A program made the translations under genes and the position numbers. Of a stretch of DNA of 64,000 nucleotides, positions 1 through 64,000 are shown piece by piece. The notes beneath the pieces are model-generated. The model was given only the letters and a program-made list of their open reading frames with translations. It was not told the DNA's origin and made no database searches. Source of the DNA: Cyanobium sp. CZS48M (GTDB lineage: Bacteria > Cyanobacteriota > Cyanobacteriia > PCC-6307 > Cyanobiaceae); NCBI GenBank assembly GCA_030373145.1, contig JAUCZK010000001.1:186001-250000 (forward strand). Reading direction: 5' to 3'. The stretch's first letter is position 1, and every line of letters starts with the position of its first letter.

Positions 1-741
1 GGCTTCGCGCCCCAGCAGGTCAGCCACCCCGCGTTGCACCCCCGCCTCGCGCAGGCCACTCACCCACAGGGCCCTGGGGCAGAGCCCGCGCTGGCGCAGG
101 GCCGCCAGGGTGGCCTCCGCCAGGGCGGTGTCGCCCGCCTGCAGCAGGGCGCGGTAGAGCACCAGGCCCACCCGGGGGCCGGGATCATTTCTCCAGTCGT
201 GGGGGGCGGGATCGCTGAGGGGTTCCACCTGGGGCGGCTCGGGCGGCTCCCCCATCAGCAGGGCATTGAGGCAGAGCAGCACCCGGCGCAGGTTGGTGCG
301 CCCCCCCTCCCGCAGGCAGCGACCGATGGCCAGGGCCAGGGCCGGAGCCACAGTGCCCAGGCTGGCCAGGTCACCTTCCTCGTCGCTGGTGCCGGCCACC
401 ACCACCAGCTGGCGGCAGGGGCCGTCTGCCCAGCGGCGCAGTTGCTCCAGGCCATAACTCCAGTGCCCCCGGCCCCCCAGCAGGCGCACCAGCACCAGCT
501 GGGTGTCCCCGAGGCTGGTGGCCAGGTAGTGGTCGATCACGGCCGGGTGATCCAGGGCCGCCAGGTTGAGACCCCGCACCTCCTGGATGAGCAGAGCCGG
601 CTCGTCGCCCAGCAGGCCCGCCAGGCAGCTGAGGTCAGTGTCGGCGCTGCTCAGCAGCAACAGGGGCGCCGAAGGCTGCTCCACATAAAGGGGACCATCC
701 GTGTCGCCGGTGGCGCCGGGAACTGCCGCAAGCCGATGCAT
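1..741 (-). CDS. cobN: Cobaltochelatase subunit CobN, N-terminal part (cut by window start)
   Basis: Only the first 247 residues are present; the frame is open to base 1. CobN is the large subunit of the ATP-dependent chelatase that inserts cobalt into the corrin or precorrin ring during cobalamin synthesis. The start is the ATG at 741, giving MHRLAAVPG; I see no better in-frame start. The fragment has the CobN-like opening with LLLLSSADTDL near residue 27, then alternating helices and strands such as LVLVRLLGG and RQLVVVAGTSDEEGD. It is divergent from ilvE with a 90 bp gap. Identification rests on this N-terminus plus the cobN-ilvE-metH order, which I recall from marine Synechococcus and Prochlorococcus. 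The catalytic domain lies outside the window, so it is not confirmed here. Confidence 0.8.
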   Translation of the reverse strand, partial: MHRLAAVPGATGDTDGPLYVEQPSAPLLLLSSADTDLSCLAGLLGDEPALLIQEVRGLNLAALDHPAVIDHYLATSLGDTQLVLVRLLGGRGHWSYGLEQLRRWADGPCRQLVVVAGTSDEEGDLASLGTVAPALALAIGRCLREGGRTNLRRVLLCLNALLMGEPPEPPQVEPLSDPAPHDWRNDPGPRVGLVLYRALLQAGDTALAEATLAALRQRGLCPRALWVSGLREAGVQRGVADLLGREA

Positions 742-830
742 CGAGCCATTCTCGGTCCTGACGGTGAGAAGATCGAGGCCCGATCACGGTGCGGTGTCCC
801 CCGCTCCACGCCCTTCCCAAGCGACCCTGC

Positions 831-1748
831 ATGCAGAAGTTTCTCCCCTACGCCTGGTTCCAAGGCGGTTGCGTTCCGTTTGCGGAGGCCACCCTGTCGA
901 TCGCCACCCACGCCTTGCACTACGGCACCGGAGCCTTTGGGGGGATGCGGGCTCTGCCCAATCCCAGTGATCCGGGCGAAATCCTGCTGTTTCGTGCCGA
1001 CCGCCATGCCCGCCGGCTCAGCCAGAGCGCCCGGCTGCTGCTGGCGGAGCTGGAGGAGAGCACCATTCTTGGCGCTATCGACGCCTTTCTGCAGGCCAAC
1101 AGGCCCACCACGCCGATTTACCTGCGGCCTTTCGTTTACACCAGCGACCTCGGCATCGCGCCTCGGTTGCACGACATCGAGACCGACTTTCTGATCTACG
1201 GCATCGAGCTGGGCGATTACCTCTCCCCCGACGGGGTCAGCTGCCGTGTCAGCAGCTGGACCCGCCAGGAGGACCGATCCCTGCCCCTGCGCGGCAAGAT
1301 CAGCGGCGCTTACATCACCAGCTCCCTGGCCAAGACCGAGGCGGTCAAGAGCGGCTTCGATGAAGCTCTGCTGCTCAACAGCCGCGGCAAGGTGAGCGAG
1401 GCCAGCGGCATGAACCTGTTCATCGTGCGCGATGGCGTGCTGATCACCCCCGGCGTTGATCAGGACATCCTCGAGGGCATCACCCGCGCCAGCCTCCTCG
1501 AATTGGCCAGGGATCTCGACATCCCGGTGATCGAGCGGGCGGTCGACAAGACCGAGCTGTTCGTGGCCGACGAGGTGTTCCTCAGCGGCACCGCGGCGCG
1601 GGTGACCCCTGTGCGGCGGGTGGAGTCCACCGATCTGCCCACGGAGCGCCCCGTGATGGAGCAGCTGCGGGAGCGGCTCACCCAGATCACCATCGGCAAC
1701 GACCCCAACTACGACCATTGGGTTACCCGCATCCGCCTGCGCGACTGA
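831..1748 (+). CDS. ilvE: Branched-chain amino acid aminotransferase
   Basis: A 305-residue PLP-dependent fold-type IV aminotransferase that transfers amino groups between glutamate and the keto acids of leucine, isoleucine and valine. The start is the ATG at 831 (MQKFLPYAWFQGG), because family members open with a short strand before the conserved ATLSIATHALHYGTG segment; the extra 14 codons upstream look non-coding. The expected PLP lysine is Lys156 in LRGKISGAY. The EASGMNLFIV and GITRASLLELA segments later in the protein are typical of the class. Cytosolic. It lies divergent to cobN and 31 bp before metH, so the two may be co-transcribed. Confidence 0.93.
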   Translation: MQKFLPYAWFQGGCVPFAEATLSIATHALHYGTGAFGGMRALPNPSDPGEILLFRADRHARRLSQSARLLLAELEESTILGAIDAFLQANRPTTPIYLRPFVYTSDLGIAPRLHDIETDFLIYGIELGDYLSPDGVSCRVSSWTRQEDRSLPLRGKISGAYITSSLAKTEAVKSGFDEALLLNSRGKVSEASGMNLFIVRDGVLITPGVDQDILEGITRASLLELARDLDIPVIERAVDKTELFVADEVFLSGTAARVTPVRRVESTDLPTERPVMEQLRERLTQITIGNDPNYDHWVTRIRLRD

Positions 1749-1779
1749 TTTCTAGAGTGATCGCTGGCACGATCACGCG

Positions 1780-4700
1780 ATGACGGCACTGGTGGGCTCG
1801 GCGGCTGCGGCAAGGACAGGAACCGGCAGGATCGGCTTCCTGGAGCACCTGCATGGCCCCGGCCGCCCAGTGGTGGTGTTCGACGGTGCCACTGGCACCT
1901 CGCTGCAGCAGATGGATCTGAGCGCGGAGGATTTTGGCGGGGCGGCCCTCGAGGGCTGCAACGAGAACCTGGTTTTCACCCGCCCCGATGCCGTGCAGGC
2001 CGTGCACGCCCAGTTTCTTGAGGCGGGCTGTGATGTGATCGAAACCGACACCTTCGGGGCGGCCTCGATCGTGCTGGCGGAATACGGGCTGGAGGACCAG
2101 GCCTTTGCCCTCAACCAGCGGGCCGCTGAGCTGGCCCGGGAGATGGCCGACCGCTACAGCACCGCTGCCAAGCCCCGCTTCGTGGCCGGCTCCATGGGCC
2201 CCACCACCAAGCTGCCCACCCTCGGCCACATCGACTTCGACACGATGAAGGCCTCCTTCCGCGAACAGGCGGCGGGGCTGCTGGCCGGTGATGTCGATCT
2301 GTTCATCGTCGAGACCTGCCAGGACGTGCTGCAGATCAAGGCGGCGCTCCATGGCCTGGAGGAGGCCTTCGCGGCGGCCGGCCAGCGGCGGCCGCTGATG
2401 GTCTCGGTGACGATGGAAACCACCGGCACGATGCTGGTGGGCTCCGACATCGCCGCGGTGGTCTCGATCCTGGAGCCCTTCCCGATTGACGTGCTCGGTC
2501 TCAACTGCGCCACCGGACCGGAGCAGATGAAGGCGCACATGCGCTACCTGAGCGAGCACAGTCCGTTCGTGATCAGCTGCATCCCCAACGCCGGATTGCC
2601 TGAGAATGTGGGTGGTGTGGCCCACTACCGGCTCACGCCCATGGAGCTGCGACTGCAGCTGCTCCATTTCGTGGAGGATCTGGGGGTGCAGGTGATCGGT
2701 GGCTGCTGCGGCACCACCCCCAGCCACATCGCTGCCCTTGCCGAGCTGGCGGCGGATCTGCAGCCTCGCCCCCGCCCCGTGCGCCTGCCGGAGCAGCGGC
2801 TGCAGCGGCCCGCTCTGCAGTGGGAGCCGGCGGCGGCCTCGATCTACGGAGTCACCCCGTATCACCAGGACAACTCCTTCCTGATCATCGGCGAGCGGCT
2901 CAACGCCAGCGGCTCCAGGAAGGTGCGTGATCTGCTCAATGCCGAGGACTGGGACGGGCTGGTGGCCCTGGCCCGTGGCCAGATCAAGGAGAACGCCCAT
3001 GTGCTCGATGTCAACGTCGACTATGTCGGCCGCGACGGCGAGAAAGACATGCATGACCTGGTCAGTCGCCTGGTCACCAATGTGAATCTGCCGCTGATGC
3101 TGGATTCCACGGAGTGGCAGAAGATGGAGGCCGGCCTGAAGGTGGCCGGTGGCAAGTGCATCCTCAACTCCACCAACTACGAGGATGGCGATGAGCGCTT
3201 CTTCAAGGTGCTGGAGCTGGCCCGCCGCTATGGCGCCGGGGTGGTGGTGGGCACTATCGATGAGGAGGGCATGGCCCGCACGGCGGAGCGCAAGTTCGCC
3301 ATCGCCCAGCGGGCCTATCGCGATGCCGTGGAGTTTGGGATTCCGGCCCATGAGATTTTCTACGACCCCCTGGCGCTGCCCATCTCCACCGGCATCGAGG
3401 AGGACCGCCGCAATGCCGCCGCCACGATCGAGGCCATCCGCCTGATTCGTGAGCATCTTCCCGGTGTTCATGTGCTGCTGGGGGTGAGCAATGTGAGCTT
3501 CGGGCTCTCACCGGCGGCCCGGATCGTGCTCAATTCCGTCTTCCTGCACGACTGCTGCGAAGCCGGCCTTGATGCTGCCATCGTCAGCCCTGCCAAGATT
3601 CTTCCGCTGGTGAAGATCACGGAAGAGCATCAGCAGGTCTGCCGTGATCTGATCAACGACCAGCGCCGATTCGAATCGACCGCGACCGCGACCGCGGCAA
3701 CGGGGACGGCGGCGGCAGGGGCGATCTGCAGCTATGACCCGCTCACGGTGCTCACCGGCCTGTTCGAGGGGGTGAGCGCCAAGGAGGCGAGGGCTTCAGG
3801 GCCAAGCCTGGCCGATCTGCCCGTGGAGGCCCGCCTGCGCCAGCACATCATCGATGGCGAGCGCATCGGCCTTGAGGCGGCCCTGCAGGAGGCCATGGCC
3901 AGTCACCCGCCCTTGCAGATCATCAACACCTTTCTGCTCGATGGCATGAAGGTGGTGGGGGAGCTGTTCGGCTCCGGGCAGATGCAACTGCCGTTTGTGC
4001 TCCAGAGCGCTGAAACGATGAAGGCCGCCGTGGCTTTTCTCGAGCCGCACATGGAGAAGATCGATGGGGTGAGCAGTGCCAAGGCCAAGTTTCTGATCGC
4101 CACCGTCAAGGGTGACGTGCACGACATCGGCAAGAATCTGGTGGATATTATCCTCACCAACAATGGCTATGAGGTGATCAATCTCGGCATCAAGCAGGGG
4201 GTGGAGGCGATCATCGAAGCCCAGCATCTGCACCAGGCTGATTGCATCGCCATGAGCGGACTGCTGGTGAAATCGACTGCCTTCATGAAGGACAATCTGC
4301 AGGCCTTCAATGAGGCGGGCATCACCGCTCCGGTGATCCTCGGCGGTGCGGCCCTCACCCCCCGCTTCGTGCAGAAGGATTGCCGCTCGGTGTACAACGG
4401 CCAGGTGATCTATGGCCGCGATGCCTTCGCCGACCTGCGCTTCATGGATGCGCTCTCGGAGGCCCGCCAGGCCGGCCAGTGGGACGACCAGCTGGGATTC
4501 CTCGCCGGTGCCCCCGCCGGGCTGGGGCTGGAGCCCGAGCCGGCAGCTGCGGCTGAGTCAGTGGCTGAGCCCGAAGCGGCAGCTGAAGTGGCCGGCCCGG
4601 GCGATCAGGCCGCAGGTACCACCGCCCCCGCCATCTCCAGCCATCGCTCCGAGGTGGTGCCGGAGGAACCCCCCGTGGAGCCTCCCTTCCTGGGCAGTGC

Positions 4701-5478
4701 CCTGATCCAGGAGGGGGAGATTCCCCTCGATGAGGTGTTCGCCTATCTCGATCGCAACGCCCTTTTTGCCGGCCAGTGGCAGCTGCGCAAGGGCCAGGAG
4801 CAGAGCCGCCAGGCCTATGAGGCGATGTTGGCCGAGAAGGCCGAGCCCGTGCTGCAGAGCTGGATCGAGCGTTGCCGCCAGGAGGTGCTGCTCACTCCCC
4901 GGGTGGCCTACGGCTACTTCCCCTGCGGCCGCGATGGCAATGCCCTGGTGGTGTTTGATCCCGAGGGCAGTGAGCGGGAGATCGGCCGCTTCGAGCTGCC
5001 ACGGCAGCGGGGCGGCAACCGCTATTGCATCGCTGATTTCTTTCGCGATCTACGCGACGGCAGGCCCAGTGATGTGCTGCCGATGCAGGCGGTGACCATG
5101 GGTGAGCGGGCCAGCGCCTATGCCCGCGAGCTGTTCGCCGCCGATCGTTACAGCGACTACCTCTATTTCCATGGTCTGGGGGTGCAAATGGCCGAGGCCC
5201 TGGCGGAGTGGACCCACGCCCGCATCCGCCGGGAGCTGGGCTTCGCGGAGGAGGAACCGGCGGCCCTGCGCGACGTGCTCGCCCAGCGCTATCGCGGCAG
5301 CCGCTACTCCTTCGGCTATCCGGCCTGCCCCAACGTGGCCGATTCCCGCCAGCAGCTGGCCTGGCTCGACACAGGTCGCATCGGTCTGACCATGGATGAG
5401 AGCGATCAGCTGGAGCCCGAGCAGAGCACCACTGCCCTGGTGGCACTGCACAGCCGCGCCCGCTATTTCAGTGCCTGA
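1780..5478 (+). CDS. metH: Cobalamin-dependent methionine synthase
   Basis: A full-length 1232-residue MetH, which transfers a methyl group from methyltetrahydrofolate to homocysteine through methylcobalamin. Domains in order: homocysteine-binding barrel (about 25-330) with the zinc ligands Cys243, Cys309 and Cys310 in LNCATG and GGCCG; pterin-binding domain (about 370-640) with [11 protein letters not shown]; cap and B12-binding domains (about 680-850) with GDVHDIGKN, where His781 is the expected cobalt ligand; and a C-terminal AdoMet-binding activation domain (about 970-1232) with [11 protein letters not shown]. An Ala/Glu/Pro-rich linker of roughly 90 residues precedes the activation domain and is longer than I expect for the family. 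All catalytic motifs are intact. The cell therefore needs B12, which fits the other cobalamin genes in the window. Confidence 0.97.
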
Positions 5479-5539
5479 GAGTCCGTCTCCCGCTCAGAGG
5501 GGGCAGTGGCAGGCTGAGGGGGTCTGAGCTTGAACTGCC

Positions 5540-5812
5540 ATGGCGATTGCCGGTCCTGATGGTGTTGATGCGGCGATCGCCGCCGGCCTTGATCTCGATG
5601 GAAGCCCCATCCCCGCCGAGATGCTCAGCCTCTACAACGAGGTGATGGCCCTGGAGGCGACGCGGGTCCGCAGCGGCGTGCGCAAGTCGATGCGCAACCG
5701 GGTGGTGAAGACGGGCTCGAAGCACCTGGATCAGGCCAGCCTCGATGCCCGCCTCAAGGCCGCCGGCTGGGACGGGCTCAAGGCCAAGGAGATTGACTTC
5801 TTCTACGGCTGA
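5540..5812 (+). CDS. Small conserved cyanobacterial protein, function unknown
   Basis: A 90-residue protein, 62 bp downstream of metH on the same strand. It has an N-terminal half with LDGSPIPAEMLSLYNEVMALEA, a basic middle with RSGVRKSMRNR, and a charged C-terminus ending KEIDFFYG. There is no signal peptide or membrane segment. It is predicted mostly helical and is probably a soluble cytosolic protein. I recognise the type as a small protein conserved in picocyanobacteria but cannot name a family. It ends 9 bp from the converging gene at 5821. Codon usage matches its neighbours and it has a clean ATG start, so I believe it is real. Confidence 0.75.
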   Translation: MAIAGPDGVDAAIAAGLDLDGSPIPAEMLSLYNEVMALEATRVRSGVRKSMRNRVVKTGSKHLDQASLDARLKAAGWDGLKAKEIDFFYG

Positions 5813-5820
5813 GGCGAGGC

Positions 5821-6093
5821 TCAGAGCGACTCGAGACTGTCGATCACCTCCTGCTGGAAGGCCTCCAGATTCGTCGAGTCGCTCAGATCAAAGCCCTCCC
5901 CCGCAGCGTTCTGGGTGAGTTCCTGGAAGTGGAAGGCCCCCTCCCCATGGGCGAGAAATTCCATGGCGGAGGTTTCACCGCTTTCCTTGAAGGCGTCGTA
6001 CAGGGCCATGAAGGCAGCGTCTTCGGCGAAATCCCAGCTCATGAAAGTGTTGAAGGCAAGGCGGAAGGGCGGCAGAAGGAAGCCTTCCAGCAC
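5821..6093 (-). CDS. Small acidic conserved protein, function unknown
   Basis: A 90-residue acidic protein on the minus strand, converging on the gene that ends at 5812. The sequence is helical and rich in Phe, Glu and Asp, for example FAEDAAFMALYDAFKESGE and EAFQQEVIDSLESL, with no Cys, signal peptide or membrane span. It looks like a small cytosolic protein of the kind found in marine Synechococcus. I cannot assign a function. The ATG at 6093 is the only plausible start that keeps the hydrophobic MLEGFLLPPF opening. The plus-strand frames across it have no protein-like sequence. Confidence 0.65.
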   Translation of the reverse strand: MLEGFLLPPFRLAFNTFMSWDFAEDAAFMALYDAFKESGETSAMEFLAHGEGAFHFQELTQNAAGEGFDLSDSTNLEAFQQEVIDSLESL

Positions 6094-6211
6094 CGCTGCT
6101 CAATGACCTTTAACGCCTGCCCCCCCGAATCCGTCAACCTCCCCGACGGATTTTGTCTTCGCCAGTGGTCCGACTCCTGGTCAGACTCGGTGCTCATGCA
6201 CGGGATTTTGC

Positions 6212-6616
6212 GTGGATCAATCGTCGACACCCCCCAGCCCAGCGGCGCTGAATGTGCTGGGGCAGCCTCTGGTGGTCTGTGGTTGTGAGCCCCTCACCGG
6301 CTGGTTCCGCGATGGCCACTGCCGCACCGATCCCGCCGACCATGGCCGTCACACGGTCTGCTGTGTCATCACGGACCTGTTTCTGCGCTACTCCCTCTCC
6401 CAGGGCAACGACCTGAGCACCCCCAGGCCCGACTACGGCTTTCCCGGACTCAAGGCCGGCGATCACTGGTGTGTCTGTGCCCCCCGCTGGCTGGAGGCCC
6501 ACGACGACGGCGTGGCTCCACCGGTGCGGCTGGAGGCCAGTGAGGCCTCCTGCCTGGAGCTGATTCCCCTGCAGCTGCTTGAGGCCTTCGCCCATACGGC
6601 CACTCCGCGGAGCTGA
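6212..6616 (+). CDS. DUF2237 family protein
   Basis: A 134-residue protein of the DUF2237 (COG3651) family. The hallmark segments are all present: NVLGQPLVVCGC, TGWFRDGHC, VCCVITDLFLRYS, SQGNDLSTPRP, YGFPGLKAGDHWCVCAPRW and GVAPPVRLEA. The family is widespread in bacteria, has several conserved Cys residues, and has no established biochemical role that I know of. Here Cys residues occur at the usual CGC, C, CC and CVC positions, which could indicate a metal or redox site; that is inference. Its stop codon lies inside a perfect hairpin shared with the converging SDR gene. Confidence 0.92.
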   Translation: MDQSSTPPSPAALNVLGQPLVVCGCEPLTGWFRDGHCRTDPADHGRHTVCCVITDLFLRYSLSQGNDLSTPRPDYGFPGLKAGDHWCVCAPRWLEAHDDGVAPPVRLEASEASCLELIPLQLLEAFAHTATPRS

Positions 6617-6644
6617 GCTTCCAGCTGCTCCAGCTGGAAGCTCA
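6614..6644. terminator. Perfect 13-bp inverted repeat spanning two facing stop codons
   Basis: Bases 6615-6627 (GAGCTTCCAGCTG) pair exactly with 6631-6643, leaving a 3-base loop. The hairpin includes the stop codon of the DUF2237 gene (6614-6616) and that of the converging SDR gene (6642-6644). No T-run follows on either side, so a bidirectional or factor-assisted terminator or an mRNA-end stabiliser is inferred from structure and position. Confidence 0.6.
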
Positions 6645-7436
6645 CCAGGGAATCGTGGTGCCGTCCCAGGCCAGGAAGCGGCCTGAGTCGGCGGGCCCCT
6701 GGGCGGAGATCACATCGAGCAGCTGGCCGGCGGCCCGCTTTGGGCTGAACAGCCGCTCCGCCGGCACCGAGCGGCGGAAGGGTTCGGAGAGCGCCGTGGC
6801 GGTGGTGCCGGGATGGAGCAGGCTCACACAGGCCAGGGGCAGGCGCCGCTGCCACTCCAGGGCCAGGCAACGCAGCAGCTGGTTCTGGGCGGCCTTGGCC
6901 GCCCGGTAGGCGTACCAGCCCCCCAGCTGGTTGTCACCGATGCTGCCCACCCGGGCCGAGAGGCTGGCGAAGTGCAGCGGCTCCTGGCGGAGCAGCAGCG
7001 GCTCCAGGGCCTGGGCCAGCAGCACCGGGCCATAGGCATTGACGCTGAACAGGCGCTCCAGCGAGCCTCGCCTCAGCTGCTGCAGCCGCTTCTCCGGCTG
7101 CAGGTCACCGTCGTGGAGCAGGCCGGAGCTGTTGATCACCAGTCGCAGCCGCACCGCCTCCTGCTGCAGCCGCCTGGCGCAGGCGTCGAGGCTGGCATCG
7201 TCGCTGAGATCAAGGGCCAGCGCCCGCTCGGGTGGCACCACGCTCTGCTTGGGCCACGGCCTGCGGCTGCTGCCCCACAGCCGCAGGCCGGGGGCCCGCA
7301 GCGCCAGGGCCTGGAGCAACGCCTGGCCGATGCCGCCGCCGCCCACCACCAGGGCATCCCCCTGCCAGTGGCCGAGGCCCTGGGGGGCTTCAGGGGCTCC
7401 AGCTGCCGGGGCCGGCGTCGCCATGGGCTGGGCCAA
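6642..7436 (-). CDS. Short-chain dehydrogenase/reductase (SDR) family protein
   Basis: A 264-residue SDR with an NAD(P)-binding Rossmann fold. After a Pro/Ala-rich leader it has ALVVGGGGIGQALLQAL as the glycine-rich cofactor site, LVINSSGLL in the NNAG position, SVNAYGPVLLAQAL, FASLSARVGSI with the catalytic Ser, and the YxxxK pair in WYAYRAAKAA. LHPGTTATALSEPF matches the usual PG motif after strand 6. The substrate is unknown; the closest style is the C-factor/CsgA-like SDRs of cyanobacteria. The start may be the ATG at 7436 or four codons later at 7424. It is divergent from gpsA with only about 25 bp between starts. Confidence 0.88.
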   Translation of the reverse strand: MAQPMATPAPAAGAPEAPQGLGHWQGDALVVGGGGIGQALLQALALRAPGLRLWGSSRRPWPKQSVVPPERALALDLSDDASLDACARRLQQEAVRLRLVINSSGLLHDGDLQPEKRLQQLRRGSLERLFSVNAYGPVLLAQALEPLLLRQEPLHFASLSARVGSIGDNQLGGWYAYRAAKAAQNQLLRCLALEWQRRLPLACVSLLHPGTTATALSEPFRRSVPAERLFSPKRAAGQLLDVISAQGPADSGRFLAWDGTTIPW

Positions 7437-7461
7437 AAGTGGAATGGCTCATGATGGCTCG

Positions 7462-8379
7462 ATGTCACTGCGCATCGGTATCTACGGGCAGGGCGCTTGG
7501 GGCCGAGCCCTGGGCCAGGTGTTCGGGCAGGGAGGCCACAGGATCAGCACCTGGTCACGCCGCGCTGGCGGCGAGCCCTCCCAGTTGCTGCCACACCAGG
7601 ATGTGATCGTCTGCGCCATCGCCATGGCCGGTGTGCCGGAACTCTCCCAACGGCTTTCCCCCGTCTGGCCTTCCGGGCTGCCGCTGATCAGCTGCACCAA
7701 GGGCCTGAACCTGCAGCAACTCCTCAGCGCTTCACAGCTCTGGAAGGGCGCGATCCCCAGCCTCTCCAGCCTGGTGCTGAGTGGCCCCAACCTGGCCGGT
7801 GAACTGGAGGGGGGGCTGCCGGCGGCCAGCGTGCTGGCTTCGCTCCACTCCGATCTGGCCCAGTCACTGCAGCAGGAACTCAGCAGTGATCAACTGCGGC
7901 TGTACACCAACAACGATCCGATCGGCACCGAGCTCTCCGGCGCCCTCAAGAACGTGATGGCCGTGGCGGCCGGTGTCTGTGATGGGCTAGGGCTCGGAGC
8001 CAATGCCAAGGCCTCCCTGCTCACCCGCGGGCTGGCGGAGATGGGCCGCCTCAGCCAGCAGCTGGGCGGTGATCCCAGCACCCTCTACGGACTGGCCGGG
8101 CTGGGCGATCTGCTGGCCACGGCCAACAGCCGCCTCAGCCGCAACTACCGCTTCGGTCTGCACCTGGCGGAGGGACTGAGCGCCGAGGGGGCCCTCCGGG
8201 TCATCGGTGCCACGGTGGAGGGCCCCTCTACGGCCGTCGCCGCCCTGGCCCTGGCCGAGCAGGGTGGGGTTCGCTTGCCGATCTGTGCCCAGGTGGTGGC
8301 CCTGATCGAGGGGCGCATCTCCCCGCCAGAGGCGGTGCGCGCCCTGATGGAGCGCGATCTCAAGACGGAGGAACGATGA
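7462..8379 (+). CDS. gpsA: NAD(P)+-dependent glycerol-3-phosphate dehydrogenase
   Basis: A 305-residue GpsA that reduces dihydroxyacetone phosphate to sn-glycerol-3-phosphate for phospholipid and glycolipid synthesis. The start chosen is the ATG at 7462, giving MSLRIGIYGQGAWGRALG with the Rossmann glycine motif close to the N-terminus; an ATG six codons upstream is also possible. Diagnostic segments are LISCTKGLN, LSGPNLAGEL, the catalytic-Lys block GTELSGALKNVMAVAAG, and GLAGLGDLLATANS. Cytosolic. The stop overlaps the next gene as ATGA, so it is translationally coupled to the PhzF-like gene. Confidence 0.95.
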   Translation: MSLRIGIYGQGAWGRALGQVFGQGGHRISTWSRRAGGEPSQLLPHQDVIVCAIAMAGVPELSQRLSPVWPSGLPLISCTKGLNLQQLLSASQLWKGAIPSLSSLVLSGPNLAGELEGGLPAASVLASLHSDLAQSLQQELSSDQLRLYTNNDPIGTELSGALKNVMAVAAGVCDGLGLGANAKASLLTRGLAEMGRLSQQLGGDPSTLYGLAGLGDLLATANSRLSRNYRFGLHLAEGLSAEGALRVIGATVEGPSTAVAALALAEQGGVRLPICAQVVALIEGRISPPEAVRALMERDLKTEER

Positions 8380-9305
8380 GCAACGGCGAGCTGCCGGCGG
8401 CACTGATCACGGCGTTCGCCGAGCGTCCGCTCCAGGGCAACGGTGCCGCGGTGGTGGCCCTGGAGCAGCCGGCTTCCGCCCCCTGGATGCAGGCGGTGGC
8501 TGCCCAGCTGCGGCAGTCAGAGACGGCTTTCCTGCTGCCGCTCAGCCGGCTCGGATCTGGAGATGACGCCGCAGACGAGTGGGCCCTGCGTTGGTTCACG
8601 CCCCGCTGCGAAGTTCCCCTCTGCGGCCACGCCACCCTGGCCTCCGCCCTGGCCCTTGGCCACTGGGGACTGCTGACACCAGGCGCCTCCACCCGGCTGC
8701 ACAGCCGCTCAGGGCCGCTGCTGGTGAGCCTGGGACAGACCGGTGCGGGCCGCGCCCAGCTGGTGCTCCCTTCAGGGGGTCTGGAGCCCTCACCCCTGCC
8801 CTCTGAGCTGGCTCCATCGCTGGGGGGCACCCCTCTGCGCAGCTGGCGGTCGGCCCTGGGCTACTGGGTGGCCCTGCTGCCGCCGGAGTTCCCCTTGGCC
8901 GGCCTCGATGGGGACGCTCTGGCGCAGGACTTGCGCGGGGAGCTGCGCCAGGGACTGGTGCTGATGCAGGCGTTGGCGGCCAGCGACCAGACCCCCACGG
9001 TGCAGGGCCTGCCGGCCGACTATCAACTGCGCTTCCTGGCGCCAGGCCTGGGCATCAGTGAAGATCCGGTAACGGGTTCGGCCCATGCCCTGGTGGCTCC
9101 GTGGTGGTGTGACCAGTTGGGGCGCGAGCGGGTGGTGGGCTGGCAACCGTCCCCCCAGGGGGGCGGGATGGTGTGCGATCGGCTGTCTTCAGGCATGATC
9201 CGGCTGTCGGGTTCGGGTCAACTGCTGTGGGATGGCCGCTTGAGCGCTGGTGTCGACGCTGGGGAAGCCGCGGACTGGAACTGCTGTCAGCCCGGCCCGG
9301 GCTGA
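8376..9305 (+). CDS. PhzF family isomerase/epimerase-like protein
   Basis: A 309-residue member of the PhzF/diaminopimelate epimerase-like fold. Recognisable elements are the opening ALITAFAERPLQGNGAAVVAL, the catalytic-region SETAFLL with its Glu, RWFTPRCEVPLCGHATLA in the first lobe, and GISEDPVTGSAHALVAPWW in the second lobe. Family members are isomerases such as PhzF; the substrate here is unknown. It starts within the gpsA stop codon (ATGA overlap). The C-terminal 25 residues after LLWDGRL are atypical and overlap the possible 5' end of the next gene. Confidence 0.9.
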   Translation: MSNGELPAALITAFAERPLQGNGAAVVALEQPASAPWMQAVAAQLRQSETAFLLPLSRLGSGDDAADEWALRWFTPRCEVPLCGHATLASALALGHWGLLTPGASTRLHSRSGPLLVSLGQTGAGRAQLVLPSGGLEPSPLPSELAPSLGGTPLRSWRSALGYWVALLPPEFPLAGLDGDALAQDLRGELRQGLVLMQALAASDQTPTVQGLPADYQLRFLAPGLGISEDPVTGSAHALVAPWWCDQLGRERVVGWQPSPQGGGMVCDRLSSGMIRLSGSGQLLWDGRLSAGVDAGEAADWNCCQPGPG

Positions 9306-10285
9306 ACCGTGTGCTGGTGACCGCGCCCCTGAGCGTGGTGGCCCTGGGCCTTGGCTTCCTGGCCCAGCAGGCCTTCACCGAACCCCGCTCCAGCCTTGAT
9401 GCCAAGGTGATGGAGGCGCTGTTGCCGGCCACCACCGCCGATGACCCCGACCGCCAGGCCGAGGCGCGGCAGCTCCGCGAGATCCAGGCGCGCCGCGCCG
9501 ACGGCGCCATCCCCCCACCTGCGGCGGGAGCCGACCCCACCGGCGACCTGGCCCTGGCGGAGCCGGCCGCTGGCCGTCCCGTTCCCCTGGAAGCGCGGGT
9601 GGCCCTGCTGCGCCAGGCCGGTCGACCCACCCTGTCGGCCACCGGACCCTGGCGGCTGCTGGACGGCGATGGCCGGGTGCTGCTGCGCGGTGGCGCCGGC
9701 GAAGCTGTGGACTGGAGCAGCCAGAGCAGCGCTGATCTCTGGCTGGAGAGTGCCGGCGCCCAGGCCTTGCTGGTGAACGGATTGCCCTATGAAGGCCGCC
9801 TGCGCCTGCTGCGCGAAGGGGGCGGCATCACTCCGATCAACCACCTGCCCCTGGAGCGCTACATCGCCTCGGTGGTGGGGGCTGAAATGCCCAGCTCCTG
9901 GTCGATGGAAGCGCTCAAGGCCCAGGCGGTGGCCGCCCGCTCCTACGCCCTGGCCCACCTGGCCCGGCCCGCCAACCGCTACTGGCATCTGGGCGATACC
10001 ACCCGCTGGCAGGCCTACCGGGGACTGGAGTCGGTCTCGGCCCGGACCCGGGAGGCCACCGAACGCACCAATGGCATCATCCTCAGTTACCAGGGGGGCA
10101 TTGTTGAGAGCCTCTACGCCGCCAACTCCCAGATCACCCTGGAGGCCCATGGCCATCTGGGGGCGAGCATGAGCCAGGAGGGCGCCCAGCAACTGGCCAG
10201 CCAGGGTCAGCTATACAACCAGATCCTCGGTCATTACTACCAGGGGGCCTCCCTGGCACGGTTGCAGATCGGTGGAGCGGGCTGA
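9173..10285 (+). CDS. SpoIID/LytB domain protein (amidase enhancer-like)
   Basis: Up to 370 residues, with a SpoIID domain in the second half: LPLERYIASVVGAEMPSSWSMEALKAQAVAARSYAL is diagnostic, followed by DTTRWQAYRGLE and IVESLYAANSQ. SpoIID proteins cut glycan strands or stimulate amidases in peptidoglycan remodelling. A hydrophobic stretch, APLSVVALGLGFLA, near residue 52 is a signal anchor, so the protein should face the periplasm. The start is uncertain. The GTG at 9173 follows a G-rich stretch but overlaps phzF by 133 bp; a GTG at 9311, just after the phzF stop, would put the anchor at the N-terminus. I keep the longer frame because its upstream part has a basic, protein-like sequence. 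Confidence 0.88.
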   Translation: MRSAVFRHDPAVGFGSTAVGWPLERWCRRWGSRGLELLSARPGLNRVLVTAPLSVVALGLGFLAQQAFTEPRSSLDAKVMEALLPATTADDPDRQAEARQLREIQARRADGAIPPPAAGADPTGDLALAEPAAGRPVPLEARVALLRQAGRPTLSATGPWRLLDGDGRVLLRGGAGEAVDWSSQSSADLWLESAGAQALLVNGLPYEGRLRLLREGGGITPINHLPLERYIASVVGAEMPSSWSMEALKAQAVAARSYALAHLARPANRYWHLGDTTRWQAYRGLESVSARTREATERTNGIILSYQGGIVESLYAANSQITLEAHGHLGASMSQEGAQQLASQGQLYNQILGHYYQGASLARLQIGGAG

Positions 10286-11099
10286 GCGGATCTGGGCCGA
10301 AGCCCTGGAGCGCAGCCGTGAGGCCCTGGGCAGCGGCAGCCTTGTTCCCCTGGAAACCGAGCTGCTCCCCGCCCAGGGCTGGCAGCCGTTTCAACTGCGC
10401 CGCCTGCTCTCAGCCCCACCCAAGCACCTGCGGGCCCAGGGGCCCAAGCCCAACCCCTTCCACCCCTGGGATCCGCGTCTGCAGGTTCGCCTGCTGGGGC
10501 CCCGGCATCTGGTGCTGCTCAACAAGTACCCCGTCCAGGCGGGTCATGTGCTGCTGATCACCCAGGGCTATGAACCCCAGTCGGGCTGGCTCGAAGCCCA
10601 CGACTGGGCGGCGGTGGCCCGGGTGGATGCCGACACCGGTGGGCTCTGGTTCTTCAACAGCTGCGCTGAGGCCGGCGCCAGTCAGCCCCACCGGCACCTG
10701 CAGCTGCTGCCCCGCCACGGAGAAGAAGCCTGTCCGCTGGACGGATTGCTGCAAAACCAGCTGGCCGCAGGGGAGAACGCCTGGCCCTGGGCCTACCAGC
10801 TCAGCCCCCGCCAGCCCGGCGACGGGGCTGAAGCCCTCGCGGCCACGTACCGGGCCCATGCCCGGGCCCTCGGTTTGGGCGAGCCGTCGGGCGATAGCAA
10901 GCCGCGCCATCCCTACAACCTGATCTTCAGCGACCACTGGTTCCTGACGGTGCGGCGGCAGCGGGAGCACGTGGCGGGCTTCAGCGTGAATGCCCTGGGG
11001 TTTGCCGGCTACCTGCTGCTGAGCGAGCGCTCGGAGCTGGACTGGCTGCAGCGCGAGGGCCCCTGGGCCCTGCTCCAGGCGGTGGCGGCGAAGGGCTGA
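10272..11099 (+). CDS. ATP adenylyltransferase / Ap4A phosphorylase-like protein (HIT superfamily)
   Basis: A 275-residue HIT-superfamily protein resembling yeast Apa1/Apa2, which degrades Ap4A by phosphorolysis. The signature QPHRHLQLLPR is the histidine triad, and the upstream HVLLITQGYEPQSGWL and WFFNSCAEAGASQP match the adenylyltransferase subgroup. A C-terminal segment, NLIFSDHWFLTVRR, is also typical. Start is the GTG at 10272, overlapping the SpoIID-like gene by 14 bp. Cytosolic. Likely co-transcribed with gpsA, phzF and spoIID-like genes upstream. Confidence 0.9.
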   Translation: MERAERIWAEALERSREALGSGSLVPLETELLPAQGWQPFQLRRLLSAPPKHLRAQGPKPNPFHPWDPRLQVRLLGPRHLVLLNKYPVQAGHVLLITQGYEPQSGWLEAHDWAAVARVDADTGGLWFFNSCAEAGASQPHRHLQLLPRHGEEACPLDGLLQNQLAAGENAWPWAYQLSPRQPGDGAEALAATYRAHARALGLGEPSGDSKPRHPYNLIFSDHWFLTVRRQREHVAGFSVNALGFAGYLLLSERSELDWLQREGPWALLQAVAAKG

Positions 11100-11268
11100 G
11101 GGTTGAGCCCCATGAGCTGAGGTCTGGCCATTCCGTGGATTCACGGTTGCCGGAAGCGGCTGGTTGGTCCGTATCTGGAAAAGGGGAAGCGACCCGAGGT
11201 CGTGGCTCCCCGGTGGGGCTCCAAGCCCAACCCTCATTTCCCTATTACATCCACCTGTCTAGCGACCC

Positions 11269-12072
11269 ATGACCAGCGCCTCCCTGCTTCAACCCCGCTC
11301 CAGCCGTCCATCCCTGAGCCGGCGCCAGCGCCAGCGCAACGACCGGGTGGCCCGGCACCTGGAGCTGGTGCGACCGATCGCCCACCACTACAGCCTGCTC
11401 TGCCGCGAGGGTCGCGACGACCTCACCCAGGTGGGTCTGCTGGGCCTGCTCAGGGCCGCTGAATTGTTCCAGCGCGACCAGGGCACTCCGTTCGAAGCCT
11501 TTGCCCGCCATCACATCCGCGGTGCGATCCTGCACTACCTCCGTGACCAGGCGCCTGTGATCCGGCTGCCCCGGCGTCAGCGGGAGCTGGAGGACCGCCT
11601 GCGGCGGCTGCAACAGAGCCAGGTTGCTGAAGCCGCCGCAGGCAGCCGAAGCATGGAACCCATGGGCGTCTCAAGCCTGCGCAGGTCGCTGGGTCTGAGC
11701 GAGGCCCAGTGGCAGCGCTTCGAGCAATTGCGACAGCTGGGCAGGCTGGTGAGCCTGGATGGGGAGGAGGAGCGTCTTGCGGCAGTTGAGCCCGAAGCCG
11801 AGGTCGGACCAGAGGGGGGTGAGGCCGGCGTGCGGATCATGGCGCTGCTGGCCCAGCTGGAGCAACGCCAGCGCACCGCCGTTCAGGAGGTGGTGCTCTC
11901 AGGCCAGAGCCTCAGGGGAACCGCCCGCAAGATGGCGGTCAGCCCGATGACTGTTCACCGCTTGCTGGCCCGGGCTCTCGACAGCCTGAAGCAGCGCCTG
12001 GAGGGGGAGGGACTGGGCCTCAGCCCTGGTCCTGGCCGACGTCGCGGGCCATCTGCTTCTCCAGCGTACTGA
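11269..12072 (+). CDS. sigF: RNA polymerase group 3 sigma factor (SigF-like)
   Basis: A 267-residue alternative sigma-70 factor. Region 2 is visible in LVRPIAHHYSLLCREGRDDLTQVGLLGLLRAA and the following FARHHIRGAILHYLRDQ; region 3 follows at about 105-170; region 4 has a helix-turn-helix in SLRGTARKMAVSPMTVHRLLARALDSLKQ. The absence of a long region 1 and this size fit the SigF/type III group of cyanobacteria, which in other species control stress, motility or surface functions. The gene symbol is a best guess by family. A 170 bp leader lies upstream. The partner-switching proteins at 49-50 kb are candidate regulators of such a factor, but there is no direct evidence. Confidence 0.85.
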   Translation: MTSASLLQPRSSRPSLSRRQRQRNDRVARHLELVRPIAHHYSLLCREGRDDLTQVGLLGLLRAAELFQRDQGTPFEAFARHHIRGAILHYLRDQAPVIRLPRRQRELEDRLRRLQQSQVAEAAAGSRSMEPMGVSSLRRSLGLSEAQWQRFEQLRQLGRLVSLDGEEERLAAVEPEAEVGPEGGEAGVRIMALLAQLEQRQRTAVQEVVLSGQSLRGTARKMAVSPMTVHRLLARALDSLKQRLEGEGLGLSPGPGRRRGPSASPAY

Positions 12073-12214
12073 TCGCGGCATTCACCGCAGCCAGTTGGCG
12101 CTCGACCCCGTCCCGCCAGTAGCTGAGCATGTGCAGCTTGCGCTCCTGATGCTGGCGACGGCTGGAGGCGGGGTCGCAGCCGGAGCCACCAAAACAGGCC
12201 AAAGGGGCAAACAT
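12020..12214 (-). CDS. Small conserved protein, possibly membrane-attached
   Basis: A 64-residue minus-strand gene whose last 53 bp overlap the 3' end of the sigma factor gene and whose start is 12 bp from the DUF3370 start. The core reads as an amphipathic helix, YWRDGVERQLAAVNAAIST followed by LEKQMARD, which I think recurs in picocyanobacteria. The front has LACFGGSGCDPAS, a possible lipoprotein-like or metal-binding Cys pair, followed by RRQHQERKLHML. A shorter start at 12130 is possible. The helical, non-random composition argues against chance. Confidence 0.5.
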   Translation of the reverse strand: MFAPLACFGGSGCDPASSRRQHQERKLHMLSYWRDGVERQLAAVNAAISTLEKQMARDVGQDQG

Positions 12215-12225
12215 GAGAAAATGAC

Positions 12226-14205
12226 ATGTATACGGACGGTTCTAGCGAGCGGTCCACCCTCGATGCGAGGGCTGCCTCGACGCTGAGGCCAGCCCCCACA
12301 CTCCAGCGAGACCTCCCTCCAGTCAAGGGCCCTGCCCCAGTGGCTCGGGGGAGCGACCGCCGCAAATCCGGAACAACGTCCCAGTTGAGATTCAGTTTGA
12401 GAACTTTTGGTCCCATTGGTCTCGTTGCAGTGGCCGCCCTCTCCGCTGCGGCTGGCGCGATCCTGGAGGCACCCGCTGCTCGGGCCTCCTATGTGCAGCT
12501 GATGTCAGGTCAGTCGGCACGCCCCCTGCAGGGACGTTTCAACGCGGTGCCGGTGCTCCACTCAAACCAGCCGGAGGAGGTGTTCGGCCCGGGCATTCTG
12601 GTGAACACGGCTCCTGGATCGGCCGTCGCTCGCGAAACCGGCCAGAGCCTGCGCAACGCCACTTTCACCTTCAACGGTGAATTCGGTCTGCACATGCACC
12701 ACAAGTATTACCCCGAGGACGCCAGCCGCCTCGGCTATGGCCTGGTGCGCGGGCAGCTCACCCTGGCCACGATCGTGATGAACCCCGGCTCCCGGCCGGT
12801 CACGCTCGAATTCGACCGTGGTGCCGTGCGCAACAGCTTCGAGGCGCCCTATCTGGCCAATCACCTGATGGGGGTCAAGCCCCTGGGCCCCAGGCCCTGG
12901 AACACCGGTCCTGGAGATGCCACAGCCGTGATCATGCTGCGCAACCAGCGTGATTCGAAGTTGCCCGAGCGGATCACCATTCCCGCCAACAGCAGAGTCG
13001 TTCTGTTCAACACCCGGCTGCCCGCCCGGGGCATCGCCAACGGTCTGCTCAGCGGCCGCAGCGACGGTCCCTTCCAGATGGCGGTGGTGGCCGCCGAGGA
13101 TCCCCGCGGCGATGCCGATCTGATCGCGGTCCTGGATCAGGGGGTGCTGGCCCCGGGCCGCACGTACCTGAGCATGCTGCCCAAGATCCAGAACCGGCAG
13201 GTGTTCTCCCGGGTCGGTGGGGTGGCCCTGGGTGATGCCTTCCAGGCCAGCATCAGCCACGACCTGAACCAGTCCCCCCTGCATGTGCCCCTCACCAGCA
13301 CCACCCGTCACAATTTCGGCACCGGTGAGGTCCAGGTCAATGGTCTGGCCAGCCGCATGATCGATTCCTCCCTCGACAACGTGGGAACCTATGGGGTGCG
13401 TTTCGATGTGGAGCTGAACCTGAAGGGTTCAGGGCCCTACGAACTGGTCTTCAGCCATCCCACCGCCAATGGCCGCCAGTTCACCGCCTTCCGTGGATCC
13501 ATCGGAATCGAATCTGACGCTGGGTTCTACGAAGTGCACGTGGGCATGCGCTCCGGCGAAAGCCTCTCGCTGGGTCAGTTGAACCTTCGAGCCGGAGTCA
13601 ATAACCGCGTCAAGGTGAGCATGGTGTACCCCGCCGATGCCACCCCGGGTCATCTGCTCAGCGTGGTGCCCGCCTATCAGCTGGCCCAGCTGCGGGAGCG
13701 GGAGCGCCAGGTTGAGATCGCCCGTGCCGCCGCTGCCGAGGCCGCTGCGGCGTCCAAGCGCAAGTCCACACCTGCGGGAGCCCCACCGGCGGTGGCGGCC
13801 GGCGAGAGGGCACCAGCCCCGGCCATCACGGTGCCACCGCAAGCTCCCGTCCCAAGACCCGCGAAACCAGCCACTACGTCCAAACCCACCACCTCCAAGC
13901 CCGCTGCCGCCAAGCCGGCTACTGCCACGCCGGCCATCCCCAAGCCGGCCAGTGCCAGCCCCAGCAACGCCCGGCCCGCTCCGCCCCCACTACCGTCGAT
14001 GCCTGCGCTCGTGCCGGCCTGGTTGCCGCCCCTGCCTCCGTTGAAGTTGCTGAATCAGGCCCCTTCGGGTACAGCCAGCGTGGCGGAGGTGCCTGTGGGC
14101 ACATCCAAGCCAGCCTCCCACCAGGAGACTCAGCAGCTGCGGGATCGCTACCACGAGGCCGCCGAGGTCCAGCAACGCTTTCTCAGGCAGTTGATGGGCC
14201 GTTAA
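12226..14205 (+). CDS. DUF3370 domain secreted or surface protein
   Basis: A 659-residue protein of the cyanobacterial DUF3370 family. After a basic leader there is a hydrophobic signal segment, GLVAVAALSAAAGAILEAP, ending near ARAS at about residue 87, so export is expected. The DUF3370 core spans about 90-480 and includes VLHSNQPEEVFGPGILVNTAPGS, FGLHMHHKYYP and LGVRFDVELNLKG-like stretches. From about 490 the protein becomes rich in Ala, Pro, Lys and Thr, resembling a wall-spanning or linker region, then ends in a charged helix. Function unknown. The true start may be a TTG near 12384, just before the signal segment, since the first 52 residues are atypical. Confidence 0.85.
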   Translation: MYTDGSSERSTLDARAASTLRPAPTLQRDLPPVKGPAPVARGSDRRKSGTTSQLRFSLRTFGPIGLVAVAALSAAAGAILEAPAARASYVQLMSGQSARPLQGRFNAVPVLHSNQPEEVFGPGILVNTAPGSAVARETGQSLRNATFTFNGEFGLHMHHKYYPEDASRLGYGLVRGQLTLATIVMNPGSRPVTLEFDRGAVRNSFEAPYLANHLMGVKPLGPRPWNTGPGDATAVIMLRNQRDSKLPERITIPANSRVVLFNTRLPARGIANGLLSGRSDGPFQMAVVAAEDPRGDADLIAVLDQGVLAPGRTYLSMLPKIQNRQVFSRVGGVALGDAFQASISHDLNQSPLHVPLTSTTRHNFGTGEVQVNGLASRMIDSSLDNVGTYGVRFDVELNLKGSGPYELVFSHPTANGRQFTAFRGSIGIESDAGFYEVHVGMRSGESLSLGQLNLRAGVNNRVKVSMVYPADATPGHLLSVVPAYQLAQLRERERQVEIARAAAAEAAAASKRKSTPAGAPPAVAAGERAPAPAITVPPQAPVPRPAKPATTSKPTTSKPAAAKPATATPAIPKPASASPSNARPAPPPLPSMPALVPAWLPPLPPLKLLNQAPSGTASVAEVPVGTSKPASHQETQQLRDRYHEAAEVQQRFLRQLMGR

Positions 14206-14226
14206 GCCCGCTCTGATCAAGTTGCC

Positions 14227-15273
14227 GTGCCCCCCGACGACAGGAAGGCGGATCGCCAGAGAATTCAGCTGATCCTGCCCGTCGCCCAGGTGGAGCAGAT
14301 CGATGAGCTCTGCAGACAGCTGGGCCACCGCAGCCGCGGTGCCCTTTTGGAGCGGCTCCTGGAGGATCTCTTCCCCAGCGCTGAGGGTCTGAGCGACGAC
14401 ACTGAGGGGGAGGAGGCTGAGCTGGAGGCAGAGCTGGATGCCTGTCGGGCCCTGGTGCTGGTCACCGGGTTGGAGGGCGACCTGCTCTCGCTCAAGGGCA
14501 TTGATGACGAACCCGAGCTGGCGGAGCAGCCCGCGCTTGAGCTGGTGACCCGATCTCCCCAGCGCGGGCAACCCCAGGAGGCCCGCGAAGCCTCGGGTTC
14601 CAGTGGCATCGACCTGCCGGGTTTCGTGCGTCAGACGTCTTCGCGACTGAAGCGCAGCCTGCATCCCCGACCAACCGTTGCCGCTCAACCGCTGCCCGCG
14701 GTGGAGGCTCCTGAGCTGGATCAGGCCTTGCTCGCCGCTGATGAGCATTGGCTCAGCCTGTATGGCACAGCGGCGAATGAGGCGGTGCTGGAGGCCGCCA
14801 TGCTCTGGCTGGCCCGCGACATCTGGGCCCAGTCGGATCAGGCGGAGGGGCGGCCCTTCACCTGGGCCTTGATGGAGCAGTGGATCAGTGGCTTCGTGAC
14901 TGGCTGGCCGCCTGGACCGCCCCGGTTCAGCCGGGTGATCGTCGCTGCTGGGCTGCTGGAGGACCCCTTCAGCACCGGCACCCTCACCCTGCGGGTCCCC
15001 ACCTTGATCCGTCGCTTCGTGCATCGCTTCCGGCGGCGCCGCCAGGGAACGTCGTTCCAGACCCTGGAGCACACGATGACGTTGCAGGGGGCCCTGAAGG
15101 TGCTGGCGCTGCCCACGGCGCCTGGTCACCAACTCAGCCTCAACCAGATCCGCGAGGCCTATCGCGAGCAGGCCATGAGTCACCACCCCGACTCAGGCGG
15201 CAGCGCTGATGCGATGCGCCGCCTCAACGAGGCCTACCAGTTGCTCAAGGAGCTTTACCGACGCCCGGGCTGA
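14227..15273 (+). CDS. J-domain protein with N-terminal ribbon-helix-helix-like segment
   Basis: A 348-residue protein starting at a GTG. Residues 11-50 (RIQLILPVAQVEQIDELC then SRGALLERLLEDLF) look like a ribbon-helix-helix DNA-binding motif. An acidic linker and a central helical region with VLEAAMLWLARDIWA and WALMEQWISGF follow. The C-terminus is a short J-domain: IREAYREQAMSHHPDSGG with HPD at 320-322, then MRRLNEAYQLLKE. J-domains recruit and activate DnaK; the partner and target are unknown. The combination is unusual. It lies 21 bp after the DUF3370 gene and may share its transcript. Confidence 0.8.
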   Translation: MPPDDRKADRQRIQLILPVAQVEQIDELCRQLGHRSRGALLERLLEDLFPSAEGLSDDTEGEEAELEAELDACRALVLVTGLEGDLLSLKGIDDEPELAEQPALELVTRSPQRGQPQEAREASGSSGIDLPGFVRQTSSRLKRSLHPRPTVAAQPLPAVEAPELDQALLAADEHWLSLYGTAANEAVLEAAMLWLARDIWAQSDQAEGRPFTWALMEQWISGFVTGWPPGPPRFSRVIVAAGLLEDPFSTGTLTLRVPTLIRRFVHRFRRRRQGTSFQTLEHTMTLQGALKVLALPTAPGHQLSLNQIREAYREQAMSHHPDSGGSADAMRRLNEAYQLLKELYRRPG

Positions 15274-15323
15274 GCCGGAGGCCATGGGCGACTTAACGGG
15301 CTGACACATTAGCTGTTTCGCTA

Positions 15324-15372
15324 GTCTCATTTTAGACAAGTGCTGAGTCCAGGAATTTGTCTTGACTGAGAT
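15324..15372. repeat. Palindromic repeat element, copy A
   Basis: Begins GTCTCATTTTAGACAAG and ends GTCTTGACTGAGAT. The head TCTCATTTTAGAC and the reverse complement of the tail match at about 10 of 13 bases, so the element can fold into an imperfect hairpin. It aligns along its length with copy B at 15764. Confidence 0.6.
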
Positions 15373-15614
15373 GCACTAGCTACTACTTTGGGCTTCAGTT
15401 GACCAGGCGCTACCAGCCCTCGCGCTGGGGTTGCCCTGTGGCGCGCGAAACGTCCATCGGCAGGACTGGGGGTGGCGCCCGTGGGCTGCGCGGGCGGCTG
15501 TGGGCCGCTGGATGAGGGCCAGGAGCGGCTGCGTTGGTCCAGCCAGGCTTGGACACAGCGTCCAGGGGCCGCCGCAACGCTCAGATCCCAGTGGCAGCCT
15601 GATTCAGCGATTCT

Positions 15615-15641
15615 GCGTACCTGCTGTAGACACAGGTACGC
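15615..15641. repeat. Perfect 9-bp inverted repeat with 9-base loop
   Basis: GCGTACCTG at 15615-15623 pairs exactly with CAGGTACGC at 15633-15641, leaving a 9-base loop. No T-run follows, so it is not a classical terminator. It may be an operator, a structured RNA stem or an element remnant. Confidence 0.6.
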
Positions 15642-15728
15642 GAGTGATTCTGGCTGTAAAAGCCCCACTGGTTCTCCTGGGATGACGCCGAATGGGCGAC
15701 TTTTTGGGTTGGTTCACGGCTGGGCGCG

Positions 15729-15754
15729 CGACAGTGACTGCCGACAGTGACTGC
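15729..15754. repeat. 13-base tandem duplication
   Basis: CGACAGTGACTGC occurs twice back to back at 15729-15741 and 15742-15754, ten bases before copy B of the palindromic repeat. It could be a small slippage duplication or paired binding sites. Confidence 0.6.
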
Positions 15755-15763
15755 ATCCAGGTC

Positions 15764-15812
15764 GTCTCATTTTAGGAACAAGTTAAGTCCCAGGTAGAAT
15801 CTTGAATAAGAC
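15764..15812. repeat. Palindromic repeat element, copy B
   Basis: Begins GTCTCATTTTAGGAACAAG and ends TCTTGAATAAGAC, matching copy A at 15324 over the whole length with a few small gaps. Fragments of the tail recur at 15853 (GACCTGAATGAGA) and 15985 (GTCTTGAATGAGAT), and of the head at 16080 (GTCTCATCTGAT). Confidence 0.6.
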
Positions 15813-16396
15813 AATTAAGTCTCTTTGGGTCGCAAGATAGGTCCTGAGACAAGACCTGAATGAGAACTGCGAGCGAAGGGCCTGGGCCCAGATGGTCAAA
15901 TACCCCCCCCTCGTCTCAGTAAGCAAACCTCGCTTCGGCGATATTGTTCATCCAGAGCGTGTCTAAAGCTGTGACACGAATCTGGTCTTGAATGAGATGG
16001 CCTTGATGCTCCTCCAGGGAGTCTGCCGGTCAGCCTCAAGAACAGGCCTGCCGCACTTGTGCATCAATTCGGTACGCGTGTCTCATCTGATCCCAGATTT
16101 TGGACCCATGACAAGACCACTAGGAGAGGCCTGATTTTATCTGGATGTCCCTTGGGCCATGCCCATAGCCATTCCTTCGCTCATCGCGGTAGCGATGCCG
16201 CGGGTCTCTCGATGGCCTCCCTCCACTAGCGGATCCCTTCTGCCCGCAGAAGTTGTCGAAACTGTTCTGCTCCGTGCGCTCAGTTTCTTGTGCGACCGCG
16301 ATGACGCCACAAAAAACCTGACCCTGGACTCAGCCAGAAATCACTGGGGCTTTGAGTTTCAGGCGGCTTGGGGCGACTCGATGATCGCTGACTTAT

Positions 16397-16414
16397 CCCA
16401 GGCTCAGCCCTGGG
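16397..16414 (-). terminator. Weak hairpin at the end of apcD
   Basis: CCCAGG at 16397-16402 pairs with CCTGGG at 16409-16414, and the apcD stop codon lies in the loop. The sequence past it in the minus direction is only modestly AT-rich (ATAAGT), so termination is plausible but weakly supported. Confidence 0.35.
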
Positions 16415-16898
16415 TCTGCATGCCCTGGATCAGGTAGTCGAAGTAAGGAGATGTGCTGGCGGCATCATCGGTGCCCAGCAGGGCTAGGGAGGCTTCCTTC
16501 AAGGTGCGCATGCTCTCGACCATGCCCGCCATGGGCACACCGAGGCTGTTGTACATCTCGCGGGCCCCGTTGAGACCGATCTCCTGGATCTTCTCGGTGC
16601 TGCCGGCCAGCACGCCGTAGGTGACCAGGCGCAGATACCAGCTGAAATCACGCAGGCACTGGGCCCGTTGCTTCTGGCCATAGGCATTGCCGCCCTGGGC
16701 CACGTAGTCGGGTTTGCGGGAGAACAGGAGGCGGGCGGCCTCATCGACGATCTTTTTCTCGTTTTCCGCCAGGGCGCGGGCCACGCGGATGCGCTGGGCT
16801 CCACCAGAGAGGTACTGCGCCATCGAGCGGAGTTCTCCGCCGCTGGGATACCGCAGCTGATCATCGGCTTGGAGGATCAGATCCCGAACGACGCTCAT
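16404..16898 (-). CDS. apcD: Allophycocyanin-B alpha subunit (phycobilisome terminal emitter)
   Basis: A 164-residue phycobiliprotein. The start is the ATG at 16898 giving [20 protein letters not shown]; a longer frame reaching 16982 adds 28 residues with no family match. Diagnostic segments are [47 protein letters not shown] with the chromophore Cys in AQCLRD, and [15 protein letters not shown]. ApcD pairs with an allophycocyanin beta subunit in the phycobilisome core and helps pass energy to the photosystems. It binds one phycocyanobilin. The gene stands alone, away from apcABC, which is usual. It shows the organism makes phycobilisomes. Confidence 0.92.
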
Positions 16899-17019
16899 CG
16901 AGGACACCAGGCGCTGGATCACTTTATCGATCCACGAACCCCCCTGCGGCAGGACGTCTTCAGATGTAACGCCCCTTTGCATCTAGGGTTTGCTCAACGA
17001 CCCAAGCGCTCCGATTCCC

Positions 17020-18420
17020 ATGGGACTTCCCTTGCCGGTCCCAGGTACGGACCTGGATCTGTGCATCTCCGGCCTCAACCACCACGGCCAGGGGGTGGCG
17101 CGCATCGCGGCCAGCGATGGCTCGTCTGCCGACCTGGTGGTCTTCGTTCCAGAGGCTTTGCCTGGCGAGCGGGTGCGGGCCCGAGTGCACCACAAGGCCC
17201 AGCGCCATCTGGTGGCCCACCCGCTGGAGCGCCACAACGATTCACCCGAGCGGCGTCAGCCCCCCTGCATCCTGGCCTCCGACTGCGGCGGCTGCGGTGT
17301 TCAGCACCTCAACGACCAGGCCCAGCTGATCTGGAAGCAGGACCTGGTGCAGCAGGCCATGCGCCGCATCGGCGGCCAGAGCCTGGAGGTGGAGCCGATC
17401 CTGGCCGCCGCCAGCCCGCTGGCCTATCGCAATCGCACCACGATTCCCCTGGAGCGCTGCCCCGACGGTCAGCTGCGGGCGGGTTTCTACCGCAGCGGCA
17501 CCCATCGGATCGTCAACATGAACCGCTGCCCGGTGCTTGACCCGCGCATCGATCGGATGATCGCTCCGCTCAAGCGCGACCTGGAGCAGAGCGACTGGCC
17601 GGTGGATGTGGATCTCAGCGAGGGGGGCGGCCTGCGCCACCTGGCCCTGCGGGTCGGCCACCACAGCGGTGAAGTGCTGCTCACCTTGATCAGCAGCCAC
17701 AGCGACCTGCCCGACCTGGCGGCGATGGCGGAGATCTGGATGGAGCGCTGGCCGGAGCTGGTGGGCGTCGGTCTCAACATCCAGCCCCTGCCCACCAACA
17801 CCCTGATGGGGCCCCGCACCCTTGAGATCGCCGGTCGCCCCTGGCTCAACGACAGCTTCGCGGGCCTGGAGCTGCGCATCGGCCCGGACACCTTCTTTCA
17901 GGTGCACACCGCCCAGGCCGAGCGCCTGGTGCCCCTGCTGATCGAGGCCCTGCGCCCCGCCCCCGGCCGCCGGCTGGTGGATGCCTACTGCGGCATCGGC
18001 ACCTTCAGCCTGCCTTTGGCCGCCGCCGGCGCCAGGGTGCTGGGCCTGGAGCAGCACCCCTCCAGCGTCGAGCAGGCCAGGCTCAATGCCGGTCTCAACG
18101 GGCTCAATGGCCTCACCCTCGAGGCCGCCGACGTGGCCCTGGCCCTGCCCGAAGCCCTGGAGGGTGCCGATGGACTGCTACTGGATCCGCCGCGCAAGGG
18201 GCTGCCGGAGCGGGTCTGCGACGCGATCCTGGCCGCACCGCCCGAGCGGGTGGCCTACCTCAGCTGCAACCCCGCCACCCTGGCCCGCGACCTCGCCCGG
18301 CTCACAGCGGCGGGAACCCTGCGCCTGCTGCGGGTCCAGCCGATCGATTTCTTCCCCCAGACCCAGCACGTGGAGGCTTTGGCCGTGCTGGAGCGCACCT
18401 TCGAGATCCCCGGCAGCTGA
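17020..18420 (+). CDS. 23S rRNA / tRNA (uracil-5-)-methyltransferase, RlmD/TrmA family
   Basis: A 466-residue radical-free SAM-dependent RNA methyltransferase that makes 5-methyluridine. An N-terminal TRAM-like domain (about 10-75) contains GLNHHGQGVARI and VFVPEALPGERV. The iron-sulfur cysteines are in CILASDCGGCGVQHL plus an upstream pair partner. The catalytic domain has FFQVHTAQAERLVP, the SAM site DAYCGIGTFSLPLAAAGARVLG, DPPRKGLPERV, and the catalytic Cys in YLSCNPATLARDL. The start is the ATG at 17020; a TTG at 16990 would add ten residues. Whether it modifies 23S rRNA or tRNA cannot be told from sequence alone. Confidence 0.9.
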   Translation: MGLPLPVPGTDLDLCISGLNHHGQGVARIAASDGSSADLVVFVPEALPGERVRARVHHKAQRHLVAHPLERHNDSPERRQPPCILASDCGGCGVQHLNDQAQLIWKQDLVQQAMRRIGGQSLEVEPILAAASPLAYRNRTTIPLERCPDGQLRAGFYRSGTHRIVNMNRCPVLDPRIDRMIAPLKRDLEQSDWPVDVDLSEGGGLRHLALRVGHHSGEVLLTLISSHSDLPDLAAMAEIWMERWPELVGVGLNIQPLPTNTLMGPRTLEIAGRPWLNDSFAGLELRIGPDTFFQVHTAQAERLVPLLIEALRPAPGRRLVDAYCGIGTFSLPLAAAGARVLGLEQHPSSVEQARLNAGLNGLNGLTLEAADVALALPEALEGADGLLLDPPRKGLPERVCDAILAAPPERVAYLSCNPATLARDLARLTAAGTLRLLRVQPIDFFPQTQHVEALAVLERTFEIPGS

Positions 18421-18444
18421 GCCCTGCGTCGGCGCCGCGGAGCC

Positions 18445-20913
18445 CTAGGAGCGTCTGGCGGCGCCGAACTGCTTCTGCAGGGCGCCCACAATCTTGGTGT
18501 GAGCCTGCTCCACCTCCGCCTCGGTGAGGGTGCGGCGGGCATCGCGGTAGCGCAGGCGGAAGGCCTGGCTGGCGTGGCCCGCCTCCACCTGGCTGCCCTC
18601 GTAGCGGTCGATCAGTTCCGCCGATTCCAGCAGCGGTTTGCCGGCCTTGCGGATGGCGCTCAGCAGCTGGGCGGCGCTGACGGCATCGGGAACCACCAGG
18701 GCCAGGTCGCGCTCGGAGGCCGGCACAGTGGCGTAGGGGGCGAAGGCCGGCTGCCAGCGGTTGCGCCGGGTCGCGGCATCCAGCAGCGGCGCCAGGGCCA
18801 GCTGGAACAGGTGGGTGGCCTCCGGCAGGTCAAGGGCTTCGGCCCGCTGCGGATGCAACTGGCCGAACCAGCCCGCCCCCCGGCCCTCCACCACCAGCTC
18901 GGCGGCTCGGCCCGGGTGGAGCAGGGGATGGTCCGTGATGGGGCGGTCCGCGCAGGGGATCTTCAGGGCCGCCAGGGCCTGCTGCAGCACACCGCGGGCT
19001 TCGAAGTAGTCGAGGCTGCGCCCCTTGCCGGCGCTGCTCCAGAGCTCCGAGCGGCGCTCGCCGCAGATCACCCCGGCCAGCTCTCTGCGCTCGCTCAGGC
19101 TCTCCCCTTCACTCTGGAAGACGCGGCCGATCTCGAAGGCCCAGAAGCCCGGCATCGAGGCCTGCAGGTTGCGCCGGGCGGCCAGCAGCAGTTCATCGAG
19201 CAGGCTGTCGCGCAGGTGGCCGTAGTCGGTGAGCAGGGGATTGGTGAGCCCCAGCCGCGGGGCGTGCTCCATCAGGCCCTGGGCAGGTACCAGGGAGAAG
19301 GCGCAGGTTTCCTGCAGGCCGGCGTGGCAGAGCGCCTGCCGCAACCAGCGCTCCGCCTGCTGGCCGGGTTCGAGCCCGCCGGGCTCGATCGGATCGGGCA
19401 GGTGGCTGGCGAAGTGGTCGTAACCCACCAGCCGGGCCACTTCCTCGATCAGATCCACCTCCCGGGTGAGGTCCATCGAGCGGGAGGGGGGCACCGTCAC
19501 CAACCAGCCTTCGTCATCGGCGTCGGAGCGCAGGCTGCAGCCGAGGGCCGTGAGGGTCTGCTCGATGCGTTCGTCGGCCAGGTCGTCCTCGTGGCCGTCC
19601 ACCAGCACCGGGCCCAGCAGGTTGTGCAGGGCATCGCGGCGCAGGCGCAGTGGCTCCACCGGCAGCTGGGGGCGCTGATGCAGCCAGCGGCCCTGCACCT
19701 GGCCGCCCGCCAGCTCCTGGAGCAGTTGCACCGCCCGATCGGCGGCCCCCAGGGTGACCTCACGGGGCAGACCCTTCTCGAAGCGGGCGCTGGCATCGGT
19801 GCGCAGGCCGACGCTGCGGGCACTGCGGCGCACGGCTTCGGCGCTGAACATCGCCGCCTCCAGCCAGAGGGCTGTGGTGTCGGCCTGCACCGCCGAGTCG
19901 GCGCCGCCGATCACGCCGGCCAGGGCGATCGCTTGATCGGCGTAGGTCACCACCAGCGCTTCGGGCCCCAGCTCATGGCTGGAGCCATCGAGGCCAGAAA
20001 AGGCCTCAGTCGCCCGGGCGGGGCGCAGGCCCAGGGCCGCCGGGTCGGCCGCTCCGCCCCCCAGCAGCGCCAGCCGGCCCTGGTCGAAGGCATGCAGGGG
20101 CTGACCTGTTTCCAGCATCACCAGATTGGTGATGTCGACCACGGTGTTGATCGGCCGCAGGCCGGCCCGCTCCAGGCGGCGCTGCAACCAGGCCGGCGAG
20201 GGCTCTACCCGCACGCCGCTCAGGGCGGTGACGCTGAACAGGCCGCCGGCTTCGATCGCTGCGGCGCTGGCCGGATCCACCGGCAGCGGCTCGGCGGAGA
20301 TCACGGGTGCGGCGGGGGGCAGGCTGAGCCGGCCGCCGGTGAGGGCCGCCACTTCCCGGGCGATGCCCAGCATCGAGAGACCATCGGGGCGGTTGGCTGT
20401 GATTGCCAGCTCCAGCACCTGATCGTCGAGGCCAAGGGCCGCCGCCACCGGGGTGCCCACGGCCGGCACCACGTCCAGCAGCTCATCGAGCACGGCGATG
20501 CCGTCGGAGTTGCCCGTCAGCCCCAGTTCCTTGAGGGAACAGATCATGCCGCTGCTGGCCACGCCTCGCAGTTCGCTGGCCTGGATCGTCAGATCCACGG
20601 CGCTCAGGTGGGCGCCCACCAGGGCCACGGGCACATGGATGCCGGCACGCACGTTGGCGGCACCGCAGACCACCTGCAGCAGCGGCTCGGAGGAGCCGGG
20701 CGCGGTCACCCTCAGCTGACAGACGCTCAGGCGGTCGGCATCGGGATGGGGCTGCCGGTCTTCCACATAGCCCACCACCACGCCCGTGGCCTGGCTGGCG
20801 AGGTCGTCGATGGACTCCACCTCGAACCCGGCGATGGACAGGCGCTCGGCGAGCTCCTGAACCGGCCCGTCGCAGGAGACCAGGTCCCGCAACCACTGGA
20901 GCGAGACCCGCAT
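18445..20913 (-). CDS. pheT: Phenylalanine--tRNA ligase beta subunit
   Basis: An 822-residue PheT of the usual bacterial length. It opens with MRVSLQWLRDLVSCDG, then has an EMAP/OB tRNA-binding domain (about 40-150) with GYVEDRQPHPDADRLSVCQL, B3/B4 editing domain with GGADSAVQADTTALWLEAAMF, the B5 domains with VGLRTDASARFEKGLP, a synthetase-like core with DLTREVDLIEEVARLVGYD, and a C-terminal anticodon-binding FDX domain with PAFAPYATVPASERDLALVVP. It forms a heterotetramer with PheS to charge tRNA-Phe. It is divergent from rpmG. A very long antisense frame covers it but is an artefact of GC-rich codons. Confidence 0.97.
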   Translation of the reverse strand: MRVSLQWLRDLVSCDGPVQELAERLSIAGFEVESIDDLASQATGVVVGYVEDRQPHPDADRLSVCQLRVTAPGSSEPLLQVVCGAANVRAGIHVPVALVGAHLSAVDLTIQASELRGVASSGMICSLKELGLTGNSDGIAVLDELLDVVPAVGTPVAAALGLDDQVLELAITANRPDGLSMLGIAREVAALTGGRLSLPPAAPVISAEPLPVDPASAAAIEAGGLFSVTALSGVRVEPSPAWLQRRLERAGLRPINTVVDITNLVMLETGQPLHAFDQGRLALLGGGAADPAALGLRPARATEAFSGLDGSSHELGPEALVVTYADQAIALAGVIGGADSAVQADTTALWLEAAMFSAEAVRRSARSVGLRTDASARFEKGLPREVTLGAADRAVQLLQELAGGQVQGRWLHQRPQLPVEPLRLRRDALHNLLGPVLVDGHEDDLADERIEQTLTALGCSLRSDADDEGWLVTVPPSRSMDLTREVDLIEEVARLVGYDHFASHLPDPIEPGGLEPGQQAERWLRQALCHAGLQETCAFSLVPAQGLMEHAPRLGLTNPLLTDYGHLRDSLLDELLLAARRNLQASMPGFWAFEIGRVFQSEGESLSERRELAGVICGERRSELWSSAGKGRSLDYFEARGVLQQALAALKIPCADRPITDHPLLHPGRAAELVVEGRGAGWFGQLHPQRAEALDLPEATHLFQLALAPLLDAATRRNRWQPAFAPYATVPASERDLALVVPDAVSAAQLLSAIRKAGKPLLESAELIDRYEGSQVEAGHASQAFRLRYRDARRTLTEAEVEQAHTKIVGALQKQFGAARRS

Positions 20914-21023
20914 CCGCCTGAATCAATCAAGGCCCAGATCCTAAGGATCGGAATGGCGGAGGCTGGGAGGGTAAAGTGCCGGATTGTCATTTCGCCTCGC
21001 ATCCAGCGGCGCACGTCCTTCCT

Positions 21024-21218
21024 ATGGCCAAAAACAAGGGCGTCCGGATCGTGATCACTCTCGAGTGCACCGAATGCCGGTCCAATCCCGCCAAGCGCTC
21101 TCCTGGGGTGTCCCGTTACACCTCCCAGAAGAACCGCCGCAACACCACCGAACGGCTGGAGCTGAAGAAGTTCTGCCCTCACTGCAACAAGAGCACGGCT
21201 CACAAAGAGATCAAGTGA
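21024..21218 (+). CDS. rpmG: 50S ribosomal protein L33
   Basis: A 64-residue L33. It begins [18 protein letters not shown] and carries the zinc-type cysteine pairs CTEC and CPHC, so this is the C+ form of L33. [25 protein letters not shown] is typical. The start is the ATG at 21024. It is followed 80 bp later by rpsR, the common rpmG-rpsR pair. Confidence 0.97.
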
Positions 21219-21298
21219 GGTCCGGGGTCGCCCCCTAGAGGCGCACACCCCAGCAGCTCGTCCTTCATTCCCCCGCCCGTTCCCGTTTCCGTTCACCC

Positions 21299-21520
21299 AT
21301 GTCCAGTTCCTTTTTCAAGAAGCGCCTCTCACCGATCAAGCCCGGTGATCCGATCGACTACAAGGACGTCGATCTGCTCAAGAAGTTCATCACCGAGCGC
21401 GGCAAGATCCTTCCCCGTCGTCTGTCTGGTCTCACCGCCAAGCAGCAGCGCGACCTCACCAACTCCGTCAAGCGGGCCCGGATCGTGGCGCTGCTGCCCT
21501 TCGTGAATCCCGAAGGCTGA
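21299..21520 (+). CDS. rpsR: 30S ribosomal protein S18
   Basis: A 73-residue S18 starting at the ATG at 21299. The core includes [28 protein letters not shown] and [24 protein letters not shown], matching S18 throughout. It binds S6 on the small-subunit platform. It sits between rpmG and the ribonuclease gene, whose TTG start is 34 bp downstream; the three are probably one transcript. Confidence 0.97.
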
Positions 21521-21554
21521 GCGGTGTTTCCCCTGCCCCAACGGAGCATGGCGG

Positions 21555-23579
21555 TTGCAACCGGGTGATCTCGTCGGTCTGATCGGCTCGAAGGGGCCTG
21601 AATTGGCCCTGATCGAGGCCATTCAAGGCAGCCGCGCCCGTCTCAAGGCCGGCTGGGACGGCCGTTCCCAGGCCCTGCCGATGCGGCAGCTCGACCTGCT
21701 GGCGTCCCTGCCAGGACTCCAGGAGCCGCCGGACCGTCTGGATCAGACCCCCTGGCAGCTGGTGCCTGCGGTCCTGGCGGCCGCAGCCCCCGGCCGCCGT
21801 GATCTGGGAGCAGCCTGGCTGCTGCTGGTGGAAGATCCACCTGACGAGGGTGTGAGCCTGGAGGAGTTCAGCGAGCTGGTGGCCGGCTCCGATGCTCCAG
21901 TCACAAGGGCCGCCTGCTGGTGCTGGCTGCAGCAGGGCGAACAACACCTGTTTCGCTGGCGCCAGGGCCGGGTCCATCCCCGCTCCCTGCGGGATCTGCG
22001 CCAGCTGCGTCACGACCGCCACCGGCAGGTGCTGGAGGAGCGGCGGCTGCAGCGCTGGTATGGCCTGTTGAGCCGGCGCCTCCCCCTCAATCCCGCGGAG
22101 CTCGACCCCGCCCAGAGCCGGCACCTGCAGCAGCTGCTGGCTTTCGCCGCCGGCGAGATCGAGGAGATCACCGACCCGGAACTGCGCCGGGGCCTGCAGG
22201 CGGCCCACTGCGCCGCCGAACCCGGCCCGGTGCGCCGTCTGCTGGTGGACCTGGGCCAGTGGCTGCCCCATGCCCTGCCGTCGCTGCGCAGCAGCGTCTG
22301 GGATCAGGGCTTCGAGCCGGCCCTGCTGGCGGAGGCCGAGCGGCTGCTGGCCCAGGCTGGAGAGGAGCTGCCAGGGGATGAGAGCCGCCGCGATCTCACC
22401 GGCCTGCGCAGCTACACCCTCGATGACGCCGACACCGAGGAGATCGATGACGCCGTGGCCCTCGAACCCCTCGATGGGGGAGGTCTGCGCCTATGGGTTC
22501 ACATCGCCGATCCTGGGCGGCTGGTGGCCAGCGGCTCCCCTCTCGACCTGGAGGCCCGACGCCGGGGCTCCAGCCTCTACCTGGCCTCCGGGGTGGTGCC
22601 GATGTTCCCCCTGGCCCTGGCGGTGGGTCCGTTCAGCCTGCGCCAGGGCCAACGCTGCGCCGCCTGGAGCTGTGCGGTGGAGCTGGCCGCAGACGGCAGC
22701 GTGGAGCGCCATGAACTCGTGCGCAGCTGGATCCGCCCCACCTACCGCCTCACCTACGGCGATGGTGATGCCCTGATCGATCTGGCCCCGCCTGAGGAGC
22801 CCGACCTGGCCCAGATGCAGGATCTGCTGGATCGCCGGCGCCGCTGGCGTCATGCCCGCGGCGCCCTCTCCATGGAGCAGAGCGAAGGGCGGATCCGCCG
22901 CCAAGGCGATGAAGCCGCCCTGGAGATCACCGATCCCTCGGCGGCACGGGCCCTGGTGGCTGAAGCGATGATCCTCACCGGTTCGGTGGTGGCCTCCCAC
23001 GCCGCTGATCTGGGCCTGGCCATGCCGTTCCGCGGCCAGCCGATCAGTGAGTTGCCGCCCGAGAGCGAGCTGGAGGCCCTTCCGGAAGGACCCGTGCGCC
23101 ACGCGGCCCTGCGCCGCTGCCTCAGCCGCGGCAGCACCAGCGCCACAGTGAGCCCCCATTTCAGCCTGGGGTTACCGGCCTACGTGCAGGCCACCTCACC
23201 GATCCGCCGTTACGCCGACCTGGTGGCCCAGCGGCAACTGGCCGCCAGCCTCAACGGCGGTGAGCCCCTGGAGGCCACCGAGATGGCTGAGCTGCTGGAG
23301 CAGCTGGATCCAGTGATCCGCGAAGGCATCCAGATCAGCCGCGAGGATCAGCGCCACTGGCAGCAGGTCTGGTTTGAGCAGCACCGCGAGGAGCGTTGGG
23401 CGGCGGTGTTCCTGCGCTGGTTGAGGCCGCAGGATCGACTGGCGCTGGTGCACCTGGAGGCCCTGGCGATGGATCAGGCCGTGCGCGCTCCGGAGTCGTC
23501 TCAGCCGGGGGATGCGCTCACGGTTCAGGTCCAGCAGGTGGATTCCCTCTCCGACCTGCTGCGCCTGGACGCCCGCTAG
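21555..23579 (+). CDS. Ribonuclease II/R family exoribonuclease
   Basis: A 674-residue RNB-domain protein that degrades RNA 3' to 5'. The catalytic-site motif is DLTGLRSYTLDDADTEEIDDA (about 281-300) with clustered Asp residues, followed by LWVHIADPGRLV, RRRGSSLYLASGVVPMFP and the C-terminal SPHFSLGLPAYVQATSPIRRYADLVAQRQL. These are the hallmarks of RNase II/R. There is only a short C-terminal region where an S1 domain would lie. The start is a TTG at 21555, since the nearby ATG is out of frame. Its stop overlaps the stop of the facing FAD oxidoreductase gene. Confidence 0.93.
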   Translation: MQPGDLVGLIGSKGPELALIEAIQGSRARLKAGWDGRSQALPMRQLDLLASLPGLQEPPDRLDQTPWQLVPAVLAAAAPGRRDLGAAWLLLVEDPPDEGVSLEEFSELVAGSDAPVTRAACWCWLQQGEQHLFRWRQGRVHPRSLRDLRQLRHDRHRQVLEERRLQRWYGLLSRRLPLNPAELDPAQSRHLQQLLAFAAGEIEEITDPELRRGLQAAHCAAEPGPVRRLLVDLGQWLPHALPSLRSSVWDQGFEPALLAEAERLLAQAGEELPGDESRRDLTGLRSYTLDDADTEEIDDAVALEPLDGGGLRLWVHIADPGRLVASGSPLDLEARRRGSSLYLASGVVPMFPLALAVGPFSLRQGQRCAAWSCAVELAADGSVERHELVRSWIRPTYRLTYGDGDALIDLAPPEEPDLAQMQDLLDRRRRWRHARGALSMEQSEGRIRRQGDEAALEITDPSAARALVAEAMILTGSVVASHAADLGLAMPFRGQPISELPPESELEALPEGPVRHAALRRCLSRGSTSATVSPHFSLGLPAYVQATSPIRRYADLVAQRQLAASLNGGEPLEATEMAELLEQLDPVIREGIQISREDQRHWQQVWFEQHREERWAAVFLRWLRPQDRLALVHLEALAMDQAVRAPESSQPGDALTVQVQQVDSLSDLLRLDAR

Positions 23580-25414
23580 GCCGGCAGCGAATCTCCCTCC
23601 AGCCGCGACACCCGCAGCCAGGGACCCCAGGGATTGGCCACACCGATCAGGCGCAGCGGCCGAGGCGACGTCTGCTGCCGCAGCCAGTGGTGCAGGCCGG
23701 GCTCCAGGGTGATCAACGGCCAGGAGCGAGTGGGCCCCCCAAGGCTGTAGCCACCGGCTCCATCGGGCACCAGGGTGCCGGCGAAGGCCTGTTCATGGGG
23801 TTCTGCCGGTGCCTGGAAGGGGCTTGGGGTTTCGCTGCCACGAAGGTTCCCCTTGGGTTGCAGCAGTCCGGGATCCTGGAGGGCGCGGCGCTGGCGCTCC
23901 TGCCACTGGGGGTGGTGCCAGGGGGTGTCCCAGAGGGGCATCGGTCCGGCCGGGGCCGCCCCATCGCTGATCAGGGCCTCCTGCAGAAGCCGCACGTCGA
24001 GGTCGGCCGGCGCCGTGCCGGTGGCGACGCAGAGGGCCGCCGCGGCCCCGGCGGCCTGGCCGATGTTGAGGATCAGCGGCTGCAGCCGCGTGGCTCCGTT
24101 GGCCATGTGGCTGCAGCTGATGGCCTTGTCGGCCGCCAGCAGGTTGTCGCAATCGGCGCTCACCAGCGCTCCGTAGGGAACCATGAACGGCGTGCCGCTC
24201 CAGCGCCCACCCCAGCGGCAGCTCTTGGGGGCCAGGGGCCAGTCGTCTCCGGGGTAGTGGTGATCGTTGGCGTAGTTGCCCACCGCGATCGAGCTGCAGC
24301 GGCCCTGCCGGTCGCGCGGCATCGGCCCGATCCAGGCCCCGTCGTCGTCGGGGCCGCCCTTGGCGCCCGCAGGGATTAGGGGGAGGAGATCCTGCTCCAG
24401 CACCAGGCTGTGGCCCACCAGCCGTCGCCCCTCGCGCCAGTAGGGCATCAGGGCCAGCGACGAGGGACCCTCCAGAGCAGAGCCGGCACGGCCGGCCTCG
24501 GGGAACACCTGGGCGGGCTGGAGCCAGCCGCCGGAGGCCTCCCGCAGGGCGGCGAGAAACGCCAGGCTGTGCTCCCGCATGGCTTGCTCCAGCTCCGCCT
24601 GGGCGCTGAGATCGTCGCCGAAGGCCCGCTCCAGGCCGTCGTGCCAGTCGTTGCCATGCAGGGGCCAGTTGAGCATCACCAAACCACCGGGCAAGCGGCC
24701 GTAGCTGAGGGTGCGCTGCAGGCCAAAGACCTCGGTGGCCCGCTCGAACGGAGCGGCCACAGGGCTCCCCTGCGGGCAGGGACCCTCCGATTCCCGGGCC
24801 AGCACCACCCAGGTGGGGGATTGCAGGGGCTGGCGCTGGAAGAACGGCTCGCTGTGCAGCCGCTGGCGACTGGGGGCGCTGGGCTCAGCCCAGTCGTCGC
24901 TGGCCTCCCAGCCGAAACGGAAGGGCACCTGGGCCAAGGGCAGCAGATCGCCGCGATCGCTGCCGTCGATGGCCATCTGCAGGGCCAGCTGCACCAGTTC
25001 ACCGCGGTGCTCCAGCACCAGGGCTGTGAGCCGGGAGCTGGTGCGCTCCAGCTGATGCAGCCGGCAGCCGCTCCACCAGCGCAGCCGGGGCTCAGCGGCC
25101 ACCCAGCTGCGCAGCACCCGCTCGGCGCTGGCGGGCCGCCAGCCGAAGCAGCTCACCCAGTTGTGGTCAAGGCCATCGGGTTCCTGCCGCTGCAGGGCCC
25201 GCAGCAGTGCTCCCCAGATCCCGCTCTGCCAGGGGCTGAGTTCGTTGCCATCCGGCGCGCAGACCCCCGCCGCACTCACCATGCCCCCCAGCCAGGGTCC
25301 CGGCGTCAGCAGCAGGGTGTCGGCACCGCCGCGGGCGGCCTGCAGGGCGGCGGCCACCCCGCCGCTGCCACCACCCCAGACCACCACGGCGGCCTGATCG
25401 TCTCTCGCTCGCAT
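23576..25414 (-). CDS. FAD-dependent oxidoreductase
   Basis: A 612-residue flavoprotein starting MRARDDQAAVVVWGGGSGGVAAALQAARGG, where GGGSGG is the dinucleotide-binding glycine motif. A second FAD contact region is visible in DNLLAADKAISCSHMANGATRLQP followed by GQAAGAAAAL near the C-terminus, the pattern of the FAD-dependent oxidoreductases with PF12831-type domains. The substrate is unknown. The start at 25414 places the motif near the N-terminus; a GTG or ATG five codons upstream is possible. It converges with the RNase gene, sharing stop bases, and is divergent from metG. Confidence 0.85.
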   Translation of the reverse strand: MRARDDQAAVVVWGGGSGGVAAALQAARGGADTLLLTPGPWLGGMVSAAGVCAPDGNELSPWQSGIWGALLRALQRQEPDGLDHNWVSCFGWRPASAERVLRSWVAAEPRLRWWSGCRLHQLERTSSRLTALVLEHRGELVQLALQMAIDGSDRGDLLPLAQVPFRFGWEASDDWAEPSAPSRQRLHSEPFFQRQPLQSPTWVVLARESEGPCPQGSPVAAPFERATEVFGLQRTLSYGRLPGGLVMLNWPLHGNDWHDGLERAFGDDLSAQAELEQAMREHSLAFLAALREASGGWLQPAQVFPEAGRAGSALEGPSSLALMPYWREGRRLVGHSLVLEQDLLPLIPAGAKGGPDDDGAWIGPMPRDRQGRCSSIAVGNYANDHHYPGDDWPLAPKSCRWGGRWSGTPFMVPYGALVSADCDNLLAADKAISCSHMANGATRLQPLILNIGQAAGAAAALCVATGTAPADLDVRLLQEALISDGAAPAGPMPLWDTPWHHPQWQERQRRALQDPGLLQPKGNLRGSETPSPFQAPAEPHEQAFAGTLVPDGAGGYSLGGPTRSWPLITLEPGLHHWLRQQTSPRPLRLIGVANPWGPWLRVSRLEGDSLPA

Positions 25415-25567
25415 CGGACCGCTGACCACAGGGGTGAAACCGGGTGATCGATTGTGCCGATCCGTGGGGCCCCGGGCCGCCGTGACTGGCTGCGCAGAGG
25501 CGCTCGGTAGGATCCGGCCCCGGCGCAGGGCCGCTCTGGCGGCGCAGCGGGCCCTTCACCAACGCCG

Positions 25568-27157
25568 ATGACCTACACCCTCACCACGCCCCTCTATTAC
25601 GTCAACGACAAGCCGCATCTCGGCAGTGCCTACACCACGCTGGCCTGTGATGCCCTGGCCCGTTTCCAGCGGCTGATGGGCCAGCAGGTGCTGTTCATCA
25701 CCGGCTGCGATGAGCACGGTCTCAAGATCCAGCGCACCGCCGAGGCGGCCGGGCTCACCCCGCAGGCCCACTGCGACCAGGTGAGCGATCAGTACAGGGC
25801 CCTCTGGCAGCGCTGGCAGATCAGCAACGACCGCTTCATCCGCACCACCGACCCCCGCCACCACCTGCTGGTGGAGCAGTTCTACCGGCGGGTGGAAGCG
25901 GCCGGCGATGTGGTGGAAGGGCGCCAGCGGGGCTGGTACTGCGTGGCCTGCGAGGAGTTCAAGGACGATCCCCCCGAGGCCCGCACGCCCCAGTGCAGCA
26001 CCCACCAGCGGCCGCTGGAATGGCGCGACGAGCTCAATCTCTTCTTTCGGCTCTCCCGCTACCAGCAGGCGATCGAGGAGCTGATCCAGCGGCCCGGTTT
26101 CATTGCCCCCGCCAGCCGTCGCCGCGAGGTGGAGAACTTTGTGGCCCAGGGGCTGCGGGACTTTTCGATCTCCCGGTTGGACCTGCCCTGGGGGATCCCC
26201 GTTCCCGGCCATCAGGGTCACACCTTCTATGTGTGGTTCGACGCGCTGCTCGGTTACCTCACGGCCCTGCTGGAGCCCGGTGATCCCCCTGATCTGGATC
26301 TGCTGAGCCAGCGGGGCTGGCCGGCGAGCATCCACGTGATCGGCAAGGACATCCTGCGCTTTCATGCCGTCTACTGGCCGGCGATGCTGCTCTCGGCAGG
26401 ACTGGAGTTGCCGGGACGGGTGTTCGGCCATGGCTTTCTCACCCGGGAGGGACAGAAGATGGGCAAATCCCTCGGCAACGTGCTGGATCCCGGCGAGCTG
26501 CTGGAGCGCTGCGGCCCCGATGCCGTTCGCTGGTACCTGCTGCGCGACATCCCCTTTGGCGACGACGGTGATGTGCAACAGCAGCGCTTCAGCGACCTGG
26601 TCAACAACGACCTGGCCAACACGATCGGCAACCTGCTCAACCGCACCTCCTCGATGGCCCGGCGCTGGTTCGAGCAGGCGGTCCCAGCCCCCAGTGAGGC
26701 CGTGGGCAGCAGCCATCCGCTGGCACAGGCGTCCCAGCTGGCCCGCGAGCAGGTCATCGAAGGCATGGAGCGGCTGGATTTCCGCCAGGCCGCCGTCGCT
26801 GCCCTGCAGCTCGCCGTCAGCGCCAATGGCTTCCTCAACGACCAGGCTCCCTGGAGCCGGATGAAGCAGGAGGGTCAGCGGCAGCAGGTGGCCGACGACC
26901 TCTACGCGGTGCTGGAGGCCGCCAGGCAGGTGGCGTTGCTGCTGGCCCCGATCCTTCCCGATCTCTCCGCCCGCATGCTGCTTCAGCTCAACCAGCCCCT
27001 GGCCTCCAGTGGTGTCGTGGCTGGGGGCCAGAGCGGTTCCGATGGCGAGCAGCTCCCCTGGCAGCAGCGCCTGACCTGGGGATCGTTGGCGGCAGGCACG
27101 CCGCTGCCGGAGCCGGAGCCGGTGATGGCCCGCCAGGACCTGGACGGCCCGCTGTGA
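25568..27157 (+). CDS. metG: Methionine--tRNA ligase
   Basis: A 529-residue class I synthetase. The start is ATG at 25568 with TYTLTTPLYYVNDKPHLGSAYTT, whose PHLG is the HIGH-type motif. The zinc-knuckle region is WYCVACEEF followed by PQCST. The KMSKS loop reads GQKMGKSLGNV, a common variant. NDLANTIGNLLNRT begins the anticodon-binding helical domain. The C-terminal tRNA-binding EMAP domain seen in some MetG is absent, so this is the shorter type. Its stop overlaps the next GTG start. Confidence 0.96.
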   Translation: MTYTLTTPLYYVNDKPHLGSAYTTLACDALARFQRLMGQQVLFITGCDEHGLKIQRTAEAAGLTPQAHCDQVSDQYRALWQRWQISNDRFIRTTDPRHHLLVEQFYRRVEAAGDVVEGRQRGWYCVACEEFKDDPPEARTPQCSTHQRPLEWRDELNLFFRLSRYQQAIEELIQRPGFIAPASRRREVENFVAQGLRDFSISRLDLPWGIPVPGHQGHTFYVWFDALLGYLTALLEPGDPPDLDLLSQRGWPASIHVIGKDILRFHAVYWPAMLLSAGLELPGRVFGHGFLTREGQKMGKSLGNVLDPGELLERCGPDAVRWYLLRDIPFGDDGDVQQQRFSDLVNNDLANTIGNLLNRTSSMARRWFEQAVPAPSEAVGSSHPLAQASQLAREQVIEGMERLDFRQAAVAALQLAVSANGFLNDQAPWSRMKQEGQRQQVADDLYAVLEAARQVALLLAPILPDLSARMLLQLNQPLASSGVVAGGQSGSDGEQLPWQQRLTWGSLAAGTPLPEPEPVMARQDLDGPL

Positions 27158-28308
27158 GGACTGTGCCGGTGAGGACTGTGCTGCTGCCCAGGGCCCTGAT
27201 CCTCGCCATGGCGCTGGTGGTTCTGGTGGGCTGTGATCGCAAGCCCCCCAAACCCAAGGAACCCCAACCCTTCGTGTTCCGTTCGCTCAACCTGCGCCAG
27301 CAGGATGGCAAAGGTCGGCCGGCCTGGGAGCTCACCAGCCCCCAGGCCCGCTACGACCTGCAGCGCCGGGTGGCCCGCGCCACCGAACCGCGCGGGGTGA
27401 TCTACGCCGCTGGCAAGCCCCGCTACAAGGTGCAGGCCACCAGTGGTCTGGTGATCAATGACGGCGAGGTGATTCAGCTGGAGGGCAAGGTGCTCATCCA
27501 GGTGCTCGGTCCCAGGGGCTCGCTGATCAGCGGCGACCGGGTGCGCTGGACGCCAAGCAAGCAGCTGATGGAGATCGACAGCAAGCCCGTGCTCACGGAA
27601 CGGAAGAGCCGCCTGAGTTCGTCCACGGCTCGCTTCCTGCTCGACAAGGAGAAGCTGGAGTTGCGCGGCCCCACACGCCTGCAGCAGCCGGAACTGGATC
27701 TGCGCGTCAGTCGCGCCGACTGGATGGCCAACACCGGTGCCCTGGTGGCCGCAGGGCCGGTGAAAGGGGAGCGGCGACCTGCCGGAGAGAAGGGCACCGT
27801 CCAGACCGTCACCGGTTCGTCGCTGGAGGGAAACACCCGTGAGGAGGTGGTGGACCTGCTGGCGCCGGTGCGTTTCGTGGATCCCTCACGCAAGGCGGTG
27901 CTTGAGGCCCAGCGCACCCGCTGGAACGCCAAGGAGAAGGTGCTCAGCACGGACCTGCCCTTCACCGGCGTGGCTGATCAGACGCACGTGGCCGGTGACT
28001 CCCTGCGCATGATCCTGGGCGAGACGATGGCGATTATTCCCAGCGGTTGCCGCCTGCGCCAGCCCGGTGAACGCCTGAGGGCCAGGGAATGCCGCTGGAA
28101 CTGGGGCCGCCAGGAGATCGAAGCCCTGGGGGGGGTGCAGCTGGAGCGGGATCAGAACCAGCAGATCACTCGCAGCGAACGGCTGGTCGGCAAGGTGGGA
28201 GCCAAGGGTCTGGCCGAGTTCACGACCCCGGGGGGACGGGTGTTCTCGGAGCTGAAGGTTCCTCCTCCCTCCAAGGAACGCCGTCAGCCTGCTCCAGTGA
28301 CATTCTGA
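27154..28308 (+). CDS. LptC-like LPS-export lipoprotein
   Basis: A 384-residue lipoprotein. The N-terminus has a signal peptide ending in the lipobox LVGC at about residue 27, so it should be lipid-anchored outside the cytoplasmic membrane. The middle contains beta-rich repeats of the LptC/OstA type, such as GLVINDGEVIQLEGKVLIQV and LISGDRVRWTPSKQLMEIDSKPVL. LptC proteins hand lipopolysaccharide from LptBFG to LptA. It is longer than E. coli LptC (about 190 residues), so it may combine LptC and LptA-like parts. The GTG start overlaps the metG stop. Confidence 0.8.
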   Translation: MRTVPVRTVLLPRALILAMALVVLVGCDRKPPKPKEPQPFVFRSLNLRQQDGKGRPAWELTSPQARYDLQRRVARATEPRGVIYAAGKPRYKVQATSGLVINDGEVIQLEGKVLIQVLGPRGSLISGDRVRWTPSKQLMEIDSKPVLTERKSRLSSSTARFLLDKEKLELRGPTRLQQPELDLRVSRADWMANTGALVAAGPVKGERRPAGEKGTVQTVTGSSLEGNTREEVVDLLAPVRFVDPSRKAVLEAQRTRWNAKEKVLSTDLPFTGVADQTHVAGDSLRMILGETMAIIPSGCRLRQPGERLRARECRWNWGRQEIEALGGVQLERDQNQQITRSERLVGKVGAKGLAEFTTPGGRVFSELKVPPPSKERRQPAPVTF

Positions 28309-28945
28309 TTTTCTCGGCCCAGCCCTCGATCCAGATCTCATCGCTGCGGCTGAAGCAGCGCGGCGACCAGCCGCCGGCCAGGAGCCAGCCCTCGCCGCCG
28401 AGGGGCTGCACCAGCACCGCCGGTGTGCCCTCAGGCAGGCAGCGGAATTCATCGCGGCCTGGGTAGAGCTTGAGGTTCACCAGGGAGATGGCCCGGGCGG
28501 TGCTGCTGGCCCGCCGGCAGATCTCCCCTGGCTCGAATGGGCTGATCCCCAGCAGCCCCCGTCGCAACAGGGTTGTGCCCCTCCAGTGGATCAACAGGCT
28601 GGCGGCCGGGGTGGCGGTGAGCAACAACCGACTGCCCCAGGCCAGCTCCAGCGCGAGCTCCTCGGCCATCTGGGGCTCCAGCTCCAACCCCTGTTCCCCC
28701 TGCAGCTCCACCCGCTCGGGCGCCAGCGGCACCGCCCGGGACCAGAGCACGGCCACCAGCATCAGGCCCACCGCCATCAGGCTGGCGAGCACCCCGGCGC
28801 GCTCCAAGGCCGGGTTCAGCTCCGCGGCGGTGAGCTGATTGAGCAAGCAGAGCCCCAGCCCCAGCACCCCTGCCGCCAGGGTGAAACGGGCCGGGGTGGG
28901 GATGGTTGACACGGCAGGACGGAACGTCAGGGTGAACGCTGACAC
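28220..28945 (-). CDS. Cofactor assembly of complex C protein (CCB2/CCB4 family)
   Basis: A 241-residue protein related to chloroplast CCB2/CCB4, which attach heme c-n (ci) to cytochrome b6 of the b6f complex. It has two membrane segments near the N-terminus (LAAGVLGLGLCLLNQL and AGVLASLMAVGLMLVAVLW) and conserved soluble parts: LAWGSRLLLTATPAASLLIHWRG, LLRRGLLG, ISLVNLKLYPGRDEFRCLPEG and LLAGGWSPRCFSRSDEIWIEGWAEK. A GTG at 28909 is an alternative start. It overlaps the end of the LptC-like gene by 89 bp tail-to-tail. Identification is from memory of the family and is good but not tested. Confidence 0.8.
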   Translation of the reverse strand: MSAFTLTFRPAVSTIPTPARFTLAAGVLGLGLCLLNQLTAAELNPALERAGVLASLMAVGLMLVAVLWSRAVPLAPERVELQGEQGLELEPQMAEELALELAWGSRLLLTATPAASLLIHWRGTTLLRRGLLGISPFEPGEICRRASSTARAISLVNLKLYPGRDEFRCLPEGTPAVLVQPLGGEGWLLAGGWSPRCFSRSDEIWIEGWAEKIRMSLEQADGVPWREEEPSAPRTPVPPGS

Positions 28946-29091
28946 GGATTCCAGCCGCCCGACGGCCCACGGCCTGCTCCAGGCCTGGGGTGGCCAGGCT
29001 GGTCAGATTCTTGCGCCGATTACGGCCTGAACCGCGACAGCCTGGCCAGCTGAGGGCAAACTGTGGGTCAACGACCCATTCCCCGCCGCCT

Positions 29092-29766
29092 GTGCGTCTG
29101 CTGAACCGTTTGCTGGCCGCGCTCACCGCCCTGGTGATTCCCCTGCTGGCCGCTGCTCCCGTCGCCTGGGCCGTGGGAGTGCGTGACCTGCCCACACCGC
29201 CGGCCTCCCAGCATCTGATCGACACGGCCGACCTGTTCAGCCGCTCCACCTCGGCGGAGCTGGAGCATCGCCTGGCCGACCTGGAGAGCGATCACGTCCA
29301 GGCCCGGCTGCTGACGGTTCCCCGGCTCGACTACGGCCTGGAACTCAAAGCCCTCGGCCAGCAGGAACTGGAGGCCTGGTCGAGCGCTGAGCCCAGCGAC
29401 GACTCCGAACTGCTGGTGTTGATCGATGCCCAGACCAACACCGCTGCGGTGGTGGCCAGCCCCGACCTGCTGGAGCAACTGCCCGCTTCCCTGTTGCAAG
29501 ACACCGCCGACAGCACCATGGCCGTTCCGCTGCGGCTCGGCACCCGCTACCGCCAGGCCTCCCTCGATGCCCTTGATCGTCTGAGCACAGTGCTCCACGG
29601 TGGCGAGGATCCTGGGCCGCCCCTGCAAGAAACGGCCGCCCCCGTAGTGACCAACATTCCCACCCGCGAGGAGACCGCCAACAGCAATGGTTTCCAGTGG
29701 GTGATCGTGCTGCTGGCGGTGGGCACCATCGTGCCGATGCTCACCTGGTGGGTTTTCTCCCGCTGA
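29092..29766 (+). CDS. TPM-domain protein, Psb32/TLP18.3-like
   Basis: A 224-residue protein with a signal segment at the N-terminus (LLAALTALVIPLLAAAPVAWAVGV), a TPM domain (about 35-170), and a C-terminal membrane anchor, VIVLLAVGTIVPMLTWWVF. TPM features include ISLIDTADLFS-like text (HLIDTADLFSRSTSAELEHRLADLE), QARLLTVPRLDYG and LLVLIDAQTNTAAVV. In cyanobacteria and plants, Psb32/TLP18.3 takes part in photosystem II repair in the thylakoid lumen. The start is the GTG at 29092, before the signal segment; the longer frame from 28990 adds a Pro-rich leader of doubtful value. Confidence 0.8.
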   Translation: MRLLNRLLAALTALVIPLLAAAPVAWAVGVRDLPTPPASQHLIDTADLFSRSTSAELEHRLADLESDHVQARLLTVPRLDYGLELKALGQQELEAWSSAEPSDDSELLVLIDAQTNTAAVVASPDLLEQLPASLLQDTADSTMAVPLRLGTRYRQASLDALDRLSTVLHGGEDPGPPLQETAAPVVTNIPTREETANSNGFQWVIVLLAVGTIVPMLTWWVFSR

Positions 29767-29772
29767 TCACCG

Positions 29773-30915
29773 ATGGCCCTGCGCGACTGGATGGGTACGT
29801 TCGGCAAGGCGCGCTCCGCCGATCTTGTTCTGAAGCTGGAGCGCGCCTATGAAGCCGCCCTGTTGATCCAGAGCATCGAGATCGAGTTCTTCGCTGATCG
29901 GCCTGTCCGCACCGACCTGGAGCTGAGCGTGCCCCGTCAGGTGCGCGGCCAGATGCTGCGCCGCTTTCGGGTAGCCCTGCAACTCTGCCGTGAGAACCTC
30001 GAGGAACTTCAGCCCCGCCGTCAGGAGCTGGATTCCCAGCAGCAGCGCCAGTTGCAGCTGATCGAGTCGGTGGAGGCCCGCTACAACCCACGGTCCGGCA
30101 AAGCCAGTTTCAGTCGCACGCCGGAGCTGATCCCTCGCAGCCTGATGGGCGCCGTGGAGCGGGTGCGCCAGCAGCTGGATCCGGAGGCCGAAGCCACCGT
30201 GGTGGCGGGCTTCAGGCGCCAGCGCAACACCACGCTGGTGTCCCTGCGCGTCCTGCTGTTGCTGGTGCTGGTGCCCCTGTTGATGCAGCAGGCCAGCCGC
30301 TCCTTCGTGATCTCTCCCCTGGTGGATCGCTTCGCGCCCCATGTGCCATTTCTGAGTTACACCAAGCCGCAGCTGGAGGAGGCGGCCGTGGAGAAGCTGC
30401 GCATCTACAAGGCGGAGATCGAGTTCGATGCCCTGCTCAAGGGCTCTGTGCTGCCCACCACTGAGGAGTTGCACGAGGCCTTGGCCACCCGAGCCGAGGA
30501 GCTCAAGTTGGAGGCGGACGGCCAGAGTACCCGTGCCATCAAGAACGTGCTCTCTGATCTGTTCGCCATGCTGGGCTTCGTCCTGGTGTGTGTCTTCGGT
30601 CAGGAGGAAATTCGGGTGCTGCGCGGTTTTCTTGATGAGCTCATCTATGGGCTGAGTGACAGTGCCAAGGCCTTTGCTATCATTCTGTTCACCGATATCT
30701 TTGTTGGATTCCATAGTCCAGAGGGCTGGACTGTTCTGCTCGATGGTGTCGCCAACCACCTGGGGCTACCCCAGCGAGAGAATTTCATTCTGTTGTTTAT
30801 CGCCACCTTCCCGGTGATCCTGGCCACCATCTTCAAGTATTGGATTTTCCGTTATCTCAACCGTGTCTCGCCGTCGTCCGTGGCCACCCTGCGCAACATG
30901 AATGGAGGTGGTTGA
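29773..30915 (+). CDS. pxcA: Proton extrusion protein PxcA (CemA family)
   Basis: A 380-residue membrane protein of the CemA/PxcA/CotA family. A long soluble, charged N-terminal half (about 1-150) precedes several hydrophobic spans: LVSLRVLLLLVLVPLLMQQ, the NVLSDLFAMLGFVLVCVFGQEE segment, AKAFAIILFTDIFVGFHSPEGW and FILLFIATFPVILATIFKYWIFRYLNR. The last two are family hallmarks. PxcA is needed for light-driven proton release and inorganic carbon uptake in Synechocystis. It starts 7 bp after the Psb32-like gene and its end overlaps the cobU start. Confidence 0.93.
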   Translation: MALRDWMGTFGKARSADLVLKLERAYEAALLIQSIEIEFFADRPVRTDLELSVPRQVRGQMLRRFRVALQLCRENLEELQPRRQELDSQQQRQLQLIESVEARYNPRSGKASFSRTPELIPRSLMGAVERVRQQLDPEAEATVVAGFRRQRNTTLVSLRVLLLLVLVPLLMQQASRSFVISPLVDRFAPHVPFLSYTKPQLEEAAVEKLRIYKAEIEFDALLKGSVLPTTEELHEALATRAEELKLEADGQSTRAIKNVLSDLFAMLGFVLVCVFGQEEIRVLRGFLDELIYGLSDSAKAFAIILFTDIFVGFHSPEGWTVLLDGVANHLGLPQRENFILLFIATFPVILATIFKYWIFRYLNRVSPSSVATLRNMNGGG

Positions 30916-31468
30916 GCGCAGCACCGGCTTGGGGCTGACCCTGGTGAGTGGCCCCAGCCGCAGTGGCAAGAGCCGCTGGGCCGAGCATCTGGTGGCCGGC
31001 CGTGGCAAGCCGGTGCTGTACGTGGCCACCGGAGCCCTGGCTGCGGATGACCCGGCCTGGCAGCGGCGTCTGCAGCTGCACCGGCAGCGGCGACCTGGCC
31101 ACTGGGCCACCTGGGAGGTGGAAGGGCAGCTGGAGGCGGCCCTCGGGCGTGCTCCGGCGGATCACCAGCTGCTGATTGATTCCCTCGGCACCTGGCTGGC
31201 TCACCACCTGGATCTCGACGCTGAATCTTGGGAGCAACGGCAGCTGGGGTTGCTGGAGGCCCTGCGCACCTGCGCCGCCCCCCAGGTGCTGGTGACGGAG
31301 GAGACCGGCTGGGGGGTGGTGCCTGCCACCGCGGTCGGTGGCCGTTTCCGTGATCGGCTGGGAGCGCTGCAGCAACGGTTGCAACCCCTGGCCCAGGCCA
31401 GCTGGCTGGTGATCCAGGGCCGTGCCCTGGATCTGCATGCCCTCAGTCAACCGGTGCCGGAGCTGTGA
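30902..31468 (+). CDS. cobU: Adenosylcobinamide kinase / adenosylcobinamide-phosphate guanylyltransferase
   Basis: A 188-residue CobU/CobP, which phosphorylates adenosylcobinamide and then attaches GMP in the late cobalamin pathway. The P-loop is SGPSRSGKSRWAE at about 15-27. Other matches are VLYVATGALAADDPAWQRRLQLHRQRRPGHWATWE, LLIDSLGTWLAHHL and LVTEETGWGVVP, the last being the GWG motif. The guanylylated His is expected in the HRQRRP segment. It overlaps pxcA by 14 bp and the next gene by 4 bp. It supports complete cobalamin synthesis together with cobN. Confidence 0.93.
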   Translation: MEVVERSTGLGLTLVSGPSRSGKSRWAEHLVAGRGKPVLYVATGALAADDPAWQRRLQLHRQRRPGHWATWEVEGQLEAALGRAPADHQLLIDSLGTWLAHHLDLDAESWEQRQLGLLEALRTCAAPQVLVTEETGWGVVPATAVGGRFRDRLGALQQRLQPLAQASWLVIQGRALDLHALSQPVPEL

Positions 31469-31980
31469 GTGCCCTTCCACGGGTGGTGCTGTTCCAGCCC
31501 CAGATTCCGCCCAACACCGGCAATGTGGCCCGCACCTGTGCCGCCACTGGGGCTGAGCTCCATCTGATCGAGCCGCTGGGGTTCAGCCTCGATGACCGCC
31601 AGCTCAAGCGGGCCGGACTCGACTACTGGCCCTGGGTGCCGCTGCACCTGCATGCCGGCGTTGAGGAGCTGCTGGCGGAGCGGCGGCGGCGGGGAGGGCG
31701 GCTGCTGGCGTTGAGCAGCCTGGTGGATCAGCCCTACCAGCACTGCCGCTACCGCAGCGACGACTGGCTGCTGTTCGGGCGGGAGAGCGACGGACTGCCG
31801 CCGGAGCTGCTCCAGCAGGCCGATCTGCGCCTCACAATCCCCATGGCCGGCTCCGTGCGCCACGGCGGCGGGGTGCGCAGCTTGAATCTCTCGGTGTCTG
31901 TGGCGGTGGTGTTGTTCGAGGCCCTGCGTCAGTTGGAGACAGGGATTGAAGCGACCAGCCGCATCCCGGATCGTCCTTGA
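31465..31980 (+). CDS. trmL: tRNA (cytidine/uridine-2'-O-)-methyltransferase TrmL-like (SPOUT)
   Basis: A 171-residue SPOUT methyltransferase that 2'-O-methylates the wobble base of certain leucine tRNAs. Motifs in order: VLFQPQIPPNTGNVARTCAATGAELHLIEPLGF, the DYWPWV block, WLLFGRESDGLP and IPMAGSVRHGGGVRSLNLSVSVAVVLFEALRQ, the trefoil-knot SAM site. The length is that of TrmL (about 155-170). The GTG start overlaps the cobU stop, so translation is coupled. Confidence 0.9.
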   Translation: MSALPRVVLFQPQIPPNTGNVARTCAATGAELHLIEPLGFSLDDRQLKRAGLDYWPWVPLHLHAGVEELLAERRRRGGRLLALSSLVDQPYQHCRYRSDDWLLFGRESDGLPPELLQQADLRLTIPMAGSVRHGGGVRSLNLSVSVAVVLFEALRQLETGIEATSRIPDRP

Positions 31981-32095
31981 CGATCGATGGTCTGACCCAA
32001 GGAGACTTGTGCCCGTTGGTTCATGCCGCTACTCTCAGCGCGGTCCGGGGATAGTGGCTTCTCCATCGGGCTTTGTCCAACGCGTGAATTTCTGC

Positions 32096-33187
32096 ATGAA
32101 GCCTTTGCATCTGATCCTGCCGCTGCTGGGGACCATGCCGGTTCTCTCGCTCGTGGCTGTCGGGGCCATCCCCGGCATCGCCGACGCGCGCCGCCCCGGT
32201 TTTGAAACGATGCCCGAGCGCCTGGATGTGGATCCAGCGACGGCAACCCTGCCTCAGACGGCCGCTCCCCAGCTGCTGGCTTCCCTGCCCAGTTCCTTCA
32301 ACGACAAGCTCTGGGTGCGCGTTCGCAGCGACATCAGCCTTGAGCAGCTGGCCAGCCAGTTGCGGGTTCAGGACACCCCCCTGGCCAAACTCAACGACGT
32401 CAACGAGGACCACTCCTTCAGTCGCGGCGACTGGCTGGTGCTCCCTTCCTCCAAAGCTTCGGCGGCCAAGCAACTGGCCTCTCTCGACACCAGCGAGCTG
32501 CGCCGCTCGGCTCCCCTGAATGAGCCCCCGCCTGTGGAGAGCACCGGTGTGGTGCGCTTCGGCGACAACCTGGTGAAGCTGGCCCAGCGCTACAAGCTCA
32601 GTATCCAGGATCTGTTGCGGCTCAATCCCGGCCTGGAGGCGGCCCGTCTGGTGGAAGGGAGTCAGATCCGCGTCTCCAAGGCTGGTGCCTCCCGTTCGCG
32701 CATGGTGCTCGGTCTCAAGCCCGTGGGCAGCGGCGGCCTGAGCTGGCCCGACCTCCCCGGCTTCAACCGCCCGGGTGAGCAGCGCACCGATCCCTCCCAG
32801 CTCAGTCGTGGTTGGATCTGGCCGGCCCGGGGTGTCTTCAGCTCGGGCTATGGCTGGCGCTGGGGTCGGATGCACAAGGGCATCGACATCGCCAGCAATG
32901 TGGGCACGCCGATCGTGGCCGCCGCCGCCGGACAGGTGTCCTATGCCGGTTGGCACGACGGGGGTTACGGCTACCTGGTGGAGATCCAGCACCCTGATGG
33001 CAGCAAGTCGCTCTACGGCCACAACAGCCGGGTCCTGGTGCGAGTGGGTCAGCAGGTCTCCCAGGGCAGCCAGATCTCTGAAATGGGCAGCACCGGTCGC
33101 AGCACCGGACCCCATCTCCACTTTGAGATCCACCCCCCTGGCCGTGGCGCTGCTAATCCGCTTCAATTCCTCCCCGGCAGGGCCTGA
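32096..33187 (+). CDS. LysM and M23 peptidase domain protein
   Basis: A 363-residue exported peptidoglycan-active protein. It begins with a signal segment (MKPLHLILPLLGTMPVLSLVAV). One LysM-type repeat around RFGDNLVKLAQRYKLSIQDLLRLNPGLEAARLVEGSQIRV would bind glycan. The C-terminal M23 domain has the zinc motifs HKGIDIASNVGTPIVAAAAGQVSYAG and GPHLHFEI, plus the HNSRVLVRVGQQVSQGSQIS strand. It is an endopeptidase or a NlpD-like amidase activator; the key zinc ligands (His and Asp in HKGID, His in HLHF) are present, so it may be active. The start at 32096 is chosen because the 50 codons upstream lack coding character. Confidence 0.9.
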   Translation: MKPLHLILPLLGTMPVLSLVAVGAIPGIADARRPGFETMPERLDVDPATATLPQTAAPQLLASLPSSFNDKLWVRVRSDISLEQLASQLRVQDTPLAKLNDVNEDHSFSRGDWLVLPSSKASAAKQLASLDTSELRRSAPLNEPPPVESTGVVRFGDNLVKLAQRYKLSIQDLLRLNPGLEAARLVEGSQIRVSKAGASRSRMVLGLKPVGSGGLSWPDLPGFNRPGEQRTDPSQLSRGWIWPARGVFSSGYGWRWGRMHKGIDIASNVGTPIVAAAAGQVSYAGWHDGGYGYLVEIQHPDGSKSLYGHNSRVLVRVGQQVSQGSQISEMGSTGRSTGPHLHFEIHPPGRGAANPLQFLPGRA

Positions 33188-33258
33188 TCTCCATCCTTGC
33201 CATCTCCCTCTGCCCGTGCCGGGCGAGGGAGGTTGATCGTTTAAAGTCCTTACATCCG

Positions 33259-33332
33259 GGCTCGGTAGCTCAGCTGGTTAGAGCGTGGGATTCATAACCC
33301 CAAGGTCGGGAGTTCAAGTCTCCCCCGAGCCA
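33259..33332 (+). tRNA. tRNA-Met (CAT anticodon)
   Basis: A 74-base cloverleaf. The acceptor arm GGCTCGG at 33259-33265 pairs with CCGAGCC at 33325-33331, followed by discriminator A. The D-arm is GCTC/GAGC, the anticodon CAT lies at 33293-33295 in the loop TTCATAA, and the T-arm contains GTTCAAGTC. The start is G1:C72, so it is not an initiator tRNA. No CCA is encoded. A lysidine-modified tRNA-Ile(CAT) is unlikely but not excluded by anticodon alone. Confidence 0.93.
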
Positions 33333-33367
33333 TTTTGGCGTCTTGTTGACGCTTCTTCACCAGCGCG

Positions 33368-33404
33368 GAAGCCCCAGGTCTGTTCAGGCCTGGGGCTTCC
33401 TGAT
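33368..33404. terminator. Strong hairpin after tRNA-Met
   Basis: GAAGCCCCAGG at 33368-33378 pairs exactly with CCTGGGGCTTC at 33389-33399 around a 10-base loop. It lies between the tRNA gene and the end of the facing gene at 33465, so it may serve both. Only CTGATTT follows, a weak T-run. Confidence 0.65.
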
Positions 33405-33464
33405 TTGGATGGGCTCTGCCCGCTGTCAGGCCGCCGCTTGATGGGCGGCCCTCAAGCTGAAGAG

Positions 33465-33827
33465 TCAGCGCATCTCGACGGCGTTGAGTCGCTCACGGAA
33501 GCCGGCGGAGCCTGAGCCCCCGTCTGTGGAGGCGGCCGGGGGCAGGTTGGGCGCCGGGGCCGGGCCGGCAAAGCGGCGGGCGCGGCCGTAGAGCTGGGGG
33601 CGCACATCCACGGCACGCACCAGGGTGCCGGTGCGGGAGCGACCGCCTCCGTCTTCGTCGCCGGGCTCCTCGCGGTTGAGGGGGCTGGTTTTCAGCTCGC
33701 TGCGCAGCTGGTTGAGCAGGCGGAAGTGACCGGTGTTGTTGTACTTGCGAAGCAGGACAGGGTCCCAGGACATCAGGAAAAGGCTGTGGAAAGCGGGCGG
33801 GGCATCAGCCGTCGTCGCCTTAGCCAT
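33465..33827 (-). CDS. Conserved cyanobacterial protein, function unknown
   Basis: A 120-residue protein divergent from the peroxiredoxin gene. The N-terminal half, FHSLFLMSWDPVLLRKYNNTGHFRLLNQLRSELK, reads as a conserved helical block. The rest is Gly/Pro-rich and low-complexity. No signal peptide or transmembrane segment is evident and there are no Cys. I recognise the block as conserved among Synechococcus-type cyanobacteria but know no function. The start is the ATG at 33827; translation of the N-terminal block is more convincing than the tail. Confidence 0.75.
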   Translation of the reverse strand: MAKATTADAPPAFHSLFLMSWDPVLLRKYNNTGHFRLLNQLRSELKTSPLNREEPGDEDGGGRSRTGTLVRAVDVRPQLYGRARRFAGPAPAPNLPPAASTDGGSGSAGFRERLNAVEMR

Positions 33828-33941
33828 CGTAGGGGCAGGTCTGCCAGGGTTCCGTGATAAATTGTTGTGATCGCAAGTGGTAGTCGGTCCGAGTTCGGAC
33901 TGGGTTCCCTGCCTTCCCCTTCGTCACCCCCCTTTTTCAGC

Positions 33942-34532
33942 ATGTCCCGGCTCGTCGGTCTGCAGGCCCCTGAATTCACCGCCACCGCTGTGGTGGACCA
34001 GGAGTTCCAGACGGTCACCCTCTCCCAGTACCGCGGCAAGTACGTGGTGCTCTTCTTCTATCCCCTGGATTTCACCTTCGTCTGCCCCACGGAGATCACC
34101 GCCTTCAGCGACCGCTACGGCGATTTCACCAGCCGCAACACCGAGGTGCTGGGCGTGTCGGTGGACAGCCAGTTCTCCCACCTGGCCTGGATCCAGACCG
34201 ATCGCAAGCAGGGTGGCCTCGGTGACATCGCCTACCCCCTGGTGGCCGACCTCAAGAAGGAGATCGCCTCTGCCTACAGCGTGCTCGATGAGGACGCCGG
34301 CGTGGCCCTGCGCGGCCTGTTCATCATCGATCCCGACGGTGTGATCCAGCACGCCACCATCAACAACCTCGCGGTGGGCCGCAATGTCGATGAGACCCTG
34401 CGGGTCCTTCAGGCCTTCCAGCATGTCAAGGCCAACCCCGATGAGGTTTGCCCCGCCAATTGGACACCAGGCGAGAAGACCATGAACCCTGACCCCGTCG
34501 GCAGTAAGGAGTTCTTCGCCGCCGTCAACTGA
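33942..34532 (+). CDS. 2-Cys peroxiredoxin (AhpC/TSA family)
   Basis: A 196-residue typical 2-Cys peroxiredoxin that reduces peroxides with thiol electrons from a thioredoxin-type donor. Peroxidatic Cys48 is in FTFVCPTEI and resolving Cys170 in DEVCPANW. The DFTFVCPTE block and [20 protein letters not shown] are diagnostic. The start is the ATG at 33942 ([12 protein letters not shown]). The 110 bp upstream gap, shared with the divergent gene, contains AT-rich GTGATAAATTGTTGTGATC, probably the promoter region. Confidence 0.95.
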
Positions 34533-34589
34533 TCAGCGGACCGTGATTTGCGGATTGTGATCAGGGGCAACTAACCGTTGATCACTCTT

Positions 34590-34616
34590 TGGGGCCCCCA
34601 GGGGCCCCTATTTTGG
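34590..34616. terminator. GC-rich hairpin with T-run after the peroxiredoxin gene
   Basis: GGGGCC at 34591-34596 can pair with GGCCCC at 34603-34608 around a short loop, and TATTTTGG follows immediately. It lies between the converging peroxiredoxin and purQ genes, so it fits a Rho-independent terminator for the rightward gene. Confidence 0.65.
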
Positions 34617-34637
34617 TGCCCACCACGGGGCGGCGCC

Positions 34638-35287
<650 letters not shown>

Positions 35288-35291
<4 letters not shown>

Positions 35292-35569
35292 GCCGGCAGA
35301 GAGGCGTTGGTGGTGGCAATCTCGCTGAGCTCCAGCTCCCAGTTCTCGATCACCGGATTGGCCAGCAACCGGTCGCTGAGCAACTCCACCCGCGAGCGGG
35401 CGGTGTCGGCATCGGGGGCTTCGATCTCCAGCTCCACCGCCTTGCCGATGCGCAGGCGGCTCACCCCCTCCACCCCCAGGCGGCTGCTGGCGGCACGGGT
35501 GGCCTCACCGGCCGGATCGAGAACCGAGGGCCTCAGGGAGACCAGCACACGGGCGTGAAAGCGGGGCAC
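35288..35569 (-). CDS. purS: Phosphoribosylformylglycinamidine synthase subunit PurS
   Basis: A 93-residue PurS, the small dimeric subunit that bridges PurQ and PurL. The start is the GTG at 35569 ([23 protein letters not shown]), since the upstream 33 codons do not resemble PurS. Typical text is [19 protein letters not shown] and [14 protein letters not shown]. It leads into purQ with a 4 bp overlap and is divergent from the small secreted protein at 35667. Confidence 0.92.
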
Positions 35570-35666
35570 CAGGCAGCCGAGGCGTTTGTTAAATCTTGGC
35601 AGCCCGTGTTCCCCAGCCGCCAGGCCAGATCCAGCTTGAAGGAGTGAGACGGAGGAGACCCGGTCC

Positions 35667-36005
35667 ATGCACGCTCCACCCCTGCTGGCCCTGGCGGCGC
35701 TCCTGGCGATGGGGTTGGGCTGGGAGCCGCGAACGGCGCTGGGGGCCGAGCCACCGGCCTACCAGGTGGAATGCCGCCTGGGGGATGGCCCCTGGCACCC
35801 CTGTGTGATGACGGTGCAGGCGGTGGGGGAGCGCTGGCAGATCGACCTTGGGGGCCTGCGGGTCGCGTTTCGCCACGACGGACGCGGCAGTGTCGAGATG
35901 AGCCGCTCCAGCGGCCCCTGGCAGTCGGTGAGTAGTCGTTGGGATGAGAACCATGCCCTCTGCTGGGATGGGATCTGTGCCAAGGGCACCTTCCCGCTCG
36001 ACTGA
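35667..36005 (+). CDS. Small secreted protein with four Cys, function unknown
   Basis: A 112-residue protein with a signal peptide (LLALAALLAMGLGWEPRTALGAEP) and a mature part of about 85 residues. Four Cys occur in two close pairs, in ECRLGDGPWHPC and in LCWDGIC, suggesting two disulfides outside the cytoplasm. A GGAGGAG ribosome site precedes the ATG at 35667. It is divergent from purS and converges with cobW. I do not recognise a family; similar proteins probably exist in related picocyanobacteria. Confidence 0.75.
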   Translation: MHAPPLLALAALLAMGLGWEPRTALGAEPPAYQVECRLGDGPWHPCVMTVQAVGERWQIDLGGLRVAFRHDGRGSVEMSRSSGPWQSVSSRWDENHALCWDGICAKGTFPLD

Positions 36006-36014
36006 GGGCCGCCC

Positions 36015-37148
36015 TCAGGCCTGGCGGCTGAGGGCGGCAGCGCCCAGGGCCTGCTCCAGCCGGCCCCTGTCGAGGCGCAGGCCCAGCACCACCAGCTGCA
36101 GGCCGGGGCTGCTGTCGCTTGCGGCCTCTGACGGCTGGCGGTCGTACCAGCACTCGAGCCGCGGACCCACCGCCTGGATCTGCAGGGGCCGTGGCTTGCC
36201 GCTGTGCCGCAACCAGCCCTTCAGCCGCAGGATCCCCTGCTCGACGATCTGCTCCACCAGCAGGCGTTCCAGGACCTGGCGATCGAAGTCGCCCGGCAGC
36301 TGCAGCGCCAGCGATTGCATCGGCACATGGGTGTGGTCATGGACGTGGTCGTGGTCGTGGTGGCTGTGATCGTTGTCGTCGTGGTGGTGGTGATGATCCG
36401 AGCCCTGGGCGGCGCTGGTCGGCTCCACTCGCTCCAGACCCAGCAGCAGCTCGGTGGGGACCTCTCCGCGCACCATCGGCAGCACCTGCACTCCGGGGCG
36501 GCAGAGCGGCGCCAGTTGCCGCTGGATGGCCTCGCTCTGAGAGGCCTCGAGCCGATCGGCCCGGCTCATCAGCACCAGATCCGCCGCCGCCAGCTGGTCG
36601 CGGAAAAGATCCTCGAGGTCGCTGAGGTGATCGAGGCTGGGGTCGGCCGCCCGTTGACGCTCCAGGGCCGCCGGATCGCCCACCACGCTGCCCTGGGCCA
36701 GGGCTTCGCCATCCACCACCGCCACTACGCCATTGACGCGGGTGCGGGTGCGGATCTCGGGCCAGTGAAAGGCCTGCACCAACGGCTCGGGCAGGGCCAG
36801 GCCGCTGGTTTCGACCACGATGCCGTCGAGGCGGTCAGCCCTGGCCAGCAGGATCTGCATGGTGGGCAGGAACTCGTCTTGAACGGTGCAGCAGAGGCAG
36901 CCGTTGGCCAGCTCCACCAGCCGGTCCTCCAGCTCCTCCTCGGGGCAGAAGCCACAGCTGCGCAGCAGGGCTCCATCGATGCCCACTTCTCCGAATTCAT
37001 TGACCAGCACCGCCAGGCGCTGGCCGCTGTTGAGCAAGAGCTGGCGCAACAGGGTGGTTTTGCCGGCACCGAGAAATCCGGTCACCACGGTGACCGGCAG
37101 CCGCCCACTGGCGGGGGGCGCCAGTGGGGCTGAGGGTTGGGAGGTCAT
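36015..37148 (-). CDS. cobW: CobW-family GTPase with His-rich metal-binding loop
   Basis: A 377-residue G3E GTPase. The Walker A motif is GFLGAGKTTLLR (about 24-35) and the metal site CLCC at Cys84, Cys86 and Cys87. VNEFGEVGIDG and VVETSGLALPEPL are further G3E motifs. Residues 251-274 are a His/Asp-rich loop with 12 or more His, typical of metallochaperones that hold zinc or cobalt. A CobW_C domain follows. It starts 2 bp after hupE and is controlled by the same cobalamin riboswitch, so delivery of cobalt for B12 synthesis is the favoured role, although zinc chaperoning is possible. Confidence 0.93.
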   Translation of the reverse strand: MTSQPSAPLAPPASGRLPVTVVTGFLGAGKTTLLRQLLLNSGQRLAVLVNEFGEVGIDGALLRSCGFCPEEELEDRLVELANGCLCCTVQDEFLPTMQILLARADRLDGIVVETSGLALPEPLVQAFHWPEIRTRTRVNGVVAVVDGEALAQGSVVGDPAALERQRAADPSLDHLSDLEDLFRDQLAAADLVLMSRADRLEASQSEAIQRQLAPLCRPGVQVLPMVRGEVPTELLLGLERVEPTSAAQGSDHHHHHDDNDHSHHDHDHVHDHTHVPMQSLALQLPGDFDRQVLERLLVEQIVEQGILRLKGWLRHSGKPRPLQIQAVGPRLECWYDRQPSEAASDSSPGLQLVVLGLRLDRGRLEQALGAAALSRQA

Positions 37149-37150
37149 GG

Positions 37151-37783
37151 TCAGGGCACCAGCTGGGTCCAGGCGAACGTGCCGCCGATGCCCATCAGCA
37201 GCCCCGCCAGCAGCCGCAGGTTGGCGGGCTGGAGCCCCCGGGCCCAGGAACGCACCAGGGTGACGGCCACGATCAGCAAGGTCCCCTGGCTGATCAGCAG
37301 ACCGAGCAGGTAGGGGATCTGGGCCGAGATCGACCAGCCCAGCACCGGTTCGCTGAGCACACTGCCGTGCAGGGCGATGGCGGGCAGCAGGATCCAGCGG
37401 GGCCAGCGGCCCAGCACCACCAGCCCGGTGGCCACCAGCGAGAAGGCCACCAGCAGCTCGCTGCCGGGCAGCACGGGCAGCACCAGACCCAGGGCGGTGG
37501 ATCCCACCCCGATGGCGAGCAGGGCCATCACCCAGCGCAACGGTTGCTGCAGCCCCACCAGGCCGAGGCTGAGCAGAAAGAGCAGGTGGTCAGGACCGAG
37601 CAGCGGATGGCCCAGGCCACTGAGGAAACCAGCCATGGGCCCCTCTTTGAGCCCGAAGGCCGCCATCACATGGTGGGCCGAGGCCGGTGCCGCCAGCAGC
37701 GAGAGCAGCAGGAGGGGCAGCAAACCCAGCAGGGCAATCCCATGCCCAGAGTTGGAGTGCCCAGGGCGGGAGGCTTGGGGCAT
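37151..37783 (-). CDS. HupE/UreJ family membrane protein, likely cobalt or nickel transporter
   Basis: A 210-residue membrane protein of the HupE/UreJ family. After a signal segment (GIALLGLLPLLLLSLLAAPASAHHV) it has FLSGLGHPLLGPDHLLFLLSLGLVGL, the family's conserved H-(X)4-D-H metal motif, and about six membrane spans. HupE proteins bring nickel or cobalt into the cell. The start is the ATG at 37783; an ATG at 37834 would add a Pro-rich leader. It leads the hupE-cobW operon under a cobalamin riboswitch, so cobalt is the likely substrate. Confidence 0.88.
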   Translation of the reverse strand: MPQASRPGHSNSGHGIALLGLLPLLLLSLLAAPASAHHVMAAFGLKEGPMAGFLSGLGHPLLGPDHLLFLLSLGLVGLQQPLRWVMALLAIGVGSTALGLVLPVLPGSELLVAFSLVATGLVVLGRWPRWILLPAIALHGSVLSEPVLGWSISAQIPYLLGLLISQGTLLIVAVTLVRSWARGLQPANLRLLAGLLMGIGGTFAWTQLVP

Positions 37784-37867
37784 GGGTCGTGCTGGCTGAG
37801 GCAGCCGAGCCGGATCCCGGGAGAGGGAGAGCATGGTCTGGAGATCCGGTCCGCGCCGGCACGAGAG

Positions 37868-38010
37868 GGAGAACCGGCGGGTGTTCTGACTGGCTCATGC
37901 GGCGGCGGTTGACCGGAGCACGGGCTTCACAGCTGCGGGACAGCGCCGGGCTTGCACCGGACTTTCCCCCTTGCCCCCGGTGGCTGTTCCCCACCGGAAC
38001 CGGATTCGAA
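37868..38010 (-). promoter_or_regulatory. Cobalamin riboswitch upstream of hupE-cobW
   Basis: Read on the minus strand, the leader contains the core GGTGCAAGCCCGGCGCTGTC, then CCGCAGCTGTGAA (37921-37960), and the B12 box AGCCAGTCAGAACACCC (37879-37895). These conserved blocks of the cobalamin aptamer are in the right order and spacing. It lies in the 230 bp between the pentapeptide gene and the hupE start, so B12 should repress expression of hupE and cobW by masking translation or ending transcription. Outer limits are approximate. Confidence 0.85.
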
Positions 38011-38012
38011 TG

Positions 38013-38570
38013 CTACCGGCAGCCCAGGCTTTCAAGGGTGGACACCCCGGTGCTGGGGTTGACGCCATCGGCGCGGGAGCAGAGGGCCTTGACCTGGGAG
38101 AGATCCAGCACGGCATCACTGAAATCGGCCCCATCGATCTGGGCCCCGGTGAAGCGGCTCTGCATGAGCATGGCGTTGCGCAGCACGGCCCCGCTCAGGT
38201 CGGCCCCATCGAAGCGAGTGGCAAAGGCCACCGCGTCCTCGAGGTTGGCCGCGCTCAGGTTGCTGTTGCTGAGGTCGCTGGAGTTGAACACGGCCCCGCG
38301 CAGATCGCTGCCACTGAGGTCGTAGCCGCCCATCGAGGCTTTGAGGAACTCCTGCTGGCGCAGATCACGGCCGTGCATGTCGGGCTGCAGATCCTGCAGG
38401 GCCCGCTGTCCGCGCAGCTCCGGCGCCGTAATCGCCGCGGCGCTGCCCACCCCCACCACCAGCCAGCTGCCCACCAGCAGGATCAGGCCCGCCAGCAGCG
38501 GCCAGAAAGGGCGCTGGAGGCGTTGCCAGAAAGACGGGTGGAGGCTGGAGCCCCGAAGAGCAGACGACAC
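38013..38570 (-). CDS. Pentapeptide-repeat protein, probably exported to the lumen or periplasm
   Basis: A 185-residue protein from the GTG at 38570. A hydrophobic stretch, [25 protein letters not shown], serves as signal or anchor. About ten pentapeptide repeats follow with the A(D/N)LXX pattern, such as [32 protein letters not shown] and [17 protein letters not shown]-terminal pair of Cys (LCSRADG and LGCR) could form a disulfide. Similar proteins reside in the thylakoid lumen; the role is unknown. An ATG at 38663 would overlap upp, so I prefer the shorter start. Confidence 0.8.
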
Positions 38571-38604
38571 GGCGCACGTAGCGTGACCCCTCAAGCTATG
38601 GCAC

Positions 38605-39288
38605 ATGAGCATGTCGCTGCGGGTGGTCGTTCCACCCCACCCCCTGATCGCCCACTGGCTCACCGTGCTGCGGGATCAACAGACCCCCTCGCCGCTGTTC
38701 GCCACCGCCATGGCCGAACTGGGCCGCTGGCTCACCTACGAAGCCGTGCGTGAGTGGTTGCCCCAGCTGCCCCTGCAGGTGCAGACCCCCCTGGCCGTCT
38801 GCGACGGGATGGTGGTGGACCCCTCGGTGCCGGTGCTGGCGGTGCCGGTGCTGCGGGCCGGGCTGGGGCTATGGGATGGCGCCAGAGCGGTGTTGCCCTC
38901 CGCCCGCGTGGCCCATGTGGGTCTGGTGCGGGATGAGCGCACGGGTGAGGCCAGCTGCTACCTCGATTCCCTACCGGAGCGCATCGGTGAGCGGGTGGGG
39001 GTAATGGTCTTCGATCCGATGCTGGCCACCGGTGGCAGCCTGATCCAGGTGCTGGAGCGCCTCGAGGCCATGGGAGTGAGCGGCCAACGGCTACTCGTGA
39101 TCACGGCCCTGGCGGCCAGCCCGGGCCTCACGGCCGTCGGCAGGCGCTTTCCGGATCTCAGGGTGTACACGGCCTGCATCGATCCCGAGCTCGACGGGGC
39201 CTTCCGCATCGTTCCCGGCCTCGGCGATGCCGGCGATCGTCTCTACGGCTCCCAGTCGCCGCAGTTTCCAGCGGAAGCTCAGACCTAG
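38605..39288 (+). CDS. upp: Uracil phosphoribosyltransferase
   Basis: A 227-residue UPRTase that makes UMP from uracil and PRPP. The opening [31 protein letters not shown] and the [22 protein letters not shown] block are typical. The PRPP site is [45 protein letters not shown] at the C-terminus contains the uracil-binding loop. The start is the ATG at 38605, with a second ATG two codons later. It is divergent from the pentapeptide gene. Confidence 0.94.
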
Positions 39289-39327
39289 GCTCGCGCGATT
39301 CCCCCCTTCGCCTCGCCCCTCGAGCCC

Positions 39328-40692
39328 ATGGCCGTCGCCACCCCCTCCGGCAGCCCCCTGACCCTGGGCTCCAACGCCGGTGAGGGCCGGAGGCACAGCC
39401 TGCGGGGAACGGTGCGGGTGCCGGGTGATAAATCGATCTCCCACCGGGCCCTGCTCTTCGGTGCCATCGCCGAAGGTGAGACCCGCATCGAGGGACTGCT
39501 GCCCGCCGAGGATCCCCTCAGCACCGCCGCCTGCCTGCGGGCCATGGGCGTGAGCATCAGCCCGATCCAGGCCGGTGCAGCGGTGCTGGTGCAGGGAGTG
39601 GGCCTCGATGGCCTGCAGGAACCCGAGGATGTGCTCGATTGCGGCAATTCCGGCACCACCATGCGCCTGATGCTGGGGCTGCTGGCGGGCCGCCGCGGCC
39701 GCCATTTCGTGCTCAATGGTGATGCGTCGCTGCGCCGACGGCCGATGGCCCGGGTGGGGCAGCCCCTGGCCACCATGGGCGCCCTGATCCATGGCCGGGC
39801 GGGCGCCAACTTCGCCCCCCTGGCGATCGAAGGGCACCAGCTCCATGGCGCCGTGATAGGCACTCCCGTGGCCTCGGCCCAGGTGAAATCGGCGCTGCTG
39901 CTGGCGGCCCTCACGGCCAGTGGCTCCACCACCGTGATCGAGCCGGCCCGCTCCCGCGACCACAGCGAACGCATGCTCAGGGCCTTCGGCGCCAGCCTCG
40001 AGGTGGGTGGCGACATGGGACGCATGATCTGTCTTCACCCTGGCTCCAGCCTGCGGGGGCTGACGGTGGTGGTGCCGGGTGACATCAGCTCGGCGGCCTT
40101 CTGGCTGGTGGCCGCCGCCATCACCCCCGGAGCAGAGATCACTGTGGAGAACGTGGGTCTTAATCCCACCCGCACCGGCATCCTCGAGGTGCTGGAGCAG
40201 ATGGAGGTTCAGCTGGAGGTGCTCAACCCCCGCGATGTGGCCGGTGAGCCGGTGGGGGACCTGCGCGTCAGCCATGGTCCGCTCAAGGCCTTTGAGATCG
40301 GTGGCGATCTCATCCCGCGCCTGGTGGATGAAATCCCGATCCTGGCGGTGGCGGCCTGCTGCGCCGAGGGGGTGAGCCGAATCCGCGATGCCGAGGAACT
40401 GCGCGTGAAGGAAACCGACCGCCTGGCGGTGATGGCCCGCCAGCTGGGGGCGATGGGGGCTGATCTGGAGGAAACCGCCGATGGGATGGTGATTCAAGGT
40501 GGCCGCCCGCTCCATGGCGCTGAGCTCGACAGCGAAACCGATCACCGGGTGGCCATGAGCCTGGCGGTGGCGGCCCAGGTGGCCGGCAGCGCCAGCCGGC
40601 TGCACCGCAGTGAGGCGGCGGCCGTGTCCTACCCGGGCTTCTGGGAGGATCTGGCGCGCCTGCAGCTCGCCCCCTCCGGCGCGGCGGGGTGA
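39328..40692 (+). CDS. aroA: 3-phosphoshikimate 1-carboxyvinyltransferase (EPSP synthase)
   Basis: A 454-residue EPSP synthase of the shikimate pathway. Segments include [96 protein letters not shown], and the C-terminal [32 protein letters not shown] and [13 protein letters not shown]. The catalytic Lys, Arg and Asp/Glu positions look intact. It overlaps the next gene by 4 bp at its stop. Confidence 0.96.
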
Positions 40693-41660
40693 CGCCCAAG
40701 GCTCCGGCCACGAGCCATCTCAGCCCGCGGATCACCGACGACGGCAGCTTCAGCCTGCACAGCGCCGAGTTCGCTGAGGGGTTCCATTCCCGCAGGGGCG
40801 CCCTGCTGGAAGCGCGCTGCACCTATGTGCGTCCAGCCCAGCTGGAGCGCTTCGACGCCGGCGAGGAGCTGACGCTGGTGGACGTCTGTGTGGGGCTGGG
40901 CACCAACAGCGCCGCGCTGCTGGAAGAGGCGGCTCCCCTGGGGATCCGTCTGCGCTGGTTCGGCCTGGAGATCGATCCGGCCCCTCTGGCCCTGGCCCTG
41001 GCGGAGCCCTGCTTTCGCCGCCAGTGGCAGCCGGCGCTCGGGCTGGATCTGCTCCACCAGTTGCAGAACAGCGGCCGCTGGCTGAGCCCCCACGGCCGGG
41101 GCGAGATGCTCTGGGGGGATGCCCGCCAGCAGATCGAGGCGCTGCTGGAACAGGCCGCCGGGCGCTGCGATCTGGTGATGCTCGATGCCTTCTCGCCGCG
41201 CCATTGCCCCCAGCTCTGGAGCGAGGAGTTCCTGGCTGCGCTGTCTGGGCTCTTGGCCCCCCGCGGGCGCCTGCTGACCTATTGCTCGGCCGCCGCCCCC
41301 CGCCGCAGCTTGGCGGCGGCGGGCCTGCAGCTGGCGGCGCTGCGATCCAAAGCCGCCAACCCAGGGGCTGAAACTGGCGAAGACCTTGGTGACGACCTTG
41401 GTGATGACCCAAACGGGGCCTGGAGCGCCGGCACCGTGGCAGGCCCGCAGCTGGAGCCGTCGTCGCCCTGGTGGCGGCCCCTATCAGCGATGGAGCGGGA
41501 GCATCTGCTGAGCCGTGCCGGCGAGCCCTACCGCGATCCCGCGGGCAGGGCTGAAGCGAACTCGATCCTGGCCGATCGTCTCCGCGCCCAGGCTCTCAGT
41601 GGGGCGGAGCCGGCCAGCGCCTGGCGCCGCCGCTGGGGTCTGCCGGGAGGGGCCCGGTAG
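40689..41660 (+). CDS. MnmC-like SAM-dependent methyltransferase (DUF752 type)
   Basis: A 323-residue protein similar to the methyltransferase domain of MnmC, which completes 5-methylaminomethyl-2-thiouridine at the tRNA wobble position. It opens with [32 protein letters not shown], then has the SAM motif [28 protein letters not shown] and [22 protein letters not shown]. The oxidoreductase domain of bifunctional MnmC is absent. The GTG start overlaps the aroA stop. An acidic insert with repeated GDDLGDDP lies near residue 245. Confidence 0.85.
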
Positions 41661-41689
41661 ATTCCGTGCCCAGCCGCCTTGATCCGCCG

Positions 41690-43042
41690 ATGCTCGCCGT
41701 TGCCGTGCTGGCCGCAGGAAAGGGCACCCGGATGAAGAGCGACCGGCCCAAGGTGCTGCAATCCCTGGCGGGGGCCACCCTGGTGGAGCGGGTGCTGGCC
41801 AGTTGCCGCCACCTCGACCCCCAGCGCCAGCTGTTGATCGTGGGCCACCAGGCCGAGCGGGTGCGTTCCTCCCTGGCCCATCTAGAGGGGCTGGAGTTCG
41901 CCCTGCAGCAACCCCAGAACGGCACCGGCCATGCCGTGCAACAACTGCTCGGCCCCCTGGAGGGGTTCGAGGGGGAGCTGCTGGTGCTCAATGGCGATGT
42001 GCCCCTGCTGCGGCCCTCCACCCTGGAGTCTTTGCTGGAGCGGCATCGGGCCTCGGGCGCCGCGGTGAGCCTGCTCACGGCCCGGCTGGCTAACCCCAGT
42101 GGCTATGGCCGGGTGTTCACCGACGAGCTGGGTCAGGTGGAGGCGATCGTGGAGCACCGCGACTGCAGCGAGGAGCAGCGCCGCAACGACCTCACCAATG
42201 CCGGCATCTACTGCTTCAACTGGCGCGCCCTGGCTGAGGTGCTGCCGCAGCTGAGCACTGATAACGACCAGGGGGAGCTCTACCTCACCGACACCGTGGC
42301 GATGCTCAGCCCGGCGGTGCACGTGGAGGTGGCGGACCCCGCCGAAATCGCCGGCATCAACGACCGGATGCAGCTGGCTCAGTGTGAGATCGCCCTGCAG
42401 GAGCGGCTGCGCTCCCACTGGATGGCGGAGGGGGTGAGCTTCGTGGATCCCGCCAGCTGCACCCTCAGCGAGGGCACCCGCTTCGGTCGGGATGTGCTGG
42501 TGGAGCCCCAGTGCCATTTCCGGGGCCGCACCAACATCGGCAGCGGTTGCCGCATCGGCCCCGGCTGCCTGATCGAGGACAGCCAGCTCGAGGACGACGT
42601 GGAAGTGCTCTATTCGGTGCTGCGTGAGGTGAGCGTGGCCGTCGGCTGCGTGGTGGGTCCCTTCGCCCAGCTGCGCTCGGGAGCGCGGCTGGAGAGGGGA
42701 TGCCGCATCGGCAATTTCGTCGAGGTCAAGAACAGCCACCTGGCCGCCGGCTGCAAGGCCAACCACCTCAGCTACCTCGGCGATGCTGATCTGGGGGCGG
42801 GAGTGAACGTGGGGGCGGGCACGATCACCGCCAACTACGACGGCGTGCGCAAGCACCGCACGGTGATCGGTGCCGGCAGCAAGACGGGCGCCAATTCGGT
42901 GCTGGTGGCGCCGATCGTGCTCGGTGCCGGCGTGACCGTGGGGGCGGGCTCCACCCTCACCCGTGATGTACCCGCCGGTGCCCTGGCCCTGGGACGCGCC
43001 CCCCAGCTGATCAAGACCGACTGGAGTCCGCCGCGGGGCTGA
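41690..43042 (+). CDS. glmU: Bifunctional UDP-N-acetylglucosamine pyrophosphorylase / glucosamine-1-phosphate N-acetyltransferase
   Basis: A 450-residue GlmU making UDP-GlcNAc for peptidoglycan and surface polymers. The uridylyltransferase domain has [17 protein letters not shown] (about 8-24) and the nucleotide motif NGDVPLL. The C-terminal left-handed beta-helix includes [44 protein letters not shown] and [36 protein letters not shown], with the catalytic His and Asn. The start is the ATG at 41690; the GTG at 41666 adds eight residues. It overlaps murF by 32 bp tail to tail. Confidence 0.96.
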
Positions 43043-44462
43043 GCCCCTGCTCCAGCAGCGGCAGCAGACGCTCCAGGGCCACCCCCCGGCTGGCCTTCAG
43101 CAGCAGGTGGTCGCCGGGCTCCAGCCAGCCCAGCAGCGTTTCGGCGGCTTCGGCGGGTGCATCGAGCCGTTGCAGCCGCGGCAGGCCGGCGGCCCCCGCC
43201 AGCAGGGCGTCCCCTTCGCTGCCGCCCGCCACGATCACCAGGCCATCGAGCCCGAGGGCCTGGACCCGCTCCCCCACCCGGCGATGCAGCTCGGTGCTCT
43301 GCTCCCCCAGCTCGAGCATGGTGCCCAGGACCGCGAAGCGTCGACCTGGCTGGGCCGCCAGCAGATCCAGGGCCGCCAGCATCGCTTCGGGGGAGGCGTT
43401 GTAGGTCTCATCGAGCACCTCGACCCCCCCGAGGCGCAGCCGCCGGCTGCGCCCGCCCGGCAGGGCCACCTCCAGCCGGTGCAAGGCCAGGGGATCCACC
43501 CCCAGTTCGCTGGCCACCGCCAGGGCCAGCAGCAGGTTGCGGGCATTGTGGCGGCCCGGCAAGGGCAGCTCGGTGCTGTGCTTCGCCGCCCCCGGCTGCG
43601 CCTGCCCCCAGATCAGCCGCTCGCCGTCGGCTCCGGCCTCCAGGCGGCCCAGCAGCTGGGCCGGTTGAGGACCCGGCGGATCGCCTTGAAGGGCCACGCG
43701 GATCACCCGGCCACCCCAGACGGCGGCGAGACTGGCTTCCAGCAGGGGATCACCGGCCGGGATCACCACCAGTCCATCGGCGCGCAGGGCCGTGACGATC
43801 TCGCACTTGGCGGTGGCGATGGCCTCACGGCTGCCCAGACGGCCGATGTGGGCGGTGCCGATGTTGGTGATCACGGTGATGTCGGGTTCGGCGCAGCGGC
43901 TGAGCCGCTCGATCTCCCCCAGACCGCGCATGCCCATCTCCACCACCACGGCCCGGTGCCCTGCGTCGGCCTTGAGCAGGGTGAGCGGCACGCCGATGTC
44001 GTTGTTCTCGTTGCCCACACTGGCGAGCACCGGCCCGAGGGGGGCCAGCACGGAACGGATCAGTTCGCGGGTCGTGGTCTTGCCGGCTGAGCCGGTCACG
44101 GCGATCACCGGGGCCTTGCCCTGGCGGCGCCAGAGGCGCCCCAGCTGCTGGTAGGCCGCCTGGGTGTCCTCCACCAGCCAGATCCGGCCGCCGCTCGAGC
44201 GCACCAGGCCTTCGGCCTGCTCGGGGCTGAGGTGGTCGCGCTGGGCCAGGGCCCCCAGGGCCCCCTGTTCCAGCGCCGCCGCCAGGAAGCGATGGCCATC
44301 GAAGCGCTCCCCCACCAGCGGCACGAACAGGCAGCCGCTCTCCAGCTCGCGGCTGTCGCTGCTGACCCCGCTGAAGTGGGCCGCTGGATCAGCGGGAGCG
44401 GCTTCGATCGGCGGTCCCCACAGCTCCACCAGGTTCGCCAGCCGCATCGCTTCCGCCCGCAT
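43011..44462 (-). CDS. murF: UDP-N-acetylmuramoyl-tripeptide--D-alanyl-D-alanine ligase
   Basis: A 483-residue Mur ligase that adds D-Ala-D-Ala to the peptidoglycan precursor. The ATP loop is [18 protein letters not shown]; also visible are [71 protein letters not shown], and [20 protein letters not shown]. The start is the ATG at 44462; an ATG five codons later (44447, [11 protein letters not shown]) fits the family opening. The previous gene's end overlaps it by about 70 bp. The 3' end overlaps glmU. Confidence 0.95.
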
Positions 44463-45183
44463 GGAATGAATCGAGCAGAATCATGCCGCCGCCCAGGACG
44501 GCCGTCCGGCCCACGGCCGCACCGCCTGGCTCGAGCAGCCGCAGCTGCTCATAGCCCAGGCCAAGGGCCTGCTGCCACCACTGCTGCGCCAGCCGTTGGC
44601 GCTCGCCCTCAGGCAGGGTCTGGAACGCCGCTGAAATCCGCAGGTTCAGCAACGTGGCGCCGCCGCTGGCTGGGGCCGACAGCACCAGGCCTGAGTCATC
44701 GCTGAACCCTGGCGGCAGAACAACCGGGGCGCTGCTGAGGGTGCTTGCGTCCCTAGTGCCAGGGACATCGTTCTGGGGATCCGGCTCTTGCTCGGGCGTC
44801 GTTTCTCCGGCTGCAGCGGAGTCCATGGCTGCAGCGGAGTCGAAGGCCACGGCTGCTTCCTCCCTGGAGCCCTCGCCGGCTTCCATCGATGCCGGAAACG
44901 CATCGATGGCTGGGCCCTGAGCGCCCGCTGGACGCCACTGCCGAACCGTGACACTTCCCGCCAGCGTCAGCAGGATCACGGCCAGCAGCAGCACAGCAGG
45001 CCAGAAGAGGGTGGCCTGACGCCGAGGCCAGAACGCTGGCAGGGGCAGATCTCCCTGCCACTGGCGTCGCCACAGCCTCCTGAGGGCCAGCCCACAGCTG
45101 GCGGCCACGGCGCGCAGATCGCGCCCCAGGGCCCGCCAGGGGCTTTCGTAAACGACCGGCAGCTCAGAGCCGGAGCGCTCCAT
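44389..45183 (-). CDS. Single-span membrane protein, function unknown
   Basis: A 264-residue protein with a basic cytosolic N-terminus (LRRLWRRQWQ), one membrane span (FWPAVLLLAVILLTLAGSVTV, about 60-80), and an acidic, Ser/Ala-rich external region. A more ordered part, LLNLRISAAFQTLPEGERQRLAQQWWQQALGLGYEQLRLLEPGGAAVGRTAVLGGGMILL, lies near the C-terminus. I do not recognise a family. It starts 2 bp after the glgA stop and its end overlaps the murF start, so glgA, this gene and murF may be one operon, linking storage and cell-wall genes by position only. Confidence 0.7.
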   Translation of the reverse strand: MERSGSELPVVYESPWRALGRDLRAVAASCGLALRRLWRRQWQGDLPLPAFWPRRQATLFWPAVLLLAVILLTLAGSVTVRQWRPAGAQGPAIDAFPASMEAGEGSREEAAVAFDSAAAMDSAAAGETTPEQEPDPQNDVPGTRDASTLSSAPVVLPPGFSDDSGLVLSAPASGGATLLNLRISAAFQTLPEGERQRLAQQWWQQALGLGYEQLRLLEPGGAAVGRTAVLGGGMILLDSFHAGGSDAAGEPGGAVGTADRSRSR

Positions 45184-45185
45184 GC

Positions 45186-46721
45186 TCAGCCCTGGCCGCG
45201 GCGCAGCAGGGCAGAGAGCGGATTGCGGGGACCGCCGCCGCCTTCCGCCCGGGAGGCTGGGGCCGAGCCACCGGAGGGGACGAGGCTGGGGTCGGCCTCC
45301 TGACCGAGGGAGAACTGCTCCACATCGGCGGCCGATGGGGTGGGTTGTTTCACTCCGCGCACATCGCGGTACATGGCGTCGTACTCCAGGGCCGAGCGGG
45401 TCCAGCTGTGGTCCACCGCCATGGCACGCAACTGCAGTTCCCGCCAGCTGTAACTGTGGCGATAGGCCTCCCAGGAACGCACGATGGTGGTGTAAAAATC
45501 CACCGGCTCATAGCGATCGAAGCAGAAGCCCGTGCCGCTGTGCTCGGCGGGCACATGGGGCTGGACGGTGTCCACCAGGCCACCCACCTTGCGCACGATC
45601 GGGATGCAGCCGTAGCGCATCGCCAGCATCTGGCTGATGCCACAGGGTTCAAAGCGACTGGGCATCAGGAAGGCATCGGCGCCCGCATAGATCAACCGGG
45701 CTAGGGCATCGTCGTAGGTGAGGAAGACGGAGAAGCGGCCGGGATGGCGGGAGGCCATCTGCCAGAGGCCCGATTCATAGTGGCGGTCGCCTGTTCCCAA
45801 CACCACGATCTGGCTGTCGGAATAGGCCAGCACCCGGTCGGCCACCTGCAGCAGCAGGTCCACACCCTTCTGGTCCACCAGGCGGCTCACCATCCCCATC
45901 AGATAGGTGTTGGGATTGACCCCCAGCCCCATGCGCTCCTGCAGCACCCGCTTGTTGGTGGCCCTCGGGGCCATGTCGGTGGCGCTGTAGCAAGCCGGCA
46001 GCAGCGTGTCGGTGGCGGGGTTCCAGGCTTCGGTGTCGATGCCGTTGAGGATGCCGCGCAACTTGCCGCTGATGTAATTCAGCAGGCCATCGAGGCGCTC
46101 TCCGTATTCGGGCGTGCGGATCTCCTGGGCATAGGTGGGGGAGACGGCATTGACCCGATCGGCATAGAGCAGGGCGGCGGCCATGGTGTGGTCCCCCTGC
46201 ATGTACCAGGGGATCCAGGTCATGCGCTCGAGTTTCCAGCGCCAGGGGCCCTGATATTCGAGGTTGTGGATGGTGAAGACCGTGCTGATCTCAGGGTCCT
46301 GGTGCATCCAGACCGGGATCATGCCGGTGTGCCAGTCGTGGCAGTGAAAGACCTCGGGCTTCCAGTGGTTCCAGGCGAATTCAGCGGCGGCGTTGGCGAA
46401 GAAGGTGAAGCGCCAATCCTCATCCTCTCCGCCGTAGATCCGCTCGGGATCGAAGACCGGATGGCCGATGAGATAAAGCGGTAAGCCATGGGTCGGATGG
46501 CGGGTTTCATAGACCGCGAACTCGTTGCCCATGGCCCGGCCTCGCCAGACCGGCTCAAGGGGGATCTCCAGTTGGCTCCAGAGCTTGCTGTAGCCCGGCA
46601 TGATCGTGCGCACATCGTGGCCGAGGGCCGCCACCGCCGGCGGCAGTGAGCCCACCACATCACCCATCCCCCCCACTTTGATCATCGGGGCGCACTCGGC
46701 GGCGGCGAACAACACGCGCAT
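45186..46721 (-). CDS. glgA: Glycogen synthase (ADP-glucose type)
   Basis: A 511-residue GT5 enzyme that extends glycogen from ADP-glucose. The N-terminal ADP-glucose loop is [14 protein letters not shown], a KVGG variant of KTGGL. The [31 protein letters not shown] block and the C-terminal [17 protein letters not shown] and [19 protein letters not shown] are classic. [13 protein letters not shown] is also typical. The C-terminal 40 residues are Ser/Gly-rich and unlikely to be catalytic. The start ATG is at 46721. Cytosolic. Confidence 0.96.
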
Positions 46722-46794
46722 GGGGAGAACGCAGGGAAGAGCCGAACTCTACGTTTGCTGCCCGGCTACGCCCGCCGGACTACAACCCGGGGGC

Positions 46795-47490
46795 TCAGGG
46801 CAGCACCGTCACCACTGTGCCCATGCGCACCAGAGCAAAGAGGTCGCGCACGTTCTCGTCGTACATGCGCACGCAGCCGTGGGAGACCGCCTGGCCAATG
46901 CTCTCCCGTTGGGGAGTGCCGTGGAAGCCGGCGGTGACGCAGCCCTTCACCTCCAGATGCTGTTGGCCGTTGAAGCCGCTCCTGCCGGCGCAGTCGCGGT
47001 AGAAGCCGATCCAGCGGCTACCCAGGGGGTTGTCGGGTCCGGGGGGGTAGAGCTTGCCGCTCACCGGATGCTTCCAGGTGGGATTGGGTGCCAACTCAAT
47101 CACCTGGAAGCGGCCCAGGGGGGTTTCCCAGCCGGGCATACCCACGGCCACCGGGAAACGGCGCAGCTCACGACCGTCCTCCAGGACCACCACCTGCCTC
47201 TTGCTGCGGTACAGCACCAGGCTGCGCTCAGGCTTCGGGGAAGCGATCGCCAGGGTGGCGCTGGGACCGGCCTGCGCTGGTGTCTGGGTCGGCGCCGGTG
47301 GCTGGTGGGTCGGCTGTGGTTGGAGGGCCGGGGTGTGGCGCAGCTCGATCGGCGGATGCCAGGCCTGTGGCGCTGAGAGCAGGGGCTTCCCGTCGGCCAG
47401 GGCACCGGCCGGTGACAGCAGGCCGCTACCAAGCAGCAGGCTCACCACGGGCATCGCGAAGCGGGACGGCACGGCCAGGAGTCGAGTCAC
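46795..47490 (-). CDS. L,D-transpeptidase (YkuD domain), secreted
   Basis: A 231-residue protein with a signal peptide (FAMPVVSLLLGSGLLSPAGALAD) and a Pro/Gln-rich linker of about 40 residues. The YkuD domain spans about 85-231 and has VVVLEDGRELRRFPVAVGMPGWETPLGRF, the catalytic HGTPQRESIGQAVSHGCVRM with nucleophile Cys206, and LFALVRMGTVVTVL. These enzymes make 3-3 peptidoglycan cross-links or attach proteins. The start is a GTG at 47490. It is divergent from the GAF gene. Confidence 0.92.
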   Translation of the reverse strand: MTRLLAVPSRFAMPVVSLLLGSGLLSPAGALADGKPLLSAPQAWHPPIELRHTPALQPQPTHQPPAPTQTPAQAGPSATLAIASPKPERSLVLYRSKRQVVVLEDGRELRRFPVAVGMPGWETPLGRFQVIELAPNPTWKHPVSGKLYPPGPDNPLGSRWIGFYRDCAGRSGFNGQQHLEVKGCVTAGFHGTPQRESIGQAVSHGCVRMYDENVRDLFALVRMGTVVTVLP

Positions 47491-47616
47491 AAGCTGTTGA
47501 CACCTAGGCTACCCATGGCGGTTTCGCAGCACCGGGATGGCCACGACCGCGATTCGGAGGATGGAGGGAAAGCCGTGGCCCTGTGCCCCGGAGAGTCCTT
47601 GCCCTCTCTGGAGACC

Positions 47617-48585
47617 ATGACCCCCTTCCCCGACTATCCGACTCCCGCCGATGAGGAAGAGCGGCTGCGGTCGCTGGAGAGGACTCTGCTGCTCGACAGC
47701 GAATCGGACGCGGACCTGGACCGCATCACCACCCTGGCCTCCGAGACCCTGGACACACCGATCGCCCTGATCTCGCTGGTGGATCGGGAGCGTCAGTGGT
47801 TTCTCTCCAGAGTGGGCCTCGAGGCCTCCCAGACACCCCGGTCCATGGCGTTCTGCGCCCACGCGATCACCCAGCAGTGCTCGACGCTGGTGGTGCCTGA
47901 CGCCCTGGACGACTCCCGCTTCAACACCAATCCGCTGGTGGTGTCGGAGCCGAAGATCCGCTTCTATGCCGGCGCCCAGCTCAGACCCCAGGACGGGCAA
48001 CCCCTCGGCACCCTCTGTGTGATCGATCGGACACCCCGCCAGTTCAGCCCACGGCAGCTGCGCTGGCTCCAGCTCTTCTCTGAGCAGGTGAGCCGTGAAA
48101 TCGAGCTGCGCCAGCGGCTGGCGCGTTGTCCCATCACCGGGTTCTTCAACCGCAGGTCATTCGAGATGCTCTGTCAGAAGGAGTTCGAGCGGGCCCGGCG
48201 CACTCATGGAACCCTGACTCTGCTGCTGCTCAGGGTTGAGAATCTCGATCAGGTGCGAGGGCTGGCCGAAGCCACGGCTCCCGATGGCCTTGTCGGTGAA
48301 CTCGCCGAGCGGTTCAGCGCGCTGGCGGCGGAGCCCGATCTGCTGGGCCGCTATTCCGATGCCTGCTTCGCGATGCTTCTGGTCGGGGCTTCGCCGGAGC
48401 GGGAGCAGGCCGTGTCCGATACCCTGCGGAGCGCTTCGGTGCGCTCTCTGCATCCTCAGCTCCTGATCGGCATGAGCCGCCTGGACGCGGAGGATCTGAG
48501 CGCCGTCGATCTGCTCATCCGCGCCGACAACGCCCTGTTCCTGGCCCGGGCGGTGGAGCCGATCAAGCCTTCGCCGGGCCCTTGA
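47617..48585 (+). CDS. GAF and degenerate GGDEF domain protein
   Basis: A 322-residue protein. Residues 31-160 form a GAF domain (DLDRITTLASETLDTPIALISLVDRERQWFLSRVGLEA then SMAFCAHAITQ). Residues 165-312 resemble a GGDEF domain, with PITGFFNRRSFEMLCQKEFERARR, but the signature site reads RYSDACFAML (245-254) instead of RxGGDEFxxL, so cyclase activity should be lost. It may act as a sensor or c-di-GMP-type receptor by analogy. The start is the ATG at 47617 after CTGGAGA; longer frames begin at 47515 (ATG) and 47497 (TTG). The next gene overlaps its stop by 4 bp. Confidence 0.82.
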   Translation: MTPFPDYPTPADEEERLRSLERTLLLDSESDADLDRITTLASETLDTPIALISLVDRERQWFLSRVGLEASQTPRSMAFCAHAITQQCSTLVVPDALDDSRFNTNPLVVSEPKIRFYAGAQLRPQDGQPLGTLCVIDRTPRQFSPRQLRWLQLFSEQVSREIELRQRLARCPITGFFNRRSFEMLCQKEFERARRTHGTLTLLLLRVENLDQVRGLAEATAPDGLVGELAERFSALAAEPDLLGRYSDACFAMLLVGASPEREQAVSDTLRSASVRSLHPQLLIGMSRLDAEDLSAVDLLIRADNALFLARAVEPIKPSPGP

Positions 48586-49136
48586 AAAGTCGGCCGGTGG
48601 TTCTGCCTGTTGTGCTCTCGACCGTGCTGCTGCTGGGGCTCCTGGCTGTGGTGAACCGGAGACACCCGAGCCAGGAGCCCCACCACACGGCCATGGCCCT
48701 CACGCTGCCCTCGGCCCAGGATGTGGAGCGTCCCGGACTGGTGTTCAGTGATCGAGACGGCCACAAGCCCCGATCGAGCTCCTTGTCCTTCTGGATGTTG
48801 CACAAGAGCAAGAAGGTCTGGTTCCGCGTCCCTGATGCGGCGCCGGGGAGCGATCTTCAGCCGATGCTCCTGTACCGCGGTCGGCGCATCCTGTTCGGGG
48901 GTGATCTGGCCAACTTGTCGCCCAGCCAAAGCCAGCGGCTGAAACGCGACAGCATTCTCTGGGGTGATGCCGTCGCCCATGGCTGGGGTGTGGGTCCTGA
49001 GCACACCAACTACTACCTGTTCATCTGGACCCGCTGGTCGTGGCTGCATCCAGCCTTCAGGTCTCCATCGCGCTTCAGCCTGCGTTATCGGCCCCCAACG
49101 GCGCCTGAGAGGGCAGCAGATCGATCCGATGGCTGA
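48582..49136 (+). CDS. Membrane-anchored protein, function unknown
   Basis: A 184-residue protein starting at a TTG that overlaps the previous stop. The N-terminus has one hydrophobic span (VVLPVVLSTVLLLGLLAVV), and the rest is probably outside the cytoplasm. It is rich in Trp and Arg in the middle (KVWFRVPDAA, ILFGGDLANLSPSQSQRLKRDSILWGD) and later LFIWTRWSWLHPAF. I recognise no family. It is co-transcribed with the GAF-GGDEF gene, which suggests a shared surface or signalling role. It ends by overlapping the facing RsbW-like gene by 62 bp. Confidence 0.65.
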   Translation: MKSRPVVLPVVLSTVLLLGLLAVVNRRHPSQEPHHTAMALTLPSAQDVERPGLVFSDRDGHKPRSSSLSFWMLHKSKKVWFRVPDAAPGSDLQPMLLYRGRRILFGGDLANLSPSQSQRLKRDSILWGDAVAHGWGVGPEHTNYYLFIWTRWSWLHPAFRSPSRFSLRYRPPTAPERAADRSDG

Positions 49137-49587
49137 TCGTCAGCCGGCACCCCTGCTCACCCCGGCGTTGGTAGGTGATCTGCCAGCCACGCTGCCGCTG
49201 CAGCTGCCGCAGCAGCACTATGCCCCAGTGGGCCTCCCGCTCCAGTGGGTCGTAGTCGTTGCTCGCCTGTTCCCTGTCGAGCTGGCGCCAGGCCTCCTCC
49301 ATGTCGTAACCCGGGCCGTGGTCGTCGATCTGGATGCGGAGTTCAACGCTGGAGCGTGAGAGCTCGATGGCGATCGGGGGGGGCGGCGAGAGGTCGCGGT
49401 GGGCATGGCGGACCGCATTGCTGAAGCCCTCCATCAAGGCGGTCTGGCCTTCCACCCAGAGTGTGTCGTTGATCTGCGCCGAGCGCATTCGCTCAAAACG
49501 TGCGAGAACCTCGACGACGCCATCGAGCTGACTGGGTACCAGAAAGGACTCCCGATGGCTGGGGCTGGCGCTCGCCATGGCGATCAC
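49075..49587 (-). CDS. RsbW-like anti-sigma / partner-switching ATP-binding kinase
   Basis: A 170-residue HATPase_c_2 protein of the RsbW/SpoIIAB type, which phosphorylates STAS-domain antagonists and binds sigma factors or other targets. The N-box is EGFSNAVRHAH (53-63), the G1 region DDHGPGYD (88-95), and HWGIVLLRQLQ (120-130) corresponds to the G2 ATP-lid area. The start is a GTG at 49587 overlapping the sugar transferase stop by 4 bp, or an ATG at 49578. It is the last gene of the polysaccharide operon. Its 3' end overlaps the facing gene by 62 bp. Confidence 0.88.
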   Translation of the reverse strand: MIAMASASPSHRESFLVPSQLDGVVEVLARFERMRSAQINDTLWVEGQTALMEGFSNAVRHAHRDLSPPPPIAIELSRSSVELRIQIDDHGPGYDMEEAWRQLDREQASNDYDPLEREAHWGIVLLRQLQRQRGWQITYQRRGEQGCRLTISHRIDLLPSQAPLGADNAG

Positions 49588-50579
49588 ATCCCGCCAGCCT
49601 TACGACTGAACACCACAAGGATCGTTCTCAGGATCAGCTTCAGATCATGGAGCAGGCTCCAGTTCTGCTGATAACGGAGATCCAGGGCAATCACATCCTC
49701 GAAACGGCGAATCGATGAACGACCGCTCACCTGCCATTCACCACTGAGTCCTGGCTTGACATCGAAACGCTGCCAGTTCGGCACGTCGTAGAGCCCAACT
49801 TCATCCGGAGTGGAGGGGCGGGTGCCGATCAGGCTCATGTCACCGATGAGCACATTCCAGAACTGAGGCAGCTCATCGAGGCTGGTCTTGCGCAGGATGC
49901 GGCCCACCCGGGTGATGCGCGGATCGTTCTCGTTCTTGAAGAAGGCCCCATCCGCCTGGTTGGCCACGCTGCTCTTGAGGGCCTCGGCCTGCGCCACCAT
50001 CGAGCGGAACTTCCAGATGCGGAAACGACGCCCCATCCAGCCGCAACGAACCTGGGAGAACAGGATCGGTCCCGGACTGTCGCAGCGAATGGCGATCGCA
50101 ATCGGCACGAAGAGCGCGGCCGTGATCGACAGTCCGACCAGGGCGCCAGCGATGTCGATCAACCTCTTCGTGCGCGAGCGCACGGAGGGGTGGGTCTGCG
50201 GTGGCCGTCGATCCTCCCGGCGTCCGGGCGTGGCCACGACAGCGTCGGTGTGGTCGGTGATCGGCAGACGAGACTCCAGCCCCGTCATCGTCAGGGCCAG
50301 GCGCACCTGATGGTTCACGCTCCAGGCCTGCAGGGGGAGGGAGCGGGCCTGGGCCAGCTTGATGGCGCCCACCAACGCACCAATGCCGCTGCTGTCGATC
50401 ACCACGGTGTGGCCGAAGTCGAGCACGACAGCCTTCAACTCCGGCGCCGAGAGCCAGCTGGGGAGGTCATCGCGCAGTTGGATGGCCTCGGCCACGGTGA
50501 GCCGGGGTGGCAGCTGGATCAGCAAGGTGCCGTGACGCTGGCAGAGGCCACAGGGATTGGGCTTGGGCGGGGGTTCCAT
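49584..50579 (-). CDS. STAS domain fused to initiating sugar transferase
   Basis: A 331-residue fusion. Residues about 13-112 form a STAS (anti-sigma antagonist) domain with LTVAEAIQLRDDLPSWL and VVLDFGHTVVIDSSGIGALVGAI, where Ser63 in DSSGIG sits at the phosphorylation site. A Pro/Arg linker (113-137) precedes a bacterial sugar transferase (PF02397), with KRLIDIAGALVGLSITAALFVPIAIAI (membrane span), WKFRSM, and the catalytic KTSLDELPQFWNVLIGDMSLIGTRP (Asp235, Glu236). Such enzymes load the first sugar phosphate onto undecaprenyl phosphate. The start is the ATG at 50579; the longer frame overlaps the previous gene. Coupled to the RsbW-like gene. Confidence 0.9.
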   Translation of the reverse strand: MEPPPKPNPCGLCQRHGTLLIQLPPRLTVAEAIQLRDDLPSWLSAPELKAVVLDFGHTVVIDSSGIGALVGAIKLAQARSLPLQAWSVNHQVRLALTMTGLESRLPITDHTDAVVATPGRREDRRPPQTHPSVRSRTKRLIDIAGALVGLSITAALFVPIAIAIRCDSPGPILFSQVRCGWMGRRFRIWKFRSMVAQAEALKSSVANQADGAFFKNENDPRITRVGRILRKTSLDELPQFWNVLIGDMSLIGTRPSTPDEVGLYDVPNWQRFDVKPGLSGEWQVSGRSSIRRFEDVIALDLRYQQNWSLLHDLKLILRTILVVFSRKAGGM

Positions 50580-50586
50580 GGATTCT

Positions 50587-51108
50587 TCAGGCTCCGCTGT
50601 GGCGCTCAGGGCGGCCGTCGGCGGTGGTGAGCCGCCCGGCGAAACGCCGATGGAGGCTTGCTGAGAGCACCTGGGCGGAGTGCTCGGAGAGATCGCTGAT
50701 CGAAGCGTGTCTGGGCCGCTCCAGGAAACGCACCAGATCGCCGGGGCACCAGCCAATCGGCACGTCCATCTGGGAGAGGGCCATCGCCAGTTCCACCTGG
50801 TGATCATCGACATGTTCCTGAAAACGCTGGGATCGTGGCACCAGGATGTAAGGCTTGCTGAGCTGATCGAGCAACAGCACGGTTCCTTCACCGCAGTGGG
50901 CGATCACCAGCCGCGAGCGCTCGATCAGCTCACGGAACGCGTCCTCCTTGAGCATCCGATATACCGTGGCCCCACTGGGCAATGCTGTGCAGGTGCCGTA
51001 CTGCACAACCACCTCTTCCTGGATCAAGTCCTCTTCGAGCAGGATCTCGATCCACTGCATCAGCCGGTTGAAGGGGTATTGCTCGGTGCCCACGGTGATG
51101 AAAATCAT
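50587..51108 (-). CDS. PssE/Alg13-like glycosyltransferase subunit
   Basis: A 173-residue protein that starts MIFITVGTEQYPFNRLMQWIE, the typical Alg13/PssE opening. LVIAHCGEGTVLLLDQLSKPYILVPRSQRFQEHVDDHQVELAMAL is the nucleotide-sugar binding region of the family. It works as a pair with the PssD/Alg14-like protein encoded just upstream: PssE carries the catalytic half while PssD anchors it to the membrane, as in rhizobial and streptococcal glucuronosyl- or galactosyltransferases. The ATG at 51108 overlaps the PssD stop by 4 bp. Confidence 0.88.
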   Translation of the reverse strand: MIFITVGTEQYPFNRLMQWIEILLEEDLIQEEVVVQYGTCTALPSGATVYRMLKEDAFRELIERSRLVIAHCGEGTVLLLDQLSKPYILVPRSQRFQEHVDDHQVELAMALSQMDVPIGWCPGDLVRFLERPRHASISDLSEHSAQVLSASLHRRFAGRLTTADGRPERHSGA

Positions 51109-51602
51109 CGAACCACTCCATCCAGGACTGAAGCCGCACGTCCTGCCGGATCCAGCAGTAGATCCGAAATCAGCTCCGCCCGGGGATAGCGGCTCTGCAG
51201 CTGAGGCCAATGCACGTAGAGCACATGCAGAAAGGGCCTGACCAGGCGGGCCGAGAGGCTGAGGCTGTGGATCCTGGTGATCGATTCGATGAACACCACC
51301 TGGCTGCCGAACAGGCGGCCGAGCAGGAGAAAGGGAACGGCAACCCCGGCCCCGGTGGAGAGGATCAGGGTGGGACGTGTCCGGCGAAGGATCCCCAGCG
51401 CCAACCCCAGATTCCTCAGCAGGTTGGGCAGGTTGCGGTTGGTGGGGCTGAAGGCCCAGCGCACCGCTTCCCCCTGCAACTCCTGCTCCGTGGTGGCCGT
51501 GCGGAAGGTCACCCACAGCCGTGGATAGTCTCCCCAGAAGGGTCTGAGTTGCTGCAGGGCCTTGAAATGCCCCCCGGAGGAGCAGACCAGCAGGATGGTC
51601 AT
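51105..51602 (-). CDS. PssD/Alg14-like glycosyltransferase subunit
   Basis: A 165-residue protein starting MTILLVCSSGGHFKALQQLRPF, with the Alg14 GGH motif, followed by RWAFSPTNRNLPNLLRNLGLALGILRRTRPTLILSTGAGVAVPFLLLGRLFG and VVFIESITRIHSLSLSARLVRPF. It is the membrane-anchoring partner of the PssE-like subunit encoded next. Together they add the second sugar of the exopolysaccharide unit in related systems. It overlaps its neighbours by 4 bp on both sides. Confidence 0.88.
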   Translation of the reverse strand: MTILLVCSSGGHFKALQQLRPFWGDYPRLWVTFRTATTEQELQGEAVRWAFSPTNRNLPNLLRNLGLALGILRRTRPTLILSTGAGVAVPFLLLGRLFGSQVVFIESITRIHSLSLSARLVRPFLHVLYVHWPQLQSRYPRAELISDLLLDPAGRAASVLDGVVR

Positions 51603-52663
51603 GGTTCTGCTCCGCCGGAGCCTGTTGCGCTATCTCCCGGACGAGCGTCCTGGCGCATCCTTCGCTCCTGGCTCGATCCCGTGAGTCTGATCATGCTGGA
51701 TTCCATTCGGCGATACAGCCAATCAGGAAGCAGCCAGAGCAGATAGGCCGCCCCCAGGCTGATCAGGGTGCGGCGGGGTTCTTCCAGCAGGATTCGGACG
51801 TGGCTGGCGAGAGCTTTGTGCATCAGCTGCACCGCCAGAGCGGGTTGCCGTTGCCGGATTGCGCGCCTAGCGAGATAGCGCAGTTGGTAGGCCCTGGCCC
51901 TGGGGGCCCAGCGGGCGATGAAGCCCGGATGACTGGTGGCGGTCTTGGTGAGGACTCGCTCCCAGGCGGCGTACTGCTGCTCGAGGTTGGCGGAGAGGCC
52001 ACCGGCATTGACCCGGTAGAGGGTCAGCGCTTCCGGCAGACCCTCGAAACGCCAGTTGGTCTGCAGGGCGATCCGCAACCAGCACTCAATGTCCTCTGAC
52101 TGGCGGAAGGAATCATCGAAGTAATAATCTTCGGGTTCGCCATAGAGGTTGGCCTGGAAACGAATGGCCTCCAGCACCTCCCGGCGGATCACAACCGCTG
52201 AGCCATTTCCGATTGGATTGCGGCAGAAGATCAGCTCCGGCGTGATGTCGTTCAACTGGGGCATCTGATAGATCCCCAGTGGCGACCCGTCTTCATTGAT
52301 GAAGCCGGAACGAGAAAAGCTCACCCCCACCTCATGACGGTGCTGGAAATGGTCCAAATGCCGCTTGATCTTCTCGGGCAGCCAAAGGTCGTCGCTGTCA
52401 AGAAAGGCGCAATAGGCTCCTTTGGCCTGGCGGATTCCCGTGTTTCGGGCCCCGGCGAGTCCCCTGTTGCGCTGCTGCAGGATCCTCAGCCTTGGATCGG
52501 TGAACTCCCGGCAGATGGCGGGTCCCGTGTCGGTGGAGCCATCATCGACCACCAGGATCTCCAGATGGGGATAGGTCTGGGCGAACACCGACTCGAGCGT
52601 GGCGCCTACGGTGGCCGCGCTGTTGTAGAGCGGAATGATCACCGAGACGAGCGGATTCGTCAT
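51599..52663 (-). CDS. Family 2 glycosyltransferase
   Basis: A 354-residue GT2 enzyme. The nucleotide-sugar fold opens with VSVIIPLYNSAATVGATLESVFAQTYPHLEILVVDDGSTD, then has RGLAGARNTGIRQAKGAYCAFLDSDDLWLP, where DSD is the metal-binding site, and later SEDIECWLRIAL. The C-terminal half (about 230-354) is helical and probably membrane-associated. The transferred sugar is unknown. It overlaps the preceding GT2 and PssD genes by 4 bp. Sequence similarity to the other GT2 suggests a local duplication. Confidence 0.9.
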   Translation of the reverse strand: MTNPLVSVIIPLYNSAATVGATLESVFAQTYPHLEILVVDDGSTDTGPAICREFTDPRLRILQQRNRGLAGARNTGIRQAKGAYCAFLDSDDLWLPEKIKRHLDHFQHRHEVGVSFSRSGFINEDGSPLGIYQMPQLNDITPELIFCRNPIGNGSAVVIRREVLEAIRFQANLYGEPEDYYFDDSFRQSEDIECWLRIALQTNWRFEGLPEALTLYRVNAGGLSANLEQQYAAWERVLTKTATSHPGFIARWAPRARAYQLRYLARRAIRQRQPALAVQLMHKALASHVRILLEEPRRTLISLGAAYLLWLLPDWLYRRMESSMIRLTGSSQERRMRQDARPGDSATGSGGAEP

Positions 52664-53628
52664 GGCTGGCCCCTTCGGACGCCGAAAGCTGCCCGCACGC
52701 GGCTGATCCAGGCCCTCAGCAGCACCGCCGCCCAGGTCAGCCAGGTGCGCCGGGGGTGTTTCCAGAGCAGGGCGGGATCGGAGCGCAGGGCCCGTGCCAT
52801 GTAGTCGGATCCCTGGGCGGCTGCTGAACGCAGACGAAGACTACGGCGAGCCAGGTAGCGCAATTGAATCGCACGGGCCTCATTCAGATGCTTCTCCACC
52901 AGCTCCGGGGCATAGCGGCGTGCCTGCTCCACCATCTGCTCCCAGCCGGTCTCCATTCGAGCGAGCTGGCCCGAGAGCCCACCGACGCTGGTGCGGTAGC
53001 CGGTGAGTACCTCAGGCACTCCGGCGATCTCCCAGTCCGTGCAGCAGCGAACCCGCAGCAGCCATTCCAGGTCTTCGCTGTAACTCATCGATTCCAGGAA
53101 GCCCCCTACCTCCTCCAGCACGAGGCGCCGCACCACCCAGTTGGAGGTGGTGGTGGTGGGATTTTCCGAGAGAAAGTCCTCGGCGCGAAGATCGCGCAGC
53201 TTCGAGCTCGACACCTGGCCCGTGGGCACACCTTCGGGGGTGAGCACCTCCACTCGGGCGAAGCTCACCCCCAGGCGAGGTTCGGCCCGGAACTGTTCCA
53301 GGTGTCGCTCCAGCTTGGTGGGATGCCAGAGGTCATCGGCATCGAGGAAGGCCACGATCGGGCCCCGGCTGCGGGCCACCCCAAGATTGCGGGCGGCCGA
53401 AACCCCCCTGTTCGGGGCGCAGATCAAGCCCAGCCGCTCGTCACCGGCCTGCAGCCGGCGCACGCAGTCGGCGGTGCCGTCGCGGGAGCCGTCATCGATC
53501 ACCAGGAGCTGCCAGTCGCTCCAGGTCTGGGCCTGCACAGCGGCAATCGTCGCCGGCAGTGAACTCTCGGCGTCGAAGGCTGGAATCACCACCGACACCA
53601 TGGGCTCCCCTTGAGCTTGGCTCAGCAT
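52660..53628 (-). CDS. Family 2 glycosyltransferase
   Basis: A 322-residue GT2 enzyme with VSVVIPAFDAESSLPATIAAVQAQTWSDWQLLVIDDGSRDG, then GVSAARNLGVARSRGPIVAFLDADDLWHPTK carrying the DAD metal site, and SEDLEWLLRVR. The layout, including a helical C-terminus with basic and aromatic residues, mirrors the gene at 51599, which suggests tandem duplication. The start is the ATG at 53628 (MLSQAQGEPMVSV), sharing one base with the stop of the flippase gene. Substrate unknown. Confidence 0.9.
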   Translation of the reverse strand: MLSQAQGEPMVSVVIPAFDAESSLPATIAAVQAQTWSDWQLLVIDDGSRDGTADCVRRLQAGDERLGLICAPNRGVSAARNLGVARSRGPIVAFLDADDLWHPTKLERHLEQFRAEPRLGVSFARVEVLTPEGVPTGQVSSSKLRDLRAEDFLSENPTTTTSNWVVRRLVLEEVGGFLESMSYSEDLEWLLRVRCCTDWEIAGVPEVLTGYRTSVGGLSGQLARMETGWEQMVEQARRYAPELVEKHLNEARAIQLRYLARRSLRLRSAAAQGSDYMARALRSDPALLWKHPRRTWLTWAAVLLRAWISRVRAAFGVRRGQP

Positions 53629-54920
53629 CAGGCCAGCTCCCGGGCGGGGGAATGCAGCAACCGCCTGGCCCAGACCAGATACAGGGGCTGCAGGACCAGG
53701 TGGGTGACCATCACCGCCACGGCCACCCCGAGAATCCCCCAGCCGGTTCCCACCAGAATCGCCAGGGCCAGGAGCACTGTGAAGATCAGGTTCCAACGCA
53801 GATCCACCTGGGGGAGACCCACGGCACGGAAGAGCATCGAGGCGGCGTTGGCGAAGGGCCTGGAGAGGGCCGAGAGACAGATCAGGATCAGCACCGGCAC
53901 CGCCCCCCGCTCCACCCACTGGGCTCCGAACACGATCGGCACGTAGAGCGGGGCCAGGCTGGACTGAAGGGCCACCAAGGGGCCGATCACCAGGGCGGTG
54001 GTGCGCAGGTTGCGGTTGAAACGCCGCTGCAGCTCTCCCGGGTCGGAGCGCACGTCACAGAGGTCGGAGTACATCGAAACCCCCATCGCATTCACGGCAC
54101 TCAGGCTCAGGCCCAGGCCCGCATTGAAGGCGAAGTAGTAGACACCCAGCGGGGCCAGCCCTAGGAAGCGACCGATCAGCAGATAGTCGATGTTCTCCCG
54201 CAGGGTGTTGAGCAACTCGACGCCGAGAATGCGACTGCCGAAGCCCAGTATCCGCTGCCAGTGGCGGATCGTGAAGGCCTGCACCGGCCGCCAGGCCTGG
54301 TACCTATACATCATCAGCACCCAGATCGGTGCCACCAGCAGTTTGGGCAGAACGATGGCCCACATGCCGAGTCCCATCAGGGCCAGCCCGCCGGTGAGCA
54401 GGTTGTCGGTCACCACCTGGGCGAGGTTGGTGAGGCTGAACACATTCAGGCGGTTCTCGCGGCGAATCAGGGCCGTCTGCACCATGGCCAGGGGATAGAT
54501 CAGATAGGTGCAGCCGATCGCCATGATCGGCATGATCAGCTTGGGGTTGCCGAAGAAGCGGGCCACGGCGAAGGAGCCGATGGTCTGGATCAGGAACAGG
54601 CCCCCGCCCAGCAACCAGTTCAGCCAGTAGGCCGTGACGCAGAGCTCCTCCACATCGGTGGCATCGGCCTGAACGAGCTTGTCGCCGATGCCGTTTCGGG
54701 TGAACACCCGGATGAATTCATGGGTGGTGAGCACGATGGCGGCCAGCCCGTAATCCTCCGGGGTGAGCAGGCGGGCCAGGATGATCGTGGCCAGCAGTCG
54801 CGACACCCGGATTCCAAGCTCCGAGAGCCCCATCCAACCCACGTTGCGCACGAAGCGATCGCCGGCCAGCCGTGCGCGCAAGCCTTGCAAGCGGGTCAGG
54901 AGCGTGGCCAGCCCGCTCAT
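53628..54920 (-). CDS. Wzx/PST-type polysaccharide flippase
   Basis: A 430-residue integral membrane protein of the polysaccharide transporter (MATE-like Wzx) group with about 12 hydrophobic spans. Family text includes WMGLSELGIRVSRLLATIILARLLTPEDYGLAAIVLTTHEFIRVFTRNGIGDKLVQ at the N-terminus and ENIDYLLIGRFLGLAPLGVYYFAFNAG in the middle. It flips lipid-linked repeat units across the membrane. The start is the ATG at 54920; it overlaps the GT4 gene by 4 bp and the next gene by 1 bp. Confidence 0.88.
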   Translation of the reverse strand: MSGLATLLTRLQGLRARLAGDRFVRNVGWMGLSELGIRVSRLLATIILARLLTPEDYGLAAIVLTTHEFIRVFTRNGIGDKLVQADATDVEELCVTAYWLNWLLGGGLFLIQTIGSFAVARFFGNPKLIMPIMAIGCTYLIYPLAMVQTALIRRENRLNVFSLTNLAQVVTDNLLTGGLALMGLGMWAIVLPKLLVAPIWVLMMYRYQAWRPVQAFTIRHWQRILGFGSRILGVELLNTLRENIDYLLIGRFLGLAPLGVYYFAFNAGLGLSLSAVNAMGVSMYSDLCDVRSDPGELQRRFNRNLRTTALVIGPLVALQSSLAPLYVPIVFGAQWVERGAVPVLILICLSALSRPFANAASMLFRAVGLPQVDLRWNLIFTVLLALAILVGTGWGILGVAVAVMVTHLVLQPLYLVWARRLLHSPARELA

Positions 54921-55903
54921 CGGAACTCCCCAAGCAGCGTTTCCCAGGCGCACACGAAGTTGTCCCAGGCGGAGGCTGCGGTGGAGCGGCCATGCCGTGC
55001 CCAGGTCAGGCGTTGCTCGTCGCTGGCCGCCGCCATCGCCGTGATGGCGGCGGCCCAGGCCGAAGGTTCGTCGCTCTCGACCGCGAGGCCACAACCCTGG
55101 GCCTGCTCCTGGAGGCCATCCACCGCCCGCACCAGGATGGGACGCGCCGCCGCTCTCGCTTCCAGGCAGACATTGCCCCACGGTTCCCAGCGGGAGGGAA
55201 TCGCCACAGCATCGGCCTGGCTCAGAAAGCCGGGCACATCGTCGACGCGGCCCACCAACTGGATGGCTGGATCGGTGCCGGCCTGCTGCTCGAGGCTGGA
55301 GCGCAGCGGTCCTTCTCCCCCCAGCCGCAGCTGCACGCTGCCGGCCGGCAGCTGGCGCACGGCCTCGATCAACAGATCGAATCCCTTTTGTTCGCTCAGG
55401 CGTCCGAAGGCCACCAGCCGCAGGGGCCTGGGGGCCGGTCCGGGCAGCGGCACCGCGAGGAAGGGGGCCACGTCACGGCTGGAGCGGATCAAGCGCAGAC
55501 GACTGTCGCCCACCAGCTGGGCCTCTCGCATCCATTGCCGTTGTCCCTCGGAAACGGCCACGACCCGGTCCATGGCCCCGTAGGTGAGGCGAAGCATGCT
55601 GCGGAATCGCCGCTTCGAGGGGACCTGGTGCTGCTCGAACCCCTGGCTGTAATGGTGCTCGATCAGGATGCGCCGGGGCCCCGCCAGGGCGGCCAGATCC
55701 GCCAGGCCGCGCCAGGAGCTGGCGCGATGCAGCACGATCAGGTCTGGCCGCCAGTCTCGGATAAGGCGCCGGGCGTCCTCACGGCCCACACACTCGAACG
55801 TGACCCACTCCCCCAAGCGGGATCGGGAGAGACTCTCGAGGGTGGCGGCGATGCCGCCGCTCCAGCCCATGCCCTGGCCAGCGAGGATGTGAAGGACTCT
55901 CAC
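54917..55903 (-). CDS. Family 4 glycosyltransferase
   Basis: A 328-residue GT-B glycosyltransferase. The N-terminal half has VLHILAGQGMGWSGGIAATLESL and the later YGAMDRVVAVSEGQRQWM, and the C-terminal half has RLVAFGRLSEQKGFDLLIEAVRQL and VAIPSRWEPWGNVCLEARAAARPILV, with the EX7E-like signature. The start is the GTG at 55903, overlapping the previous gene's stop by 4 bp. The sugar donor is not predictable. It belongs to the leftward exopolysaccharide operon. Confidence 0.88.
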   Translation of the reverse strand: MRVLHILAGQGMGWSGGIAATLESLSRSRLGEWVTFECVGREDARRLIRDWRPDLIVLHRASSWRGLADLAALAGPRRILIEHHYSQGFEQHQVPSKRRFRSMLRLTYGAMDRVVAVSEGQRQWMREAQLVGDSRLRLIRSSRDVAPFLAVPLPGPAPRPLRLVAFGRLSEQKGFDLLIEAVRQLPAGSVQLRLGGEGPLRSSLEQQAGTDPAIQLVGRVDDVPGFLSQADAVAIPSRWEPWGNVCLEARAAARPILVRAVDGLQEQAQGCGLAVESDEPSAWAAAITAMAAASDEQRLTWARHGRSTAASAWDNFVCAWETLLGEFR

Positions 55904-56967
55904 CAGCGACCGTCCAGGACAGGTTCCAGGCACTGCCGCAGGTCGTGACGCACCTGGCGGCGGATCTCTCCATCGTTGAAGCGGCGCTGCCCGGACTCCA
56001 GAATCGTCTCCAGCTGGGTGGAGGGCTCAAAGCTCTCGAGACCACAGCCAACCACTCCCAGCCGCTCGCTGAGGTCGCGCCCCTTGTTGGAGTAATGCAG
56101 GTTGAAGGGCACCCGTCCGGCGGCCAGGGCGAGCACGGCTGTGTGATACCGAACGGCCACAGTCAGGCTCGCCAGCTTGAGGGCACCCATCACCAGTTGC
56201 CAGCCAGCCAGACCCGAACCCTCCTGAAAGGGATTGAAGCTGGCCAGCTGGGGGACCCGCTGGGTCAGGGCTTGGGCCACGGCCAGGTCGTTGTCGGCCC
56301 CATAGGCCTGGGACTGGATCAGAACCACGGGCTGGAGGCCCCGTCCCAGCAGGAGCTGGCTGAGTTCCACCAGTTGGTCCTGAAAGGTTGCAGGGTTGTG
56401 GGCATACATCCTGTCGAAGCCCCGCACCGAGAGCAGGGCAGCCCGGGACGGCTCGATCCCGGCATCACGCAACAGGCGGCTGGCTTCTGCTTCGGCGCGG
56501 GGATGAAGGGTCAGGGCAAAGGCTGCGTCGTAGGAGAGGATCGCGTCCACACCGGCCTGGCGCAGGCGCCGGTGACTTTCGGCATCGCGGACGCACACGC
56601 CCGCCAGGCGCTTCAGGCACAACGCCAGGGCCTGGAAGCTCAGCCCATGGCATGACCTTGGAATGGACTGGCCGAACAGAACCGTGTGGCTCGGATCATG
56701 GCGGAGCTGCTTGAGATTGTGCAGAAAGGTGCGCGTGATCAGCCACTCTCTGCCGTTGTTGAAGATGTCGCCACCGACACTGATCAAGGCATCACAGGAG
56801 CCGAGCTCGGCCGGGAAGCTGACACCAGGGACTGGTAGTGGTTCAACGTCCTGAACCTGGGCCACCACCTCTGCGGGTTCCACCATGCTGGCCAGGGCGC
56901 TGTAGATGGCTGCATCGCCGATGTTCAGGGTCGAGTAGGTGTTGATCAGCCCAATGCGGATAGCCAT
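55900..56967 (-). CDS. Polysaccharide pyruvyl transferase family protein
   Basis: A 355-residue protein of the CsaB/WcaK family, which adds pyruvate ketals to polysaccharides. It begins RIGLINTYSTLNIGDAAIYSALASM, with ALISVGGDIFNN, LYLFGQSIPRSC-like text (TVLFGQSIPRSCHG), a later RYHTAVLALAAGRVPFNLHYSNKG, where RYH and the following segment mark the active-site end of the family. It is the first gene of the leftward operon, so its promoter lies in the 330 bp gap. Start ATG at 56967. Confidence 0.88.
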   Translation of the reverse strand: MAIRIGLINTYSTLNIGDAAIYSALASMVEPAEVVAQVQDVEPLPVPGVSFPAELGSCDALISVGGDIFNNGREWLITRTFLHNLKQLRHDPSHTVLFGQSIPRSCHGLSFQALALCLKRLAGVCVRDAESHRRLRQAGVDAILSYDAAFALTLHPRAEAEASRLLRDAGIEPSRAALLSVRGFDRMYAHNPATFQDQLVELSQLLLGRGLQPVVLIQSQAYGADNDLAVAQALTQRVPQLASFNPFQEGSGLAGWQLVMGALKLASLTVAVRYHTAVLALAAGRVPFNLHYSNKGRDLSERLGVVGCGLESFEPSTQLETILESGQRRFNDGEIRRQVRHDLRQCLEPVLDGRW

Positions 56968-57295
56968 GGTTAGAGCAAGATCAGGTAACCATTGATTGCT
57001 TTCAGCAATCCAGTAACATGGTGTTGGCGCTGCTCATGGGCTGATGCGGAGTGGGAGTTTGAAGGACCCACCGGCATGGCAGAGTTCTGTTGTTAGCTAA
57101 AATATAGCATCGTGCTAAGTCTTGGATGTCTCCATGTGGACCTCTCCCGCTCCATTTCCTTCGCTGTGGTGGAAACGCGCCTAGCGGGACAGGGCATGGA
57201 CAGCGATGGACTTGTGATCATGCTTAACATGGTCAAAGCCGTTGGGTCATGACGGTGCAGGACCTGCATCATCCGAAGTGACAGATCACCTGCCG
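56968..57295. promoter_or_regulatory. Divergent control region between the two polysaccharide operons
   Basis: This 328 bp gap separates the leftward and rightward operons. It has an AT-rich centre at about 57093-57125 (TTAGCTAAAATATAGCAT) that fits promoter elements, with TTAGC and GCTAA inverted arms around it. A perfect 17-base palindrome lies at 56994-57010. No gene is evident. The rightward gene could start at a TTG at 57242 but the ATG at 57296 is better. Confidence 0.55.
56994..57010. repeat. Perfect palindrome, candidate operator
   Basis: GATTGCT (56994-57000) and AGCAATC (57004-57010) are exact inverted repeats with a TTC centre. They sit about 30 bp upstream of the leftward operon's first ATG. 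Outer ACCAT and ATGGT half-sites extend the symmetry imperfectly. It may bind a repressor or act as a transcript hairpin. Confidence 0.5.
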
Positions 57296-58384
57296 ATGCT
57301 CCACAAGGATTCGCTTCTGCCGCTTCTTTGGTTTCGCTCTTCTGCTGCGGCTGCAGCGATCGTTGCAGTCCTGGCTGCCGGCATGGGCTTGTGTCTGGCA
57401 GGCCCCGGCCGGGCGCTGCCCCTGTCTCCAGGGGACCGGCTCAAGTTGAGCATTCCGGATGGAGAGGAGTTCAGCGGACTTTACGAGGTGAATCAGGACG
57501 GGAATCTGGAGATTCCCTACCTGCCTCCCCTGAGTGCTGCTGGACTGGAGCCCAGCGCACTCCAGCATTCGATCACCCATGCCCTGCTCTCGGGTGGCTA
57601 CTTCCAGCCCTCGTTCCTGCGCGTCAGTGTGAACGTCATCCAGTGGGCCCCTGCCCAGGTGTTCGTGCGTGGGGCCACATTCCTGCCTGGCCGTGTCCTG
57701 ATCAACGAATTGTCCGATGCTGAGCTCACCCAACCTCCGGTTCAAATCAGCGGCAACAATCCCACCAATCGCTACCTGTCTGTTGCCCTGCGCCAGGCCG
57801 GTGGTCTCAAGCCGACAGCTGACATCAAGGCCATCCAGCTGATCCGGGCTGGGAAGCCGCGAACCCTGGACCTCAGCGGCATCTTCAATGGGGAGCCCTT
57901 TGATGATGTCCCCCTGATCGCCGGTGATCAGGTGATCGTTCCTGATACCGGAGTTGTCAATAACCTGATTGTCAGGCCTTCACAGGTGACCCCAGTCGGT
58001 GTGAAGATCTTCCTCTCAAACCTTACGGTTCCGGCGACTGGAAACTCGATCTCTGGGATCAGTCGGGATGCCACGTCGTTTTCCTATGGATCACGGTTTT
58101 CCCAGGCTGTCGTCGCCGCCAATTGCGTCGGTGGCACCAGAGGAACCAATGCGGGTCGTCGAGCGATTTTGGTCACAACCAACGAGCTCACCGGCAAAAC
58201 TTCAGTGTTGGAGCGAGGTATCCATGAGCTGATGCAGGCCTCCACGAATGATGCTAACAACCCTTATCTGATGGCCAACGACTCGGTGGCATGCTTCGAT
58301 TCTACCGTGACATCCATCCGCGATGTCATGAGGACGTTGTCGGATGTGATCCTGCCAGGAACACTGATTCGCACGTTCTTCTGA
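57296..58384 (+). CDS. Wza-like polysaccharide export protein
   Basis: A 362-residue exported protein. A signal segment (AAAAAIVAVLAAGMGLCLAGPGRA) leads to a Poly_export domain, LSPGDRLKLSIPDGEEFSGLYEVNQDGNLEIPYL, and a SLBB-like region with APAQVFVRGATFLPGRVLI and LSVALRQAGGLKPTADIKAIQLI. Such proteins form the outer-membrane exit for capsule or exopolysaccharide. A lipobox is not clear. The start is ATG at 57296. It is coupled to the Wzz-like gene by a TGATG overlap and is the first gene of the rightward operon. Confidence 0.88.
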   Translation: MLHKDSLLPLLWFRSSAAAAAIVAVLAAGMGLCLAGPGRALPLSPGDRLKLSIPDGEEFSGLYEVNQDGNLEIPYLPPLSAAGLEPSALQHSITHALLSGGYFQPSFLRVSVNVIQWAPAQVFVRGATFLPGRVLINELSDAELTQPPVQISGNNPTNRYLSVALRQAGGLKPTADIKAIQLIRAGKPRTLDLSGIFNGEPFDDVPLIAGDQVIVPDTGVVNNLIVRPSQVTPVGVKIFLSNLTVPATGNSISGISRDATSFSYGSRFSQAVVAANCVGGTRGTNAGRRAILVTTNELTGKTSVLERGIHELMQASTNDANNPYLMANDSVACFDSTVTSIRDVMRTLSDVILPGTLIRTFF

Positions 58385-59799
58385 TGCAGGCAGCAACGCG
58401 GAAGATTGCTTCAAAGCTGCGGGCCCATCCGCTGCATGGCTACCTGAAGCGTCGCTGGAACCGCTACGCCACCCTTGGCCTCGCCGCCAACAGCTTCATC
58501 TGGATCACGTCGCTGGTGTACCTGGCCTTGGCCCGCCCGGTCTACACGACGACATGGGCCCTGCTTCTACCTGGTGGCAGCAGTGGTGTGAGTGTGAATC
58601 TGCCGGAAATCGGCCAGGCGTCTTCCTCCAGTGGAACGGGAATGGGTAGCTCCACTTTTGATCAGCGGGCCAACTATGAATACATCTTCAGCAGCAATAC
58701 GGTGCTGCATCGGGCCGCCAAGCTGGCGGGTCTATCTCCCGATCAGTTCAAAAAACCGAGAATCAAGCTGTTGGATAACACCACCTTGATGCAGTTTGAG
58801 GTGGTGGCCCCTTCTCCGGCTCTGGCAAAGGCCAAATCCTTTGCTCTCTATGAAGCGATCGCGGAGCGTCTCAATGAGCTTCGACGCAGGGAGATCAGCC
58901 AGCGAGAGGGCCCCACCCAGAAGATTCTGAGTGAGGCCCAGCTCAAGCTGGAAGTCGCCCAGACCAAACTCTCCCAGTACAAGTCGCGGTCTGGCCTCAC
59001 TTCCGACGATCTTGTTGGCAACCTCTCCAGCAACATCGAGGATCTACGCAAGCAGCGGGCCGAGGCCACAGCCCAGCAGCGCCTCTTCGCCTCCCGGCTG
59101 CAGCAGTTGCGGCGCGATCTCGGCCTCAGCTCCTCCCAGGCAGCGGATGCCTTTCTGCTTCAGAACGATGGTGTCTTTCAGCAGAACCTGAGGGAGTACA
59201 GCGAGGCCAGCGCTTCCCTCAAGGTGTTGTCCGGGCGTTTTGGGGTCAACCATCCCCGTGTGATCAAGGAACGCAAGCGTCAGGAGTCGGCGATGGCTGC
59301 GCTGCTCCGCCGCAGCCGCTCGCTTCTGTCACGATCACTGTCCTCGGCTGAACTGGCCCGCCTGGCCTTGGCCAGCTCAGGGGCCTCGGGCCGCGACACC
59401 CTGCTGCAGGGTCTGGTGACGGTGCAAGCCGACCTCCAGGGTGTTCAGGGCCGGATCCAGGGCCTCGATCGGGCCATGGCCAGCCTGGAGGCCCGTCTGA
59501 GCCGGCTCTCCCAACGCCAGTCGAACCTGGACTCCCTCAAGCGTGATGTGCAGATCGCCGAGGCCGTGTTCGCCTCCACGCTCACAAAGCTGGATCTGGG
59601 TCAGGGCGAGCTGTTCTCGGCCTATCCCCTCGTCCAGATGGTCGTGGATCCGGAGTTGCCCCAGAAACCGTCCTCTCCCAAGGTGGGATTCGTGCTGGCG
59701 GGGGCTGTTCTCGGCTCCGTCTTCTCAAGCCTTGGTCTCTGGCTGTTGTGGGTGCGCAAGCCCTGGGTCAAGAAGCTTTCCAAGTTCATCTCCCCATGA
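58384..59799 (+). CDS. Wzz/chain-length determinant-type protein, no kinase domain
   Basis: A 471-residue inner-membrane protein. One span lies near residues 32-52 (LGLAANSFIWITSLVYLALA) and one at the C-terminus (VGFVLAGAVLGSVFSSLGLWLLW), with a long coiled-coil region of about 380 residues between, including KILSEAQLKLEVAQTKLSQYKSRSGL. PxxP-like PELPQKPSSPKVG precedes the second span, as in polysaccharide co-polymerases. There is no Walker A kinase domain, so tyrosine-kinase control must come from elsewhere or be absent. It shares a base with the stop of the Wza-like gene. Confidence 0.88.
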   Translation: MQAATRKIASKLRAHPLHGYLKRRWNRYATLGLAANSFIWITSLVYLALARPVYTTTWALLLPGGSSGVSVNLPEIGQASSSSGTGMGSSTFDQRANYEYIFSSNTVLHRAAKLAGLSPDQFKKPRIKLLDNTTLMQFEVVAPSPALAKAKSFALYEAIAERLNELRRREISQREGPTQKILSEAQLKLEVAQTKLSQYKSRSGLTSDDLVGNLSSNIEDLRKQRAEATAQQRLFASRLQQLRRDLGLSSSQAADAFLLQNDGVFQQNLREYSEASASLKVLSGRFGVNHPRVIKERKRQESAMAALLRRSRSLLSRSLSSAELARLALASSGASGRDTLLQGLVTVQADLQGVQGRIQGLDRAMASLEARLSRLSQRQSNLDSLKRDVQIAEAVFASTLTKLDLGQGELFSAYPLVQMVVDPELPQKPSSPKVGFVLAGAVLGSVFSSLGLWLLWVRKPWVKKLSKFISP

Positions 59800-61151
59800 A
59801 TGCTCCCTCCCTGGGCTTGGATGGCGCAGCGGGGGCTCCAAGGGCTCAAGATCGGATCACGCCTGCCAATCTTCCTGAGCGCCTGATCTGGTGGTCCATC
59901 ACATGGATCTATCCCATCTGGGTCGTGGGTGGGCTCTATGTGGTGGGCTCTGTCCTCGGTTGGCTGCTGCTGTTCTGTCTGCTGGTCAAGGTGTTGGCCC
60001 AGGATGAATCCACACCTGACTCGGAGCGTCTCCGGGTGTCCTGGGTGCTCTGGTGCTGGGTGGGCGGAATGTTGCTGATGGAAGTGGCGCTGCTCGCCGG
60101 TCATCTCGACTTCAATCTCGGCATCGCCATGATCATCAAATCATCGATCGGCTGGGCCAAGGGATGGGCGGCTCTGGCCCTTTATCCCCTGGCTGGCTGC
60201 CTGAGGATCCGCGCCCCTTTGATCTATCGGGCAATCTGCATCGTTGGCTTGCATACTTTGCTGATCACCCCTGTCCTCCTGATTACGCCATATCTTCATC
60301 TTCCCCAGGTCCTCTATGTATCCCCGTTGAGGTTGATTGGTGGTCCGGGCAATGAGTTCTTCGACGTACCTCTCTACGAAATCGACGGCAGCACCGGTGA
60401 TCTGCGCTGGCGGTTGTTCACCCCCTGGGGACCAGCCCTGGGCATGGTCGGCAACGTGTTCTTCATGCTCTCGCTTCAGGAGAAGAATCTACGCTGGAAA
60501 AGCGCGGGCTTGATGGGGTCGGTGGTGATGTGTCTGGTCTGCAAGTCGAGGCTGGCCCAGTTGAGCCTTGTTCTCGTCCCACTGATCACGGCCATTCTCG
60601 GCCGGCTGGCACGACCGGCCATGTTGCTGATCCTGGGCTTTGTCAGTTATCTGGCGGGCCTGCTCTCTCCCTGGATTCTGCTCAGCCTTGAGCAGTTCTG
60701 GGATTCATTCAAATCAGCCCGGGCGGGGTCCACGCGGGTTCGCATGGCACTGAAGCGTATCGCTGTCTATCGTTGGAAGGTCGAAGCTCCCCTCTGGGGA
60801 CATGGAATTGTGGAGAAGGGCCCACACCTGGTCGAGGGGATGCCGATAGGCTCCCATCACACCTGGGCCGGGTTGCTCTTCGTCAAAGGTGCCGCTGGTT
60901 TTGCGGCCTTGGCTTTGCCCATGCTGGCCAGCTTTGTTGATCTTCTGATCAGAGCGTTGGATTCGCGTCGACAGTTGGCCCGAGTTGGCCTGAGCATTGT
61001 CATCATACTATTCCTTTACACGTTTGGCGAAAATCTTGAGATTCTTGTCTATCTGTACTGGCCCGGTCTGGTGGTCATGGGTCTCGCGCTCCAGGAATCT
61101 CTCCCCCAGGATCAGCCACCTCCACCATCAGGCGCTCTGCTGATGGCCTGA
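59796..61151 (+). CDS. O-antigen ligase / Wzy polymerase-like membrane protein
   Basis: A 451-residue membrane protein with about ten hydrophobic spans, such as WIYPIWVVGGLYVVGSVLGWLLLFCLLV and VILATI-like stretches near the end (LSIVIILFLYTF). A loop toward the C-terminus, HGIVEKGPHLVEGMPIGSHHTWAGLLFVKGAAGFAALALP, has the His-rich pattern of the O-antigen ligase/polymerase family. It probably polymerises repeat units or attaches them to a carrier. The ATG start overlaps the Wzz-like stop by 4 bp. Family assignment rests on topology and the loop, not a strict motif. Confidence 0.75.
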   Translation: MNAPSLGLDGAAGAPRAQDRITPANLPERLIWWSITWIYPIWVVGGLYVVGSVLGWLLLFCLLVKVLAQDESTPDSERLRVSWVLWCWVGGMLLMEVALLAGHLDFNLGIAMIIKSSIGWAKGWAALALYPLAGCLRIRAPLIYRAICIVGLHTLLITPVLLITPYLHLPQVLYVSPLRLIGGPGNEFFDVPLYEIDGSTGDLRWRLFTPWGPALGMVGNVFFMLSLQEKNLRWKSAGLMGSVVMCLVCKSRLAQLSLVLVPLITAILGRLARPAMLLILGFVSYLAGLLSPWILLSLEQFWDSFKSARAGSTRVRMALKRIAVYRWKVEAPLWGHGIVEKGPHLVEGMPIGSHHTWAGLLFVKGAAGFAALALPMLASFVDLLIRALDSRRQLARVGLSIVIILFLYTFGENLEILVYLYWPGLVVMGLALQESLPQDQPPPPSGALLMA

Positions 61152-61231
61152 TCCTCTGAGGGTGGCTGATCCAGCGTTCCTGCTCCTCCCTGACGCATCC
61201 TTAGTATCATCTCCCGATCGACATCAGACCA

Positions 61232-61606
61232 ATGGCTGACCTGGATAGCGAAAAAGTCACGATCGATCAGTTGCGCGGCACCGCTCTCCCCTTCCTGCGC
61301 GCCGACCAGGAAGGCCTCGTTGTGGAGATCAATGAGGCTTTTCAACAAATCTACGGATGGCTTCCTGAAGACATCCTCGGCCGCTCCCTTGGCTTGATTC
61401 TACCCACTTTTTTCAAGGATGCTCACCACCTTGGATTCTCCCGTTTCAGGATTACCGAGGGTGTTGGCTCTGAAGTCCTCAATCACCCGCTCAAGCTGAA
61501 GACAGTCTGCAAGGATCTTCGCGAGGTTGAGTCTGAGCATTTCATCGTCGCTGAGCGTGAGGGCTCCACCTGGAGCTTTGCTGCCACCCTCACACCGCTG
61601 GAGTGA
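61232..61606 (+). CDS. PAS-domain protein
   Basis: A 124-residue single PAS domain without output module. FLRADQEGLVVEINEAFQQIYGWLPEDILGRSLGLILP is the canonical N-terminal PAS core and HFIVAEREGSTWSFAATLTPLE ends the sheet. It probably senses a ligand or redox state and works with the hybrid kinase encoded 4 bp downstream. The start is the ATG at 61232, 80 bp after the Wzy-like gene. It may be co-transcribed with the polysaccharide genes. Confidence 0.88.
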   Translation: MADLDSEKVTIDQLRGTALPFLRADQEGLVVEINEAFQQIYGWLPEDILGRSLGLILPTFFKDAHHLGFSRFRITEGVGSEVLNHPLKLKTVCKDLREVESEHFIVAEREGSTWSFAATLTPLE

Positions 61607-61610
61607 GGCT

Positions 61611-63299
61611 TTGAGTTCAGAGGATCTTCAGGAGCAGCTTCGCAGAACATTGGGGCGCCTGGAGGCAGCTCTGAGCTCGGTCGAGGACGCGCTGGTACTG
61701 ACCGATTTCAATGGACGTGTTGAATGGACCAACCGGGCTTTCAATCTCTTTGTTGGTCAGTCCAGGTTGCTCAGTCTGGGTCGTCTTCTCGATGACCTGT
61801 TGCCCCCTCACTTTATCGACGGAATCCAGGAGACACCGCGGGATCTGCTTGATGGGGCCCGCCTTGGGCCTGGCAGCCTGCTCTGGGACCTCACTCCCAC
61901 GCCGCCGCGCAGGGTTGTCGAGGTCAAGTGGTCACCGGTGAATCTCAAACCCGATCCTTCTCTGGTCTTTGTGTTCCGTGACCTCACTGAGATCACCCGC
62001 GCCCAGGATCAGATCACCAAGGCCCGGGACACTCTCGAGCAGGATGTGGCGGCCCGGACTCTCGAGCTTCAACAGGCCCGGGATGAAGCATTGGCAGCTA
62101 CGGGTGCCATGGGGCAATTTCTGTCCACCATCAGTCATGAGATTCGAACTCCCCTCAACGCCGTGATCGGCATGTCCGACCTTCTGCTGGATACAAGCCT
62201 GGACGGCCAGCAAAAGGAGCTTGTTCACACCATTAACAGCAGTGCGGAGCTGTTGCTTCGTCTCATCAACGACATCCTTGATCTTTCCAAGATCGAAGCT
62301 AAAAAGATGAAGATCAGCTCGGAGGCTTTCTCTCTGCGATCACTGGTTCTGGATTGCTGCCGGATGATGGATGCGGCTGTGCGTGCGAAGCGCCTTGAGC
62401 TACGTTGCTCCTTTAGCGATGATCCACCTGATGCTCTGATTGGCGACGGTCTGCGCATTCGTCAGATTGTTCTCAATCTACTCAATAATGCAATTAAGTT
62501 CACCAGTCATGGTTCAGTTGGTGTCAAGATTGGTTGGCGACCACTCACTCCATCCACCATCGAGTTGGACCTTGTCGTAGATGATACAGGAACCGGAATC
62601 TCCGAAGACTTTCTTTCAAAAATTTTCCAGGACTTCACCCAGGAGCACAATCAAGCCCATGCCAGCCATCACCATGGCACGGGCTTGGGGCTGGCCATCT
62701 GCGATCGGCTTTGCCGCTTGATGGGGGGCCGCATTGAGGCCATGAGCCAGCTTGGCCAGGGCAGTCGATTCCATGTCCGCTTGCCGCTGGAGCGCAGTGA
62801 GCCCGAGGCTCCGTCTGCTTCGGGATCTGATCAGCCCCTTGAGCTGGACCTCAGCTCGGTCCGCCTGCTCGCTGTGGAGGATAACCGCATCAACCAGCGG
62901 GTTCTTGAGCTTCTTCTGGCCAAGCTGAATCTCCAGGCCGAATTTGCCGACTGCGGTGAGGATGCCGTGGAACGTCTCGGCCAGGGGGGATTCAATCTGG
63001 TGTTGATGGATCTGCAGATGCCCGGCATCGATGGGCTCGAGGCCACCCGCCAGCTGCGCGCCTTGCCGATCCCACAGCCTTATGTGGTGGCGCTGACGGC
63101 GTTCGCGTTCGAAGATCAGCAACAGGAGTGCCTTGCCGCAGGCATGCAGGATTTCCTGACCAAACCTGTGAGAGTTCCGGCCTTGCAGGGTTGTCTTCAG
63201 CGCTTTCTGCACTGGCAATCCCTTCAACAGGGTCGTTCTGCCTTGTCTGCAGGCACTCCACCATCAGCGGTCCTGACACCCTTCGATTCGTACCAATGA
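61611..63299 (+). CDS. Hybrid sensor histidine kinase with PAS and receiver domains
   Basis: A 562-residue hybrid kinase starting at a TTG preceded by GAGTGAGG. An N-terminal PAS domain (about 15-135, ALVLTDFNGRVEWTNRAFNLF) leads into a coiled coil and a HisKA domain with FLSTISHEIRTPLNAV, where His176 is the phosphorylation site. The ATPase domain has NLLNNAIKFT (N-box, Asn293 area), DDTGTGI and GTGLGLAI. The C-terminal receiver carries VEDNRINQRVLELL and VLMDLQMPGIDG with Asp467. No membrane span, so it is cytosolic. A longer frame back to 61527 lacks family support. It overlaps the Hpt gene by 4 bp. Confidence 0.93.
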   Translation: MSSEDLQEQLRRTLGRLEAALSSVEDALVLTDFNGRVEWTNRAFNLFVGQSRLLSLGRLLDDLLPPHFIDGIQETPRDLLDGARLGPGSLLWDLTPTPPRRVVEVKWSPVNLKPDPSLVFVFRDLTEITRAQDQITKARDTLEQDVAARTLELQQARDEALAATGAMGQFLSTISHEIRTPLNAVIGMSDLLLDTSLDGQQKELVHTINSSAELLLRLINDILDLSKIEAKKMKISSEAFSLRSLVLDCCRMMDAAVRAKRLELRCSFSDDPPDALIGDGLRIRQIVLNLLNNAIKFTSHGSVGVKIGWRPLTPSTIELDLVVDDTGTGISEDFLSKIFQDFTQEHNQAHASHHHGTGLGLAICDRLCRLMGGRIEAMSQLGQGSRFHVRLPLERSEPEAPSASGSDQPLELDLSSVRLLAVEDNRINQRVLELLLAKLNLQAEFADCGEDAVERLGQGGFNLVLMDLQMPGIDGLEATRQLRALPIPQPYVVALTAFAFEDQQQECLAAGMQDFLTKPVRVPALQGCLQRFLHWQSLQQGRSALSAGTPPSAVLTPFDSYQ

Positions 63300-63664
63300 C
63301 GGCACACTCGGTTCTCGATCAACGGATCTGGGAGGACTTGCGTGCTCTGGGTGGTTCCGAGGCTGATGCGCTCATCCTTGAGCTGATCACCATGTATCTG
63401 GAGGATGCGCCGCTCCAGCTGGAGGCCATCCGTGAGGCCGCCCGTCAGTCTGACCGGCAGGCTTTGGCCTTTCATGCCCATGCCCTTCGTTCCCCCAGCG
63501 CCAGTCTGGGGGCATTGGGGCTCGCGGAGGCCTGCGCTTGCCTGGAAGCGGGGGCCGCCTCTACCTCTGCGGAGCTTTCCCTGGAGTCTTCCCTGGTTCA
63601 GGCGGTTCTGGGCGAAGCAGAGCGGGTCGTTCAGGAGTTGACGTCAAGGTCGCGTGAACTCTGA
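63296..63664 (+). CDS. Hpt phosphotransfer protein
   Basis: A 122-residue four-helix phosphotransfer protein. IWEDLRALGGSEADALILELITMYLEDAPLQLEAIREAARQSD forms the first helices, and the phosphorylated histidine should be His62 in AFHAHALRSPSASLGALGL. It carries phosphate from the hybrid kinase receiver to the next regulator. The usual HxLKG reads HALRS here. The ATG overlaps the kinase stop by 4 bp. Confidence 0.9.
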   Translation: MTAHSVLDQRIWEDLRALGGSEADALILELITMYLEDAPLQLEAIREAARQSDRQALAFHAHALRSPSASLGALGLAEACACLEAGAASTSAELSLESSLVQAVLGEAERVVQELTSRSREL

Positions 63665-64000
63665 TTCCCCCCCCACCATCAGCTCGGCCACCACGATCCT
63701 GCTGATCGACGATGACCGGATTCTGCAGCACATTCTCAGCGGCCTTCTCAAGGCACAGGGATGCCAGGTGCTGATGGCCGCTGATGGTTCCACCGGGCTG
63801 GAGCTGGCCCGTCGCCACAGGCCCCAGCTGGTGCTCTGCGACTGGAGCATGGCCGGCATGGATGGTCTGGAAGTCTGCCGACGGTTCAAGCAGGACCCGC
63901 ATCTGGCGGCGATCTATTTCATCCTGCTCACCTCACGCTCATCGCTCATAGAGCGTGTCGAAGGCCTTGATGCAGGCGCCGATGACTTCCTCTCAAAGCC
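63654..64000 (+). CDS. Response regulator, receiver domain (cut by window end)
   Basis: Only the first 115 residues lie in the window. The start is a GTG at 63654 overlapping the Hpt gene by 11 bp. It opens MNSDSPPTISSATTILLIDDDRILQHILSGLL, with acidic residues 19-21, the phosphoacceptor Asp63 in LVLCDWSMAGMDG, and the conserved DDFLSKP at the end. The output domain is outside. It could be a diguanylate cyclase or, with the RsbW-like partner nearby, a PP2C phosphatase; this cannot be seen. Confidence 0.9.
   Translation, partial: MNSDSPPTISSATTILLIDDDRILQHILSGLLKAQGCQVLMAADGSTGLELARRHRPQLVLCDWSMAGMDGLEVCRRFKQDPHLAAIYFILLTSRSSLIERVEGLDAGADDFLSK

Follow-up and report, generated by a model that had tools for sequence, protein, structure and literature searches.

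A STAS domain fused to an initiating phosphoglycosyl transferase beside an RsbW-type kinase: a candidate partner switch on cyanobacterial polysaccharide synthesis

In Cyanobium sp. CZS48M, a single protein joins a STAS domain to an initiating phosphoglycosyl transferase (PGT), and its gene is directly followed by that of an RsbW/SpoIIAB-type serine kinase at the end of a polysaccharide gene run. Judged from sequence comparison, we consider it rather likely (a probability of about 0.6) that a partner-switch module has as its direct target the enzyme committing sugar to the pathway, by way of a kinase and a phosphatase working at the fused STAS domain. In known partner switching, the kinase phosphorylates a free STAS antagonist and a sigma factor is controlled as a result. 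Competition among polysaccharide pathways for undecaprenyl phosphate leads one to expect control at the first step; to our knowledge, few mechanisms of such control have been described. If the proposal is true, cyanobacteria would have a simple and widespread answer for slime, sheath and heterocyst envelope: an initiating enzyme with its own serine-phosphorylation switch. The DNA analyzed here (the window) is a stretch of 64,000 nucleotides, positions 186,001-250,000 of the forward strand of JAUCZK010000001.1 (GCA_030373145.1), and its relevant features are collected in Table 1.

Table 1 Features of the polysaccharide cluster and its regulatory genes (window positions unless marked C1).
Feature	Position	Strand	Remarks
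RsbW/SpoIIAB-type serine kinase (HATPase_c_2), 170 aa	49075..49587	-	Pfam E 1.4e-12, fold and alignment
STAS-PGT fusion, 331 aa	49584..50579	-	ORF, Pfam domains, alignments and AlphaFold model
Ser63 codon (first Ser of DSSGIG), predicted phospho-acceptor	50390..50392	-	computed from the start codon at 50579
PssE/Alg13-like glycosyltransferase subunit	50587..51114	-	upstream neighbour in most loci
PssD/Alg14-like glycosyltransferase subunit	51105..51602	-	
Two GT2 glycosyltransferases	51599..53628	-	
Wzx-like flippase	53628..54920	-	assigned from position and conservation rather than from Pfam
GT4 glycosyltransferase and polysaccharide pyruvyl transferase	54917..56967	-	
Wza-like export protein (Poly_export)	57242..58384	+	
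Wzc-like and Wzy-like proteins	58384..61151	+	assigned from position and from conservation in relatives; Pfam gave no match
Small PAS-type protein	61232..61606	+	overlaps the next gene in a different frame
Hybrid sensor histidine kinase (PAS-HisKA-HATPase-REC)	61527..63299	+	
Hpt phosphotransfer protein	63296..63664	+	
Receiver + PP2C (SpoIIE) phosphatase, 400 aa	63654..64000, past the window edge to C1:250856	+	
Free STAS protein, 119 aa	C1:250856-251212, outside the window	-	convergent to the receiver-PP2C gene

Residues 15-111 of the fusion match Pfam STAS above the cut-off (E 5.7e-11), and residues 138-324 match Bac_transf (PF02397; E 2.5e-63, 213 bits against a cut-off of 27). The STAS domain carries the motif D62-S63-S64-G65-I-G and the PGT domain the motif L234-D235-E236-L-P-Q. 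The initial annotation had described a STAS-PF02397 protein with Ser63 in DSSGIG and Asp235/Glu236 in LDELPQ, and both the domains and the residues are as it stated. An artefact, with two genes misread as one or adjacent by chance, was rejected, since an uninterrupted fused frame is present in 95 sampled loci. Ser63 aligns with SpoIIAA Ser58 and is the first serine after the aspartate. Because the phosphorylated serine of SpoIIAA is likewise the first after the aspartate, a position that we take to hold in the numbering of RsbV as well, Ser63 is the appropriate candidate acceptor, and the second serine is ruled out by the same numbering. Ser63 is invariant in 97 of 97 aligned fusions (and in 53 of 53 in another alignment), as are Asp62 among the aligned class fusions and the catalytic dyad D235-E236 of the PGT in the fusion alignment. 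The linker between the domains contains a conserved THPSVRS at 129-135, and the histidine of this motif (THPSVxS) is invariant across class fusions.

The fusion was modelled with AlphaFold2 using an alignment of related sequences (mean pLDDT 77.6, with a poorly defined inter-domain linker). The STAS part is SpoIIAA-like (Z 13.9 to 1th8_B), and the PGT part has the PglC/WbaP catalytic fold, matching 8e37 and 8t53 (Z 15.5 and 16.0), with a re-entrant helix predicted at about residues 136-167. Large WbaP-type PGTs have an N-terminal transmembrane bundle and a cytoplasmic DUF ahead of the catalytic domain; the fusion does not share this layout, and its residues 1-115 form the STAS domain instead. 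The fused STAS domain has the SpoIIAA fold and the Asp-Ser acceptor site but, unlike SpoIIAA and RsbV, is not a single-domain protein.

The adjoining kinase, as the initial annotation also held, overlaps the fusion stop by 4 bp, its GTG start and the TGA stop sharing the letters GTGA. An identical overlap is found in 14 of 26 relatives' loci, and an alternative kinase start exists at an ATG three codons downstream (VIAMAS). The predicted catalytic Glu53 and Asn57 lie in the N-box. Of 54 kinases compared, all retain both the catalytic Glu and the Mg-binding Asn in the N-box, and 52 retain the G1 Asp. The glycine box of the ATP lid reads AHWG or GRG where RsbW has GGLG, with one glycine invariant and the others replaced, and the position of the RsbW Arg24 contact falls in an alignment gap. 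Since the catalytic Glu and Asn are present throughout, the kinase is probably active, though its ATP lid departs from that of RsbW. An AlphaFold2 model built from an alignment of related sequences (mean pLDDT 88.5) is closest to SpoIIAB (Z 15.3) and RsbW (Z 14.8), above all other GHKL proteins, and the best sequence match in the PDB is RsbW. As modelled, then, the closest structures to the window STAS domain and kinase are SpoIIAA-SpoIIAB and RsbV-RsbW. The output of those systems is a sigma factor, whereas the window STAS domain sits on an enzyme; no sigma factor was found among the genes identified in the cluster. At one other locus, two such kinases stand in tandem behind one fusion (L205:6947-8122). 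A search for a natural single chain joining the kinase to the STAS-PGT protein found none.

The fusion and the kinase close a minus-strand run of genes for a Wzx/Wzy-type polysaccharide, in agreement with their original description as the last genes of a polysaccharide operon. Past the kinase, in convergent orientation to the operon, lies a gene for a GAF-GGDEF protein, possibly a diguanylate cyclase (window 47497-48585). The gene pair of kinase and transferase described in the initial annotation is borne out, but the cluster also contains a phosphatase, a phosphorelay and a free STAS protein, partly past the window edge. With these additional genes, a full switch becomes a likelier mechanism than a two-protein pair. 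In most of the 17 fusion loci read over 20 kb, a receiver-PP2C gene and a free STAS gene occupy the opposite end of the cluster, and in some others they come directly behind the kinase: the order in L107, L108, L167 and the named loci L190-L193 is fusion, kinase, free STAS and convergent receiver-PP2C.

Within this set of genes, the STAS domain would serve as the point of regulation for the transferase, which attaches the first sugar-phosphate to undecaprenyl phosphate. The RsbW-type kinase, presumably co-transcribed, would bind the fused STAS domain and phosphorylate Ser63, and the receiver-PP2C phosphatase, driven by the cluster's hybrid histidine kinase and Hpt protein, would remove the phosphate. 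A change of state of the STAS domain, whether through phosphorylation or through capture and release of the kinase, would switch the transferase and thereby control Wzx/Wzy-type polysaccharide synthesis after translation. The free STAS protein, here and in many other loci, may serve the same kinase as a second client and tune the amount of free kinase. By analogy, it is likelier that the kinase turns synthesis off and the phosphatase turns it on, because unphosphorylated SypA of Vibrio fischeri promotes polysaccharide production (PMC10120452). An effect of the STAS domain on the catalytic domain through dimerisation or the re-entrant helix is plausible from comparison with EpsZ; there, the regulator contacts a cytoplasmic domain that precedes the catalytic domain, and it is believed to promote dimer formation (PMC12802240).

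In the order of the window genome, the fusion occurs in 27 of 399 genomes (25 full length, two as broken pieces), and a relative of the kinase is present in all 27, abutting the fusion or nearly so. At the threshold used, the kinase family accompanies the fusion in 27 of 30 kinase-bearing genomes; two of the three that have the kinase without the fusion have it at a contig end. In G141 (L074:8372-8869), the kinase is kept without the fusion or the cluster. The small gene beside it is the one that follows the kinase in the window, so the polysaccharide cluster was apparently lost recently.

Across the class, a profile of the STAS domain and linker was searched against 390 genomes, and fusion-sized frames were found in well over a hundred. 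The architecture is therefore not confined to one genome. The initial annotation would have taken such confinement, a non-conserved serine or the lack of a kinase neighbour elsewhere as refuting its reading, and the data point the opposite way on all three. We read 99 loci around class fusions, 95 of them intact. A similar kinase lies within 700 bp of the fusion in 49 of the 95, from 14 family groups, nearly always downstream and on the same strand. When adjacency to a kinase is mapped on the fusion tree, 7 changes are needed, versus about 32 when the labels are shuffled. The same picture is seen in Synechococcus sp. WH 5701, Calothrix sp. PCC 7103, Microcoleus vaginatus and Planktothrix. The best 80 loci among the matches listed are cyanobacterial except for one Chloroflexaceae-labelled MAG contig (L215), which is possibly misbinned. 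About half of the fusions have no adjacent kinase, among them an f32 paralogue clade and a clade of the sampled Nostocales. Fusions without a nearby kinase show the same invariance of Ser63; its conservation thus does not single out the adjacent kinase.

Several observations weigh against direct control: the fusions without an adjacent kinase, the deviating ATP lid, a coevolution signal no stronger than that of PssE, and the absence of a known docking contact. In distance matrices, STAS and kinase have a partial correlation, given PGT, of 0.585, compared with 0.212 for PGT and kinase, but this was dropped as evidence when the control PssE gave an equal value (0.535 vs 0.482, 27 loci). As for docking, the position of SpoIIAA Asp23, which contacts the kinase, is Thr or Ser in 88 of 97 fused STAS domains, so that docking cannot copy SpoIIAA-SpoIIAB, whereas Asp23 is kept in 17 of 24 free STAS proteins. 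This difference favors the main rival explanation, in which the kinase, in the role of an anti-sigma factor, is a stable inhibitor bound to the fused STAS domain, phosphorylates mainly the free STAS protein, and is pulled off by dephosphorylated free STAS; Ser63 would then belong to the docking surface and not be the signal. The window genome and most relatives encode, within this cluster, a free STAS protein with a conserved acceptor serine, which is in keeping with such an arrangement. However, fusion, kinase and receiver-PP2C occur together in L111, L173 and L199, where the sequence read revealed no free STAS gene (every frame between the kinase and phosphatase of L111 is interrupted by stops), and the invariance of Ser63 is easier to explain by phosphorylation. 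We regard this hold-and-release arrangement as unlikely, though it is the main alternative.

A somewhat weaker case can be made for an ordinary partner switch, made up of kinase, receiver-PP2C and free STAS, whose output is elsewhere, for example at a sigma factor or another target, and that in this case the fused STAS domain would be no more than a structural or dimerisation module that happens to share the operon. STAS domains have structural roles in other proteins, as established for SulP transporters and MlaB. The half of fusions without an adjacent kinase would fit this explanation, as would the existence of related kinase/receiver-PP2C/STAS cassettes without a fusion, which may be of the HmpUVW kind. 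Most kinases away from the fusion belong to such cassettes, and together these unlinked kinases form one well-supported clade (99*). The fusion-linked kinases, in contrast, fall in lineages apart from it, and several genomes, G552, G642, G698, G657 and G633 among them, carry both kinds. Because the unlinked kinases form a clade of their own and several genomes hold both, the fusion-linked kinase looks dedicated to the fusion on phylogenetic grounds. It is often a separate paralogue whose sole neighbouring STAS domain is the fused one, which is our strongest indirect evidence that the fused domain is its partner. Together with the invariant acceptor serine in the fusion, this makes an output elsewhere improbable. 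Very improbable indeed is a fourth explanation, that the fused STAS domain is phosphorylated mainly by other kinases in trans and the adjacent gene is a local specialisation of minor effect: kinase-less fusions do retain Ser63, and 306 of the 390 class genomes have kinases of this family, many of them apart from the fusion, but in the window's order the family is found, at the threshold used, only with the fusion, apart from the two contig-end cases and the one apparent recent cluster loss noted above.

Direct control of the transferase through its own STAS domain can be compared with several described systems. All4160 of Anabaena sp. PCC 7120 is, like the window protein, a glycosyltransferase with an N-terminal STAS domain, and it is needed for heterocyst envelope polysaccharide; the available portions of the two reports describe no kinase or phosphatase partner for it (PMC8256260, PMC4390870). 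The sampled Nostocales loci have no adjacent kinase, whereas the window fusion has one. The view in the initial annotation that no system of this form had been described thus needs to be narrowed: the fusion itself is already known from All4160 (PMC8256260), and the coupling to a kinase appears to be the new part. Text searches of the open-access literature yielded no account of the transferase being coupled to a partner-switching kinase.

In its genes, the circuit resembles SypA/SypE of the Vibrio fischeri syp locus, where a STAS protein with acceptor Ser56, an RsbW-type kinase, a receiver and a PP2C domain control polysaccharide at a step after transcription (PMC10120452). The STAS domain of the window is fused to the initiating transferase, whereas SypA is free, and SypE combines kinase, receiver and phosphatase in one protein, whereas the window kinase and receiver-PP2C are separate genes. 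In Nostoc punctiforme, the partner switch HmpU/HmpV/HmpW is tied to motility and polysaccharide (PMC8256260); HmpV, too, is a free STAS protein. An initiating PGT is already a target of post-translational control in Myxococcus xanthus, where EpsZ is controlled by the phosphorylation-dependent signalling protein EpsW; PGT-receiver fusions and tyrosine phosphorylation of the small PGT CapM have also been reported (PMC12802240). In EpsW/EpsZ, however, a response regulator acts on a large WbaP-type PGT with neither a STAS domain nor a serine kinase, both of which are present in the window.

The targets of SypA and HmpV have been a long-open question, for which the window fusion provides a testable idea: since a STAS domain is naturally fused to an initiating transferase, that enzyme may be the target of SypA- and HmpV-type STAS proteins. 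In its fullest form, our proposal is that a complete circuit of sensor phosphorelay, receiver-PP2C and RsbW-type kinase, with the committing enzyme as direct client through its built-in STAS domain, is ancestral to much of the cyanobacteria, and that SypA-like free STAS proteins could target the initiating transferase of their own locus. We advance this broader version tentatively, at slightly less than even odds. The distribution of the genes suggests that many cyanobacteria may switch slime-coat production through the enzyme itself and not through its gene.

Some minor features of these loci were also recorded. In the window genome and three relatives, the free STAS protein has DSNG for DSSG, with the acceptor serine kept (L057:16354-16635). 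An IS21-type IstA/IstB-like gene pair, judged by eye, adjoins it at L057:16895-19131 (window coordinates of about 65394-67630, thus outside the window). An extra single STAS protein directly upstream of the fusion in G590 (L115:10051-10407) is closer to fused than to free STAS sequences. The overlap of the PAS frame with the hybrid kinase frame recurs in the close relative G173, consistent with either two genes or a conserved frameshift. One fusion, G059:C10:51026-52006 (L071), is broken by a single in-frame TAG and represents a pseudogene or a sequencing error. Finally, PssE, PssD, STAS and PGT are encoded in a single 740-aa frame at L126:8457-10613 (G480), and PssE, STAS and PGT in a single 473-aa frame at L112:8641-10056 (G662), which hints that the PssE/PssD and STAS-PGT enzymes act as a complex.
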